This document shows positions 1-64,000 of a stretch of 64,000 nt of DNA, piece after piece. This stretch comes from Scilla litardierei. Its lineage: Eukaryota; Streptophyta; Magnoliopsida; Asparagales; Asparagaceae. The stretch spans positions 145,857,637 through 145,921,636 of the forward strand of contig CM061142.1 of the NCBI GenBank assembly GCA_030789695.1, read 5' to 3'. The notes below the pieces were generated by a model. The model made no database searches and was not told where the DNA came from. It saw nothing but the letters and a program-made list of their open reading frames with translations. Both the position numbers and the translations under genes were made by a program. Position 1 is the stretch's first letter; the number at the start of each line of letters is the position of its first letter.

Positions 1-485
1 CTGAGTCTGCATGCATAAACCCACTCCCAGAGCAGGAACTAAACCCAGATGTTGCAGAAGAGGTCAAGCTTTCACAAGGAGAGGAAGTAGAAGGTACAAC
101 GCCTCCTGAGGTAGATCTTAAACAATTACCACCGAATCTAAGGTACGCTTTCTTGGGTAATAAATTGACCTATCCGGTTATTGTTAATGCCCAACTCAAC
201 CATGATCAACTAGAAAGACTCTTAGATGTCCTTAGGAGTCACAAGGATGTGCTTGGCTACACCATCTCTGATCTTAAGGAAATAAGTCCTAGGCTTTGCA
301 CGCATAGAATCCACTTGGAAAACACTGAAGCCACCTCCATAGAGCCTCAAAGGCGGTTGAACCCTAACATGACGGAGGTGGTTAAGAAAGAGATTCTTAA
401 ATTACTTGAAGCCGGCATTATCTATCCTATCTCTGACAGCTGGTGGGTTAGCCCCGTTCATGTCGTCCCTAAAAAGGGGGGATGA
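1..485 (+). pseudogene. Athila pol, protease-RT linker and start of RT
   Basis: An open frame from the left edge region runs to a TGA at 483-485. It contains the linker (PPNLRYAFLG, NKLTYPVIVN) and the first RT motif (LEAGIIYPISDSWWVSPVHV) typical of Athila polyproteins. It is cut by a one-base loss in the A/G run at about 470-482; the RT continues in another frame from 482. The protease and gag lie outside the window. Confidence 0.8.
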
Positions 486-1640
486 CCGTTATAAAAAACG
501 AAAAGGGAGAACCCATTTCTACGTGCACTGTCATGGGATGGCGGATGTATATTGATTATAGGAAGTTAAATAAATCCACCCAGAAAGACCATTACCCATT
601 GCCCTTCATTGATCAAATGCTTGAGCGCCTTGCTAAACATAAATATTTTTGTTACTTGGATGGGTATTCGGGATTCTTTCAAATCCCCTTGCATGAATAT
701 GACCAAGAAAAGACCACTTTTACATGTCCTTATGGTACATATGCCTACCGTAGAATGCCCTTTGGACTTTGCAATGCTCCCGCCACTTTTCAAAGGTGCA
801 TGTCATCCATCTTTTCTGATTATATTGAAAATATTATGGAAGTCTTCATGGATGATTTTTCTGTATATGGAAGTGAGTTTGATTCTTGTTTTGCTAATCT
901 TACTAAAGTCCTTAAACGATGCCAACAAAATAACCTCACTCTTAATTGGGAAAAATGTCATTTTATGGTCACCGAGGGGATAGTTCTTGGGCATCTTGTC
1001 TCTTCTAGAGGGATCGAGGTTGATAAGGCAAAAATTGAGGTAATCGAAAAACTCCCTCCTCCTATTAATGTTAAGGGCATTAGAGGCTTTCTTGGTTATG
1101 CGGGGTTTTACCGCCGCTTTATCAGGGATTTTTCCTTAATTGCCCGACCTCTTACTGCCTTACTTGCTAAAGATGCTCCATTTGTCTTTTCAGGAGAGTG
1201 CTTGCAAGCATTTAATACGTTGAAGGAAGCGCTCATTTTCGTCCCCATTATACAACCGCCTGACTGGAGCCTTCCCTTCGAGCTCATGTGCGATGCAAGT
1301 GACCAAGCAATTGGAGCAGTGCTAGGCCAAAGGAAGGATAAAAAGCTTCATGCAATATTCTATGCAAGTAAAACATTGGACGAGGCACAGAAAAACTACA
1401 CCACAACTGAAAAGAGCTCTTGGCGGTTATCTATTCCATCGAGAAGTTTCGGTCCTACCTCCTTGGATCCAAAGTTATTGTCCACACCGATCATGCGGCA
1501 TTGAAGTATCTTCTAAGCAAAAAAGAGGCAAAGCCAAGATTGATAAGATAGATACTTTTGTTGCAAGAATTTGACTTGGAGATTAGAGACAAGAAGGGAA
1601 CGGACAATATTGTGGCAGACCACTTGTCTAGGCTTCTTCG
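482..1640 (+). pseudogene. Athila pol, reverse transcriptase and RNase H
   Basis: The frame 482-1504 holds the RT palm: YIDYRKLNKSTQKDHYPLPF, then GYSGFFQIPL, RRMPFGLCNAP, and the active-site block FMDDFSVYG (YxDD-type). RNase H begins with LMCDASDQAIGAVLGQ (first catalytic Asp in CDAS) and continues to the YTTTEK motif. A one-base loss at about 1420 shifts the rest out of frame, and a TAG at 1549-1551 replaces the expected Trp of the RNase H end. The fragment ends with GTDNIVADHLSRL (final Asp) near 1600-1640. In an intact copy this polymerase would copy element RNA in cytoplasmic particles; here it is inactive. Confidence 0.85.
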
Positions 1641-3423
1641 TGACAAGGAGGATGAAAGCTTGCGAATCGATGACACCTTTGTTGACGAGCGGCTATTCTC
1701 CATAAGACCCGGAGAGGTGCATTGGTATGCGGATTTTGTTAATTATTTGGCCTGTGGAATAAAACCATGCGGGATGCCCATGTAACAAAAGAGGAGATTT
1801 ATGCACGAAGTTCGAAACTATTTCTGGGAAGATCCATATCTCTTCAAGATATGCAAGGACGGTGTTATACGGAGGTGTGTTTCCAAAGAAGAGGCCACGT
1901 CAATCATTTTGTATTGCCATAGTATGCCATGCGGAGGACATCATGTCGCCTCTAAAACCACCGCTAAGATATTACAGTGAGGGTTCTTTTGGCCAACCAT
2001 GTTCAAGGACACTCATGACCTCGTCAAGAGTTGCAATAGGTGCCAACGGACCGGGAATATATCCAAATGAAATGAGATGCCAATGATGCCCATTCTAGAA
2101 ATTGAGCTATTTGACTGTTGGGGAGTAGACTTCATGGGACCTTTTTCGTCGAGCAAAGGTAACAAGTATATCTTACTAGCCGTGGACTACGTCTCTAAAT
2201 GGGTGGAAGCCATTGCAACCCCTACCAATAATGCGAGGGTGGTTTCCAAATTTTTCAAGCAAAACATCTTCCCACGCTTTGGAGTGCCTCGTACTTTGAT
2301 AAGCGACGGGGGGAGCCATTTCATAGAAAAACAAATTTGAAGCCATGTTGAAAAAGTATGGGGTGAATCATAGAATTGACATGGCATACCACCCTCAGAC
2401 GAGTGGCCAAGTGGAGGTGTCGAACCGTGAAATCAAGCAAATTCTAGAAAAAACAGTCGATAGATCTAGAAAAGATTGGTCCATGAAATTGAATGATGCA
2501 CTATGGGCATATCGTACGGCCTTTCGCACTCCCATTGTCACCACACCATACCGACTTGTTTATGGGAAAGCTTGTCACTTGCCGGTAGAGTTGGAACACC
2601 GCGTACATTGGGCTATTAAGACCGTCAATTATGACTACAAGAGTGTGGCGGTGAGGCGACTCTTAGACATTAATGAGCTTGATGAGATTAGACGTGATGC
2701 TTACGAGAGCTCAAGAATTTACAAGGAAAGGACTAGAATCCTCCACAATGCACGCATCACCGTCACGGACTTCAAGGTCGGAGACAAGGTTCTCCTATTA
2801 AATTCCCGGCTCCGACTCTTTCCCCAAAAGTTAAGATCGCGATGGTCCAGACCGTTCACCATTAAGCACATACAACCGGGGGAGCTTTTGAATTGGAAGG
2901 AAAGGACGGAGCCACATTCAAGGTAAATGGATAACGGCTCAAGCATTATTCCGAAGGAGCCCCCACTGGTGAAGTGAATCGCGTATATCTACTCAAGGGA
3001 CGCCCCCACGATCTTTCGGACCACCTTAACGAGGTGATGGACGAAGCCATTTCACATTCTATCGACGCTCTCCATGATGATGGCCTTGAAGAAGGCCAAA
3101 CTTCTAGCATTGAAGAAAAGTTGGAGGACCCTCCAAATAGCTCTATGGCCGATGATAAAGACGACGCTGATGTCGCAAGGATAAGGGAGCTTTGCAAGCT
3201 CTCCACGGCCAACAATTCAAAGAAAGCTCCGTCGGATAAAAGGTCGGCGTCACCGGTGAAGAAGAAGATTGGTACTAGCTCAAGCTTGGGGGACCTATCC
3301 CCCAACACTATCCATGATGAGGGGACACTGAGGAAGGCCGACGAGCATCAACAACCAAATCCAAGTGGCCTTCCCGGTAAATTTGACGGGCGTATCTCAC
3401 ATGCGCCCAATATCACGCGCTAA
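1640..3423 (+). pseudogene. Athila pol, integrase and C-terminal tail
   Basis: The zinc-binding HHCC region is recognisable across broken frames at about 1800-2060 (CGGHH and CNRCQ). The catalytic core follows: VDFMGPF with the first Asp, LISDGGSHF with the second, then [20 protein letters not shown] with the Glu, split by a one-base change near 2340. The C-terminal domain shows [14 protein letters not shown] and KLRSRW. A further shift near 2926 leads into 2974-3423, an acidic, Ser/Lys-rich tail beginning NRVYLLKGRPHDLS that I read as the end of pol. Several stops make it non-functional. Confidence 0.8.
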
Positions 3424-3752
3424 ACAAAAATCATAAGGGGTCGAGCTCATGAACTTAAACGAGCGCTTGTCGGGAGGCAACCCGATGGTTTTATATCATT
3501 CTTAGTTGATTTTCATTTTCATTTTAGATTTTTCTTAGTGTTTAGAGTCTAGTGTCTATAAAAATCGTGACAACGAGCTTTGTTTTTAATGACATGAGAT
3601 GGGGAAAGAGAGATCATTCATATGGAGGATGACTAAGACAAGGGAGAGCGCTTCAGGAATGCGCTCAGGCCTCAGGAGAAGGTAGGGATTGACTTAAGGA
3701 AGAAAAACAGAGAATAGAGCGAAAACAGAGAGCCGTTGCAGTATAATTTGAC
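3424..3752. other. Athila pol-env spacer
   Basis: No coding potential. It starts with a conserved Athila-type phrase (GAGCGCTTGTCGGGAGGCAA at about 3461-3480) followed by T-rich sequence, and leads into the palindrome array. Confidence 0.6.
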
Positions 3753-4080
3753 AATCGGCTGAGTAACATATGTCACTCGGCCGAGCAAAGACCCCATTGG
3801 CTGAGTGGAGTACAGATCAGGGAAGATCGTTCTGACCAACTCTGTGTTATTTTTGCGATTTACAGTATAATTTGCCACTCGGGCGAGTGACTTGTCACTC
3901 GGTCGAGTGAATCAGATACCATGCATGCTCTAAAATTAACCGAGTGGCTATGCCACTCGGCCGAATGGTACTTATCCATTCGGCCGAGTGGGAATTTGTA
4001 CATTCAGCCGAGTCGTAAGTTGCGAAGTTAATTTCAAAGTTTTTTTCACTCAGCCGAGTGAACCTGTCACTCGGCCGAGT
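3753..4080. repeat. Internal palindrome array, CTCGGCCGAG type
   Basis: Irregularly spaced copies of the palindrome ACTCGGCCGAGT and close variants (ACTCGGTCGAGT, ACTCAGCCGAGT). The same word is arrayed in this element's LTR at 8806-9168. The array ends 10 bp before a TATA-like box at 4091, which mirrors the arrangement in the LTR. Confidence 0.85.
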
Positions 4081-4090
4081 CGTAACTATC

Positions 4091-4099
4091 CTATATAAG
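4091..4099 (+). promoter_or_regulatory. TATA-like box of a putative internal promoter
   Basis: CTATATAAG lies directly after the palindrome array and about 530 bp upstream of the env-like start codon. The order array, TATA box, GC-rich leader repeats that of the LTR. A promoter for a separate env transcript is an inference. Confidence 0.5.
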
Positions 4100-4625
4100 T
4101 GCCGAGCAGGCTGCGCGAATTTCGAAACCCCATTTTCCCCAAATCACCCGAGCCCGCTGCTGCCGCTTCACCCCCCTTCACCCGAATCACTGACTCCCTC
4201 GCACGATCCCTCGCCGCCGCCGACGGACGTTCACCGCCGACCGACGCCGACGCCGGACCGTCGCCGTCGCCGCCCCAGCCGTCGTCCCCGCCGCCGTTCA
4301 CCTCAAATTCTCCCCGAATTTCGAATTTCTCCCCCATTCTCCCATTCCGTACGTCCATTGCACCCCAAACTCAAATTAACTCATATATATATCTGTTATC
4401 CCCTACCTCCCCCACGTATATTGTTTATCATTAGCTAATTTTATTGTTTGCTTTTCAGGATAGCTTCGGGGAGCTTTGGGGAGCTTTTTGGATGCACTCG
4501 GAGCTTTACGGAGGAGGTGTTCTTCGCACACTTCATATTTTGCACTCACGGCATGCTCAGGTATACTCGTTTCATTACATAGCACGTTGCATTTTTATTT
4601 TGGGTGGGTACGTCTCGCGGCACTC
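4100..4625 (+). other. GC-rich leader of env-like ORF with possible introns
   Basis: Pro/Arg-coding low-complexity C-rich sequence without a convincing protein. It contains plausible plant splice acceptors, for example the T-rich tract ending TTTGCTTTTCAG at 4448-4459, and a donor-like GTATACTCG after 4560. I suspect one or two leader introns before the ATG at 4626. This is inference only. Confidence 0.4.
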
Positions 4626-6478
4626 ATGCCGCCTCGCCTTAGGCCACGCACCCAGGAGCCCGCTTCCAAGCGGAAGAAGTCAGGTGATCCTGGCTCCTCT
4701 TCCGCTAGAGCGGACTCCCCACCACCTAGCCCACCACCTAGCCCACCACCACCTACACAGCAGCCTCCTGTCGATCCTATTCCACCACCTGCACAGCCTG
4801 CCCCTGCGTTCGATGCGATGTGGATTACGTTCCGAGATGACGCCCAGCGCGCCAGATTCGAGCGTATCTCCCATCGCTCGATCGTGCCCACTAGGTTTGT
4901 GCACCTCGCTGACTTAGAGCGCCTAGGGGTCCTAGAGGGGCTACTCCAGTTGTACGACAATGTAGGGTGGCGTGATTTCTTGTCGGTGTCGGCGGACACT
5001 TATATCCGCCCGACACTAGAGGTCCTTAGCTCTATCGAGCGAACCACTGGAGGATGCTTATTTCGCCTGATGGATCAGGAGTGCCAGGTCACTCTTGACA
5101 TGCTCCGAGCATTCTTCCAGTGGCCCGATGTCCCTGACCCAGACCGCGCTTACGCTCCCACGCACATCCCGCCCCCATCGTTCGACACCCATGCTTTCTG
5201 GACACGGATTACAGGATCACCCCTTGCCTTTGACCCTAGTAGGGCCAAGGCCTCTGCCGTCCTCCACCCGTGCCTCCGCATTGCACAGCGCCTTATGGCA
5301 ACCACTTTTCTTGTGTGGTACGAGCCCGGGACGTTGTCGACGGCAGAGCTCTACATGCTCTATAAGATGACACGTTCCAGGGTTTTTGATGGAGCTGACG
5401 TTCTGGTCCTCGCTGTAGAGATTAATATCGCCAGTTGGTACATCGACTGCATCATTATTTCTGTCGGCGCTCGTACGCCTATTTACTGCGGCGGTCTGAT
5501 TACCCTCTTGGACCTATTATGCCGAGTTGACCTCCCAGCTGACTTGCGGAGACCACCGGGTCCCACCTCACTTTCCATAGATGTTATGGCCCGGATGAGG
5601 ATGCTTCGTCCTCATGGTCAGCGTCACTGTGTTTGGCCATACGGTTCCCACAGCGCAGTTTACATGATTCTTCCCAGCCTTGCTCGTAGGCATATTGGAC
5701 CCGCGGGCAGGGACTGGGTTCCACCGATGGATATCCTCATCCCCGCCGCATACGTGCGAGAGCCTGAGGGTGCTCAGCAGGAGCCCCTCCTTCCACCACT
5801 TGACCCTGTGATCCCTCAGCCCACGCTTGTTTTGTCTGCACCTCCCGACGACTCTGTCCACACTTCTGCTAGTGTCGGGAGCACTTCAGTTGAGTCCACC
5901 CACACCACCACCACCACTGTGCCCATTTCGATAGATCCCATTTTTGCTGCCAGCCCGAGCATCCCCCCACGATAGTTGAGTGCGGCGAGCCTTCTTTTGC
6001 TTCCGCGGTAGAGAACCTGTCTTCACTGTTGTTCTCGACTCCTGGGGAGTCATTTTCTGCACCCTTCACGACCTCCCCAGTCGTCGACCTCACCGTCTCC
6101 ACCGCCGCTGTATTTTCCGAGAGTGTAGTGATGTCCGTCCCCACGTCTATGTCACTGACCTCTCTGCCCGCCTCGTCGTTAGCCACCACTACCGTTTCTG
6201 CTGCCGCTACTTCCTCTTCGACCATTCCCGCGTCTCAGCCTCATACAGAGGCTGGGCGACACTTAGCGAGCACAGCACCACCTTCCCACCCCACCGTATC
6301 ACCCATCCTTTACAGTAGCCGAGCGAGACAGCCCCACTCTTCGCCTGTTCGTCCTGCTCGACCCGCTGCTCCACCTCCCCCCGACACCTTAGTTCAGCAC
6401 CTACATATTCTTGTGGGGACGGTGAGTGGACTTAGAGCAGATCTTTGGGCTCTCTCTGCTACTGTTAGTACTGTATAG
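4626..6478 (+). pseudogene. Athila env-like ORF (ATHILA ORF-1 family), broken
   Basis: I chose the ATG at 4626 (MPPRLRPRTQEPASKRKKSG), a basic N-terminus usual for this family; an in-frame ATG further upstream would only read through the leader. The open frame runs to 5975 (449 residues): a basic and Pro-rich N-terminus, then a conserved globular region (FERISHRSIVPTRFV, LDMLRAFFQWP, SRVFDGADVLVLAVEINIAS) matching the protein found after pol in Athila elements. The remainder, Ser/Thr/Pro-rich and ending in a short helical segment (LVGTVSGLRADLWALSATVS), continues in another frame at 6029-6478 after a shift, and a TAG follows at 6476-6478. Envelope function for this family is only presumed; I see no convincing signal peptide. 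Confidence 0.75.
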
Positions 6479-8485
6479 ACTCGCGTTGCATTGCTCCCTG
6501 GTATTCATGCTTGCCTGAACCAGATTCTTCAGCGTCTGCCTCAGCCACCCACACCCACCCAGCAGCCTCCACGACCACCACCTTCGCCACAGGACGGTGC
6601 TAGTGCACCCCATCCCCTTAGGCATACACTGGATGCCTTCCATATTTTTGTTGTCGATACGCTGGATACCTTTTTTGAGCCTGCTGATTTTGCACCCCTC
6701 CTCCACGCACTATTTTGTTCACATTCTGGTTCTACCTGTCTATATCTTTTTGGGAGAGAGGGAGTACTTTTTGGGGACACTCATATCTGCATTATTTTGA
6801 TCTCTGCATGCATCACCTGCATTCTCATATCATTTTCTTTCATTTTTTCCATCATACATGCATCCTCACCCTCCCCAACCACTTTTTGCCTCTCGGTGTG
6901 CCACACTTCGCACATTGAGGACAATGCGCACTTTAGCTTGGGGGAGTGAGTTCTCGCACTTTTTATTTTTGTCACCTTTTATTTTTATTTTTCCCACCTT
7001 TTCTTTTGTTTTACACTTTTTTCACCCATTTTTTCCTTTCTACCATGCATCACGTTTTCCTTACTTTTTATGTGTTCTGCATATGTACAATAGTTTTTAA
7101 TTTCTTTTATCATTATTCCTTTCATCTTTTTGCTAGAGATAAATTTTCTGTGATGATGATGACGTGGTGCTAGCTTATCTCTATATGCATATTACTTTGT
7201 CATGCCATAGTTTTTATTTCAGATATCATATGCTATGTCTGGCTATGCATTTGAGATAGTAACCCGCACTTTCATGTATGAATATGGATGAAATTCTTTT
7301 ATTAGCTGAATCTGATGATTTATATGTATACTCTTCGTAGAAAACACACCAAGCTTCACGCATTGGTTGCTTATATCTGGAGTACTGCTTTTCTTTCTTA
7401 TATCACTTCTTATTGCATGAAAATTGTACGCTTCACTTTCTTTTTGAATGAATGCATGTTAGGTTGATATAACTGGATTAGTTTACTTTCTGAGATTAAA
7501 CTGAGTAGATTACATTACTCTGCTGAAAGTTGTCGTGCACGTCCTATAGAGTGAACCGAGCGTTACATTTATTTCTTTCTCCACATATCTTGAGCATTAT
7601 CTCTATACTTATATTCATTGGTGAATCTCCCTTTAGCGATTCTATTATTGGCATTTCCCCTGCTATTAAATTCCATGCTCTAATACCCCCAAAATCAAAA
7701 AGAAGAAAAAATATATGAATATCTTTCTATTCTTTGATTTGGGATCTCAGATGTATATATGATATATATAAATAAATAAATAAAAGAAAAAGAAAAACAA
7801 AAGAGAAAAGAAGCTTATGTATGATCCCATCTCATACCCTTTCTCTCTTTCTTCCCTCTTTTGTTTTTTTAATTTTATTGGAGCTTCAAAAATGGGGAAT
7901 GTACTTATTGATTTATCTTATGTAACCACGCTTATAGATAAGCTTAGGGGAGAGGATCCAATGATGTGTGAGAGAGTGACTACTTGACTGTGCATGACAA
8001 CCTAAGCTAGGTAATTTTCTATACTCGGTGAGATTACTAAAAGCTTTACGAAATCCAGGAATTGATACTTAGCATGCATTTCATGAGAACCATACCTTTC
8101 TATTCTTATTGATCCCTATTGTGTGATATCTCTTATACACCAAATAGAAAGCATTCAATTGAAAAGTGTGTGGTCTATGATTATGTATACCGCTTTAGAG
8201 GCTTCAGACAATGTTAATTCTAGAACGATTCCATATTTCATATTATTCTGCTATTCTCGGGTTTTCTATTTTGAATGCATCCTTATATCATGATATCGAG
8301 ATAAAAATCTTTGGCATGTGTTTTATATTCGATGTATGCTATATGAGTACGCAAAGCCCACGTCCTGATCTAGCACCTCTCTCTTTGCTTTCTTTCTTTA
8401 TTTTCTATTTCTACCTTTTTTCCTTTTTATTATTTTTCCGTCAGGTTCGCCTTTTACTTATCTTCCTCGTGGACGAGTAAGAGGT
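6479..8485 (+). other. Athila 3' untranslated region
   Basis: The first few hundred bases may be decayed env C-terminus (Pro-rich frame to about 6700). The rest is T-rich non-coding sequence. At 6914-6946 there is the Athila-type phrase with AGCTTGGGGGAG, an internal purine tract resembling the true PPT at 8486. Short AAATAAATAAATAAAAG runs occur near 7770-7800. Confidence 0.7.
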
Positions 8486-8500
8486 AAGCTTGGGGGATTT
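8486..8500 (+). other. Polypurine tract
   Basis: AAGCTTGGGGGATTT directly precedes the LTR start TGATCCCTCC, as expected for the plus-strand primer of an LTR retrotransposon. Confidence 0.8.
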
Positions 8501-8805
8501 TGATCCCTCCATATTTTATACCTTTTTTCTGCATGTTTGCATGTCGTTTTGATCGCCCATATCGCGTTTTTCACAATTATTGGACAATATTGCGATGCTT
8601 TTCACTATTTCTTGTTTTTGTCGTATTTCAGGAAATATGGAGAGATTTGGAGCGAATTTGAGATCAATGGATTTGTACGCACTTAGGAGTATCGACCATG
8701 ACTTATTCGAGGGTTTATCAGCGATGGAGGATGAGCGGAAGAAGAAAGAAATCGATAGGAGCGACGAGGAGGCAAAAAGAAGAAGAAACATGCATTTCAG
8801 CACAT

Positions 8806-9168
8806 CACTCGGCCGAGTATAACAGTAACTCGGCTGAACAAGAAGTCTCACTCGGCCGACCAGAACGGATACGCACACGGAGTTTTCAGCGTATACTCGG
8901 CCGAACGAAGAAAGCCCACTCGGCCGAGTGAGAAAGCTCACTCGCCTGAGTGGTACATGGAATTTGTCCAGAGAAAAGGCCGAAGTTACTGAAATTTCAG
9001 AGATCCTGATGAAGCCCCACTCGACCGAACGACATAGCTACTCGGCCGAATGAAGAAGTCTACTCGACCGAGCCACCCCCCGAAGACAGACCCTGAAACA
9101 TCCGAAGTTACTGTTTTTTACAGGGTTGGTCACTCGGCCGAGTGGCAAGGGTCACTCGACCGAGTGAC
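8806..9168. repeat. LTR palindrome array, CTCGGCCGAG type
   Basis: About ten copies of CTCGGCCGAG or one-base variants, some as perfect 12-bp palindromes ACTCGGCCGAGT, separated by 10-30 bp including GTTACTG. The array ends about 80 bp upstream of the TATA-like box at 9251. Confidence 0.85.
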
Positions 9169-9250
9169 CCTCTCCACCTGCAGTTAGGGCTGCGATTTCT
9201 GGGCTGCGCAGGGGCAGTTTGGTCACGAATTTTTGGACGATTTTAGGGGG

Positions 9251-9260
9251 TATTTAAACC
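9251..9260 (+). promoter_or_regulatory. TATA-like box of Athila LTR
   Basis: TATTTAAACC in the middle of the LTR, just downstream of the palindrome array; the likely U3/R boundary follows within about 30-40 bp. Confidence 0.55.
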
Positions 9261-10277
9261 CTGTTTTTACCCTAGTTTAGAGAGCTTTTTAGACAATTAA
9301 TTTTTAGACTTTCTTTTTAGGATTTTGACGGCTACTCTTTGTGAATTCTCAGCTGGAGATCGTCGGCAATTACATTGGTTTGTCTATTTCTATTAAAAAC
9401 TCAATTTTTATGCATTATTTCCTTTTTGCAATGAATTGTGCCGTGATTATTATTGATTTTTCTGAGATTTGCATGATGCTTTGTGAGTAGTGCCGTCGTC
9501 CTAGTGCATAGGGATGAACCATATGGACCCTATTTCTAAATTGTGATGAATTTGTAGATTTGTTGCTAGAATTGATTAAGGTTAGGCTTTGATCGATAGA
9601 TTACTGGTAGCTAGGAATTCATATCGATTGTGATTTGCAAGAGATTGGATCCTAATTGATAGGAAGGCCTAGATATTCGATTTAGATTGACAATTGGATT
9701 TCTCTAGATTTGGTTTGCAAGAGATTGGACCAAAGCTAGGATTTTTAATTATGATTCTATACTAATATTCGTTTGCAAGAGATTGGATGGATAAGAACTA
9801 TTACAACCTAGGTCGTAGCTCGAGTTTGCACGAGAGTGGGCTCGAGATACGATTGAACAATGATGTTGTTATTCACGCTAGCGGCTTAGGCTAGGGTTTG
9901 CACGAGAGTGGGCCCTATCCTAGGTTTGCTATAGACCGGCAATAGCGCGAGAGCATGAGCTTGGTTCTACATTAAGTTGCGACTAGTTCACCTATATTCA
10001 AGCTTAGCAACAATGAAGCTTATGAATTACAAGGATGAGAGACGGTCCGTAGTGGGGATTTCCTATCCCTAGACGCTTTATTATATTGATATTTCTATTG
10101 ATATTTGAACGATTGTGACTATTACACAAAACTATTCTTGATTCTCTTGATAGCTAGGTGATTTGTCATTTGTCCTCCCTGAGTTCGATACCCGCTCGTC
10201 GCTACACCGTGCACTTGCGGTAAGACTACAAGTCATTTTTCGGGTGTACACTCAGACACGATCAACCCCCAGCCCTT

Positions 10278-12427
10278 CTATTTCATCACTGCCATTACGG
10301 GGACTAACTCTGCCAGCTGGCAGTGTCGGACCGCTTCGGCCTGCTTCGCCTCCAACTCGGTCTTCCCCGCCTCCACTTGCTGCTCCAACTCCACCGCCCT
10401 CTTCTTCTCTTGCTCGAGGGCGACCTCCGCATCAATACGACGGGCTTCTTCAGCTTGGACCTTTGCCTCAAACTCCTCCAAGCATGCCTCCTGCTTCTGG
10501 ATTGTCGCCTTCTGTTAGTCATACCATCCCTGCAACTTGGCATACTGGGCCATGTGCCTCATCGCCCGCTCCTCAGCTTCCTTCTTAAAAGCGAAGAGCT
10601 TAGCCTCCTTCTTCCTGAGCACAGCCTTGGCCTTGTTTATAGCGGGGGTGTGGTGCCTAAGGGCGACCATTATTGCACTAGACTGCACAGAAGATAGAAA
10701 GAAGAGTGAAGCAAACTCGAATAAAAGTTGTCTTAAGAGAGGAGTCGAATTGACCTGCATGTTGTGCCAGATGGCCAAGGCACACAATCTCTCCGCACCC
10801 ACATTTGTTAGAGACTCCCTATCTCTGGCAGCAAGATGTTCTTGGCCAGCCTCGCAGCTACTCTGGCTTCATCGAAAACCGATTTGACAGAGCCAACCGG
10901 GTAGGACGCCGCCAGAGAGTCCTCCGTCGACATCTTCACAAGCTCGTCCCTCTTGGACTTGAATACAGTGAGCACCACCTCACAGATCGGGTGGGCAGGC
11001 TTACCAATTCCGATGGAAGGGCAGCCGTAGGTCCAGCGATCTACGGCTCTCGATTGCCCGCTGGAGCCCGACCCGGCTGGAGACCCCTGGGGCACGACAG
11101 TCCGAAGTGGAATTGTGGGGATCGGGGGTGGTCACCCGCTCTGAGACCCTTGGGCCTCCGGCTCAGCCCTCACGACATCCTCAGCATCGAGGTCGATTGA
11201 CTGGTGATCAGATCTGCCCACTGTGCTCTCAGTAGGGCGGCCATTATCTGCTACAGTCGTCAGAAGGCCCGAAGCAACCGTGGCCTCTGCCACCTTCGTC
11301 TTCTTCGTTCGAACGAGCTTCTCATCCTTCGCCGTCGAAGATCCCTCCCGAGCTCGCATCGAGCCGCCCTTCATCGATTGTTTGACTGCTTGCTCCGAGG
11401 CCAGCCTTATCAACTCCTCCATTGGTAAACTCATCGTTTGACCTATAAGACGGAAATAGATCAGGGTGAGCAAATTAGGAGCGACAACCATAAAGCTTGG
11501 ACTACCTTCGCGCCAGATGTACCGGACTATCATCTCCTCCTTGGCGAGCTTCTCATATTGCATGTCCGCGTAAGGGATCTCCTGCAATATCCTAGCCTGC
11601 TCTGCATCATCCACATCGAGACATACATCCATGTTCACCTCCGGGTTTTGTACGCCCCAGTTCGATCTCAATGGTAGATCTTTGGGCGTCGAGACGAACA
11701 CGTACCCCTCCTTCCATCACTTAATCTTCCCCGGCAAGCCCAAGAATAGAGGCCGCCATCTCCTCGACGAAAGATAGTAGTGCGGCCCCAGTCTCTTGAT
11801 CTCAATGAAGTATCGAAATAGGGGGAGGGTCGGACTGATATCGCTCCCCGCATAGAGGAAGAGGAAGCCAACAATTGCACTGATGGAGTTCGGCATTAAT
11901 TGAAAAAGGGGAAGCTCAAGAAAATTCAAGATGTGGAGGAGCAAAGGGGGAAGAGGGAAGCGAAGTCCTTGGTGGAAGCAGGCAACATAGACTCCAGCCT
12001 CGTAGTCCTTTGGAAAACATACCCGTTCGGTGGCAGTCGGAAGATGGACTGTGTAGGACGGCCTAATGTACTTTGCGCAGGCTTCAGGTATAAAGGAGGT
12101 AATTGCTATCGAATCCACGCTCGAGATCTTAGCAGGGACGTTCCCAGCCTCGGCTATGGTTACGACGGCTCGATCGGATAGTCAGGGCTTTGTCATGGCT
12201 AGCCCCTTTCCCTTCTTCGGATCCCTAAGGACCACCGACGACGAACCCACAACAAGCTCGACCGCTGGCCTACTCTCGGGGCGGCCCTGACTGACCGGAG
12301 ACGTCTCCTCCTCCCCCTCCTCTGTATCCACGGCAGGACTATCTGGTGCTCTGCCGCCCCTATACCTTTCCTCTTTCTCTCTCAAAGCAGTGGAGCCAGA
12401 AGAACTACTAGAAACCATGTTGAGCAA
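10278..12427 (-). pseudogene. Tat antisense ORF (putative gypsy-type transposon protein)
   Basis: Reading from 12427 leftwards, one frame gives an acidic/Ser-rich N-terminus (MVSSSSSGSTALREKEERY, SPAVDTEEGEEETSPVSQG), then the conserved core (VACFHQGLRFPLPPLLLHIL, LPLFQLMPNSISAIVGFLFL, RRWRPLFLGLPGKIK) resembling the 'putative gypsy type transposon' domain. It continues in the same frame through WKEGYVFVSTPKD. Two in-frame TGA codons (about 12182 and 11714) look like decayed CGA codons. Likely introns lie near 11440-11505 and 10690-10758 (GT...AG with T-rich ends). The C-terminal part is a coiled coil (EEFEAKVQAEEARRIDAEVA, EQEKKRAVELEQQVE) with a further stop. The left end is cut by the Athila insertion. 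The function of this family is unknown. Confidence 0.65.
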
Positions 12428-12580
12428 GAAGATTACCTAGCAGAAAGAAGACGGACTGACGAAGCTGTCAGAACGATAGCATGAACTCCAGTGACAGCAA
12501 CGACGATTGGAAACTCAGAAGAAGGCAAGAGTTTGAAGGAAATCAGAAGTAGGAAAACTCTCGCTCGATCTCTCCCTCCC

Positions 12581-12590
12581 TTATTTATAG
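12581..12590 (-). promoter_or_regulatory. TATA-like box upstream of the antisense ORF
   Basis: On the minus strand CTATAAATAA lies about 155 bp upstream of the antisense ATG (12427). Spacing fits a TATA-driven transcript with a leader of roughly 120 nt; not proven. Confidence 0.45.
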
Positions 12591-12902
12591 TAGGCGTCAG
12601 CCGATCTCTGTCATCGAAGCTCTACCACGTTGCAAAGATCCGATCTCCTTTGACGCCTCGACTGCCACCCGCAGTCATGTCCACCATGCGTCGCCCTCTA
12701 GATGGATGAGACGCTTCGATATTCTCCCGCCATCAAATCAAAATGATTTCAGCAAAACGGTGGGCGGGCTTTTCAAATTATTTACCACCTTAACCAAAGG
12801 CTCAGGGCAAAGGCCATCCTTTCCCCTTCCGGGTAGGTGGGGTGACGGTGCATCATCCGATCTAAGCCGGGCTTCCGCCCAATCTGAAATGACGGGGGTA
12901 AT

Positions 12903-13927
12903 TGTTACGACCTAAAGATCGTGATACCTCGACCTTTCTTCCAAGTTTTCCAGACACCCGTGAAGTCCACCTCGCCAAATGGGACGCTCGCCCATCCTCT
13001 ACGAAGTCCGCCTCGACTAGTAGGAAGGGTGCACTTTGCCCCGAACCTCACCGGTTGCTCGCCCACTTCCCTCTATGCTCTCCAGGTGAACAACCAATTC
13101 GCCCGTCATCCACCGGGAGCGACCAAGTGACTCATGTACAGCCCCGCTCCTCAGACGCACCTCGATGATACTTTGGCCCATCGAACACGACAAACACCCT
13201 TGTACAAGAAAGCCACGGATACTTCCGCTGCTCAACAGCCTGACAAAGCATCCCCTGGCTGCTCTTGGCTGCTGTGCCGTCTGATCGCTTGGTGCTTTTA
13301 GCTCTGACACTCTGACAAAGCACCCCTGGCCGTTGCACCGTCTGACAAAAGCATGGCCGACGCGCACAGCTTTGACATCCTCGGCCGAACCTTCTGCAGT
13401 CTGACACACCAGCTCAGCACGCCGGGTCAGCCCTACCTAACCGCATCCATTAAATACCCCCTCCACCTCCATCGAGAGGGAGGTTGGCTAATTGATTCTC
13501 AAACTCACACACACACACACAAGAGCAAGTATCCTCCATATATTTGTTCTTCCACCTAAGCTCGCCACGTAAGGTCGACCTACTTCTAGCTTGGCCTACA
13601 TGTCCGACCCACTTTTATAAGCCCTAACTCTGACTTAGGCATCAGAGAGGCCGTGGGTTGGATCCCAACCCGGCCTTTCTGACGAGCTGCTCTTTGCGCA
13701 GGTGAGCTCGACCAAGCAGCGAACGATCGTCATCCAACTCAAGGAGAGCAACGAACAAGCAGCGAGCTTGCATGATTGATCCAGAGATCGACCTCTGAAG
13801 TGCGCCTAGCCTCTACACCCCCAAACACATGTAAACATCATACCCAATCCTCATCTAACTTGTAACCACCGTGCCCTTGGTTCCCCCTCTAAATAAATTC
13901 ATTGTACGTGGATCTTACCCCGCAACA
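12903..13927 (+). repeat. Tat-type LTR
   Basis: Begins TGTTACGACC after a G-rich tract and ends CCGCAACA, giving the inverted ends TGTT/AACA over 1025 bp. It contains a TATA-like ATTAAATACC near 13448 and a (CA)n run near 13505-13520. The phrase CTGACTTAGGCATCAGAG near 13630 is typical of Tat LTRs. No ORF of note. Confidence 0.65.
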
Positions 13928-14904
13928 GTTCCGGTTCCAACCTAGATCCGAGCTCAAGTCAAGCTTCGAAACTTCTTCAAAGCTCGATCCGAGCTCAACC
14001 CGAGCTTCGCCCGAGATGGCCAAGTCTTCATTAGAGATGGACAAGTCTTCACCCAAATTTCTTTGTCAGATCTCCATCTAATCACCATATGGATTGGAGC
14101 TTCGATCCGAGCTTCGATCTAGTTCTAAGCTCCTTGCCAAGCTTAGGAAGTTTTGCCCATATCATTTTTTGCTGATTAATTACTTATTTGTTGATTTAAG
14201 GTTTAGCGATGTCCTTGCCGAGCACTGATCTCATGACAAATCTCGAGCAAGCTTGCCAACCCACTCAGTCCAGCATAGGCTGACAAGAAAGCTACTCCAC
14301 GCTGAGCTTCTTCCCAAGCTTTAAGATCTGGGGGGGGGCAACCTCTATCCGGGCGACCGTGTCCAGGCTTTGACCAAGACTTTTTCGAGCTCCAAACTTG
14401 CTCACTGAACTCAATTCTGTTGACCGAGCTTCTTCCTTCCAAAGCTCGATGATTCTTCCCCATCCGATGATAGCCATCTTCGCAAAGTTCCAGTTAGCAA
14501 TGCAAGTGGTCGCAAGCTGAGCTATGACAGAGGACCAGCCCCTTAATCGTGAGACAATGCACTGAGCTTGTACAGGATGCCACCTGCTGGCCTGGGCTTC
14601 CTAAGCTATGGAGGATGGGAAATCACCATAGGTTGTTTCATTCCATCTCAGCTCCAATTATAACTTAAAGCAAAGGATTGCTTTTTTGTCTCGATCGCTC
14701 ACACTTCTTACTTAAAACAATTTGCTCTCTCTCCCTTCAGTGAGATGGATTCTGAGCTCAGGGAAGCCATGAAGGATGCTTCACGGGCCAAATGTGGCTC
14801 CACAAATGCGTTCCCTGAGACTTGACCACCATCACTCCCGACTGTGTCCTCCTCACGACACCACCTCTGTCTCAGCCTCCGACGTTGCCATCCACATCCG
14901 GAGG

Positions 14905-15075
14905 GAAGGATGACCTATCTGGAGATGAGGATGACCTACCCAGGTCAAAAATGACTTATCCAGAGGCCATGATGACCTATCCAAAGGCAAGGATGACTCA
15001 AACTGGGTGAGTATGACCCATCCTGGGCAAAGATGACCTATCCTGGTCGAGGATGACCCATGCAGAGGGACCACG
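14905..15075. repeat. Short degenerate repeat, GATGACCTATCC
   Basis: Seven or so copies of (A/G)GATGACC(T)ATCC(A/T)G spaced 20-25 bp. Confidence 0.6.
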
Positions 15076-15485
15076 CAAAATGACCTATCTAAGATGGCAG
15101 ACAGTGCCTAAATTCATTCAACCTGCTTGAACGAGATACTATTGGTAAAATAAAACTAATCTAAGCTTACTCTTCGTTTCATTTTTGTTCCCGATGAGCT
15201 AACATAATCTTGATGAGCTGACATACCTTTGACAAGTGCACCCTAAGAGGGCATTTGATCAGCCATGCTTTCCACTTTACCAAAGTGTGCAGGCCCACAA
15301 GTCAGCACAGGATACCTTGCGAGCTGGTCGGCTATACGATCGGGGCCACGCCATCACGGGCTGACTTCTCTATATGCTTGAGGATAACTTTTTTTACCAT
15401 CAAATTTCGCTCGGTTATGCGATCAGAGGACCAACCCTTCACAGGCAGAACAAGCTACACGATTAGGGATAAACTCCTTACCTTT

Positions 15486-16225
15486 GTCGGATGTAAATTG
15501 AGTGGCCACTCCCCTCACCACCGAACGAATCTCATCAGATGTAAGTCAGGGGGCCGCCCCCCTCACCACCGAACGATCCTTCGTCGGACGTAAGTCGGGG
15601 GGACGCTTCCCTCGCCACCGAAGAACCCTTCATAGGAAATAAGTCAGGGGCCACTTCCCTCGCCACCGAATGATGCTCGTCGGACATAAGTCATGGCACC
15701 TCTCTTCTCACCACCGAACGATGCTCGGCGGACGTAAGTCGGGGGGCCTCTCCCCTCACCACCAAATGATGATTGTCAGACGTAAGTCAAAGGGCCACTC
15801 CACTCACCATCGAACGATGCTCGTCGGACGTAAGTCGAGGGGCCACTCCCATCGCCAACAAACGATGCTTGTGTACGTAATTCGAGGGGCCACTCCCATC
15901 GCCACCAAACGAAGCTCGTCGGACCTAAGTCGAGGGGCCACTCCCCTCGCCATCGAACGATCCTTGTCAGACGTAAGTCGGGGGGAGGGGGGGCAACTCC
16001 ACTTGCCACCTAACGATCCTCGGCGTATGTAAGTTGGGGCCACTCCCTTCGCCATCGAACGATCCTTATTGGATGTAAGTCGGGGGGCCACTCCCCTTGT
16101 CACCGAATGATCCTTGTCAGACGTAAGTCGGTGATGCACTTCCCTCGTCATCAAATGATCCTTGTTAGACATAAGTCGAGGGGCCCCTCCCATCGCCACC
16201 GAACAAATGAGTCTGTCGAAAGGTG
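15486..16225. repeat. Minisatellite, 47-50-bp unit
   Basis: About fifteen tandem units. Each contains GTAAGTCGGGGGGCCACTCC, then a CCTCGCCACCGAACGATCC-like segment, with recurrences of TAAGTCG at about 15543, 15592, 15642, 15688, 15736, 15783, 15831, 15925, 15975, 16075, 16124 and 16171. Each unit carries its own G-tract resembling a polypurine tract. Confidence 0.8.
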
Positions 16226-16493
16226 GAGGGCTACTCCCCTCGCAGGCCAACTCAACTATGCAAATGAGAAATATGATTTGAAGATGTCACAAACTAATCT
16301 GCTGATGTAGCTCGACAATGGTTATAAGCTGAGGGGGGCCATCTCCCTCACTTGTTAACCTACCTCCGTCTCAGCTATACGTCGAGGGGTTACTTTCCTT
16401 GCGAGCCAACCTGACTATCCGACCAAAAGCTATTTCTTCACATCGTCCAACCTCAACCTTTTTAACAGTTGAGCTCTGGTAATGGGGGGCCAT

Positions 16494-16908
16494 TGTTACA
16501 TCCTATAGGACCTGTCATGGTTAGGCCATTTCCATGCCGGCCCATGGCCTATGGCTCTAGAGTTGAACATGTCAACCTCCATCTCCCTCATAAAGAGCCT
16601 TCAATATTGGGTGGTTACCCTTCATCATAACCCACTTAAGTGGCCACTAATGAGGCAATTAAGGGAGATATTCATTAGGGCAGTTACCCCATGAAGCCAC
16701 ATTATTGACCTACCATTATGATGACCGTCATCTCCACTAAAGCCACTTGGTAAGTGGGGAGTTATAAGGAGAAATAGAAGGAGATAACAACCCCATAAAA
16801 CGAAGCACCAGGGGGGAAGAGATCCTAACCGGAGGTATCATAATACTCTTGACTTCTCTACTCTAAATTTCTTCCACCATCAACTGACTTGAGTGTCGGA
16901 TGGGAATC
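16494..16908 (+). repeat. Second Tat LTR, first segment
   Basis: Starts TGTTACATCC after a purine tract. It contains the Tat-like phrase CAACTGACTTGAGTGTCGGA at 16881-16900. It is interrupted after 16908 by chromovirus C and resumes at 52123; the shared GAATC at 16904-16908 and 52123-52127 is the insertion duplication. Confidence 0.7.
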
Positions 16909-17969
16909 TGTAACGGTCGATTTCCGATCGTACTTTGTTCGTGCACGTGCTTTTGACCATGCACGTATTTATTTTAGACTCTGTTTGTTTGTGAACACTT
17001 TAGTGTGATATGTCGTTGTGAACGTCTCTGAGAGTATTAAATTGTGGCACTAATTTGGAACGACATTTCTCGGGTCGTTCTCCCACGATTTGATCTTATT
17101 CGAAGAGACGTTGCGATTTTCACTTTTGATGTGAGACGTTTCTATTTTTAGTTTAGTCACCCGACGTCAAAATTGAGATCCGTCTTCTTAGTTTCCTTTC
17201 TCTCGTCGTCCCGATCACCTCAATATTTATTTCACAATTTTTGGATTTCATTTGACCTATTTTACATTTTTGGTCAAGATTAAAATATTTTTAGATACTA
17301 AGTTTTAAAGTATTTTCGACCCAATATAATTTCTATTAGATTATAACTCTTCAAAACATTTTTGACCCAAATCATAGCCCCTTGGCCGCACCCCTATTGC
17401 TTGAGATATAGTGAGGGTGAATATTTGGGTTTAAAATCAATTTCAATTCAAATATAACCCTAGACCAGGTCAAACCCACCTACACTATATAAATACCCCC
17501 TAGGATAACCTATTTTCCCAAGAAATCAAACCCTAGCTGCCCCCCACATCTCAAATTTTCACTTGCGACGTTCGTCGTAGCCACAGCTTGCAGCCGCCGC
17601 GCACGACCGACGTTTGCCCTTGTTTTCCCTCGGTCTGACCGAGGCCCAACCCTGCACTGCCGCTCCGCTCCGCACCCAGTCACCCGCCTCATCGTTGCAA
17701 CCCCTACTGCTCGCTACGACCGAGAGCCTCTCTCGGTCTGACCGAGAGAAAGCCCCGCACCCCGCTCCGCTGCAACCCGCAGTACCCGACCGACGCCCCC
17801 CATCGGTCTGACCGGCCCGCTCCCTCACAATGCACCGCACCGCCGCTCCGTTGCAACCCGCATCGTTGCAACCCCCGCCCTGCAGCGCCCGACCGACAAC
17901 TTCCCTCGCAGCGGCCCGCTGCGACCGAGAGCCCGCATCTCCGCAAGCGCAGCGATCGACTGTGCACTG
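16909..17969 (+). repeat. Element C 5' LTR, first segment
   Basis: Homologous to 49323-50363 in the 3' LTR. Near the start it has GTGCACGTGC (a CACGTG core), then a TATA-like CTATATAAAT at 17485-17494 and the start of the CGGTCTGACCG array (17605-17935). It breaks at the insertion of element A. About 383 bp of LTR (equivalent to 50364-50746) are absent between this segment and 26719. Confidence 0.88.
17605..17935. repeat. Palindrome array, CTCGGTCTGACCGAG type
   Basis: Near-palindromes such as CCTCGGTCTGACCGAGG (17628-17644) and CTCTCGGTCTGACCGAGAG, with single CGACCGA words between. It lies downstream of the TATA-like box at 17485, unlike the arrays in the D-type LTRs. Confidence 0.75.
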
Positions 17970-18315
17970 TGTCACGACCCGCTTCCATAAAATGGAGGCG
18001 AGACGTGAAAAGGTCCGCACGAGAGTGGAGCTGTGAAGCCCCAAACCCGATAAGCGTCAATAAAACATAAGCAGGTCCCTGTAACCACAAACGGAGCAGC
18101 AATAATAATAAAAGGAGAGACAGAAATAAAATTCTCATATCTCATAAATTGTCCAACATGAAAATAAGTCCAACATCCAGAAAAGCCACCAGGCTAAAAG
18201 AAAGAGTCTAAAGGCCCAGAACAAGGCCAACAAAAGCAACAACGACACAAAGTATAGGTGCCACGCATCGACAACAAAACAACAGCCTAAACAAAAGGAA
18301 AACACAACGAAGACA

Positions 18316-18423
18316 CTAGGACTGGTCCCCAGTGTCCACGTACTCCCCGTCAAACACAAGCTCAGGCTCGGCGTCAGCAAACACCTCGTCCTCAACAAGG
18401 TACTCAGGCTCGGGATCTAACAT
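18316..18423 (-). CDS. LTR microORF, acidic 35-residue peptide (A, 3' LTR)
   Basis: ATG at 18423, TAG at 18316-18318. The peptide starts MLDPEPE and ends DTGDQS and is rich in Asp and Glu. It sits in the downstream half of the LTR, after the hairpin module and before the LTR end. The same 35-codon frame without any length change occurs at 23998, 27644, 40205, 47471, 51671, 56897 and 59463. In the last seven codons (DTGDQS plus stop) the differences between copies A, C, D, E and G are all at third positions. It could be an independent small peptide, a regulatory upstream ORF, or the last exon of a spliced product, since TTAG after the ATG resembles a splice acceptor. Not a known family to me. 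Confidence 0.55.
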   Translation of the reverse strand: MLDPEPEYLVEDEVFADAEPELVFDGEYVDTGDQS

Positions 18424-19092
18424 GTGTCACCCAAAAGAGTAAAGGGGCACATGTCAGCAAGTCTAAAAGACTTGGGCAAGGAAACTGAAAGTAAGGCAAC
18501 TAGCAACCTAGCAGTTATAGTATGCATGACATGGCAGTTATAACATGAGTGCACAATTAAGACATGGTGAACAGTAAGTACAAGAGAACAATTATCGGGA
18601 CAAGACAAGAGTAGCCAAGTTACTAACAATCTCAATCAATTCACTATTCATGTTTCACTGTTGTTTGTAGATGTTTACGCCCTTCAGCTGAATGGTACAA
18701 CATTCACGCTGATCGGCACTAAACACTACCCCACCCCAGAGTTTACGCCTTACAACTGCAGTTGCTGATCGGGCAGACTCCCAGTTGAATGGCCGCTTAA
18801 CCCTTACCCCATCCCGCACGTAAACAAGCCAGGGTCCCTGTACATGAGCCCAGCAAGTGAGCCAGGGTTGCCCCGCACGGGAGCTTGTTTTCCTAGTTCA
18901 CAATTCAATATCAAGCGTTGGGGTTAGCAACTCATTATGCTCGCTTCTGGTCACGAGCCAGGAAACACAAGTATTGTCGCGATGCTACGCAATCACGAGA
19001 TCACTTAAAGAATGTAATGACATGACAATTAATTCGCGTACCGTTAATGGAAAGTAAACATGACATGGTAATTGTGCAACATGATATATGTC

Positions 19093-19232
19093 GGAACTAG
19101 CTTCGTTGTCAAGCTAGTTCCTAAATTTGCGCCTAGGCGAGTATCATTTCGTCGCCTAGCCTCTTTTACGCCTACAACAAGCAAAATGGCCTAAAACATG
19201 GCCTAAACCCTAAGTGGCAAGTTTCACTTGCC
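19093..19232 (-). promoter_or_regulatory. Leader RNA hairpin module (A, 3' LTR)
   Basis: Three inverted repeats in transcript order. H1: GGCAAGT/ACTTGCC with loop GAA (19232-19216). H2: CTAGGCGA/TCGCCTAG with an 11-nt loop CGAAATGATAC (19159-19133). H3: GGAACTAGCTT/AAGCTAGTTCC with loop GACAACG (19121-19093). H2 and H3 stems differ from other LTR copies by paired changes, whereas the loops are nearly invariant. Confidence 0.7.
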
Positions 19233-19703
19233 TAGCACCGGGGATGACGATCACGAAGGTTCGTCTCGCGGAGGCTAATCTACGGGGAAATCGCTGTTAT
19301 GGGGAAACAATCATCAAAACAACATTCATTCATTAGGGTTTCATAAAAATACAAATAGGTTATGAAAACATCGAGAGATCGATTTCTTACCGAGAGGAGG
19401 CGGAAGAAACACTCCGGGGAACCTATGGACCAGATCTGAAAACGAATGGAGAAGTTTGGAAAACTAGGGTTTTGGGGGATTTTGGGGATTTGATGAGCTT
19501 TTGGGGAAGATGAGAGGTAGAATGAGTTGATGGATGGTTTGGATGATGAAGGATGAGCTTGGAATGAAGAATAAGGGTTGGAGGAAGATGGGGGCTCAAT
19601 GGGGGAGAAACTAGGGTTTTGGGTCGAGTGGAGGAAGAAGAAAATGTTTGGGATGGGTTTAAATAGGATGGGCTGGCGGCTGCCCAGAAATTAGGGTTTT
19701 AAC

Positions 19704-20240
19704 ACAGATTAGTCGGTCAAAGAGCAACCACTGACCGACTAGTTTGGCAACTAGTCGGTCGGTCGACCAACGCAGACCGACTAAGTGTAAACAGTAACTT
19801 CTGAACGAAAATAGGATTTGGATTTAGTCGGTCGATGAACAACTACTGACCGACTAGTTTAACATCTAGTCGGTCGGTGAACGTTCTTAGACCGACTAAG
19901 AGTGAACAGTAACTCGACTGTACAGAAGAACCAAGAATTAGTCGGTCTAAGTACAAAACTTAACCGACTAGTTTAACAACTAGTCGGTCGAAAGATGAAC
20001 TTAGACCGACTAAGAATGAACAGTATTGATACCAAAAATGAGTTGAAGAGTTAGTCGGTTAAAGAAGCATTGCTGACCGACTAGTTTGCAACCTAGTCGG
20101 TCAACCAACGTTCTTAGACCGACTAACGATAAAAAGTAACTCTTGAGAAATTTAGAAAGCAAACTAGTCGGTCCAAGAAGGATTGCCGACCGACTGGATC
20201 GTCATCTAGTCGGTCGGTGCCCCTTCTTACACCGGCTAAT
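19704..20240. repeat. Palindrome array, TAGTCGGTC type (A, 3' LTR)
   Basis: Five units of roughly 80 bp plus spacer. Each has four copies of TAGTCGGTC in alternating orientation (+ - + -), so each can fold into nested hairpins. Spacers carry AACAGTAAC. It lies upstream of the TATA-like box in the sense (minus) direction. Confidence 0.9.
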
Positions 20241-20508
20241 AAGCACCAAAAGTTCCGATACGGAGCGCGAAGCTCCGGGATCGATTCCTAAGACTCCTAG
20301 GCTTGATCTAATAGTAAGATACGACCGTTATGAAGCCCGTCACGAATGACATACTTCGAAATCGACGATCCTAAGGAAGAAACGAGAAAACACGACGAAA
20401 CGATCGAAAATGAAAGTTACGGAGACGAAAACCACACATGAGGAGAAAATCCACCAAAACATATATTATAATATAATAAATCCAGATACATGAAAACCAG
20501 TCGTTACA

Positions 20509-20523
20509 TCCTCCCCAACTTAA
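20509..20523 (-). other. Polypurine tract of element A
   Basis: On the minus strand TTAAGTTGGGGAGGA precedes the LTR start TGTAACGACTGG. Confidence 0.75.
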
Positions 20524-20554
20524 GAAAAATTCCGTCCTCGGAATTTCCAAACAC

Positions 20555-23508
20555 TCACGTGTCTGGAAACAAAAGTGGGAAACGCTCTCGCATGTTGATC
20601 TCCTTCTGAGTAAAAATATACTTCAAGCTTTTGTGATCGGTGAAAATCTTCACTTTCTCACTCAGCAGGAAGTGCCTCCAAATCTTAAGAGCAAACACAA
20701 CGGCAGCCAACTCCAAATCATGCGTCGGGTAATTCTTCTCATGAACCTTAAGCTGACGAGACGCATACACCACAACATGCCCATGCTGATGCAACACACA
20801 ACCGAGACCCTTGCCAGAAGCATCGCAAAAGATCTCAAACCCACCGCTGCGATCAGGCACAACAAGAATAGGGGCAGTCGTCAACCTCTCCTTCAGAACG
20901 CCAAAAGCATTCTCACAATCACCCGACCAAACAAAAACAACATCCTTCCGCGTCAACCTGGTCATCGGCTCAGCAATACGGGAGAAGTCCTTAATGAATC
21001 GCCGATAGTAACCAGCAAGTCCAAGGAAACTCCGAATCTCAGACGCAGAAGACGGAACATGCCACTCTCTGATGGCCCTAATCTTCTCGGGATCCACCGA
21101 AATACCATCTCCAGTCACCACATGCCCGAGAAAAGCAACTCTATCCAGCCAAAACTCGCACTTCGAAAACTTAGCATACAATCGATGCTTCCTCAAGATC
21201 TCCAATACCGTCCTCAAGTGCGACACATGCTCTTCCTCCGACTTCGAATAGATCAGAATGTCGTCAATAAAGATAACGACAAACTTATCCAAAAAGTCGT
21301 AGAAAATCAGGTTCATCAGATTCATGAAAACTGCGGGCGCGTTAGTTACGCCGAAAGGCATAACCACAAACTCATAGTGTCCATACTTCGTCCTGAACGC
21401 TGTCTTCGGAACATCATCCCTCTTCACCTTCAACTGATGGTAACCACTCCTAAAATCCAATTTAGAAAACACCCTCGAACCTCCAAGCTGATAAAAAATA
21501 TCATCGATGTGAGGTAACGGGTATTTATTCTTAATGGTCACCGCATTCAACTCCCGATAGTCCACGCACATGCGACACGAACCATCCTTCTTCTTCACCA
21601 GCAGCACCGGTGCTCCCCACGGAGACACACTAGGATTGATATAACCCTTCTGCAAAAGCTCATCCAACTGCTTCCGCAACTCTTCCAATTCTACAGGTGC
21701 CATACGATACGGCGCCTTCGAAATCGGCTGCGCACCTGGAACAAGATCGATAGAAAATTCTAAAGCTCGATCAGGTGGCAAACCAGACATCTCCTCGGGG
21801 AAGACGTCGCCAAAATCTCGCACCACAGATGGCCACTCTATCTCCATCTGCATAGCCACAACCTCCACCGGCCTGGCCCGAAATCTGACAGGACCAAGCG
21901 AACTGCTACCACGACTGGACTCAAATACTGGATGTCCGGGAATCTCAAACACCACCTTCTTCCTTCGACAGTCGATCGTAGCGTAGAAGCTCGCAAGCCA
22001 GTCCATCCCAAGAACTGCGTCATAGTTGATGATGTCGTGGACAATGAAATCAGCGAAAAGCTCATGTCCACAGACCACCAACGAGCAAGAATTGCAACCA
22101 CGATGCACCGAGACCACGCCATTCCCTGTAACGATATTCCAACTCTTGGGAAGAGGGGACGTCGACAAGGAATGCCTCTCCACGAAGCTCTGAGAAATAA
22201 TGCACATCGATGCACCAGAGTCAAAGAGGACTCGTGCAGGAAATGTGCACACCAAAACCACGCCTAACAAGCAATTAACAATCAAACCCTAGTCTAGCAA
22301 ACAACCATGTTCAAGCAAACAACACAATCTAACAATCAAAACCAGCTAGGAAAGTAATAGCTAGATTGAGGATTACCTGCGATAACCTCATCCACAGCCT
22401 CGCTCTCCACAGCGGTCATCAGAAAGGCCTGCCTCCTCGGCGGAACAGCCTGCTGGAAAGCATGCCTCTGTGGAACAAGAGCTGCTCCACGACCAGCAGG
22501 AACAGACGCTCGCGGCTGCAACGGCTGTGCTGCAACAGGTGCCCTCCACAGCGAACCCGCATGCCGACAATCCTTCGCGACATGGGAAGCATCACCACAA
22601 ACCAGACACTGGCCCAAAAACTTTTGACACTGATCCTTGATGTGGCCAGGCTTGCCGCAGAAATGGCAAGTCTTCAGAATAGGCCCTCCTGGCCTCTTAA
22701 ACTGAGCTGGCTGATTAGGCTTGAAACCAGGCCTAACAACCGCCCTGGCCTGCTCCATAGGCCTCTTCTCAGCACCAACAACAGACCCCCTCCTCTGACT
22801 CAGGTTCAGCTCCTGCCTCCTGGCAGCGACCAAAACCTTCTGATAAGAGTCCAAATCGGAGGAAGACACAAAACTCTGGAGCTCCAAAGCAAGTCCCTGC
22901 AGGAACCTCTGAGCCCTCTCATCAGCATCCTGCACCATCTTCGGTGCGAACCGACTCAGCCTAGTGAACTCTTGGTGGTACTGGTCCATCGTCAAGCTCC
23001 CTTGCTTCAGATCAATGAAGCGCTGCAGCATCTCCTTCTTCGCAGCCTTCGGAAAGAATTCCTCATCAAACCTGGATTTAAAGGTAGTCCAAGCTATCGG
23101 CTCCACCAACATCTTCTCTTCCGCATCCCACCAGTTCTGAGCATTATCCTTGAGTTGCCTCTTCGCCAAATCAACCCATCCAGCCGGGGTGATCTTGGCC
23201 ATCTTCAGATTGTCCTCGATGTTCCGAATCCACTCATCGGCAGCCAGAGGACCCTCAGACCCATCAAAATATGCGGGACCCAGCTCCCGAAATTGCATCG
23301 CTCCTGGCTCAGAGCGTGGGGCATCCGGAAGAGCCCGGGCAGCTCGAGCAAGTGGAGCATTCTGGACTTGCAGGAGCACGCCCTGCTGCACTTGCATCAT
23401 CTGGAGCATCATCCGCATCATCTCACCGTTGGTGGGTTCCCGCTTAGGCTCCTCATCATGAGGGAGCGCACCACTACCCCCACCACGGGTGAATCGTCTT
23501 CCTGCCAT
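20555..23508 (-). CDS. Gag-protease-RT polyprotein of element A, integrase deleted
   Basis: Joining 23508-22377 to 22263-20555 across the 113-nt intron gives one uninterrupted frame of 946 codons. Gag (about residues 1-377) has the gypsy capsid region ([36 protein letters not shown]) and two zinc knuckles, [14 protein letters not shown] and [14 protein letters not shown]. The protease has [15 protein letters not shown] (DSG). RT has [47 protein letters not shown] and [14 protein letters not shown]. RNase H starts at [17 protein letters not shown] and reaches [18 protein letters not shown], after which the frame jumps to the last residues of the polyprotein ([10 protein letters not shown]), removing the final RNase H Asp, integrase and chromodomain. 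The jump joins similar words (ATGCGACAGCG and ATGAGAGAGCG). It is the only chromoviral polyprotein here without a stop. Confidence 0.85.
22264..22376 (-). other. Putative intron 1 of element A (gag-protease)
   Basis: GTAATCCTC donor after GCAG and TTGTTAG acceptor before GCGTGG, 113 nt and T-rich. Removal restores the frame [21 protein letters not shown], as expected for a fused gag-pol of this lineage. The corresponding introns in C, D and E are 115, 113 and 112 nt. Confidence 0.8.
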
Positions 23509-23997
23509 CTAGTGACACAGAAAACGAAGCAGATTAGACTCATAGCTTATGACTCGGACGTCGAACTTAGTTTATTGGACATTCTAATATTATTATCGCT
23601 ATTCCGATAATCGCAGTTACAGAAGGACCTGCATGGGCCACCAACAAAACCTGTCCCGACCCGCTTCCCTAAAATGGAGGCGAGACGTGAAAAGGTCCGT
23701 ACGAGAGTGGAGCTGTGAAGCCCCAAACCCGATAAGCGTCAATAAAACATAAGCAGGTCCCTGTAACCACAAACGGAGCAACAATAATAATAAAAGGAGA
23801 GACAGAAATAAAATTCTCATATCTTATAAACTGTCCAACATGAAAATAAGTCCAACATCCAGAAAAGCCACCAGGCTAAAAGAAAGAGTCTAAAGGCCCA
23901 GAACAAGGCCAACAAAAGCAACAACGACACAAAGTATAGGTGCCACGCACCGACAACAAAACAACAGCCTAAACAAAAGGAAAACACAACGAAGACA

Positions 23998-24105
23998 CTA
24001 GGACTGGTCCCCAGTGTCCACGTACTCCCCGTCAAACACAAGCTCGGGCTTGGCGTCAGCAAACACCTCGTCCTCAACAAGGTACTCAGGCTCGGGATCT
24101 AACAT
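23998..24105 (-). CDS. LTR microORF (A/B shared LTR)
   Basis: ATG 24105, TAG 23998-24000; 35 residues, start MLDPEPE, end DTGDQS, near-identical to the copy at 18316. Confidence 0.5.
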   Translation of the reverse strand: MLDPEPEYLVEDEVFADAKPELVFDGEYVDTGDQS

Positions 24106-24693
24106 GTGTCACCCAAAAGAGTAAAGGGGCACATGTCAGCAAGTCTAAAAGACTTGGGCAAGGAAACTGAAAGTAAGGCAACTAGCAACCTAGCAGTTAT
24201 AGTATGCATGACATGGCAGTTATAACATGAGTGCACAATTAAGACATGGTGAACAGTAAGTACAAGAGAACAATTATCGGGACAAGACAAGAGTAGCCAA
24301 GCTACTAACAATCTCAATCAATTCACTATTCACGTTTCACTGTTGTTTGTAGATGTTTACGCCCTTCAGCTGAATGGTACAACATTCACGCTGATCGGCA
24401 CTAAACACTACCCCACCCCAGAGTTTACGCCTTACAACTGTAGTTGCTGATCGGGCAGACTCCCAGTTGAATGGCCGCTTAACCCTTACCCCATCCCACA
24501 CGTAAACAAGCCAGGGTCCCTGTACATGAGCCCAGCAAGTGAGCCAGGGTTGCCCCGCACGGGAGCTTGTTTTCCTAGTTCACAATTCAATGGGGGAGAA
24601 ACTAGGGTTTTGGGTCGAGTGGAGGAAGAAGAAAACGTTTGGGATGGGTTTAAATAGGATGGGCTGGCGGCTGCCCAGAAATTAGGGTTTTAA

Positions 24694-25232
24694 CACAGAT
24701 TAGTCGGTCAAAGAGCAACCACTGACCGACTAGTTTGGCAACTAGTCGGTCGGTCGACCAACGCAGACCGACTAAGTGTAAACAGTAACTTCTGAACGAA
24801 AATAAGATTTGGATTTAGTCGGTCGATGAACAACTACTGACCGACTAGTTTAACATCTAGTCGGTCGGTGAACGTTCTTAGACCGACTAAGAGTGAACAG
24901 TAACTCGACTGTACAGAAGAACCAAGAATTAGTCGGTCTAAGTACAAAACTTAACCGACTAGTTTAACAACTAGTCGGTCGAAAGATGAACTTAGACCGA
25001 CTAAGAATGAACAGTATTGATACCAAAAATAAGTTGAAGAGTTAGTCGGTTAAAGAAGCATTGCTGACCGACTAGTTTACAACCTAGTCGGTCAACCAAC
25101 GTTCTTAGACCGACTAACGATAAACAGTAACTCTTGAGAAATTTAGAAAGCAAACTAGTCGGTCCAAGAAGGATTGCCAACCGACTGGATCGTCATCTAG
25201 TCGGTCGGTGCCCCTTCTTACACCGGCTAATA
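24694..25232. repeat. Palindrome array, TAGTCGGTC type (A/B shared LTR)
   Basis: Five units, nearly identical to 19704-20240, with the same alternating four-word architecture. Confidence 0.9.
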
Positions 25233-25499
25233 AGCACCAAAAGTTCCGATACGGAGTGCGGAGCTTCGGGATCGATTCCTAAGACTCCTAGGCTTGATCT
25301 AATAGTAAGATACGACCGTTATGAAGCCCGTCATGAATGACATACTTCGAAATCGACGATCCTAAGGAAGAAACGAGAAAACACGACGAAACGATCGAAA
25401 ATGAAAGTTACGGAGACGAAAACCACACATGAGGAGAAAATCCACCAAAACATATATTATAATATAATAAATCCAGATACATGAAAACCAGTCGTTACA

Positions 25500-26718
25500 T
25501 CCTCCCCAACTTAAGAAAAATTCCGTCCTCGGAATTTCCAAACACTCACGTGTCCGGAAACAAAAGTGGGAAACGCTCTTGCATGTTGAGCTCCTTCTGA
25601 GTAAAAATATACTTCAAGCTTTTGTGATCGGTGAAAATCTTCACTTTCTCACTCAGCAGGAAGTGCCTCCAAATCTTAAGAGCAAACACAACGGCAGCCA
25701 ACTCCAAATCATGCGTCGGGTAATTCTTCTCATGAACCTTAAGCTGACGAGACGCATACGCCACAACATGCCCATGCTGATGCAACACACAACCGAGACC
25801 CTTGCCAGAAGCATCGCAAAAGATCTCAAACCCACCGATGCGATCAGGCACAACAAGAATAGGGGCAGTCGTCAACCTCTCCTTCAGAACGCCAAAAGCA
25901 TTCTCACAATCACCCGACCAAACAAAAACAACATCCTTCCGCGTCAACCTGGTCATCGGCTCAGCAATACGGGAAAAGTCCTTAATGAATCGCCGATAGT
26001 AACCAGCAAGTCCAAGGAAACTCCGAATCTCAGACGCAGACGACGGAACAGGCCACTCTCTGATGGCCCTAATCTTCTCAGGATCCACCGAAATACCATC
26101 TCCAGTCACCACATGCCCGAGAAAAGCAACTCTATCCAGCCAAAACTCGCACTTCGAAAACTTAGCATACAATCGATGCTTCCTCAAGATCTCCAATACC
26201 GTCCTCAAGTGCGACGCATGCTCTTCCTCCGACTTCGAATAGATCAGAATGTCGTCAATAAAGATAACGACAAACTTATCCAAAAAGTCGTAGAAAATCA
26301 GGTTCATCAGATTCATGAAAATTGCGGGCGCGTTAGTTACGCCGAAAGGCATAACCACAAACTCATAGTGTCCATACTTCGTCCTGAATGCTGTCTTCAG
26401 AACATCATCCCTCTTCACCTTCAACTGATGGTAACCACTCCTCAAATCCAATTTAGAAAACACACTCGAACCTCCAAGCTGATCAAAAATATCATCGATG
26501 CGAGGTAACAGGTATTTATTCTTAATGGTCACCGCATTCAACTCCCGATAGTCCACGCACATGCGACGCGAACCATCCTTCTTCTTCACCAGCAGCACCG
26601 GTGCTCCCCACGGAGACACACTAGGATTGATATAACCCTTCTGCAAAAGCTCATCCAACTGCTTCCGCAACTCTTCCAATTCTACATGTGCCATACGATA
26701 CGGCGCCTTCGAAATCGG
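25500..26718 (-). pseudogene. Element B, RT to 3' end, truncated
   Basis: Minus-strand internal sequence nearly identical to A, from the PPT (25500-25514) through the same integrase deletion ([18 protein letters not shown]) to RT up to [17 protein letters not shown]. It stops abruptly at 26718, where element C's LTR resumes. Gag, protease and the B 5' LTR are missing. Because A and B carry the same deletion, the integrase-less form was copied or duplicated as such. A deletion across B and C's LTR removed the rest. Confidence 0.85.
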
Positions 26719-26913
26719 TTGAGGTAACGTTCTGCACACTTAGGACCGCCAACCCATTGCCTGATAATCAAGACTAAAATTGATGTTTTTAAATTGCTTT
26801 AAATTCACTAATCAAGATTAATAATATGGGACTGTAGGCTGGTGGCCTTGTGCACATAGGTTGTTTATGACTTGTGGACTTTTGGACGGTGTTTTTCAGA
26901 CGTCAGATTTGCA

Positions 26914-27051
26914 GGCAAGTGAAACTTGCCATCTTCTTGTTTAGGCCATGTTTTAGGCTGTTTTTTTGTACCGTAGCGTAAAAGAGACTAGGCAGTGAAA
27001 TGATAGCGGCCTAGACGCCCAATTGATCTAGCTTAACAACGAAGCTAGATC
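26914..27051 (+). promoter_or_regulatory. Leader RNA hairpin module (C, 5' LTR)
   Basis: H1 GGCAAGT/ACTTGCC at 26914-26930. H2 CTAGGCAG/CGGCCTAG around loop TGAAATGATAG at 26988-27014, with one mismatch. H3 GATCTAGCTT/AAGCTAGATC around AACAACG at 27025-27051. Confidence 0.65.
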
Positions 27052-27643
27052 CGACCCCTTTTACTTGTTCATGTCATTCATGCATCCTTATCTGTCATGT
27101 TTAATTTCCTTATCTATACGCCTTGCTACTTGACATGCCATGTCATCCATGCATTGAATGTTGCATTCGTAGCACACGCTACATACTTGTACTTCCTTGT
27201 TCAGGCTAGGCACCTGCTTTTGCGGGCACAACCCTATGCCAAATACACTTCCTGGCTCGTGATCCAGAAGCGAGCATTCCGTGTTCGGGGGTAAGGCCCT
27301 GGCTCTATACACGTGGAGGGGTAGGGATAAGCGATCACTTGAGTGTAAGAGTTGGCCCGTACAGCCACTCTAGCCAAAAGGCGTAATCCCTGTGCACGAC
27401 GTGCTTACTAGACTTGTCCTTGTCCTTGTGATTGTTCTTACAAACTTGATATCCATGTCATGATTTAAATGCCAGTTTTCATGCCATGCTCGTACTTTAC
27501 TTCACTTGTTGTACTCATGCTATATCTGCCATGTCATTGCATCACGTTAGAACTGCTAGGTTGCTTTACTTTTACTTTCAGTTTCCTTGCACAAGTCTCT
27601 TGTAGACTTGCTGACATGTGCCCATTGCTCTTTTGGGTGTCAC

Positions 27644-27751
27644 ATGTTAGACACCGAGCCAGAGACCGTAGCTGAGGATGAGGTGTTTGCTGATGCTGAA
27701 CCGGAGCCCACGTTTGACGAGGAGTTGGTGGACACCGGTGACCAGTCTTAG
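27644..27751 (+). CDS. LTR microORF (C, 5' LTR)
   Basis: ATG 27644, TAG 27749-27751; 35 residues, start MLDTEPE, end DTGDQS. Codes for the same acidic peptide family as the other seven LTR copies. Confidence 0.5.
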   Translation: MLDTEPETVAEDEVFADAEPEPTFDEELVDTGDQS

Positions 27752-28095
27752 AGACTGTTCTGAGTTGCTTTGCTTTAGGTTGCTGTTAGTTATTGGTGCG
27801 TAGCACCATTACTTTGTTTTCTGTACGTTGTACTTTTGTTGGCCATGCTGGGGCCTTTTCGACTCTTTTCTTTTAGCCTGGTGGCTTTTCTGTGATGTTG
27901 GAACTTATTTTATGGATATTCTGAGATTGCTTTTTGTCTCATTTCCTTTATTATTATCTTTGTTTCGTATCGCATTTGCAAGGACCTGCCATTTAAAGTT
28001 TATTGACGCTTATCAGACTTATAGCTTCACAGCTTAAAGTTTGAGCGGACCTACTCACGCCTCGCCTCCATATTTTTGGGAAGCGGGGCATGACA

Positions 28096-28238
28096 GGTTT
28101 TGTTGGTGGCCCATGCAGGTCCGTCTTGCAACTGCGAATTATCGGAACAACGATAATAACAGAATGTCCAGTAAATAAATTACAACATCCAAGTCATAAG
28201 CTTTGAGTCTAATTTTTGTTCGTTTTCTATGTCATTAG
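28096..28238 (+). other. Element C leader with unusual primer-binding region
   Basis: Directly after the LTR comes GGTTTTGTTGGTGGCCCATG then CAGGTCC, conserved in A, C, D and E. No initiator-Met tRNA complement (TGGTATCAGAGC) is present. GCAGGTCC is complementary to GGACCTGC just inside the LTR end in most copies. The stretch ends TGTCATTAG immediately before the gag ATG, an acceptor-like sequence. Confidence 0.5.
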
Positions 28239-28674
28239 ATGGCTGTGAGACGACATACCCGAGCTGGTGGTAGGCCCAATCGTGTTGAGGTGCCGGATAG
28301 AGAGCCCACCAATGCTGAGATCATGAGGATGATGCATCAGATAATGCAGGTGCAGCAAGGTATGCTTCAGAATACCCAGAATGCCCCTCGGTTCGAGCCG
28401 GGAGCGAAGCAGTTTCGGGAGCTGGGCCCGACTTACTTTGATGGATCTGAAGGATCGTTGACTACTGAGGAGTGGATCAGGAGTACTGAGGATAATCTAA
28501 AGATGTCGAAGATCAACCTGGTTGGATGTGTTGATTTGGTGAAGAAGCAGCTCAAGGATAATGCCCGCAACTGGTGGGATGCAGAAGAGGAGCTGTTGGT
28601 GACTCCGATACCTTGGGCTACTTTCAAGTCCAGGATCGATGAGGAGTACTTTCTGAAGGCTGCCAGGAGGGAGA
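28239..28674 (+). pseudogene. Element C gag, N-terminal part
   Basis: ATG 28239 (MAVRRHTRAGG). It contains the capsid motifs EPTNAEIMRMMHQIMQVQQG, TEDNLKMSKINLVG and NWWDAEEELL. It is interrupted after 28674, between GGAGA and TG, by the copia element. The reading frame resumes at 35467 in phase, since the target duplication GGAGA is 5 bp and the remaining codon bases match. Confidence 0.9.
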
Positions 28675-30401
28675 TGTAATGCCCTGGGAAGCTACTGCAC
28701 ATGTACTAGAGGGGGGGGGGGTGAATAGTAATTTAAAATAATCAAGAGTGTGATTCCTAATTATTGTGCAAACATACAAACAACAATGCGGAATAAACAA
28801 CAATCGACAAGAATTAACAAACGCAAACAAATGATATAACGGGTTCGGATCCACCCAAGTCTCCCCGACTTGTTCCCGGTGATCCTACGTCCCAACCACC
28901 CGGATCCCCTCCGGATACTTGAGTTAGAAACTACTAACCCAAGATTTAGCACTATGAAATTCTTGTAGAAAACCTCTACAAGACCAAATCAAACACAATG
29001 AAAATGTGACTCCCACAACCCGGGATCACACACTTCTCTCACAACCGAGAGAACAATTCAAATATCAAATGCGATGAAATAATGAAACACTTACCACAAA
29101 ATCCTATGCCTTGAGTATACTTACCAAATTAGGGCAAAGAGGGATTTTGAGGAAGAAGATGTCACCAAACCCTAGCTCCAAGAAGTTGACCAGCAATGGA
29201 AGCCTAGGAAGATGTTGGTGACCTTGATTCAAGTTCTTTGGCTTGGAAGGCTCACAATCAATGAATCTCTCTTGAGGAATAAGAGTGAGGGAGAGATTCA
29301 ATTGAGAAGAGATAGCTTTAGAATGGAGTTGATTTGCTTCTCTTTGATTTCTCTAAAACCCAAAATATGTAGCCTTGGATCCTATGAAAGAACCCCTCCA
29401 AGTATATATAGGATAGAGGAAAGAGAGAGGAAAAATTGTGGCAATTAATGCTCCAACGGCTCTATTCTGAAGCAGACTAGTCGGTCAAAGAAGGATCACT
29501 GACCGACTAGTTTCTCAACTAGTCGGTCGGTGATTCAACATGAACCGACTAACAGGTGAATAGCCAACATGAGAAGTCCAGGCAATATGAACTAGTCGGT
29601 CTAAGAAGACTTGCCAACCGACTAGTTTGCCAACTAGTCGGTCGGTGAGTGTTCTTTGACCGACTAAGAGTTGAAATAGTATAGGCTGGATTCAAAGACA
29701 ACTAGTCGTTTAAGAACAAATTCCAACCGACTAGTTTCTCAACTAGTCGGTCGGTCGACGTGCTTAGACCGACTAACTGTAAATAGTAAGATAGGCTGTA
29801 TAGAGGCAATGATAACTAGTCGGTCCGAGAAGGATTCCTAACCGACTAGATCGTCATCTAGTCGGTCGATGACTCTTCTTGGACCGACTAATTGATCAAT
29901 AGTGCCAGGCTGAATTGAGCAAGGACATCTAGTCGGTTCAAGAGGAATTGCCGATCGACTAGATCGTCATCTAATCGGTTGGTTCTTCTACTTGAACCAA
30001 CTAAGATGCACTAGAAGCCGAGGAAAGAAGCGATAGGCTTCGGAAAAGTTTCTAATGGCTTCTAAGATAATCCTAGCTCTAAGATATGAGCGAAATGAAG
30101 ATTATAATGTAAGTCCTACTCAAGGCTTAACATTCTATACTATGAATCTAGAAGACATTAAATTAAACAAGACGAACCGTCTTCAAAGCTTTAATCTTCA
30201 CTCTTGACTTCATTAATACTCCTTGAGCTTCAACAAAGCTTCAGGCACACGATCACGCGTATTGAGAAGTCTTGAGACGTCGCTTTTGATGTACGTAGTA
30301 TTTTGACGATGATCTCTATAACTGCGCTCACAAGGAGTTAGTACGGGATATTTATGTTTGCTCATCATCCAAAACCAAATCCAGGGAATCAATACTCAAC
30401 A
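28675..30401 (-). repeat. Copia 3' LTR
   Basis: 1727 bp. In sense direction: start TGTTGAGTATTG at 30401, palindrome array 30005-29477, TATA-like CTATATATAC near 29403, then non-coding sequence to GGCATTACA at 28675. Small ORFs inside match the other LTR and are not meaningful. Confidence 0.9.
29477..30005. repeat. Palindrome array, TAGTCGGTC type (copia 3' LTR)
   Basis: Five units with four alternating TAGTCGGTC words each, as in the chromovirus A LTR. The unit at 29816-29892 matches the chromovirus unit at 20163-20240 almost base for base around GATCGTCATCTAGTCGGTCG, in the same orientation relative to the LTR. Confidence 0.9.
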
Positions 30402-30418
30402 TTCTCCCCCTTTTTGGT
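30402..30418 (-). other. Copia polypurine tract
   Basis: On the minus strand ACCAAAAAGGGGGAGAA directly precedes the 3' LTR start; typical of this copia group. Confidence 0.85.
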
Positions 30419-31469
30419 GATGACAAACCAACATAAATAATAATCAATAATAATGATTCAAATGAAATTTACTTACTCCCCTTGCATTGATGACACGTTA
30501 GTCTCGTATTGAATAATAATCATATGCATCAAGCAGACGAGGGAAGTATAAAATAATATGAATCCTATTATTGCAATTTAGGATCTAAATCCATTTTATA
30601 TCTTAACTCCCCCTGAATCTAACATATCAAATTAGATTCACGGTAAATTGCTTTGAATTATCAATTAGCACATTGTCATTTTTAATTCTCTCCCCCTTTG
30701 GCATTAGCAAAAAGAGCGGGAGGAGATCAACGACAACACCAAAGGGTAATATAAAAGCACGAGAGTCGAAGAATACGACCACGGTCCAAATGACACCAAT
30801 GTAAAATACCAAATGTAAAATACCAAAGAAAATCAAAGCGTGCCAATGTGACCACTTTCGAAAATCGAAAAACGAAATCATCAAACCATAGGCGAAAATC
30901 GAAAAGCGAAATCACCAAACCTTAGGCGAAAATCGAAAAACGAAATCACCAAACCATAGGCGAAAATCGAAAAAAGAAATCATCAAAACTCAAATCAATT
31001 TCACGTATTGAGTTTTGGAACATACTCTCCAATATCAACATTTATAACGAATCGAGAGCATGGAAAACAATTCTATTTAATCCAATAAAATCGTCGAACG
31101 ACGAAATCAACATCAGAGACAAAAAATCCAATGTGAATACCAAAAGTAACAAAATGATACCAATGTAAATATTCTAACAATGCATGCATTCAACACACAT
31201 GGATACCAAATGTATATCAAATGTAAGAATATACTTACACCATTAATCTCCCCCTACTTTGGTGTATCACTTAAGCACCATCAACTCCATTTGAATGAAA
31301 GAACTTTGCACATCAAGGAGTAGGTAGGGTTGGTATCCCACGGTGGGTTGAACCTAGAAAATCTAGTTCTTGGAGCTAAAATTTAGATTTGTTGCTCCTT
31401 CTCTTATTCTTGAGTACCTGAAGATAAAATATCATTCCATGGTGCCCAAGGACATTGGGTCCTAAAAGA
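30419..31469 (-). other. Copia 3' non-coding region with tandem repeat
   Basis: No ORF of significance. 30853-30985 carries about three and a half tandem units of about 41 bp built on GGCGAAAATCGAAAA and CGAAATCACCAAACC. Just downstream of gag (31470-31300 minus) is a remnant that looks like the region where pol would begin. Confidence 0.6.
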
Positions 31470-33665
31470 TTAGACCTTTGGAAGCCAAGTCCAATTGGAC
31501 TTAGACTTCCCAACATAGTCATCATTAAGCACGACATTCACAAAATAGGAATTCATGTATGCTTGTTTTTCATGCATGTTTGTGTCCTTCGGGCTCCAAA
31601 TAGTGAAGATTTTGGGAGCCCTATTCCTATTGGGAACATGCATACGTTGTTGATTTCTATGTGATGCATGTCGTGGATAGGCATAAGACATATGATGAAA
31701 TGGTGCATGATGATAATTGTTCATATGAAAATGTGGATGTACATATGCATGTGGTGGAACACGTGCATGAGTGTGTCTCTCATGGTGTGCACGTGCTCGT
31801 GGATGTGGAGCATAAAAATCATCATACACGTGAACACGTGGAGTAGGAGGTGTGTTCCTACGTGGCATGGTATACATGAAAGCATGACCCTTCTTTGGAG
31901 GTCCACCCAAAGTGGGTTTCTTTCCAAATGGGGGTGTGTCCCTAGCGGAAGCACCATTGGTAGAAGAACTACCCATGAAGTGTTTACTTCCACTAGTAGA
32001 AGCATCAGAAGTTGGCCTAACAAAGGTGGCGGACGATTTGGATGAATCTCCCATCTTATACCCCAAGCCAATGTGATGATTGGCCGGAAGTAAGTCATTT
32101 AGGATATTATCCAAATGGCCCTTACCTTTATTGAATTCATTGATTCGGCCTAATGTGCACTCATATTTCTTGGTGAGAGAATGCATAGAAGCATCCAAGG
32201 TGGACACTTGCGATGTGAGTGCAAAAACACGTGACTTGAGATTCTTATTCTCAATACTCAAAGTTGAGTTTTGAGATGTCAAATCCGCTATCACATGTTC
32301 ATCCGAATCCTCGATATGAACATGCTCAAGTTTAGATTTGAGATTTTCAATCTCATTTCTCAACCCTTCAACAACGGTGTCGTTGTTGACAAAGATAGGC
32401 TTAGGCGAGGTTTGAAGACTAGTTAGCTCATTTTTAGTCTTAATAAATCTATTAGCTAATTTAGAAAACTTATACCAAAGTTGTTCATTAGCTAATCTAA
32501 GTTCGTCCATCGTTACCTCACCGCCTTCATCCTCGCTTTCCTCGCTTTCATCGGAGGAAGTCTCTTGATCATGTTCTTCTCTTCCCATGAAGCACATGTG
32601 TGCTTTCTCCGCCTTTTCATCATCTGACTCTCCACTTGAGGAGTCCTCGTCGGAGTCAGTGAATGTGCCGACAAGTTCTTTCTTGTACTTTCTCGACTTG
32701 TCGTATTTGGATGCCTTCCACTTCTCCTTATGTTTGTTGAGAGGACAATCCGGCTTGATGTGTCCTGGCTTGTTGCATTTATAACACACATGTGCGGATA
32801 CATTAGTCGAACTAATTTTAGATTTATTTCTAAAGTTACCTTTTCGGAAGAATTGGTCGAACTCATTTGCCATACGTGCAATGGATTCTATGTCCAACTC
32901 GTCTTCCGATTCTTCATCATCGGTAGATGGAGTGGCCTTGTATGCAATCGCCTTTTTCTTTGGCTCGTCTTGCTTCAAGTACGACTTCATCCTTTCTTGC
33001 ATCATGAGCTTACTGTCCTTGCGTACCTCATAAGACATCAAGGTACGCATTAGTTGTATGACAGTATACTTACTCATATCGTTACCTTCCTCGATGGCGA
33101 AGGTACGCTTTTCCCAATAAGAAGGAAGTCCATCGATGATCTTTGAGACTTTCTCCTTTTGGGTGTAGGTTTTTCCAAGAGCCTCCAATTTGTTGGTAAT
33201 GTCAACAAATCGAGCATAATACTCTTTCATCTTCTCACCATGTTGCATATGAAATAATTCGAAATCTTTATTTACAACAATAAGTTTGGAGTCTCTTACC
33301 CTACTCGTTCCTTCATGCAAGATGATGAGTGAGTTCCAGATTTGATATGCACTCTTACATGTGCATATCTTATTGAAGTCTTTAGGCTCCAAAGCGCATT
33401 GAAAGACATTCATTGCATTGGCATTGGTTACCTCCGCGGCGACCTCCGCAGTAATCCACTTCGCGAAATCTTCTTCGGCGGGCTTGACATACTCCTTCAT
33501 CGTGGCTCTCCCAAGTGAAGTACTCCGGAGGAACGTTTCCATCTGGCATTTCCAGTACCCGTAATTGGTACCATTGAAGGAGGAAGGCCTAGTTGAGGAT
33601 TGTCCTTCCATCACCGAAGAAGCACCTTCACGATTCTTGAAGACGCTGTAGTCGTTGTTTGTCAT
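31470..33665 (-). CDS. Copia gag protein, 731 residues
   Basis: An intact ORF starting MTNNDYSVFKNREGASS at 33665. The N-terminal part is a copia gag domain (FNGTNYGYWKCQMETFLRST, CKSAYQIWNSLIILHEGTS, KMKEYYARFVDITNKLEALG, KIIDGLPSYWEKRTFAIEEG). Then come an acidic linker (TPSTDDEESEDELDIESIAR), one zinc knuckle CYKCNKPGHIKPDC, a Ser/Glu-rich segment, and a coiled coil (VVEGLRNEIENLKSKLEHVH). The tail is unusually His-rich (HERHTHARVPPHAYVHPHFH) and ends near SNWTWLPKV. It would form the particle shell. That this long frame is open although pol is absent suggests recent activity or selection. Confidence 0.9.
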   Translation of the reverse strand: MTNNDYSVFKNREGASSVMEGQSSTRPSSFNGTNYGYWKCQMETFLRSTSLGRATMKEYVKPAEEDFAKWITAEVAAEVTNANAMNVFQCALEPKDFNKICTCKSAYQIWNSLIILHEGTSRVRDSKLIVVNKDFELFHMQHGEKMKEYYARFVDITNKLEALGKTYTQKEKVSKIIDGLPSYWEKRTFAIEEGNDMSKYTVIQLMRTLMSYEVRKDSKLMMQERMKSYLKQDEPKKKAIAYKATPSTDDEESEDELDIESIARMANEFDQFFRKGNFRNKSKISSTNVSAHVCYKCNKPGHIKPDCPLNKHKEKWKASKYDKSRKYKKELVGTFTDSDEDSSSGESDDEKAEKAHMCFMGREEHDQETSSDESEESEDEGGEVTMDELRLANEQLWYKFSKLANRFIKTKNELTSLQTSPKPIFVNNDTVVEGLRNEIENLKSKLEHVHIEDSDEHVIADLTSQNSTLSIENKNLKSRVFALTSQVSTLDASMHSLTKKYECTLGRINEFNKGKGHLDNILNDLLPANHHIGLGYKMGDSSKSSATFVRPTSDASTSGSKHFMGSSSTNGASARDTPPFGKKPTLGGPPKKGHAFMYTMPRRNTPPTPRVHVYDDFYAPHPRARAHHERHTHARVPPHAYVHPHFHMNNYHHAPFHHMSYAYPRHASHRNQQRMHVPNRNRAPKIFTIWSPKDTNMHEKQAYMNSYFVNVVLNDDYVGKSKSNWTWLPKV

Positions 33666-33719
33666 AGCTATGAACCTTGGCTCAGACTATGTAGCTTTGA
33701 ACTTGTAGCTTTGAACTCT

Positions 33720-33732
33720 GGCTTTGATACCA
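33720..33732 (-). other. Copia primer-binding site
   Basis: On the minus strand TGGTATCAAAGCC starts 2 nt after the 5' LTR. It is complementary to the 3' end of initiator Met-tRNA except for one base. Confidence 0.85.
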
Positions 33733-33734
33733 AT

Positions 33735-35462
33735 TGTAATGCCCTGGGAAGCAACTACACATGTACTAGAGAGGGGGGGGGGGTGAATAGTACTTTAAAA
33801 TAATCAAGAGTGTAATTCCTAATTATTGTGCAAACATACAAACAACAATGCAGAATAAACAAAAATCGACAAGAATTAACAAACGCAAACAAATGATATA
33901 ACGGGTTCGGATCCACCCAAGTCTACCCGACTTGTTCCCGGTGATCCTACGTCCCAACCACCCGGATCCCCTCCAGATACTTGAGTTAGAAACCACTAGC
34001 CCAAGGTTTAGCACTATGAAATTCTTGTAGAAAACCTCTACAAGACCAAATCATACACAATGAAAATGTGACTCCCATAACCCGGGATCACACACTTCTC
34101 TCACAACTGAGAGAACAATTCAAATATCAAATGCGATGAAATAATGAAACACTTACCACAAAATCCTATGCCTTGAGTATACTTACCAAATTAGGGCAAA
34201 GAGGGATTTTGAGGAAGAAGATGTCACCAAACCCTAGCTCCAAGAAGTTGACCAGCAATGGAAGCCTAATAAGATGTTGGTGACCTTGATTCAAGCTCTT
34301 TGGCTTAGAAGGCTCACAATCAATGAATCTCTCTTGAGGAATAAGAGTGAGGGAGGGATTCAAGTGAGAAGAGATAGCTTTAGAATGGAGTTGATTTGCA
34401 TCTCTTTGCTTTCTCTAAAACCCAAAATATGCAGCCTTGGATCCTATGAAAGAACCCCTCCAAGTATATATAGGATAGAGGAGAGAGAGGAAAAATTGTG
34501 GCAATTAATGCTCCAACAGCTCTATTCTGAAGCAGACTAGTCGGTTAAAGAAGGATCACTGACCGACTAGTTTCTCAACTAGTCGGTCGGTGATTCAACA
34601 TGAACCGACTAACAGGTGAACAGCCAATATGAGAAGTCCAGGCAATATGAACTAGTCGGTCTAAGAAGACTTGCCAACCGAATAGTTTTCCAACTAGTCG
34701 GTCGGTGAGTGTTCTTTGACCAACTAAGAGTTGAAATAGTATAGGCTGGATTCAAAGACAACTAGTCGGTTTAAGAACAAATTCCAACCGACTAGTTTCT
34801 CAACTAGTCGATCGGTCGACGTGCTTAGACCAACTAACTGTAAACAGTAAGATAGGCTGTATAGAGGCAATGATAACTAGTCAGTCCGAGAAGGATTCCT
34901 AACCGACTAGATCGTCATCTAGTCGGTCGGTGACTCTTCTTGGACCGACTAATTGATCAACAGTGCCAGGCTGAATTGAGCAAGGACATCTAGTCGGTTC
35001 AAGAGGAATTGCCGACTGACTACATCGTCATCTAGTAGGTTGGTTCTTCTACTTGAACCAACTAAGATGCTCTAGAAGCCGATGAAAGAAGCGATAGGCT
35101 TCGGGAAAGTTTCTAATGGCTTCTAAGATAATCCTAGCTCTAAGATATGAGTGAAATGAAGATTATAATGTAAGTCCTACTCAATGCTTAACATTCTATA
35201 CTATGAAGCTAGAAGACATTAAATTAAACATGACGAACCATCTTCAAAGCTTCAATCTTCACTCTTGACTTCATTAATACTCCTTGAGCTTCAACGAAGC
35301 TTCAGGCACACGATCACGTGTATTGAGAAGTCTTGAGACGTCGCTTTTGATATACGTAGTATTTTAACGACGATCTCTTTAACTGCGCTCACAAGGAGTT
35401 AGTACGAGATATTTATGTTTGCTCATCATCCAAAACCAAATCCGGGGAATCAATACTCAACA
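33735..35462 (-). repeat. Copia 5' LTR
   Basis: 1728 bp, highly similar to 28675-30401 with scattered substitutions. Ends TGTTGAGTATTG at 35462 and GGCATTACA at 33735. Includes the palindrome array 34537-35067 and a TATA-like box near 34465. Confidence 0.9.
34537..35067. repeat. Palindrome array, TAGTCGGTC type (copia 5' LTR)
   Basis: Five units homologous to 29477-30005; several words have single-base decay. Confidence 0.88.
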
Positions 35463-36121
35463 GGAGATGTTGCAGTGCTTCATTGAGCCGAAGCAGGGAA
35501 ATCTGACTGTGGACCAGTACCATCAGGAGTCCACCAGGCTGAGTCGCTTCGCACCGAAGATGGTGGAGGATGCTGAGGAGAAAGCTCAGAGGTTTCTGCA
35601 GGGCCTTTCCCTAGAATTGCAGAGCCTGATGTCTTCGTCAGATCTGGAGTCATATCAGAAGTTGCTGGTAGCTGCTCGGAGACAGGAGCTGATTGCGAGG
35701 CAGAAGAGAGGACAGACATCGGGAGCTGGGAAGAGGCCTATGGAGCAGGCCAGAGCAGTGGTTAGGCCTGGGTTCAAGCCTAATCAGCCAGTGCAGTTCA
35801 AGAGGCCAGGTGGGCCTACTCAGAAGACTTTCTATTTCTGTGGCAAGACCGGGCATGTCAAGGAGCAGTGTAGGAGGATATTGGGACAGTGCCTGGTTTG
35901 TGGAGATCCTACTCATACAATGAAGGAGTGCCCGAAGTCTAAGCAGCCTTGGAAGCAACTAGTTACAGCACAGCCGTTGCAGCAGAGAGCACCTGTACCT
36001 ACAGGACGTGGAGCAGCCCTCGTTCCACAGAGGCAGGCTTTTCAGCAGGACATGCAGCCGAGGAGGCAGGCTTTTCTGATGACGGCAGTGGAGAGCGAGG
36101 CTGTGGATGAGGTTATCGCAG
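35463..36121 (+). pseudogene. Element C gag, C-terminal part
   Basis: Resumes after the GGAGA duplication with MLQCFIEPKQGNLTVDQYHQ, then [20 protein letters not shown] and zinc knuckles (FYFCGKTGHVKEQC, where the first Cys is replaced by Phe-Tyr context, and CLVCGDPTHTMKEC). It ends at EVIAG, split by intron 1. No stop in this segment. Confidence 0.88.
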
Positions 36122-36236
36122 GTAACTCTCAGTCTAGTTGTTTCCTTTCTTAGTTAGTTTTGGTTGTTAGCTTATGTTTGGTTGCTTGCATATGATTGTT
36201 GTTAGAATAGGGTTTGATTGTTAGGCTGCTTGTTAG
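36122..36236 (+). other. Putative intron 1 of element C
   Basis: 115 nt, donor GTAACTCTC after GCAG, acceptor TTGTTAG before GTGTGATT. Splicing gives EVIAGVILVC in frame. T-rich as plant introns are. Confidence 0.8.
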
Positions 36237-38270
36237 GTGTGATTTTGGTTTGCACATTTCCTGCACGAGTCCTCTTTGACTCTGGTGCATCGATGTGCAT
36301 TATATCTCGGAGCTTCGTGGAGAAGCATTCCTTGACGCCATCCCCTCTTTCCAAGAGTTGGAACATCGTTACAGGAAATGGCGTGATCTCGGTGCATCGT
36401 GGGTGCAATTCTTGCCCTTTGGTGGCTTGTGGACATGAGCTTTACGCAGATTTTATTGTCCACGACATCATCAACTATGATGCAGTGCTTGGGATGGATT
36501 GGCTTGCGAGTCTCTATGCTACGATCGATTGTCGAAGGAAGAAGGTGGTGTTCGAGATCCCAAGACATCCAGTGTTTGAGTTCAGCCGGGGTAGCAGTTC
36601 GTTTTGCCCTGTCAGATTTCGAGCCAGACCGGTGGAGATTGTTGCTATGCAGATGGAGCAGAGTAGACTAGTTGTGGTGCGTGAATTCGACGACGTCTTC
36701 CCCGAGGAGATGTCTGGACTGCAGCCCAATCGAACTCTTGAATTTTCGATCGATCTTATTTCGGGAGCGCAGCCTATTTCGAAGGCACCGTATCGTATGG
36801 CTCCAGCAGAGTTGGAGGAGTTGCGTAGGCAGCTGGATGAGCTTTTGCAGAAGGGTTATATCAATCCTAGTGTGTCTCTGTGGGGAGCACCGGTGTTACT
36901 GGTAAAGAAGAAGGATGGTTCGCGTCGCATGTGCGTGGACTACAGGGAGCTGAATGCTGTGACCATCAAGAATAAATATCCATTGCCTCGTATAGATGAC
37001 ATTTTTGATCAGCTTGGAGGTTCGAGGGTGTTCTCTAAGTTGGATATGAGGAGTGGTTATCATCAGCTCAAAGTAAAGAAGGAAGATATCCCGAAGACAG
37101 CATTCAGGACGAAGTATGGTCACTACGAGTTCGTGGCTATGCCTTTCGGTGTAACCAATGCACCCGCAGTTTTTATGAACCTGATGAATCTGATCGTCTA
37201 CGAATTTCTAGACAAGTTTGTCGTTATCTTTATTGACGACATCCTGATCTATTCAAAGTCGAAGGAAGAGCATGCATCGCACTTGAGGACAGTGTTGGAG
37301 ATTTTGAGAAAGCATCATTTGTATGCTAAGTATTCCAAGTGCGAGTTTTGGTTGGATAGAGTTGCTTTTCTCGGGCATGTGGTGTCAGGAGATGGAATTT
37401 CGGTGGATCCCGAGAAGATTAAGGCTATCAGAGAGTGGACTGTTCCGCAGTCAGCGTCTGAGATCAGGAGTTTCCTTGGGCTTGCAGGTTACTATCGACG
37501 CTTCATTAAGAACTTCTCCCGTATTGCTGAGCCGATGACCAGGCTGACATGGAAGGATGTACCATTTGTTTGGTCTGATGATTGTGGGAAGGCTTTTGAT
37601 GTTCTGAAGGAGAGATTGACGACTGCCTCTGTTCTTGATGTGCCTGATTGGAGTAGAGGATTCGAGATCTTTTGCGATGCTTCTGGCAAGGGTCTCGGTT
37701 GTGTATTGCATCAGCATGGGCACGTGGTTGTGTATGCTTCTCGTCAGCTCAGGTCTCATGAGAAGAATTACTCGACACACGATTTGGAGTTGGCAGCAGT
37801 CGTGTTTGCGCTGAAGATTTGGAGGCACTTCCTGCAGAGTGAGAAGGTGAAGATCTTCACTAATCACAAAAGCTTGAAGTACATTTTTACTCAGAAGGAG
37901 CTCAACATGCGACAGTGTCGATGGTTAGAGCTCATGGCAGATTATGAGATTGATTTGTAGTATCACCCTGGCAAGGTGAATGTGGTTCCAGATGCGCTGA
38001 GCAGACTTCCAGCGGTGATGATGTTGACTTCGCAGTGGAAATTGCAGCAGGATTTTTGCGAGTCTGATATTGAGATTATTCTTCCTGGAGAGGCTTCTTC
38101 GTTGATGTGTATGCAGATACTGTCGATGATCGTGGATAGGATCAAGGCTGGACAGGCTGGAGATGCTAAGCTGGTGAAGATTCGGGACAGGTGGAAGCCG
38201 GTCTGCGGACTGACTTCTTGATTCATGAGGACGGTTCGTTGAGATTTGGAGCTAGGTTGTGTGTGCCAGC
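36237..38270 (+). pseudogene. Element C pol: protease, RT, RNase H, start of integrase
   Basis: Protease [62 protein letters not shown] and [14 protein letters not shown]. RNase [35 protein letters not shown] and [14 protein letters not shown], where the catalytic Asp of TDH is Asn. A TAG at 37958-37960 replaces a Gln codon. A one-base deletion near 38188 shifts the frame before the integrase zinc region. The sequence is cut at 38270 by element D (duplication CCAGC) and continues at 47920. Confidence 0.88.
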
Positions 38271-38552
38271 TGTAACGACTGGTTTTTCATGTATTTGGAT
38301 TATCTATATTATATATATGTTTTGGTGGATTTTCTCCTCGTGTGTGGTTTTCCGTCTCCGTAGCTTTCGTTTTCGTTCGTTTCTTTGTGATTTTCTAGCT
38401 TCTTCCTTAGATCGTTGAGTTTGGAGTAAGTCATTCGTGACGAGCTTCATATCGCTCATATCTTAGAGTTAGTGTGAGCTTAGGAGCCATATGAATCCTT
38501 CCCGGAGCTTCGCGCTCCATATCGTGACTTTGCGTGCTTATTAGTTGGTTCA

Positions 38553-38960
38553 AGAAGGGGAACCAACAGACTAGATCTCGATCTAGTCGATCGGCAATCC
38601 TTCAGTGACCGACTAGTGGGTTTTGTTATTATTCAGAAGTTACTGTTTACTCTTAGTCGGTCTAAGAACAACCACCGACCGACTAGATGTGAAACTAGTC
38701 AGTCAGAACTTGCTCTTAGACCGACTAGTTCCTTTGATTTATTTCACCTAAGTTACTGTTTATCGTTAGTCAGTCAATGAACACTCACCGACCGACTAGG
38801 TTGCAAACTAGTCGGTCGACAGGTCTTCACAGACCGACTAATTCGTTTCCCAGATTTATTCTTTCTTCCAATGCTTGATCTTAGTCGGTCATAGTTGATC
38901 GACCGACCGACTAGTTCTCGAACTAGTCGGTCAACAACTCTTCTTTGACCGACTAATCGA
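38553..38960. repeat. Palindrome array, TAGTCGGTC type (D, 5' LTR)
   Basis: Four units with alternating TAGTCGGTC/GACCGACTA words; spacers contain GTTACTGTTTA. Ends 40 bp upstream of the TATA-like box. Confidence 0.9.
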
Positions 38961-39000
38961 CCCCGTAAACCTAGGGTTTGCCCAGCCGCCGCACGATTTT

Positions 39001-39010
39001 CTATTTAAAC
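39001..39010 (+). promoter_or_regulatory. TATA-like box of element D 5' LTR
   Basis: CTATTTAAAC, conserved at 46268-46277 (D 3' LTR), 53685-53694 (F), 55765-55773 (G, CTATTTAAT variant) and on the minus strand at 19657-19666 and 24648-24657. Confidence 0.65.
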
Positions 39011-39459
39011 ATCCGATCATTTCTCTTTCTTTCTTTCACTACTCTTGGCTATTTTCTTTCCCCTTGGAGCTCTGATCTTTCCCAACACTCCCCAAGCCAT
39101 TCCTTCATCCCCGGAGCCCCCTCTCACCCTCATTAGGGCCGGCCACCCTCCCCTTAGGCCGTCGGCCAACCCCAAAACCCCAAATCCCAATTTCTCCAGA
39201 TTTCCTCGCCGATTCCAGATCTGAGCCATAGTTCTCCGGATCGTTCTTTCGTTGCCGTGCTTGCTCGGCATCGTTCTTCCGCTACGATACGGTTTGTGAA
39301 TCAATCCCTTGATATTCTCATAACCCCCATTGTGATTTTGTTAAACCCTAATAGCAATGGATTGGATATTGTTCTGATATTGTTTTGCCATGACAGCGAT
39401 CCCATCTCCGTAGTTTAGCATTTTGTGACATGCCTCGTTGATCGTCATCCTTGGTGCCA

Positions 39460-39600
39460 GGCAAGTGAAACTTGCCACTTTGGGGTTTAGGCCATGCCTT
39501 AGGCCATTTGCTTGTTGTAGGCGTAAAAGAGTCTAGGCGACGAAATGATACTCGCCTAGGCGCAAATTTCAGGATCTAGCTTGACAACGAAGCTAGATCC
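39460..39600 (+). promoter_or_regulatory. Leader RNA hairpin module (D, 5' LTR)
   Basis: H1 GGCAAGT/ACTTGCC (39460-39476). H2 CTAGGCGA/TCGCCTAG with loop CGAAATGATAC (39533-39559). H3 GGATCTAGCTT/AAGCTAGATCC with loop GACAACG (39572-39600). All stems are perfect. Confidence 0.7.
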
Positions 39601-40204
39601 GACTACTTTTAATTATTTGCACTTCTTGTCATCCATGCATTTTATCTGCCATGTTTAAATTCAATTAACGGTACGCGAATTATCTGCACATGCCATGCTA
39701 TCCATGTTGAATGTGCATTTGTAGCACACGCTCATTACTTGTACTACTTGATTCCGGCTAGGCACCTGCTTTTAGCGGGCACAACCCTATGCCAAATACA
39801 CTTCCTGGCTCGTGATCCAGAAGCGAGCATTACGTGTTCGGTGGTAATGCCCTGGCTCGATACACGTGGATGGGTAGGGATAAACGGTCACTTGAGCTTA
39901 GGAGTTGGCCCGATCAGCCACTCTAGCCAACAGACGAAATATCTGTGCATGACATGTTTACTTGACGTGTTTTTACTTGACTTGTACTTGTCCGTGTTTA
40001 TACTTGTAAAACTTGTCATCCATGCCATACTAGCTACTTGCTACTTGTTACTTGCACCTTACCTTGCTTGTTACTTCCATCATATACTTGCCATGTTATG
40101 CATCATTCTATTACTGCTAGGTTGTTAGTTTACATTCCTTTCGGTTTCCTTGCCCAAGTCTTTTAGACTTGCTGACATGTGCCCTTTACTCTTTTGGGTG
40201 ACAC

Positions 40205-40312
40205 ATGTTAGATTCTGAGCCTGAGGTTGCTGCTGAGGACGTGGTGTTCGCTGACGCTGAGTCAGAGCCCGTGTTCATCGAGGAGATTGAGGACACGGGA
40301 GATCAGTCGTAG
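40205..40312 (+). CDS. LTR microORF (D, 5' LTR)
   Basis: ATG 40205, TAG 40310-40312; 35 residues, start MLDSEPEVAAED, end DTGDQS. Relative to the C and E copies most changes near the C-terminus are synonymous. Confidence 0.55.
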   Translation: MLDSEPEVAAEDVVFADAESEPVFIEEIEDTGDQS

Positions 40313-40648
40313 AGACTGGTTGTGTTGTTGTTTAGACTGCTTAGTTGTCGGTGCGTAGCACCAATACTTTGTTCGTGTTGCCTTTTGTTGGCCATGTTTG
40401 GGCCTAGACTCTTTCTTTTAGCCTGGTGGCTCTTTCTGCGATGTTGAATATTATTGTGGACAAATTCTGAGATTGGTTATCTCTTATCAGTCTCTTTTGT
40501 TATTATCATTATTATCTTTGTTCCGTTTGCATTTACAGGGACATGCATATATTCAGTTTGACGCTTATCGGGCGTGTAGCTTCACAGCTCCACTCCCGTG
40601 CGGACCTTCTCACGTCTCGCCTCCAGTTTTGGGAAGTGGGGCATGACA

Positions 40649-40792
40649 GGTTTTGTTGGTGGCCCATGCAGGTCCATGTGTAACTGCAAACTAACGGAAT
40701 AACGATAATAATATTTGATTGCCCACAAATAGAAAATTTGACATCCGAGTCATAAGCTATGAGTCTAATTGTTTCGTTTTCGGTGTCATTAG
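40649..40792 (+). other. Element D leader and primer-binding region
   Basis: Same conserved start GGTTTTGTTGG as in A, C and E; ends TGTCATTAG just before the gag ATG. No canonical tRNA-Met complement. Confidence 0.5.
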
Positions 40793-41920
40793 ATGGAAGG
40801 AAGGCGAAATACCCGAGCTAGTGGTGGTGCGCCCCATCATGTCGAGGAGCCTGAGTGGGAGCCCACCAATGCGGAGATGATGCGGATGATGCTTCAGATG
40901 ATGCAGGTGCAGCAGGGCGTGCTCCTGCAAGTCCAGAATGCTCCAGTTGTTCGAGCTGCTCGGGCAGTTTCGGAGGCCCCTCGTTTCGAGCCAGGAGCGA
41001 AGCAGTTTCGAGAGCTGGGTCCTACATATTTTGATGGTACTGAAGGTCCTCTAGCTGCTGACGAGTGGATCGGGAATATATAGGACAATTTGAAGATGTC
41101 CAAGGTCAACGAGGTTGGCTGGGTTGACTTGGCGAAGAGGCAGCTTAGGGACAATGCCCGGAATTGGTGGGATGCTGAGGAGGAGCTGTTGGAGGAGCCG
41201 ATATCCTGGGCTACCTTCAAGTCCAGATTCGATGAGGAATATTTTCTGAAGGCTGCCCGGAGAGAGATGTTGCAGCGCTTCATTGATTTGAAGCAGGGGA
41301 GCTTGTCGGTGGATCAGTACCACCAGGAGTTCACCAGGCTGAGCCGGTTCACACCGAAGATGGTGCAGGATGCTGATGAGAGGGCTCAGAGGTTCCTGCA
41401 AGGACTTGCTTTGGAGCTTCAGAGTTTTGTTCTTCCTCTGATTTGGAGTCCTATCAGAAGGTTCTGATAGCGGCGCGAAGGAAGGAGCTGATAGTGAACC
41501 AGAGGAGAGGACATGTTGCTGGAGCTGGGAAGAGGCCTATGGAGAAGGCCAGAGCAGTGGTTAGGCCTGGATTCAAGCCTAATCAGTCGGTGCAGTTCAA
41601 GAGGCCAGGATGGCCTATTCAGAAGAGTTGCCATTTCTGCGGCAAGACCGGGCATATCAAGGAGCAGTGTAGGAGATTCCTGGGCCAGTGTATTGTCTGT
41701 GGAGATCCTACCCATACCATGAAGGACTGCCCGAAGTCGAAGCAGCATTGGAGAGCACCTGTTGCAGCACAGCCGTTGCAGCAGAGAGCGACTGTTCCTG
41801 CTGGACGTGGAGCAGCTCTTGTTCCACAGCGGCATGCCTTTCAGCAGGCTTTTCAGCCGAGGCGACAGGCTTTTCTGATGTCTGAGGTGGAGAGCTTGGT
41901 TGTGGATGAGGTTATCGCAG
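40793..41920 (+). pseudogene. Element D gag
   Basis: Starts MEGRRNTRASGGAPHHVEEP. An in-frame TAG at 41081-41083 falls where relatives have a Glu codon (WIGNI then DNLKMSK). A one-base loss near 41428 shifts the frame before the basic linker. Downstream are the zinc knuckles CHFCGKTGHIKEQC and CIVCGDPTHTMKDC. The exon ends GCAG at 41920. Confidence 0.9.
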
Positions 41921-42033
41921 GTAATCCTCAATCTAGCTGTTCCTTCCTTTTTTTAGTTTTGCCTGTTAGGCTATGTTGTTTGCTTGTACATGATTGTTTG
42001 CTAGACTAGGGCTTGAATGTTAGACTGTTGTAG
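41921..42033 (+). other. Putative intron 1 of element D
   Basis: 113 nt, GTAATCCTC ... TGTTGTAG. Splicing yields EVIAGVILVC. Confidence 0.8.
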
Positions 42034-45000
42034 GTGTGATTCTGGTGTGCACATTTCCTGCACGAGTCCTCTTTGACTCAGGTGCATCGATATGCATCTT
42101 GGTGCGGCACTTCGTGGAGGAGCATTCCTTGGCGACATCCCCTCTTTCCAAGAGTTGGAGTATCGTTACAGGGAATGGCATGGTCTCGGTGCATCGTGGT
42201 TGCAATTCTTGCTCGTTGGTGGTCTGTGGATGTGAGCTTTACGCTGATTTCATTGTCCACGACATCATCAACTATGATGCGATCCTTGGGATGGATTGGC
42301 TTGCGAGCTTCTATGCTACGATCGACTGTCGGAGGAAGAAGGTGGTGTTCGAGATTCCCGGACATCCAGTATTTGAGTTCAGCCGGGGTAGCAGTTTGCT
42401 TGGTCCTGTCAGATTTCGGGCCAGACCGGTGGAGTTTGCGGCTATGCAGATGGAGCTGGAGAGGCCAGTGGTAGTGCGGGACTTCGATGACGTCTTCCCC
42501 GAGGAGATGTCTGGATTGCCACCCGATCGAGCTCTCGAATTTTCGATTGATCTTATTCCAAGAGCACATCCGATTTCAAAAGCGCCTTATCGTATGGCAC
42601 CCGCTGAGTTGGAGGAATTGCGGAAGCAGCTGGATGAGCTTTTGCAGAAGGGTTATATCAATCCTAGTGTGTCTCCGTAGGGAGCACCGGTGCTGCTGGT
42701 GAAGAAGAAGGATGGTTCGCGTCGCATGTGCGTGGACTACCGTGAGCTGAATGCGGTGACCATCAAGAAGAAATACCCGTTGCCTCGCATCGATGATATT
42801 TTTGATCAGCTTGGAGGATCGAGGGTGTTTTCAAAGTTGGATCTGAGGAGCGGTTATCATCAGCTGAAGGTGAAGAAGGAAGATGGTCCGAAGACATCAT
42901 TCAGGACGAAGTATGAACACTACGAGTTTGTGGTTATGCCCTTCGGTGTAACCAACGCTCCTGCAGTTTTTATGAATCTGATGAACCTGATTTTCTACGA
43001 CTTTTTAGACAAGTTTGTCGTTATCTTTATTGACGACATTCTGATCTATTCAAAGTTGGAGGAAGAGCATGCCGCGCACTTGAGGACAGTGTTGGAGTTT
43101 TTGAGGAAGCATCGTTTGTATGCTAAGTTTTCGAAGTGCGAGTTTTGGCTGGACAGAGTTGCTTTTCTCGGGCATGTGGTGTCTGGAGATGGTATTTCAG
43201 TGGATCCCGAGAAGATCAGGGCCATCAGAGAGTGGCCTGTTCCACAGTCAGCATCTGAGATTCGGAGTTTCCTTGGGCTTGCTGGTTACTATCGGTGCTT
43301 CATTAAGGACTTTTCCCGTATTGCTGAGCCGATGACCAGATTGACGCGGAAGGATGTACCTTTGTTTGGTCAGGTGATTGTGCGAATGCCTTTGGTGTTC
43401 TGAGGGAGAGATTGACGACTGCCCCTGTTCTTGTTGTGCCTGATCGCAGTGGAGGATTTGAGATCTTTTGCGATGCTTCCGGCAAGGGTCTCGGTTGTGT
43501 GTTGCATCAGCACGGGCATGTTGTGGTGTATGCTTCACGTCAGCTCAAGACTCATGAGAAGAATTACCCGACGCACGACTTGGAGTTGGCTGCTGTCGTG
43601 TTTGCGCTCAAGATTTGGAGGCACTTCCTGCTGAGTGAGAAAGTGAAGATCTTCACGGATCACAAAAGCTTGAAGTATATTTTTACTCAGAAGGAGCTCA
43701 ACATACGACCGCGTCGATGGTTGGAGCTCATGGCGGATTATGAGATCGATTTGCAGTATCACTCCGGCAAGGTGAATGTGGTTCTGGATGCGCTGAGTAG
43801 GCTTCCAACGGTGATGATGTTGACTTCACAGTGGAGATTGCAGTAGGATTTTTGCGAGTCTGGATTTGAGATCGTTCTTCCTGAAGAGGCTTCTCCGTTG
43901 ATGTGTAAGCAGATACAGTCGACGATCGTGTATCGGATCAAGGCTGGCCAGGCTGGTGATCTGAAGCTGGTAAAGATTCGGGAGTTGGTGGAAGCCGGTA
44001 TGCGGACTGACTTTTTGATTCATGAGGATGGCTCGCTGAGATTTGGAGCCAGGTTGTGTGTGCCAGCTGGGGATATCAGAGAGGAGTTGCTGGTTGAGGC
44101 ACACAGTTCGCCGTATTCTGTGCATCCTGGGGGTACCAAGATGTACAAGGATCTTTGTCTGAACTTTTGGTGGCATGGCATGAAGAGGAGTGTGGCTCGG
44201 AGTGTGGCCAAGTGTCTGGTTTGCTAGCAAGTGAAGGCGGAGCATCAGCGTACGGCAGGGTTGCTACAACCGCTTCCGATTCCGGAGTGGAAGTGGCAAC
44301 ACATCACTATGGACTTTGTGACTGGACTGCCTCGGAGTCCGAAGCAGAATGATGCGATTTGGGTGATCGTAGATCGATTGACCAAATCCGCGCACTTTAT
44401 TCCATTTCGAGTTGGACAGTCCACCGAGACGCTAGCGAGGAGATACTTGGAGGTAAATTCTTTTACTCTCCATTTCTATTTCCTTTTTCCTAGATAGATA
44501 GTGATGTAACGTGAATCGTGCAGGAGATCATACGACTTCACGGAGTCCCCGTGAGTATCGTGTCAGACAGAGACACGAGGTTCACATCTCAGTTCTGGCA
44601 GAGTTTTCAGAAGAGTTTGGGTACGAGTCTGAATTTCAGCACGGCGTACCATCCGCAGATAGATGGCCAGTCCGAGAGGACGATTCAGATCTTGGAGGAC
44701 ATGCTGAGGGCGTGCATGTTGGATTTCAAGGGTTCGTGGGAGGACCATCTACATCTGGTGGAGTTCTCCTACAACAACAGCTTCCAGGCGAGTATTGGCA
44801 TGGCGCCTTTTGCCGCGCTGTATGGGAGGAAATGTCGATCGCCATTGAGTTGGGATGACATTGGCGACCGGGAACTGTTGGGACCTGAGATGATTGTGGA
44901 GGCTGTGGATGTTGTCAGGATCATTCGGGAGAGGCTGAGGATTTCTCAGGACCGTTTTAAGCATTGGGCGGATGCTAAACGCCGTCCTTTGGAGTTTCAG

Positions 45001-45426
45001 CCAGGCGACCATGTGTTTCTGAGGATTTCCCCAAATCGTGGGGTGATTCATTTTGGGAAGCGAGGGAAGTTGAGCCCGCGATACATTGGACCATTTGACA
45101 TTCTGGAGAGAGTTGGCGAGGTAGCCTACCGCTTAGCCTTGCTGCCATCTTTGGAAGGAGTTCACGATGTTTTCCATGTGTCGCAGCTTTGTCGATACAT
45201 CAGCGATCCATCTCATGCGGTGGATTTCTCGGAGATCACCGTTCGCCCAGATTTGACGTATGACCAACAGCCAGTGCTGATTTTGGACAGGCGTCAGCAG
45301 TCACTCCGGAACAAGGTTGTCAATCTTGTGAGGGTGATGTGGCGGCATGGCTCGCCAGGAGAGTCTACTTGGGAGAGAGAGGATGAGATGAGGGAGCGCT
45401 ACCCACTTTTGTTCCCTGACACGTGA
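42034..45426 (+). pseudogene. Element D pol: protease to chromodomain
   Basis: Protease [50 protein letters not shown] and [14 protein letters not shown]. RNase [18 protein letters not shown] and FTDHKSLKY. Integrase zinc region (HSSPYSVHPGG and CLVC), core [24 protein letters not shown] and [14 protein letters not shown]. The C-terminal part (FQPGDHVFLRISPNRGVIHF) ends in a degenerate chromodomain (LILDRRQQSLRNKVVNLVRV, WRHGSPGESTWEREDEMRER). TAG stops are at 42678, 43844 and 44225, and there is a frameshift at about 43365. The 71-nt intron 2 lies at 44453-44523. The final 302-residue stretch is open. Confidence 0.9.
44453..44523 (+). other. Putative intron 2 of element D (integrase core)
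   Basis: 71 nt, GTAAATTC ... TCGTGCAG, between codons for RRYLE and [11 protein letters not shown]; phase 0. Same position and length in C and E. Confidence 0.8.
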
Positions 45427-45456
45427 GTGTTGGGAAATTCCGAGGACGGAATTTTT

Positions 45457-45472
45457 CTTAAGTTGGGGAGGA
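45457..45472 (+). other. Polypurine tract of element D
   Basis: CTTAAGTTGGGGAGGA just before the 3' LTR. Confidence 0.8.
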
Positions 45473-45827
45473 TGTAACGACTGGTTTTTCATGTATTTGG
45501 ATTATCTATATTATATATATGTTTTGGTGGATTTTCTCCTCGTGTGTGGTTTTCCATCTCCGTAGCTTTTCTATATTATATATATGTTTTGGTGGATTTT
45601 CTCCTCGTGTGTGGTTTTCCATCTCCGTAGCTTTCGTTTTCGTTCGTTTCGTTGTGATTTTCTAGCTCCTTCCTTAGATCGTTGAGTTTGGAGTAAGTCA
45701 TTCGTGACGAGCTTCATATCGCTCATATCTTAGAGTTAGTGTGAGCTTAGGAGCCATAGGAATCCTTCCCGGAGCTTCGCGCTCCATATCGTGACTTTGC
45801 GTGCTTATTAGTTGGTTCAAGAAGGGG

Positions 45828-46226
45828 AACCAACCGACTAGATCTCGATCTAGTCGGTCGGCAATCCTTCATGGACCGACTAGTGGGTTTTGTTATTATT
45901 CAGGAGTTATTGTTTACTCTTAGTCGGTCTAAGAACAACCACCGACCGACTAGATGTGAAACTAGTCGGTCAGAACTTGCTCTCAGACCGACTAGTTCCT
46001 TTGATTTATTTCACCTAAGTTAATGTTTATCGTTAGTCGGTCAATGAACACTCACCGACCGACTAGGTTGCAAACTAGTCGGTCGACGGGCCTTCACAGA
46101 CCGACTAATTCATTTCCCAGATTTATTCTTTCTTCCAATGATTGATCTTAGTCGGTCATAGTTGGTTGACCGACCGACTAGTTCTCGAACTAGTCGGTCA
46201 ACAACTCTTCTTTGACCGACTAATCG
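45828..46226. repeat. Palindrome array, TAGTCGGTC type (D, 3' LTR)
   Basis: Four units matching 38553-38960, some words better preserved than in the 5' LTR. Confidence 0.9.
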
Positions 46227-46726
46227 ACCTCGTAAACCTAGGGTTTGCCCAGCCGTCGCACGATTTTCTATTTAAACATCCGATCGTTTCTCTTTCTTTC
46301 TTTCACTACTCTTGGCTAATTTCTTTCCCCTTGGAGCTCTGATCTTCCCCAACACTCCCCAAGACATTCCTTCATCCTCGGAGCCCCCTCTCACCCTCAT
46401 TAGGGCCGGCCACCCTCCCCTTAGGCCGTCGGCCAACCCCAAAACTCCAAATCCCAATTTCTCCAGATTTCCTCGCAGATTCCAGATCTGAGCCATAGTT
46501 CTCCGGATCGTTCTTTCGTTGCCGTGCTTGCTCGACATCGTTCTTCCGCTACGATACGGTTTGTGAATCGATCCCTTGATATTCTCATAACCCCCATTGT
46601 GATTTTGTTAAACCCTAATAGCAATGGATTGGATATTGTTCTGATATTTTTTTTCCATGACAGCGATCCCATCTCCGTAGTTTAGCATTTTGTGACATGC
46701 CTCGTTGATCGTCATCCTTGGTGCCA

Positions 46727-46867
46727 GGCAAGTGAAACTTGCCAATTAGGGTTTTAGGTCATGCCTTAGGCCATTTGCTTGTTGTAGGCGTAAAAGAGTC
46801 TAGGCGACGAAATGATACTCGCCTAGGCGCAAATTTCAGGATCTAGCTTGACAACGAAGCTAGATCC
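46727..46867 (+). promoter_or_regulatory. Leader RNA hairpin module (D, 3' LTR)
   Basis: Same three hairpins as at 39460-39600 with all stems intact. Confidence 0.65.
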
Positions 46868-47470
46868 GACTACTTTTAATTATTTGCACTTCTTGTCATC
46901 CATGCATTTTATCTGCCATGTTTAAATTCAATTAATGGTACGCGAATTATCTGCACATGCCATGCTATCCATGTTGAATGTGCATTCGTAGCACACGCTC
47001 ATTACTTGTACTACTGGATTCCGGCTAGGCACCTGCTTTTAGCGGGCACAACCCTATGCCAAATACACTTCCTGGCTCGTGATCCAGAAGCGAGCATTAC
47101 GTGTTCGGGGGTAATGCCCTGGCTCGATACACGTGGATGGGTAGGGATAAATGGTCACTTGAGCTTAGGAGTTGGCCCGATCAGCCACTCTAGCCAACAG
47201 ACGAAATCTCTATGCACGACATGTTTACTTGACGTGTTTTACTTGACTTGTACTTGTCCGTGTTTATACTTGTAAAACTTGTCATCCATGCCATACTAGC
47301 TACTTGCTACTTGTTACTTGCACCTTACCTTGCTTGTTATTTCCATCATATACTTGCCATGTAATGCATCATTCTATAACTGCTAGGTTGTTAGTTTACA
47401 TTCCTTTCGGTTTCCTTGCCCAAGTCTTTTAGACTTGCTGACATGTGCCCTTTACTCTTTTGGGTGACAC

Positions 47471-47578
47471 ATGTTAGATCCTGAGCATGAGGTTGCTGCT
47501 GAGGACGTGGTGTTCGCTGACGCTGAGTCAGAGCCCGCGTTCATCGAGGAGATTGAGGACACGGGAGATCAGTCGTAG
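47471..47578 (+). CDS. LTR microORF (D, 3' LTR)
   Basis: ATG 47471, TAG 47576-47578; 35 residues, start MLDPEHEVAAED, end DTGDQS. Confidence 0.5.
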   Translation: MLDPEHEVAAEDVVFADAESEPAFIEEIEDTGDQS

Positions 47579-47919
47579 AGACTGGTTGTGTTGTTGTTTA
47601 GACTGCTTAGTTGTCGGTGTGTAGCACCAATACTTTGTTCGTGTTGTCTTTTGTTGGCCATGTTTGGGCCTAGACTCTTTCTTTTAGCCTGGTGGCTCTT
47701 TCTGCGATGTTGAATATTATTGTGGACAAATTCTGAGATTGGTTATCTCTTATCAGTCTCTTTTGTTATTATCATTATTATCTTTGTTCCGTTTGCATTT
47801 ACAGGGACCTGCATATATTCAGTTTGATGCTTATCGAGCGTGTAGCTTCACAGCTCCACTCCCGTGCGGACCTTCTTACGTCTCGCCTCTAGTTTTGGGA
47901 AGCGGGGTGTGACACCAGC

Positions 47920-48304
47920 TGGAGATATCAGAGAGGAATTGTTGGTGGAGGCACACAGTTCACCGTATTCTGTGCATCCTGGTGGTACCAAGATGTACAA
48001 GGATCTTCGTCTGAACTATTGGTGGCATGGTATGAAGAGGAGTATGGCTCGGAGTTTAGCCAAGTGTCTGGTTTGCCAGCAAGTAAAGGCGGAGCATCAG
48101 CGTACGGCAGGGTTGCTACAATCACTTTCGATTCCGGTGTGGAAGTGGCAACACATTACTATGGATTTCGTGACTGGACTACCTCGGAGTCCGAAGCAGA
48201 ATGACATGGTTTGGGTGATCGTAGACCTTTTGACCAAATCCGCGCACTTTATTCCCTTCCGAGTAGGACAGTCTACTGAGACGCTAGCGAGGAGATATAT
48301 GGAG
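47920..48304 (+). pseudogene. Element C integrase, N-terminal part
   Basis: Continues from 38270 after the CCAGC duplication. It holds the zinc region (HSSPYSVHPGG, CLVCQQVKAEHQ) and the first catalytic Asp in TMDFVTGLPRSPKQND, ending RRYME at the intron donor. Confidence 0.88.
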
Positions 48305-48375
48305 GTAAATTCTTTTACTCTCCGTTTCTATTTCCTTTTCCTAGTTTAGATAGTGATGCAACGTGAATCGTGCAG
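48305..48375 (+). other. Putative intron 2 of element C
   Basis: 71 nt, GTAAATTC ... TCGTGCAG, phase 0, restoring [16 protein letters not shown]. Confidence 0.8.
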
Positions 48376-49287
48376 GAGATCGTACGACTTCACGGAGTCC
48401 CTGTGAGTATCGTGTCGGACAGAGACACGAGATTCACATCTCAGTTCTGGCAGAGTCTGCAGAAGAGCCTGGTTACGAGTCTGAGTTTCAGCACGGCGTA
48501 CCATCCGCAGACAGATGGCCAGTCCGAGAGGACGATTCAGATTTTGGAAGACATGCTGAGGGTGTGCATGTTGGACTTCAAGGGATCTTGGGAGGATCAT
48601 CTCCATCATGTGGATTTTGCCTACAATAACAGCTACCAGGCGAGTATTGGTATGGCGCCTTTCGTCGCGCTATATGGGAAGAAATGTCGATCGCCACTGA
48701 GCTAGGATGACATTGGAGATCGGGAGCTGTTAGGACCGGAGATGATTGTGGAGGCCGTGGATGTGGTGAGGAACATCCGGGAGAAGCTGAGGATTGCGCA
48801 GGACCGTTTCAAGCAATGGGCAGATGCTAAACGGAGTCCTTTGGAGTTTCAGCCTGGAGATCATGTCTTTCTGCATATTTCTCCGAACCGCGGAGTTATC
48901 CGATTTGGAAAGAGAGGCAAGCTGAGTCTGAGGTACATTGGGCCGTTTGATGTTTTGTAGAGAGTTGGAGCGGTGGCTTACCGCTTGGCGTTGCCACCGT
49001 CACTGGAGGGAGTTCACGACGTATTTCACGTATCTCAGTTACGTCGATACGTCAGTGATCCGTCCCATGCTGTGGATTTCTCGGGGATCACGGTTCGTCC
49101 GGATCTGTCTTAGGATCAGCAACCAGTTGAGATTTTGGATCGACGACAGAAGCAGCTGAGGAATAAGACCGTCGACTTGGTTCGAGTGCAGTGGCGTCAT
49201 GGTTCCCCTCGGGAGTCCACCTGGGAGCGTGAGGATGATATGAGAGAGCGCTTCCCGCACCTCTTCCCGAGCAGTGCTTGCTGTTGA
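48376..49287 (+). pseudogene. Element C integrase core, C-terminus and chromodomain
   Basis: [16 protein letters not shown] and [14 protein letters not shown] carry the second Asp and the Glu. The C-terminal domain (FQPGDHVFLHISPNRGVI) and chromodomain-like end (EILDRRQKQLRNKTVDLVRV) follow. TAG stops occur at 48703, 48958 and about 49111; the frame ends at 49285-49287. The C-terminus is a little longer than in D (HLFPSSAC). Confidence 0.88.
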
Positions 49288-50019
49288 TTCTGAGGACGAA
49301 ATCATTTCTAAGGTGGGGATGATGTACGGTCGCTTTCCGATCGTACTTTGTTCGTGCACGTGCTTTTGACCGTGCACGTATTTATTTTAGACTCTGTTTG
49401 TTTGTGAACACTTTAGTGTGATATGTCGTTGTGAACGTCTCTGAGAGTATTAAATTGTGGCACTAATTTGGAACGACATTTCTCGGGTCGTTCTCCCACG
49501 ATTTGATCTTATTCGAAGAGACGTTGCGATGTTCACTTTTGACGTGAGACGTTTCTATTTCTAGTTTCGTCACCCGATGTCGAAATTGAGATCCGTCTTC
49601 TTAGTTTCCTTTCTCTCATCGTCCCGATCATCCCAATATTTATTTCATAATTTTTGGATTTCATTTGACCTATTTTACATTTTTGGTCAAGCTTAAAATA
49701 TTTTTAGATACTAAGTTTTAAAGTATTTTCGACCCAATATAATTTCTATTAGATTATAACTCTTCAACACATTTTTGACCCAAATCCTAGCCCCTTGGCC
49801 ACACCCCTATTGCTTGAGATATAGTGAGGGTGAATATTTGGGTTTAAAATCAATTTAAATTCAAATATAACCCTAGACCAGGTCAAACCCACCTACACTA
49901 TATAAATACCCCCTAGGATAACCTATTTTCCTAAGAAATAAAACCCTAGCCGCCCCCACATCTCAAATTTCCACTTGCGACGTTCGTCGTAGCCGCAGCT
50001 TGCAGCCACCGCGCACGAC

Positions 50020-50425
50020 CGACGTTTGCCCTTGTTTTCCCTCAGTCTGACCGAGGCCCAACCCCGCATAGCCGCTCCGCTCCGCACCCAGTCGCCTGCC
50101 TCGTTGCAACCCCTGCTGCCCGCTACGACCGAGAGCCTCTCTCGGTCTGACCGAGAGAAAGCCCCGCACCCCGCTCTGCTGCAACCCGCAGCGCCCGACC
50201 GACGCCCCCCATCGGTCTGACCGGCCCGCTCCCCCGCATCGCACCGCACCACCGCTCCGTTGCAACCCCCGCCTCGCAACGCCCGACCGATAACTTCCCT
50301 CGCTGCAGCCCGCTGCGACCGAGAGCCCGCATCTCCGCAAGTGCATCGACCGACCGTGCCCTGTGTTCTCTCGGTCTGACCGAGAGAAATCCTCGCAGCA
50401 GCTCGGTCTGACCGAGCGACTTTCG
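50020..50425. repeat. Palindrome array, CTCGGTCTGACCGAG type (C, 3' LTR)
   Basis: At least four near-palindromes CTCGGTCTGACCGAG in a very GC-rich setting, with CGACCGA words between. Cys/Gly-rich ORFs on the minus strand across it are composition artefacts. Confidence 0.75.
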
Positions 50426-50941
50426 TCGCAATCCCGCATCCGTCGCACCGCTTGCAACCGTGGGCCCCCCCAAGTTCTCCAGAGGTGTTGTGGGTCCCCC
50501 ATTGGCCCCTAGCACTACTGTGGGTCCCACCTAGGCGTCTCCTCTTCGTGGATTTGCCAATTGCGACGTTGCGATACGTCGTAGCCCTTCGTCGCATGTC
50601 CTAGCGTTGGAATCTTGGTTCGTCGTTCTGGTTGCTTCCCGGACTTGACGAGCGAGGAACCTGATCTGGAATTTGGACTAGGAGCGCGTTCTTATATTCC
50701 AACCCCTGGCGTCGCTACCCGATGCCACTGTAGCTTTTGTGTCGTGTTGAGGTAACGTTCTGCACACTTAGGACCCCCAACCCATTGCCTGATAATCAAG
50801 ACTAAAATTGATGTTTTTAAATTGCTTTAAATTCACTAATCAAAATTAATAATATGGGACTATAGGCTGGTGGACTTGTGCACATAGGTTGTTTGTGACT
50901 TGTGGACTTTTGGACGGTGTTTTTCAGACGTCAGATTTGCA

Positions 50942-51078
50942 GGCAAATGAAACTAGCCGTCTTCTTGTTTAGGCCATGTTTTAGGCCGCTTTTTGTACCG
51001 TAGCGTAAAAGAGACTAGGCAGTAAAATGATAGCGGCCTAGACGCCCAATTGATCTAGCTCGACAACGAAGCTAGATC
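50942..51078 (+). promoter_or_regulatory. Leader RNA hairpin module (C, 3' LTR), partly decayed
   Basis: H1 is mutated (GGCAAAT/ACTAGCC), the H2 loop has one change, and H3 is GATCTAGCT/AGCTAGATC. Confidence 0.55.
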
Positions 51079-51670
51079 CGACCCCTTTTACTTGTTCATG
51101 TCATTCATGCATCCTTATCTGTCATGTTTAATTTCCTTATCTATACGCCTTGCTACTTGCCATGCCATGTCATCCATGCATTGAATGTTGCATTCGTAGC
51201 ACACGCTACATACTTGTACTTCCTTGTTCAGGCTAGGCACCTGCTTTTACGGGCACAACCCTATGCCAAATACACTTCCTGGCTCGTGATCCAGAAGCGA
51301 GCATTCCGTGTTCGGGGGTAAGGCCATGGCTCGATACACGTGGAGGGGTAGGGATAAGTAATCACTTGAGTGTAAGAGTTGGCCCGTACAGCCACTCTAG
51401 CCAAAAGGCATAATCCCTGTGCACGACGTGCTTACTAGACTTGTCCTTGTCCTTGTGATTGTTCTTGCAAACTTGATATCCATGTCATGATTTAAATGCC
51501 AGTTTTCATGCCATGCTCGTACTTTACTTCACTTGTTGCACTCACGCTATCTCTGCCATGTCATTGCATCACGCTAGAACTGCTAGGTTGCTTTACTTTT
51601 ACTTTCAGTTTCCTTGCACAAGTCTCTTGTAGACTTGCTAACATGTGCCCCTTGCTCTTTTGGGTGTCAC

Positions 51671-51778
51671 ATGTTAGACCCCGAGCCAGAGACCATAGCT
51701 GAGGACGAGGTGTTTGCTGACGCTGAGCCGGAGCCCACGTTTGACGAGGAGTTGGTGGACACCGGTGACCAGTCTTAA
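51671..51778 (+). CDS. LTR microORF (C, 3' LTR)
   Basis: ATG 51671, TAA 51776-51778; 35 residues, start MLDPEPETIAED, end DTGDQS. This is the only copy ending in TAA. Confidence 0.52.
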   Translation: MLDPEPETIAEDEVFADAEPEPTFDEELVDTGDQS

Positions 51779-52122
51779 AGACTGTTCTGAGTTTCTTTGC
51801 TTTAGGTTGCTGTTAGTTATCGGTGCGTAGCACCATTACTTTGTTTTCTGTACATTGTACTTTTGTTGGCCATGCTGGGCCCTTTTAGACTCTTTTCTTT
51901 TAGCCTGGTGGCTTTTCTGCGATGTTGGAACTTATTTTATGGATATTCTGAGATTGCCTTTTGTCTCATTTCCTTTATTATTATCTTTGTTTCGTATCGC
52001 ATTTGCAAGGACATGCCATTTAAAGTTTATTGACGCTTATCAGACTTGCAGCTTCATAGCTTCAAGTCTGAGCGGACCTACTCACGCTTCGCCTCCATAT
52101 TTTTGGGAAGCGGGGCGTGACA

Positions 52123-52347
52123 GAATCGGTCGGGTCCCAGCCCCGACCCCTAACGATTTTCCTATGATGCAAATCAATAGAGATAGCACGGAGATAGGTC
52201 TGCATTGACTCAAGTTGCGTGATCCCATTTCTCCATGACCCATGATATCACTCCACGGGTCCCACTTATCAGCCGACGAATGGTCCTTATCATCGAAGTC
52301 GTCCTTGTCGACCTACCTTACTGGATGGCGGAACCCATCCATTAACA
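52123..52347 (+). repeat. Second Tat LTR, second segment
   Basis: Resumes after element C with GAATC duplicated. The end is tentatively placed at TTAACA (52347), which would pair with the TGTTA start at 16494 and give an LTR of about 640 bp. No ORF. Confidence 0.5.
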
Positions 52348-52400
52348 TAAATGAAAGAGGAAATAAAAGGTGTGTTGTATAGTTTCCCTTAAGGATAATT
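52348..52400. other. Spacer between Tat LTR and copia-like LTR
   Basis: 53 bp of AT-rich sequence; nothing recognised. Could hold flanking DNA of either LTR. Confidence 0.3.
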
Positions 52401-52866
52401 TATTGAGTATTGGATTTCTCCCTACTTGGTGTTAATGATTAGCAAACATAAATACTTGTGACTAATCCCCTATCTACAGTTAATCCATTGCCTAAGCATA
52501 TCATGAAGATAAATTAGCAATGGATGTCACTCAAAGATCAATGAAAGCAAAGAAAGTGCATTGGATGATCAAAGATGGTGATTGAAGCTCCTAGAAGACT
52601 TCAAGCTCTTACGTTGAAAAGAAGATAGAGTTCTACAAGTGTAATCTTCTTTTTCTCTTCTAGTATGTAGCTTAGAAGTATAAATATATTGGAGCATTCA
52701 CACACATCTTCATTTCAGTCTTAGGAAATCATTAGATCTATTTTTCTTTGACTCCAATTCATTTCAATCAAGATTGTGCATCTCATGATCTCAACAGTCG
52801 ACTGCTGAACAATTTACAGTCGACTGTCTAAAAACATTCGACTGTGTTTTGTTCTACAGTCGCCTA
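52401..52866 (+). repeat. Copia-like LTR fragment
   Basis: TATTGAGTATTGG and AGCAAACATAAATA resemble the start of the copia LTR at 30401 (minus). It has a TATA-like GTATAAATAT at 52679-52688 and three ACAGTCGACTGT-type palindromes at 52795-52862. It is cut by LTR F at 52867. Confidence 0.6.
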
Positions 52867-53142
52867 TGTAACAACTGGTTTTTGGCTATGTATTGTCTAT
52901 TATATATTTATTATGGTTGTTCTCTTCCTTGTGTGTTTTTCCCCTTGTTGGACGTTTCCTTTCAGTTCTTTCTGATCTTCTACCTTCCGTTACATATCAT
53001 GATGGGCTTGGAGTAAGTATTTTTACGATGAGTTTCATAGCGTCCATATCTTAGAGCTAGGTTGATCTTAGAAGCCATAGGAATCTTTCCGAAGCTTCGC
53101 GCTTCAATTCGAGACTTTTCATGAATCTTAGTTGGTTCAAGA

Positions 53143-53640
53143 AGGAGAACCAACCGACTAGATTGCAATCTAGTCGGTCGGCAACTCTTCAGGAACCGAC
53201 TAGTTCATCTTCATTATTTCAACTGAGTTACTATTTACCCTTAGTCGGTCTAAGCACAACCATCGACCGACTAGTTGTGAAACTAGTTAGTTAGAACTTG
53301 TTCTCAGACCGACTAGTTTAGAGTTCTTTCTGACAGCCGAGTTACTGTTTACAGTTAGTCGGTCAAAGAACGACTATCGACCGACTAGTTGAGAAACTAG
53401 TCGGTTAGAGTTTCTTCTCAGACCGACTAACTCTCAGTACTTATTTGTCTATCATATCCAACCCTTAGTCGGTCAATGAACATTCACCGACCGACTAAAT
53501 CCCAAACTAGTCGGTTGACGAGCCTTCACAGACCGACTAAATCTGCCTACCCTGTACAGACCCTGTTCACTGTTTGCCTTTTTGTCGGTCACAGTTGGAC
53601 GGCCGACCGACTAGTTCCCAAACTAATCGGTTGACCACTC
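53143..53640. repeat. Palindrome array, TAGTCGGTC type (F)
   Basis: About five units of alternating words, more diverged than in A and D (for example AACTAGTTAGTTAG). Confidence 0.88.
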
Positions 53641-54272
53641 TACTCAGAAACCCTAGGTTAAGTTGTAGCCGCCGGTTATACTTTCTATTTAAACCCTATA
53701 CGTTTTCACTTCTTCCCTCACTTTTCCTAGCCGACCTTCTTCCCCAATCATCCCCCATCTTCATCTTGCCTTACCTCCTCCTTCCGTGCTCCCTCTCACC
53801 CCCCATTGCGCCGACAACCACCCCGTAGGCCGCCGGCCGACTCTAAAACCCCCAATTCTCCTTTTTGCTCCAGTTTTCCCTTCATCTCCAGATCCGTTAT
53901 ATCTCAGCCTTAAGGAGATCTCTTCAGCCGTATTCTTCCCGGGATCACTTCTTCCGTTACCGTGCTAGATCCGATTTGGCGACAGCAATCCGGATACGTC
54001 GAGATCCTCTCCTACCAGCAGATTCGTAGGCGTCGTTGATCGTCGTTTCTTCTGCTTCATATACGGTTAGTGATCTACCCTTAATCTTTCCATAACCCAC
54101 ACTATAAATTTAGAAAACCAAATAAAAATGGATTACTAGACGTTGTAGGGTTCCAATACAAATTCTGATTAGATCATCAAATTCTGATTTTCTGTTTTGC
54201 CATAACAGTGACCCATTCCCGTAGAATAGCGATTTTTGAGACAACCCTCGTCGATCAACAACCTCGGTACCA

Positions 54273-54411
54273 GGCAAGTGAAACTTGCCAACCTTGTTTT
54301 AGGCCATGCTTTAGGTCATTTCCTTGCTTTTGGCGTGAAAGAGACTAGACCGTGAAATGATAGCGGTTTAGGCGCAATTTCAAGTTCTAGCTTGACAACG
54401 AAGCTAGAACT
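54273..54411 (+). promoter_or_regulatory. Leader RNA hairpin module (F)
   Basis: H1 as elsewhere. H2 stem CTAGACCG/CGGTTTAG with loop TGAAATGATAG (54345-54371). H3 stem AGTTCTAGCTT/AAGCTAGAACT with loop GACAACG (54383-54411). Stem changes relative to D occur on both sides. Confidence 0.7.
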
Positions 54412-55129
54412 GCCTTTTGTCATGTCATGTCATGCATTTGCCTGTCACGTTTAATTTCTCTAACGGTACGCATTTCTATTTGAATATCTGCCATGCATTT
54501 GCATTTTTACATGTCATCTGATTTGCATGTTGCATCGTAGCACACGCTACAAAATACTTGAACAATCCTTGTTTCCGGCTAGGCACCTGCTATGCGGGCA
54601 TAACCCTACACCATACTTGTTAAAAACACTTCCTGGCTTGTGATCCAGAAGCGGGCCACATGTGTTGGTTGAAAACCAAAGCCCGATACACGTGGAGGGG
54701 TAGGGATAAACGATCACTTGAGTGTAAGAGTTGGCCCGTACAGCCTCTCTAGCCAAAAGGCGGAATCCCTGTGCACGATGTGCTACTAGACTAGGACATT
54801 CCTTGTGAATGTTTACTTGTTTCCAAGTCATGTTATTTGTTTCCATGCCAGGTACATATCTGCCATGCTATCATATATGCCATGCCAAAACTACTGTTTA
54901 CTTTACTTGATGCATTCATTTTATAAATGTCATGTCATACTGTAACGACCGGTGTTTGTAATAGCTATTTTATATGAATGATATTGAATTTTTCCTCCTT
55001 GTAAGTTTTTCTCGATTAAATTCTTACGTTTAGCTTCTTAACGCCGTAATTTTAGAGTTAGAACGATCCTAGAAGCCATAGAATCTTTCCCGAATCTTCG
55101 TGCTTTGTTTCGGCACTTCTGGTGCATCT

Positions 55130-55715
55130 TAGTTGGTTCACGAAGGAGAACCAACCGACTAGAATGAGATCTAGTCGATCGGCCATCCTTCAGGAACCAA
55201 CTAGTTCAACATATTAATAATAGCTGGGTTACTGTTTGTCGTTAGTCGGTCTAAGTTCATTCTTCGACCAACTAGTTCTCGATCTAGTCGGTCAAGCATT
55301 GTACTCAGACCGACTAATTCTGAGTTTCACTGTACAGTAAAGTTACTATTTGTCGTTAGTCGGTCTAAGAACGATTTTCGACCGACTAGGTTGCAAACTA
55401 GTCGGTCAGCTATTGTTCTTCAACCGACTAATTCTTGTATAATCTTTCTTTTTAGTCGGTTAAGAGTTGCTCTTCAATCGACTAGTTCTATATTCAGTTT
55501 TTCTTCGAAAGTTTTTGGGTTGATCTCTTAGTCGGTCAATGTTGGTCGACCGACCGACTAGTTCTTAAACTAGTCGGTCACCAGTTGTTCTTTGACTGAC
55601 TAATGTAGTTGACCTGTACCAAAACCCTATTCTCGGTTTGCCATTTAGTCGGTCTACGTTAGACGACCGATCGACTAGTTCTTAAACTAGTCGGTCCACC
55701 ACTCTTCTTTGACCG
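55130..55715. repeat. Palindrome array, TAGTCGGTC type (G)
   Basis: Five to six units, the longest array in the window, with several decayed words. Confidence 0.88.
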
Positions 55716-56206
55716 ACTAATTGACCCCGAAACCCTAGATCTATTTCTAGCCGCCGTTTTTATTTCTATTTAATCCGTCGATTCTATCATTCTTCTTTCA
55801 TTCTTCCTGAGCCAAGATCATTCTCAAATCATCCCCAATCTTCCCCAAAACATTTCTTTCATCCTCGGAGGTTATTTCTCGTCGTATCTTGCGCCGAATA
55901 CCGATCTAGGTCACCGAGATCTCGTTTTTCGGTCGTAGCTTCCTGGGATTGTTCTTCGTCGCCAAAACACGATCTGTTTTGGTGTCTACCATTCGCTACT
56001 CTACGGTTAGTAACTTTAATCCCTTAATCTCTTTTAACCCACACCGTAAATTAGAAACCCTAAATTAAAAATGGATTACTAGACATAGGATTCCAATGCA
56101 AAACAATTTAGAACTTCCATCTAATCTTTTATTTTGCCATAACAGCGAACTCACCTACCGTAGGATACCGTTCTCGTTACTCACGTCGTGCAACAACTCG
56201 GTACCA

Positions 56207-56347
56207 GGCAAGTGAAACTTGCCAACACTTCTTTAGGCCATGTTCTTTTTAGGCCAATTCCTTGTACTAGCGTGAAAGAGAATAGATCGTGAAATGATAG
56301 CGATCTAGGCGCAACTTTGTGATCTAGCTTGACAACGAAGCTAGATC
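56207..56347 (+). promoter_or_regulatory. Leader RNA hairpin module (G)
   Basis: H1 at 56207-56223. H2 stem TAGATCG/CGATCTA with loop TGAAATGATAG (56283-56307), fully paired although four bases differ from D on each side. H3 GATCTAGCTT/AAGCTAGATC (56321-56347). Confidence 0.7.
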
Positions 56348-56896
56348 CTACACCTTGCCATATCATTTATGCATTGATATCTGTCATGTTTAAATTCCTT
56401 AACTGTACGCATTTGAATTGTTAACTGCCATGCATTGCATCGTACATGTCATCCTAGTTAAACTTGCATCGTAGCACACGCTACACTACTTGTACAATCC
56501 ATGTTTCCATGTTACCGGCTAGGCACCCGTTATGCGGGCATAACCCTACGCCATCCGTGTTAAAAACACTTCCTGGCTTGTGATCCAGAAGCGAGCATTC
56601 CGTGTTCGGGGGTAATGCCCTGGCTCGACACACGTGGAGGGGTAGGGATAAACGGTCACTTGAGTATAAGAGTTGGCCCGTACAGCCACTCTAGCCAAAG
56701 GGCGAAATCTCTTTGCACGACGTGATTACAATTCCAGTACTTGTCTTTTACTTGTTTACTTGCCATGCCATGTCATTTATCATTTTATATCCATGTCATA
56801 CTTTACTTTAGAACTGTTAGGTTGCTTTACTTTTATAGTTTCCTTGCACAAGTCTTTTAGACTTGCTGACATGTGCCCCTTCTCTTTGGGTGATGC

Positions 56897-57004
56897 ATGT
56901 TAGTTGCTGAGCCAGAGACAGTTGCGGAGGGTGACGAGTTCGTGGAGTTCGTGCCCGAACCTGTTGGTGACGTGGAGTACGAGGACACTGGTGATCAATC
57001 TTAG
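56897..57004 (+). CDS. LTR microORF (G), divergent
   Basis: ATG 56897, TAG 57002-57004. Exactly 35 residues despite strong divergence in the middle; start MLVAEPETVAEGDEF, end EDTGDQS. Its length conservation supports coding. Confidence 0.52.
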   Translation: MLVAEPETVAEGDEFVEFVPEPVGDVEYEDTGDQS

Positions 57005-57849
57005 AGACCTCCCGTACTTTTCTTTGTTAGCTGTGGTTGTCGGTGAGTATCATCGTTTTGTTAGACTCTGTTGGCCATGCTAGGCCTATTGCTTTTGACT
57101 CTTTTGTTGCCTGGTGCAACGGTACGTTTTCGTTGTACTTCGTTCGTGCACGTGCTTTTGGCCGTGCACGTGTTTATTTTAGAATATATTTGTTTGTGAA
57201 CACCTTTGTGTGATATGCCGTTACGAACGTCTCTGAGAGTATTAAATAGTGGCACTAATTAGGAACGACGTTTCTCGAGTCGTTTTCCCACAATTTAAAC
57301 TTACTCGATGAGACGTGACGATTCGCACTCTTGACGGGAGACGTTTCTATTTTTAGTTTCGTCGTCCGACGTCAAAACTGAGATCCGTCTTCTTAGTTAG
57401 CTCACATTCGTCGCCACGATCACCACGATATTTAATTTATAATTTTTGGAGTTTATTTGACCACTTTTATAATTTTTACAAGTTTTATAATATTTTTAAT
57501 AATTTATTTTTAAATTAATTTCGGCCAAATAAAATTTATTTGAGTTTTAAACGTTTTAAAGAATTTTTGAGCCAATTTCCAGCTCATTTGGACCAGGTCA
57601 AATTCTAGGATGGGTTGGAGAAGTTTAAATTCAAATTTTAAATCTTTTTGAACTTCTAATCCTATTAGATTTAGCCCTAGACCAAGTCAACCCATCTATA
57701 CTATATAAGCAACCCCTAGCAAGACCTATTTTCCAAAGAAATTAGCCCTAGCCTCTTCCAAACTCGAAATTGGACGTTGCGACGAATCGTCGCAACGTTG
57801 CGACGTTCAGCCACCGCACGACCGAAGGAAATCGCTCCGTTCCCCCGCT

Positions 57850-58190
57850 CAGACCGAAGCCCCCGCCCGCATCCATCGCCGTCCGCACGCTGCAGCAGCC
57901 GCCCACGCCCGTCCCCCGCTCCGACCGAGAGAGGCTCTCGGTCAGACCGAGGCCCCGCTCCGCACCGACCCCCCGCTTGTCGCCCGCTCGTCGCCCCGCT
58001 CCGCAGCGTGTCTGACCGATCGCCCCGCCCGCTGTGACCGAGCGCCCAAGCTTGCAACGTTGCAGCCCTGCCCCAAGCGCACGACCGACCCGTTACTAGT
58101 GTCTGACCGAAGAAAGCTCTCGCACCACAGTCGCCCGCAGCCGCTGCACGCCCCAAGCGCCGTTCCTAGTGTCTGACCGAGCCAAGTCCC
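57850..58190. repeat. Palindrome array, CGGTC type (E)
   Basis: Words such as CTCTCGGTCAGACCGAGG and GTCTGACCGA in GC-rich sequence, weaker than in element C. Confidence 0.6.
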
Positions 58191-58743
58191 CGCACCGAGG
58201 CTGTACGACCAGAGCCACTCGTCACAACCCCGCATCCGTCGTATCGCTTGCCTCCGTGGGCCCCCCAAGTTCTCCAGAGGTATTGTGGGTCCCCCAAAGG
58301 TCCCTAGGACTACTGTGGGCCCCACCTAGGTGCTTGCTCTTCAAGGATTCGTCGCGTACGACGTCGTCGCACGTCGTAGCCCGTCGTCGCACGTACGAGC
58401 TTTGGAATCTGGAATCGTCGCCCGGGTTGATTTCTCTGAAATTTCCAGCGAGGAATCTAATTGGAATCTGGACTTGGAGCGCGATCTTTTATTCCAACCC
58501 CCGGCGTCGCTACCCGACGCCGGTGTAGCTTTCGCGTCGTGTTGAGGTAACGTTTTGCACCCCTAGGACCCCAACCCAATTGCATGCTAATCAAGAATAA
58601 AAATCAGTATTTTTAAATTATTTTAAATGTTTTAGAAATTACTAATCAAGATTAATAAAACGGATGTAGGCCGGTGGACTTGTGCACGTAGGAATCGTGA
58701 CTTTGGACTCGTTGGACGGTGTTTTCTTGACGTGATAATTGCA

Positions 58744-58920
58744 GGCAAGTGAAACTTGCTGAATCTTGCTTAGGGCCATGTTTTTAGGCCACTTACTTGT
58801 TTTTAGCGTAAAAGAGACTAGTCAGTGAAATGATAGCTGGCTAGGCGCCTACTTGATCTAGTTTGACAACGAAACTAGATCCGTCACCTAAATGATCTAG
58901 CTTGACAACGAAGCTAGATT
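58744..58920 (+). promoter_or_regulatory. Leader RNA hairpin module (E), H3 duplicated
   Basis: H1 GGCAAGT/ACTTGC(T). H2 CTAGTCAG/CTGGCTAG with loop TGAAATGATAG (58818-58844). H3 occurs twice: GATCTAGTTT/AAACTAGATC (58855-58881) and GATCTAGCTT/AAGCTAGAT (58894-58920), both with loop GACAACG. The first has a C-to-T change paired with G-to-A. Confidence 0.7.
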
Positions 58921-59462
58921 CAACCCCTTAAAATTGTTGTTCATGCATGCTAAAATGTCACGTTTACTTCCCTTACCTGTACGCTTTACTTTAACTGCCA
59001 TGTCATGTCATCCATGCATCGAATATTGCATTCGTAGCACACGCTACATACTTGTACTTGCTTGTCCCGGGCTAGGTGCACCCCTATGCCATACTTGTTA
59101 AAGACACTTCCTGGCTCGTGATCCAGAAGCGAGCATTACCGTTCGGGGGTAAGGCCCTGGCTCGACACACGTGGAGGGGTAGGGTTGAGCGACCACTCGG
59201 CGTAAAAGTGTGCCCGTACAGCCTCCTTAGCTGTAAGGCGTGAACTCTGTGCACGAGGTGCTTACTTTTCTTGTCTTGTACTTGTCTTGTGAATGTCATA
59301 CCATGCTCGTACTTTTACTCGCTTTACTTTACCTGTTGCACTCATACTTTAACTGCCATGTCATTGCATCATGCTAGAACTGCTAGGTTGCTTTACTTTC
59401 AGTTTCACTTGCACAAGTCTTCCAGACTTGCTGACATGTGCCCCTTGCTCTTTGGGTGTCAC

Positions 59463-59570
59463 ATGTTAGACCCTGAGCCAGAGACAGTCGTTGAGGACGA
59501 GGTGTTTGCTGACGCTGAGACTGAGCCTACGTTCGTTGAGGAGTACGATGACACCGGAGATCAGTCTTAG
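59463..59570 (+). CDS. LTR microORF (E)
   Basis: ATG 59463, TAG 59568-59570; 35 residues, start MLDPEPETVVED, end DTGDQS. Confidence 0.55.
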   Translation: MLDPEPETVVEDEVFADAETEPTFVEEYDDTGDQS

Positions 59571-59910
59571 TGACTGTGGAGCTACTTTTGCTTTAGTTGC
59601 TGTTAGTTGCCGGTGCTTGCACCATTTCTTTGTTTTCGTACTTTGTACTTTTGTTGGCCATGCTGGGCCTCTTTTAGACTCTTTTATTTTAGCCTGGTGG
59701 CTTTTTCTACGATGTTGAGATTTATTATTATGGATATTCTGAGATGTTCTTTTTGTCTCTTCGTTATTATTATCTTTGTTTCGTTTCGCGTTGCAAGGAC
59801 CTGCAGTTTAAAAGTGATTGACGCTTATCGGACTTGCAGCCTTGTAGCTTCAAGTCTGAGCGGACCTTCTCACGCTTCGCCTCCACGTTTTTGGGAAGCG
59901 GGGCGTGACA

Positions 59911-60058
59911 GGTTTTGTTGGTGGCCCATGCAGGTCCCCTCTTGCGATTGCGAACTAACGGAACAACGATAATAAACGGATTATCCATTAAATAAATTGC
60001 AACATCCAAGTCATTAAGCTTCGAGTCTAATTTGTTTGCTCGTTTTCCATGTCATTAG
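59911..60058 (+). other. Element E leader and primer-binding region
   Basis: Starts GGTTTTGTTGG as in A, C and D. TGCAGGTCC here is a perfect complement of GGACCTGCA at about 59798-59806 inside the LTR end. Ends TGTCATTAG before the gag ATG. Confidence 0.5.
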
Positions 60059-61163
60059 ATGGCTGGACGACGACAGACCCGATCTGGCAGTGGGCCCCAT
60101 CGTGCTGAGGAGCCGGATAGAGAGCCCACCAATGCTGAGATCATGAGGATGATGCATCAGATGATGCAGGTGCAGCAGGGCATGCTCCAGACCACTCAGA
60201 GTGCTCCTCGCCACGAGCCAGGAGCGAAGCAGTTTCGGGAGCTGGGCCCAACGTACTTTGATGGATCTGAAGGACCGATGGCTGCCCAGGAGTGGATCAG
60301 GAACACCGAGGATAATCTGAAGATGTCGAAGGTCAACCCGGCTGGATGGGTTGATCTGGCAAAGAGGCAGCTGAAGGATAATGCCCGAAACTGGTGGGAT
60401 GCAGAGGAGGCGCTGTTGGTGAGCCCTATACCTTGGGCTACTTTCAAGTCTAGATTCGATGAGGAGTACTTTCCGAAGGCTGCCAGGAGGGAGATGGTGC
60501 AGCGCTTCATCGAGCTGAAGCAGGGGAGTCTGACGGTGGACCAGTACCACCAGGAGTTTACCAGATTGAGTCGCTTCGCACCGAAGATGGTAGAGGATGC
60601 TGAGGAGAAGGCTCAGAAGTTTCTACAGGGTCTATCCCTAGACTTGCAGAGTCTGGTGTCTACGTCGGACATGGAGTCATATCAGAAGTTGCTGGTAGCT
60701 GTCCGGAGACAGGAGAAGATTGCGAAGCTGAAGAGAGGACAGATTTCTGGAGCTGGGAAGAGGCCTATGGAGCAGTCTAGGCCTGGGGTCAAGCCTACCC
60801 AGCCAGTGCAGTTCAAGAGGCCAGGTGGGACTATTGTGAAGACTTGCCATTTCTGCGACAAGACTGGTCACATCAAGGAGCAGTGCAGGAAATTTCTGGG
60901 GCAGTGCCTAATCTGTGGAGATGCTACTCATGTAGCGAGGGATTGTCGGCATGCGAATCAGTTGAGGAGAGGACCTGATGGAGCACAGCTACAGAGGGGA
61001 CCAGTTACAGCCCAGCCCTTGCAGCAGAGAGCACCTGTACCTGCTGGACGTGGAGCGCCTCTTCCACCACAGAAGCATGCATTTCAGCAGGCTGTTCAGC
61101 CGAGGAGGCAGGCTTACTTGATGACTGCAGTGGAGACCGATGCTGTGGACGAGGTTATCGTAG
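60059..61163 (+). CDS. Element E gag, intact exon
   Basis: ATG at 60059 (MAGRRQTRSGSG). Capsid motifs: [60 protein letters not shown] and [21 protein letters not shown] basic linker is followed by two zinc knuckles CHFCDKTGHIKEQC and CLICGDATHVARDC, then a Gln/Pro/Arg-rich tail. No stop or shift. The exon ends TAG/G at the intron 1 donor, so the polyprotein would continue into protease after splicing; unspliced RNA would give a gag ending a few codons into the intron, which could be how gag is made in excess. Confidence 0.88.
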
Positions 61164-61275
61164 GTAACCCTCTGTCTAGTTGTTCCTTTCTTAGTTAGTT
61201 TTGATTGTTAGATTATGTTGTTGCTTGCATATGGATGTTTGTTAGAATAGGTTTGATTGTTAGTCTGTATGTTAG
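61164..61275 (+). other. Putative intron 1 of element E
   Basis: 112 nt, GTAACCCTC ... TATGTTAG. Splicing gives [15 protein letters not shown] in frame. Confidence 0.8.
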
Positions 61276-64000
61276 GTGTGATTTTGGTTTGCACGTTTCC
61301 TGCACGAGTCCTCTTTGACTCTGGTGCATCGATGTGCATTATATCTCGGAGCTTCGTGGAGAAGCATTCCTTGACGACTTCCCCTCTTCCCAAGAGTTGG
61401 AACATCGTTACAGGAAATGGCGTAATCTCGGTGCATCGTGGGTGCACTTCATGCCCTTTGGTGGTTTGTGGACATGAGCTTTACGCTGATTTTATTATCC
61501 ACGACATCATCAACTACGATGCCGTGCTCGGGATGGATTGGCTAGCAAGTTTCTATGCTACGATCGATTGTCGGAGGAAGAAGGTGGTGTTCGAGATCCC
61601 CGGACATCCGGTGTTTGAGTTCAGTCGAGGTAGCAGTTCGCTTGGTCCCGTCAGGTTTCGGGCCAAGCCGGTGGAGATCGTTGCTATGTTGATGGAGCAG
61701 GATAGACCAGCTGTGGTTCGTGAGTTCGACGACGTCTTTCCCGAGGAGATGTCTGGACTACCGCCCGATCGAGCTCTCGAGTTTTCGATCGTCCTTGTTC
61801 CGGGAGCGCAGCCTATTTCGAAGGCGCCGTATCGGATGGCTCCAGCAGAGTTGGAGGATTTGCGTAGGCAGCTGGACGAGCTTTTGCAGAAAGGATACAT
61901 AAATCCCAGTGTGTCTCCGTGGGGAGCACCGGTGTTGCTGGTGAAGAAGAAGGACGGTTCGCGTCGCATGTGTGTGGATTACCGGGAGCTGAATGCTGTG
62001 ACTATCAAGAATAAATATCCCTTGCCTCGTATAGATGACATCTTTGATCAGCTCGGAGGTTCGAGGGTGTTCTCTAAATTGGATTTGAGGAGCGGTTACC
62101 ATCAGCTTAAGGTGAAGAAGGACGACATCCCGAAGACAGCGTTCAGGACAAAGTATGGTCACTACGAGTTCGTGGTTATACCCTTTGGTGTAACCAATGC
62201 ACCCGCAGTCTTTATGAACCTGATGAATCTGGTCTTCTACGACTTTCTAGACAAGTTTGTTGTCATCTTCATTGACGATATTCTGATCTACTCGAAGTCG
62301 GAGGAAGAGCATGCCTCGCACTTGAGGACCGTATTGGAGATCTTGAGGAAGCATCGTTTGTATGCGAAGTATTCCAAGTGCGAGTTTTGGCTGGATAGAG
62401 TTGCATTTCTCGGGCATGTGGTGTCTGGTGATGGAATTTCTGTGGACCCCGAGAAGATTGTGGCCATCAGAGAGTGGCCGGTTCCGCAGTCGGCGTCAGA
62501 GATTCGGAGTTTCCTTGGACTTGCAGGCTATTACCGACGTTTCATTAAGGACTTTTCTCGGATTGCTGAGCCGATGACCAGACTTACGCGGAAGGATGTA
62601 CCTTATGTTTGGTCTGATGATTACGAGAAGGCTTTTGGTATCCTGAAGGAGAGATTGACGACTGCCCCCGTACTTGCTGTGCCCGATCGGAGTGGAGGAT
62701 TCGAGATCTTTTGCGATGCTTCTGGCAAGGGTCTTGGATGCGTGTTGCATCAGCATGGGCATGTGGTTGCGTATGCTTCTCGTCAGCTTAAGGCCCACGA
62801 GAAGAATTACCCGACGCATGATTTGGAGTTGGCTGCTGTCGTGTTTGCGCTGAAGATTTGGAGGCACTTCCTGCTGAGTGAGAAGGTGAAGATCTTCACC
62901 GATCACAAAAGCTTGAAGTATATCTTTACGCAGAAGGAGCTCAACATGCGACAGCGTCGATGGTTGGAGCTCTTGGCAGACTATGAGATTGACTTGCAGT
63001 ACCACCCTGGCAAGGTGAATGTAGTTCCGGATGCGCTGAGCAGACTTCCAGCGGTGATGATGTTGACCTCGCAGTGGAGATTGCAGCAGGATTTTTGCGA
63101 GACTGGTATCGAGATTATTCTTCCTGGAGAGACTTCTACGATGATGAGCATGCATATACAATCGACGATCGTAGATAAGATCAAGGCTGGACAGGCTGGA
63201 GATGCTAAGCTGGTGAAGATTCGGGAGTAGGTGGAAGCCGGTCTGCGGACTGACTTCTTGATTCACGAGGATGGTTCGTTGAGATTTGGAGCCAGGTTGT
63301 GTGTGCCAGCTGGAGATATCAGAGAGGAATTATTGGTAGAGGCACACAGTTCGCCGTATTCTGTGCATCCTGGTGGGACCAAGATGTACAAAGATCTTCG
63401 TCTAAACTTTTGGTGGCATGGTATGAAGAGGAGTGTGGCTCGGAGTGTAGCCAAGTGTTTGGTCTGCCAATAAGTAAAGGCGGAGCATCAGCGTACGGCA
63501 GGGTTGCTACAACCGCTTCCGATTCCGGAGTGGAAGTGGCAGCACATCACTATGGATTTCGTGACTGGACTACCTCGGAGTCCGAAGCAGAACGACGCGA
63601 TTTGGGTGATCGTAGACCGATTGACCAAATCTACGCACTTTATTCCTTTCCGAGTAGGACAGTCTACCGAGACGCTAGCGAGGAGATACATGGAGGTAAA
63701 TGCGTTTACTCTCCGTTTCTATTCCCTTTTTCTAGTTTAGATAGTGATGTAACGTGAATCGTGCAGGAGATCGTACGACTTCACGGAGTCCCCGTGAGTA
63801 TCGTGTCGGACAGAGACACGAGATTCACATCTCAGTTTTGGCAGAGTCTGCAGAAGAGCTTGGGTACGAGTCTGAGTTTCAGCACGGCGTACCACCCGCA
63901 GACAGATGGCCAGTCCAAGAGGACGATCCAGATTTTAGAGGATACGTTGCGAGCTTGCATGTTGGACTTTAAGGGATCTTGGGAGGATCATCTCCACCAC
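61276..64000 (+). pseudogene. Element E pol: protease, RT, RNase H, integrase (partial)
   Basis: Protease [61 protein letters not shown] and [14 protein letters not shown]. RNase [44 protein letters not shown] and VPDALSRLP. Open to a TAG at 63228-63230, where relatives have a coding codon; a second stop TAA is at 63471-63473. The integrase zinc region (HSSPYSVHPGG, CLVC), core ([24 protein letters not shown]) and DGQSKRTIQ follow, where the catalytic Glu found in C and D (QSERT) is Lys. Intron 2 is at 63696-63766. The window ends inside integrase. Confidence 0.88.
63696..63766 (+). other. Putative intron 2 of element E
   Basis: 71 nt, GTAAATGC ... TCGTGCAG, phase 0, between RRYME and [11 protein letters not shown]. 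Confidence 0.8.

Follow-up and report, generated by a model that had tools for sequence, protein, structure and literature searches.

A conserved 35-codon reading frame inside the long terminal repeats of an abundant Ty3/gypsy retrotransposon of Scilla litardierei

Additional open reading frames (ORFs) are already known in chromoviruses, and the accessible portion of the published work includes large 5' ones in Tekay elements, the one described coding for about 400 amino acids (PMC11728184). According to the excerpt available, the main classification survey set a floor of 250 codons for extra ORFs (PMC6317226), so that a frame of only 35 codons would go uncounted. In the available text of a review on additional ORFs, terms relating to an LTR position, to upstream ORFs (uORFs) or to Tekay had no match (PMC7264820), and the excerpts of the literature on ORFs and uORFs in LTR elements covered here yielded no conserved microORF inside an LTR, which does not prove its absence. 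Two further groups of systems are relevant for comparison. In the accessible part of the work on conserved-peptide uORFs, those that stall ribosomes fit a pattern of conservation close to the stop codon (PMC7106846). As far as the available sections describe it, uORF-rich leaders are handled by ribosome shunt in plant pararetroviruses (PMC5902531) and by a pyrimidine-tract (YX-AUG) landing site in front of the 13th AUG in Triticum mosaic virus (PMC9042117).

The window analyzed here is a stretch of 64 kb from the genome of Scilla litardierei, for which an initial annotation had reported a microORF of exactly 35 codons in eight LTRs. Direct reading of the window confirmed eight frames of 35 codons plus stop, all of them ending in DTGDQS. 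They are located in the 5' and 3' LTRs of element A (27644..27751 and 51671..51778), the 5' and 3' LTRs of element D/E (40205..40312 and 47471..47578), a truncated LTR with the divergent copy G (56897..57004) and the 5' LTR of a gag-bearing element, copy F (59463..59570), all on the plus strand. The frames of element C at 23998..24105 (5' LTR) and 18316..18423 (3' LTR) are also present as described, but lie on the minus strand. Although all eight LTR copies exist, a self-comparison of the window reduces them to five independent insertions, namely the LTR pairs 27644/51671, 40205/47471 and 18316/23998 plus the copies at 56897 and 59463, with elements nested in one another. Likewise, the restriction of differences to third codon positions, originally stated for the last seven codons, applies to the stop and the six codons before it, whereas the codon preceding these varies at its second position.

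ORFs beside the microORF copies match Retrotrans_gag, RVP_2, RVT_1 and RT_RNaseH, corresponding to gag, protease, reverse transcriptase and RNase H of Ty3/gypsy elements. One piece in the window contains SH3_Tf2-1 above the cut-off together with an integrase core below its cut-off, and the same piece has a Chromo match at the expected place (E 0.0016), which at 18.8 bits stays below the cut-off of 25.1. Judged by this domain content, the carrier is an abundant Ty3/gypsy LTR retrotransposon, probably of the chromovirus type, and its long LTRs and the element layout make it a candidate member of the Tekay/Del clade. In the F element, gag (Retrotrans_gag) extends from 60059 to 61198 on the plus strand with an acceptor-like CATTAG|ATGG in front, and the distance from microORF to gag is about 0.5-0.6 kb in F and other 5' LTRs. 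An acceptor-like TCA(C/T)TAG precedes the gag AUG in most copies read (window positions 60041-60062 and 5' LTR loci); the three gag-less copies read retain the CTAG and have GTG in place of the gag ATG. Directly after the 5' LTR (window positions 59911-59935 and 5' LTR loci) stands GGTTTTGTTGGTGGCCCATGC, which does not resemble the usual initiator-Met primer binding site. The LTR types also differ in their repeats: C- and D/E-type LTRs harbor many GACCGACTAG/CTAGTCGGTC units upstream of a TATA-like box, while A/F-type LTRs have CTCGGTCTGACCGAG units in exon 1 instead (LTRs at 17970-20581 on the minus strand, 45477-47915, 49327-52123 and 57118-59910). Further retroelement pieces, at 4476-5975 and at 31470-33665 (minus strand), code for a protein like Athila ORF1 and for a gag of the copia type.

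On the genome scale, a degenerate DTGDQS pattern gave 20,015 + 19,933 = 39,948 matches in 3.68 Gb (reversed control 1 + 1), and an ORF-independent anchor, an exact 19-mer situated just upstream of the microORF and outside of it, gave 24,894 + 25,000 = 49,894 matches (control 0). From 100 anchor matches listed, we sampled the first 30 and picked 40 of the other 70, all of them within the first 7.2 Mb of one contig. Among these 70 copies, 49 have 35 codons, two have 34 codons in frame (L047, L082) and 19 are broken, altered or devoid of a start codon, so that the fixed length noted initially holds within the window but not genome-wide; ATGTTAG is absent in two of the 70. A wider set of 94 anchor copies, in which the additional 24 include LTR partners of sampled copies, comprises 66 with 35 codons, 27 others and one with a lost start. 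Loss of the stop codon was seen in the single copies L054 and L120. For some of the analyses we used a set of 87 copies that mixes anchor-sampled copies with copies fetched via the DTGDQS motif; it omits nine of the 40 loci L106-L145 (extraction pattern failed), seven of the 70 sampled by anchor (sequence on one side not long enough), L051 (overwritten by a chance antisense match) and one spurious window row.

The assumption of purifying selection on an LTR-encoded peptide was supported. Using a tree of 65 intact copies from the anchor sample, all distinct, on which changes were mapped and compared with a CpG-context neutral spectrum from 229 flank changes, we obtained a dN/dS (omega) of 0.53 for codons 2-35 (p 5.6e-7), with 0.29 for codons 2-7, 0.67 for codons 8-29 and 0.27 for codons 30-35 (p 6e-4). 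As only intact copies entered the omega trees, the absence of nonsense changes and start losses from them is uninformative. The 87-copy set gave 0.50 (codons 2-35), 0.36 (2-7), 0.70 (8-29) and 0.12 (30-35), the last value being biased because part of this set was fetched by DTGDQS, which favors an unchanged tail. Between the lineages in the window, uncorrected pN/pS ranges from 0.16 to 0.45. In addition, the frame of the ORF and its complement showed the strongest third-position bias (0.53 versus a mean of 0.334, sd 0.060) among 2372 windows of 105 nt, covering both strands and all frames from -1050 to about +470 of the ORF in 18 sequences. Based on these substitution patterns, the microORF is evolving as a coding sequence, most strictly at both ends. 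In the anchor-sampled copies the tail is no stricter than codons 2-7, which weakens the case for a stop-proximal arrest peptide. In 15 LTR pairs, the two members differ by 12.5 S : 18.5 N changes, which is no contrast to the differences between lineages (Fisher p 0.70), and N/S was alike on internal and terminal branches in both the 87-copy and the anchor-only tree. We regard these two tests as weak rather than refuting, since the pairs provide only 31 changes and many terminal branches stand alone in their lineage.

The start of the microORF is embedded in a predicted RNA structure. Hairpin SL2 (59431..59469, plus strand; CTGACATGTGCCC / GGGTG..CACATGTTAG) pairs CTGACATGTG with CACATGTTAG around a pyrimidine-rich loop, and its 3' arm, which holds the microORF AUG and the TTAG, extends from the start codon through codon 2 to the first base of codon 3. 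That ATGTTAG is invariant is thus explained by the start codon forming the 3' arm of SL2. Hairpin SL1 (59414..59430, plus strand) has the form CAAGTCT-loop-AGACTTG with a loop length that differs between lineages. The start-codon hairpins had folding z values of -4.5 to -7.7 in six of six sequences folded. In 37 sequences chosen from 44, a sample found in part with the anchor that itself contains the SL2 5' arm, the SL1/SL2 stems are 98.8% paired and nearly constant: one-sided changes occur in four pairs and double changes in none. In consequence, the support for SL1 and SL2 comes from complementarity, from loop-length variation with constant stems and from folding energy. Between intron 1 and the microORF lies a structured leader block (58741..58887, plus strand) with two covarying hairpins (CTAG.../...CTAG and GATCTAG.../...CTAGATC), whose helices are 95.8% paired in 37 distinct sequences chosen from 49. 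Here, 11 pairs show double changes, amounting to 79 cells versus 19.6 ± 4.1 after shuffling, and sliding the partner by 1-3 columns gave at most 11 double-changed cells. The loop motifs of these two hairpins are largely conserved across LTR families, and the hairpins are possibly a packaging or dimerization signal. Homologues in the window are found at 54270, 56204, 50939, 39457, 46724 and, on the minus strand, 19088. A search of the window against Rfam returned nothing at gathering scores and one sub-threshold miRNA match in the leader.

The layout of the LTR further suggests a long, spliced leader. In the F LTR, a TATA-box-like TATATAAG (57702..57709, plus strand) is followed by about 0.8 kb without ATG, and a donor-like site follows the exon-1 stretch. 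The TATA pattern was matched in 12 of 24 LTR copies, with an exon 1 free of ATG in nine of the 12; a fixed stretch of 270 nt was used for the four copies without a recognized donor. The four long exon-1 stretches (722-836 nt) contain 1, 0, 0 and 2 ATGs versus 7.3, 4.2, 4.5 and 6.7 expected. Leader intron 1 is predicted by position in the F LTR (58547..58744, plus strand; GAG|GTAACG ... TTGCAG|GCAAG). In the C-type LTR it spans 97 nt (19294..19390, minus strand) with the donor CTCG|GTAAG and the acceptor AACAG|CGAT, and the exact exon-1 junction without this intron was found at 52 genomic places of C-type LTRs (L158-L162; control 0). Of these places, 34 form 17 same-strand pairs at a distance of 5.8-7.3 kb, which is the LTR-to-LTR distance. 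Four places (two pairs) were read and lack exactly GTAAG...AACAG in comparison to the unspliced L009 and L025, and in one intron-less element read the microORF is intact downstream of the junction. These copies are apparently traces of reverse-transcribed spliced leader RNA, from which we infer transcription of the leader, and by this arrangement the microORF is placed in the 5' leader (R-U5) upstream of the main ORF.

Ribosomes that scan in the ordinary way would seldom arrive at the microORF, as 9-17 AUGs, mostly belonging to short uORFs, lie between the first leader hairpin and the microORF in nine copies; its own start context is weak (CAC AUG U). The loop of SL2 is a pyrimidine tract of 12-15 nt. 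Of 119 rows compared, which include two chance antisense matches, 115 have a spacer of 9 nt between this tract and the AUG. A pyrimidine tract at a short and nearly constant distance from an AUG is the arrangement of a YX-AUG landing site, which makes this start codon a candidate for one. We also considered a preceding uORF that ends in the TAG of ATGTTAG and rejected it. The length and frame of that uORF vary with the loop, so that the stem accounts better for the AUG found 26-29 nt upstream.

The initial annotation had placed selection on the peptide independent of gag-pol, which our data do not support: in the elements tested, broken frames were found only without gag. Each of the 13 anchor-sampled 5' LTRs with gag downstream keeps the microORF intact (L030, L033, L035, L037, L043, L056, L058, L121 by way of L102, and the elements of L148, L149, L153, L154 and L157). 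In a family without gag the microORF is intact in three of ten copies (L040, L053, L065) and broken or deprived of its end in seven (L042, L048, L061, L062, L076, L106, L112). The one-sided hypergeometric probability of 4.9e-4 for this link was calculated by hand from copies that are non-independent, and since the broken copies are related, there were fewer independent losses than counted ones. L025, with gag and an intact ORF, was left out of the 13 because it came from the DTGDQS list; the comparison also omits L022 and L023 (members of an LTR pair, in-frame TAG), L054 (lost stop) and L046 (nonsense). L155 (broken ORF) and L156 (34 codons) were left unplaced from probes of 350 bases, and the broken copy L073 sits in an element interrupted by another. 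Elements without gag and pol share a common non-coding interior and have LTRs related to those of the window (L040, L099-L101, L103, L146, L147, L150-L152); this family is apparently mobilized in trans. ATGTTAG is unchanged in all 22 broken copies compared, against 0.20 differences per site over the remainder of the frame; the extraction of these copies demanded a near-ATGTTAG, yet 16 of 16 in the unconditioned 70-copy sample also carry the motif. The persistence of hairpin and ATGTTAG where ORF and gag are lost means that this block must also serve something besides the peptide.

As a tentative explanation, we propose that the microORF is a conserved leader-peptide ORF of the autonomous elements, probably acting on the translation of Gag-Pol. 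A uORF that acts on gag translation is possible, and it is our first choice among the readings. The microORF would be translated from the leader RNA as the first conserved coding ORF after a structured, uORF-rich stretch, with ribosomes possibly entering at or near it by internal landing, shunting or reinitiation. The peptide would then act in cis on the ribosome and tune the downstream Gag-Pol translation; a nascent-peptide effect of the kind exerted by plant conserved-peptide uORFs (PMC7106846) is proposed in view of the conserved stop-proximal tail. The hairpin may have an additional cis role in replication, such as packaging, which is suggested by its persistence in gag-less elements.

Nearly as likely as a cis-acting leader peptide is an acidic microprotein that acts in trans, for instance as a partner of Gag, integrase or a host factor, and that would be encoded by a separate small leader gene. 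The constraint at both ends is at the protein level, the acidic composition is retained across lineages, and the 34-codon variants remain in frame, all of which suits such a protein as well as the cis model. The same holds for the loss of the ORF from the gag-less, presumably trans-mobilized family, as elements without gag could dispense with the ORF when autonomous ones supply the product. On the other hand, the weakly constrained middle (omega 0.67) suits a folded protein less, and no relative was found in the viral contigs or in the protein collection searched. We consider it improbable that no peptide is selected at all and that hairpins, a G-N-N periodicity and CpG mutation produce the pattern at the nucleotide level. 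It is true that the first codons overlap SL2, that first codon positions are the least variable (675, 1121 and 2039 differences at positions 1-3), that pN/pS within LTR pairs is 0.41 and not 1, and that terminal and internal branches hardly differ in N/S. However, the neutral model with CpG context still leaves a low omega in anchor-sampled copies at codons 30-35, far from the hairpins, where as many as four bases occur at four-fold sites and the amino acids are nonetheless mostly kept, and the frames are broken in the gag-less family.

The two further readings have very little to recommend them in comparison. One of them, offered in the initial annotation for a terminal exon, makes the microORF an exon, terminal or internal, of a longer protein encoded by spliced RNA, the TTAG that follows the ATG serving as the 3' splice site. 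This idea draws on the nearly invariant TTAG with a CTGAC about 37 nt upstream and a T-rich tract nearby, on coding-like evolution that starts at the microORF, and on the existence of a leader intron. Nevertheless, two exact-pattern searches, for the A/F type and for the C type, found no junction of exon 1 to the microORF genome-wide, compared with the 52 places that have lost intron 1. Such an absence is weak evidence alone, because an RNA of this kind might not be copied; but a single hairpin has CTGAC in one arm and TTAG in the other, splicing in the F type would bring a TGA into frame at once, and exon 1 has no ATG in most of the copies with a TATA match. Splicing into the microORF is thus very improbable, and the claim was not supported. 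A pattern for the junction of exon 1 to gag yielded, among the matches listed, unspliced variants in all cases but one. Equally improbable is that the frame represents a relic or a short equivalent of the large additional 5' ORF of other Tekay elements. Such ORFs are described for sunflower and grass elements in the portion of the study available (PMC11728184), but the sunflower protein of about 400 amino acids is characterized there as proline-rich with a nuclear signal, as opposed to 35 acidic codons inside the LTR.

Returning to the leader-peptide ORF, a bolder version, which we hold to be unlikely, is a dual-use switch in which the last hairpin of a replication or packaging signal doubles as the start site of the leader peptide. 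If true, melting the hairpin for translation and keeping it for packaging would be mutually exclusive, one segment of the LTR would decide whether the RNA is translated or copied, and the gag-less parasites would have retained the RNA half and lost the peptide half. How one RNA is shared between translation and replication in LTR elements is an open question. Here, a peptide ORF, a hairpin-locked start, a spliced leader and a natural control without gag come together in one place and in tens of thousands of copies, and roles as cis-acting peptide, trans-acting protein or RNA signal are thus separable by simple reporters. Besides, small conserved genes within LTRs can escape surveys that count extra ORFs only above a size cut-off.

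In comparison to known systems, the microORF resembles the 5' aORF/eORF of Tekay/Del chromoviruses in being an extra frame upstream of gag that is conserved in many members; in contrast to the large ORF described in the available part of that work (PMC11728184), it sits within the LTR itself and occurs in the 5' as well as the 3' copy. With plant CPuORFs it shares a short frame in the 5' leader and amino-acid conservation that includes the part adjacent to the stop. These uORFs reside on host mRNAs and are defined by conservation among orthologous mRNAs of different species, whereas the microORF is part of a mobile element, has its start codon in a hairpin, is conserved at both ends and is known from related element families within one plant genome. 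As in the leaders of pararetroviruses and Triticum mosaic virus, as far as the accessible sections portray them, a long and structured region with many short uORFs precedes the first real ORF, and a pyrimidine tract close to the AUG is shared with the latter (PMC9042117). A shunt leader of the pararetrovirus type has a 5'-proximal short uORF that stops just ahead of one large stable stem, with the landing site behind it; in the Scilla leader we see a series of small hairpins with no take-off uORF identified, and we do not claim relatedness. Finally, RNA splicing and a parasitic relative unable to make Gag are also found with the plant LTR element BARE1 of barley; according to the part of the report available, the BARE1 intron immediately follows gag, and the spliced RNA could not be amplified as DNA copies (PMC3735527). 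In the Scilla elements, by contrast, the intron is located in the leader, and intron-less copies are integrated in the genome.
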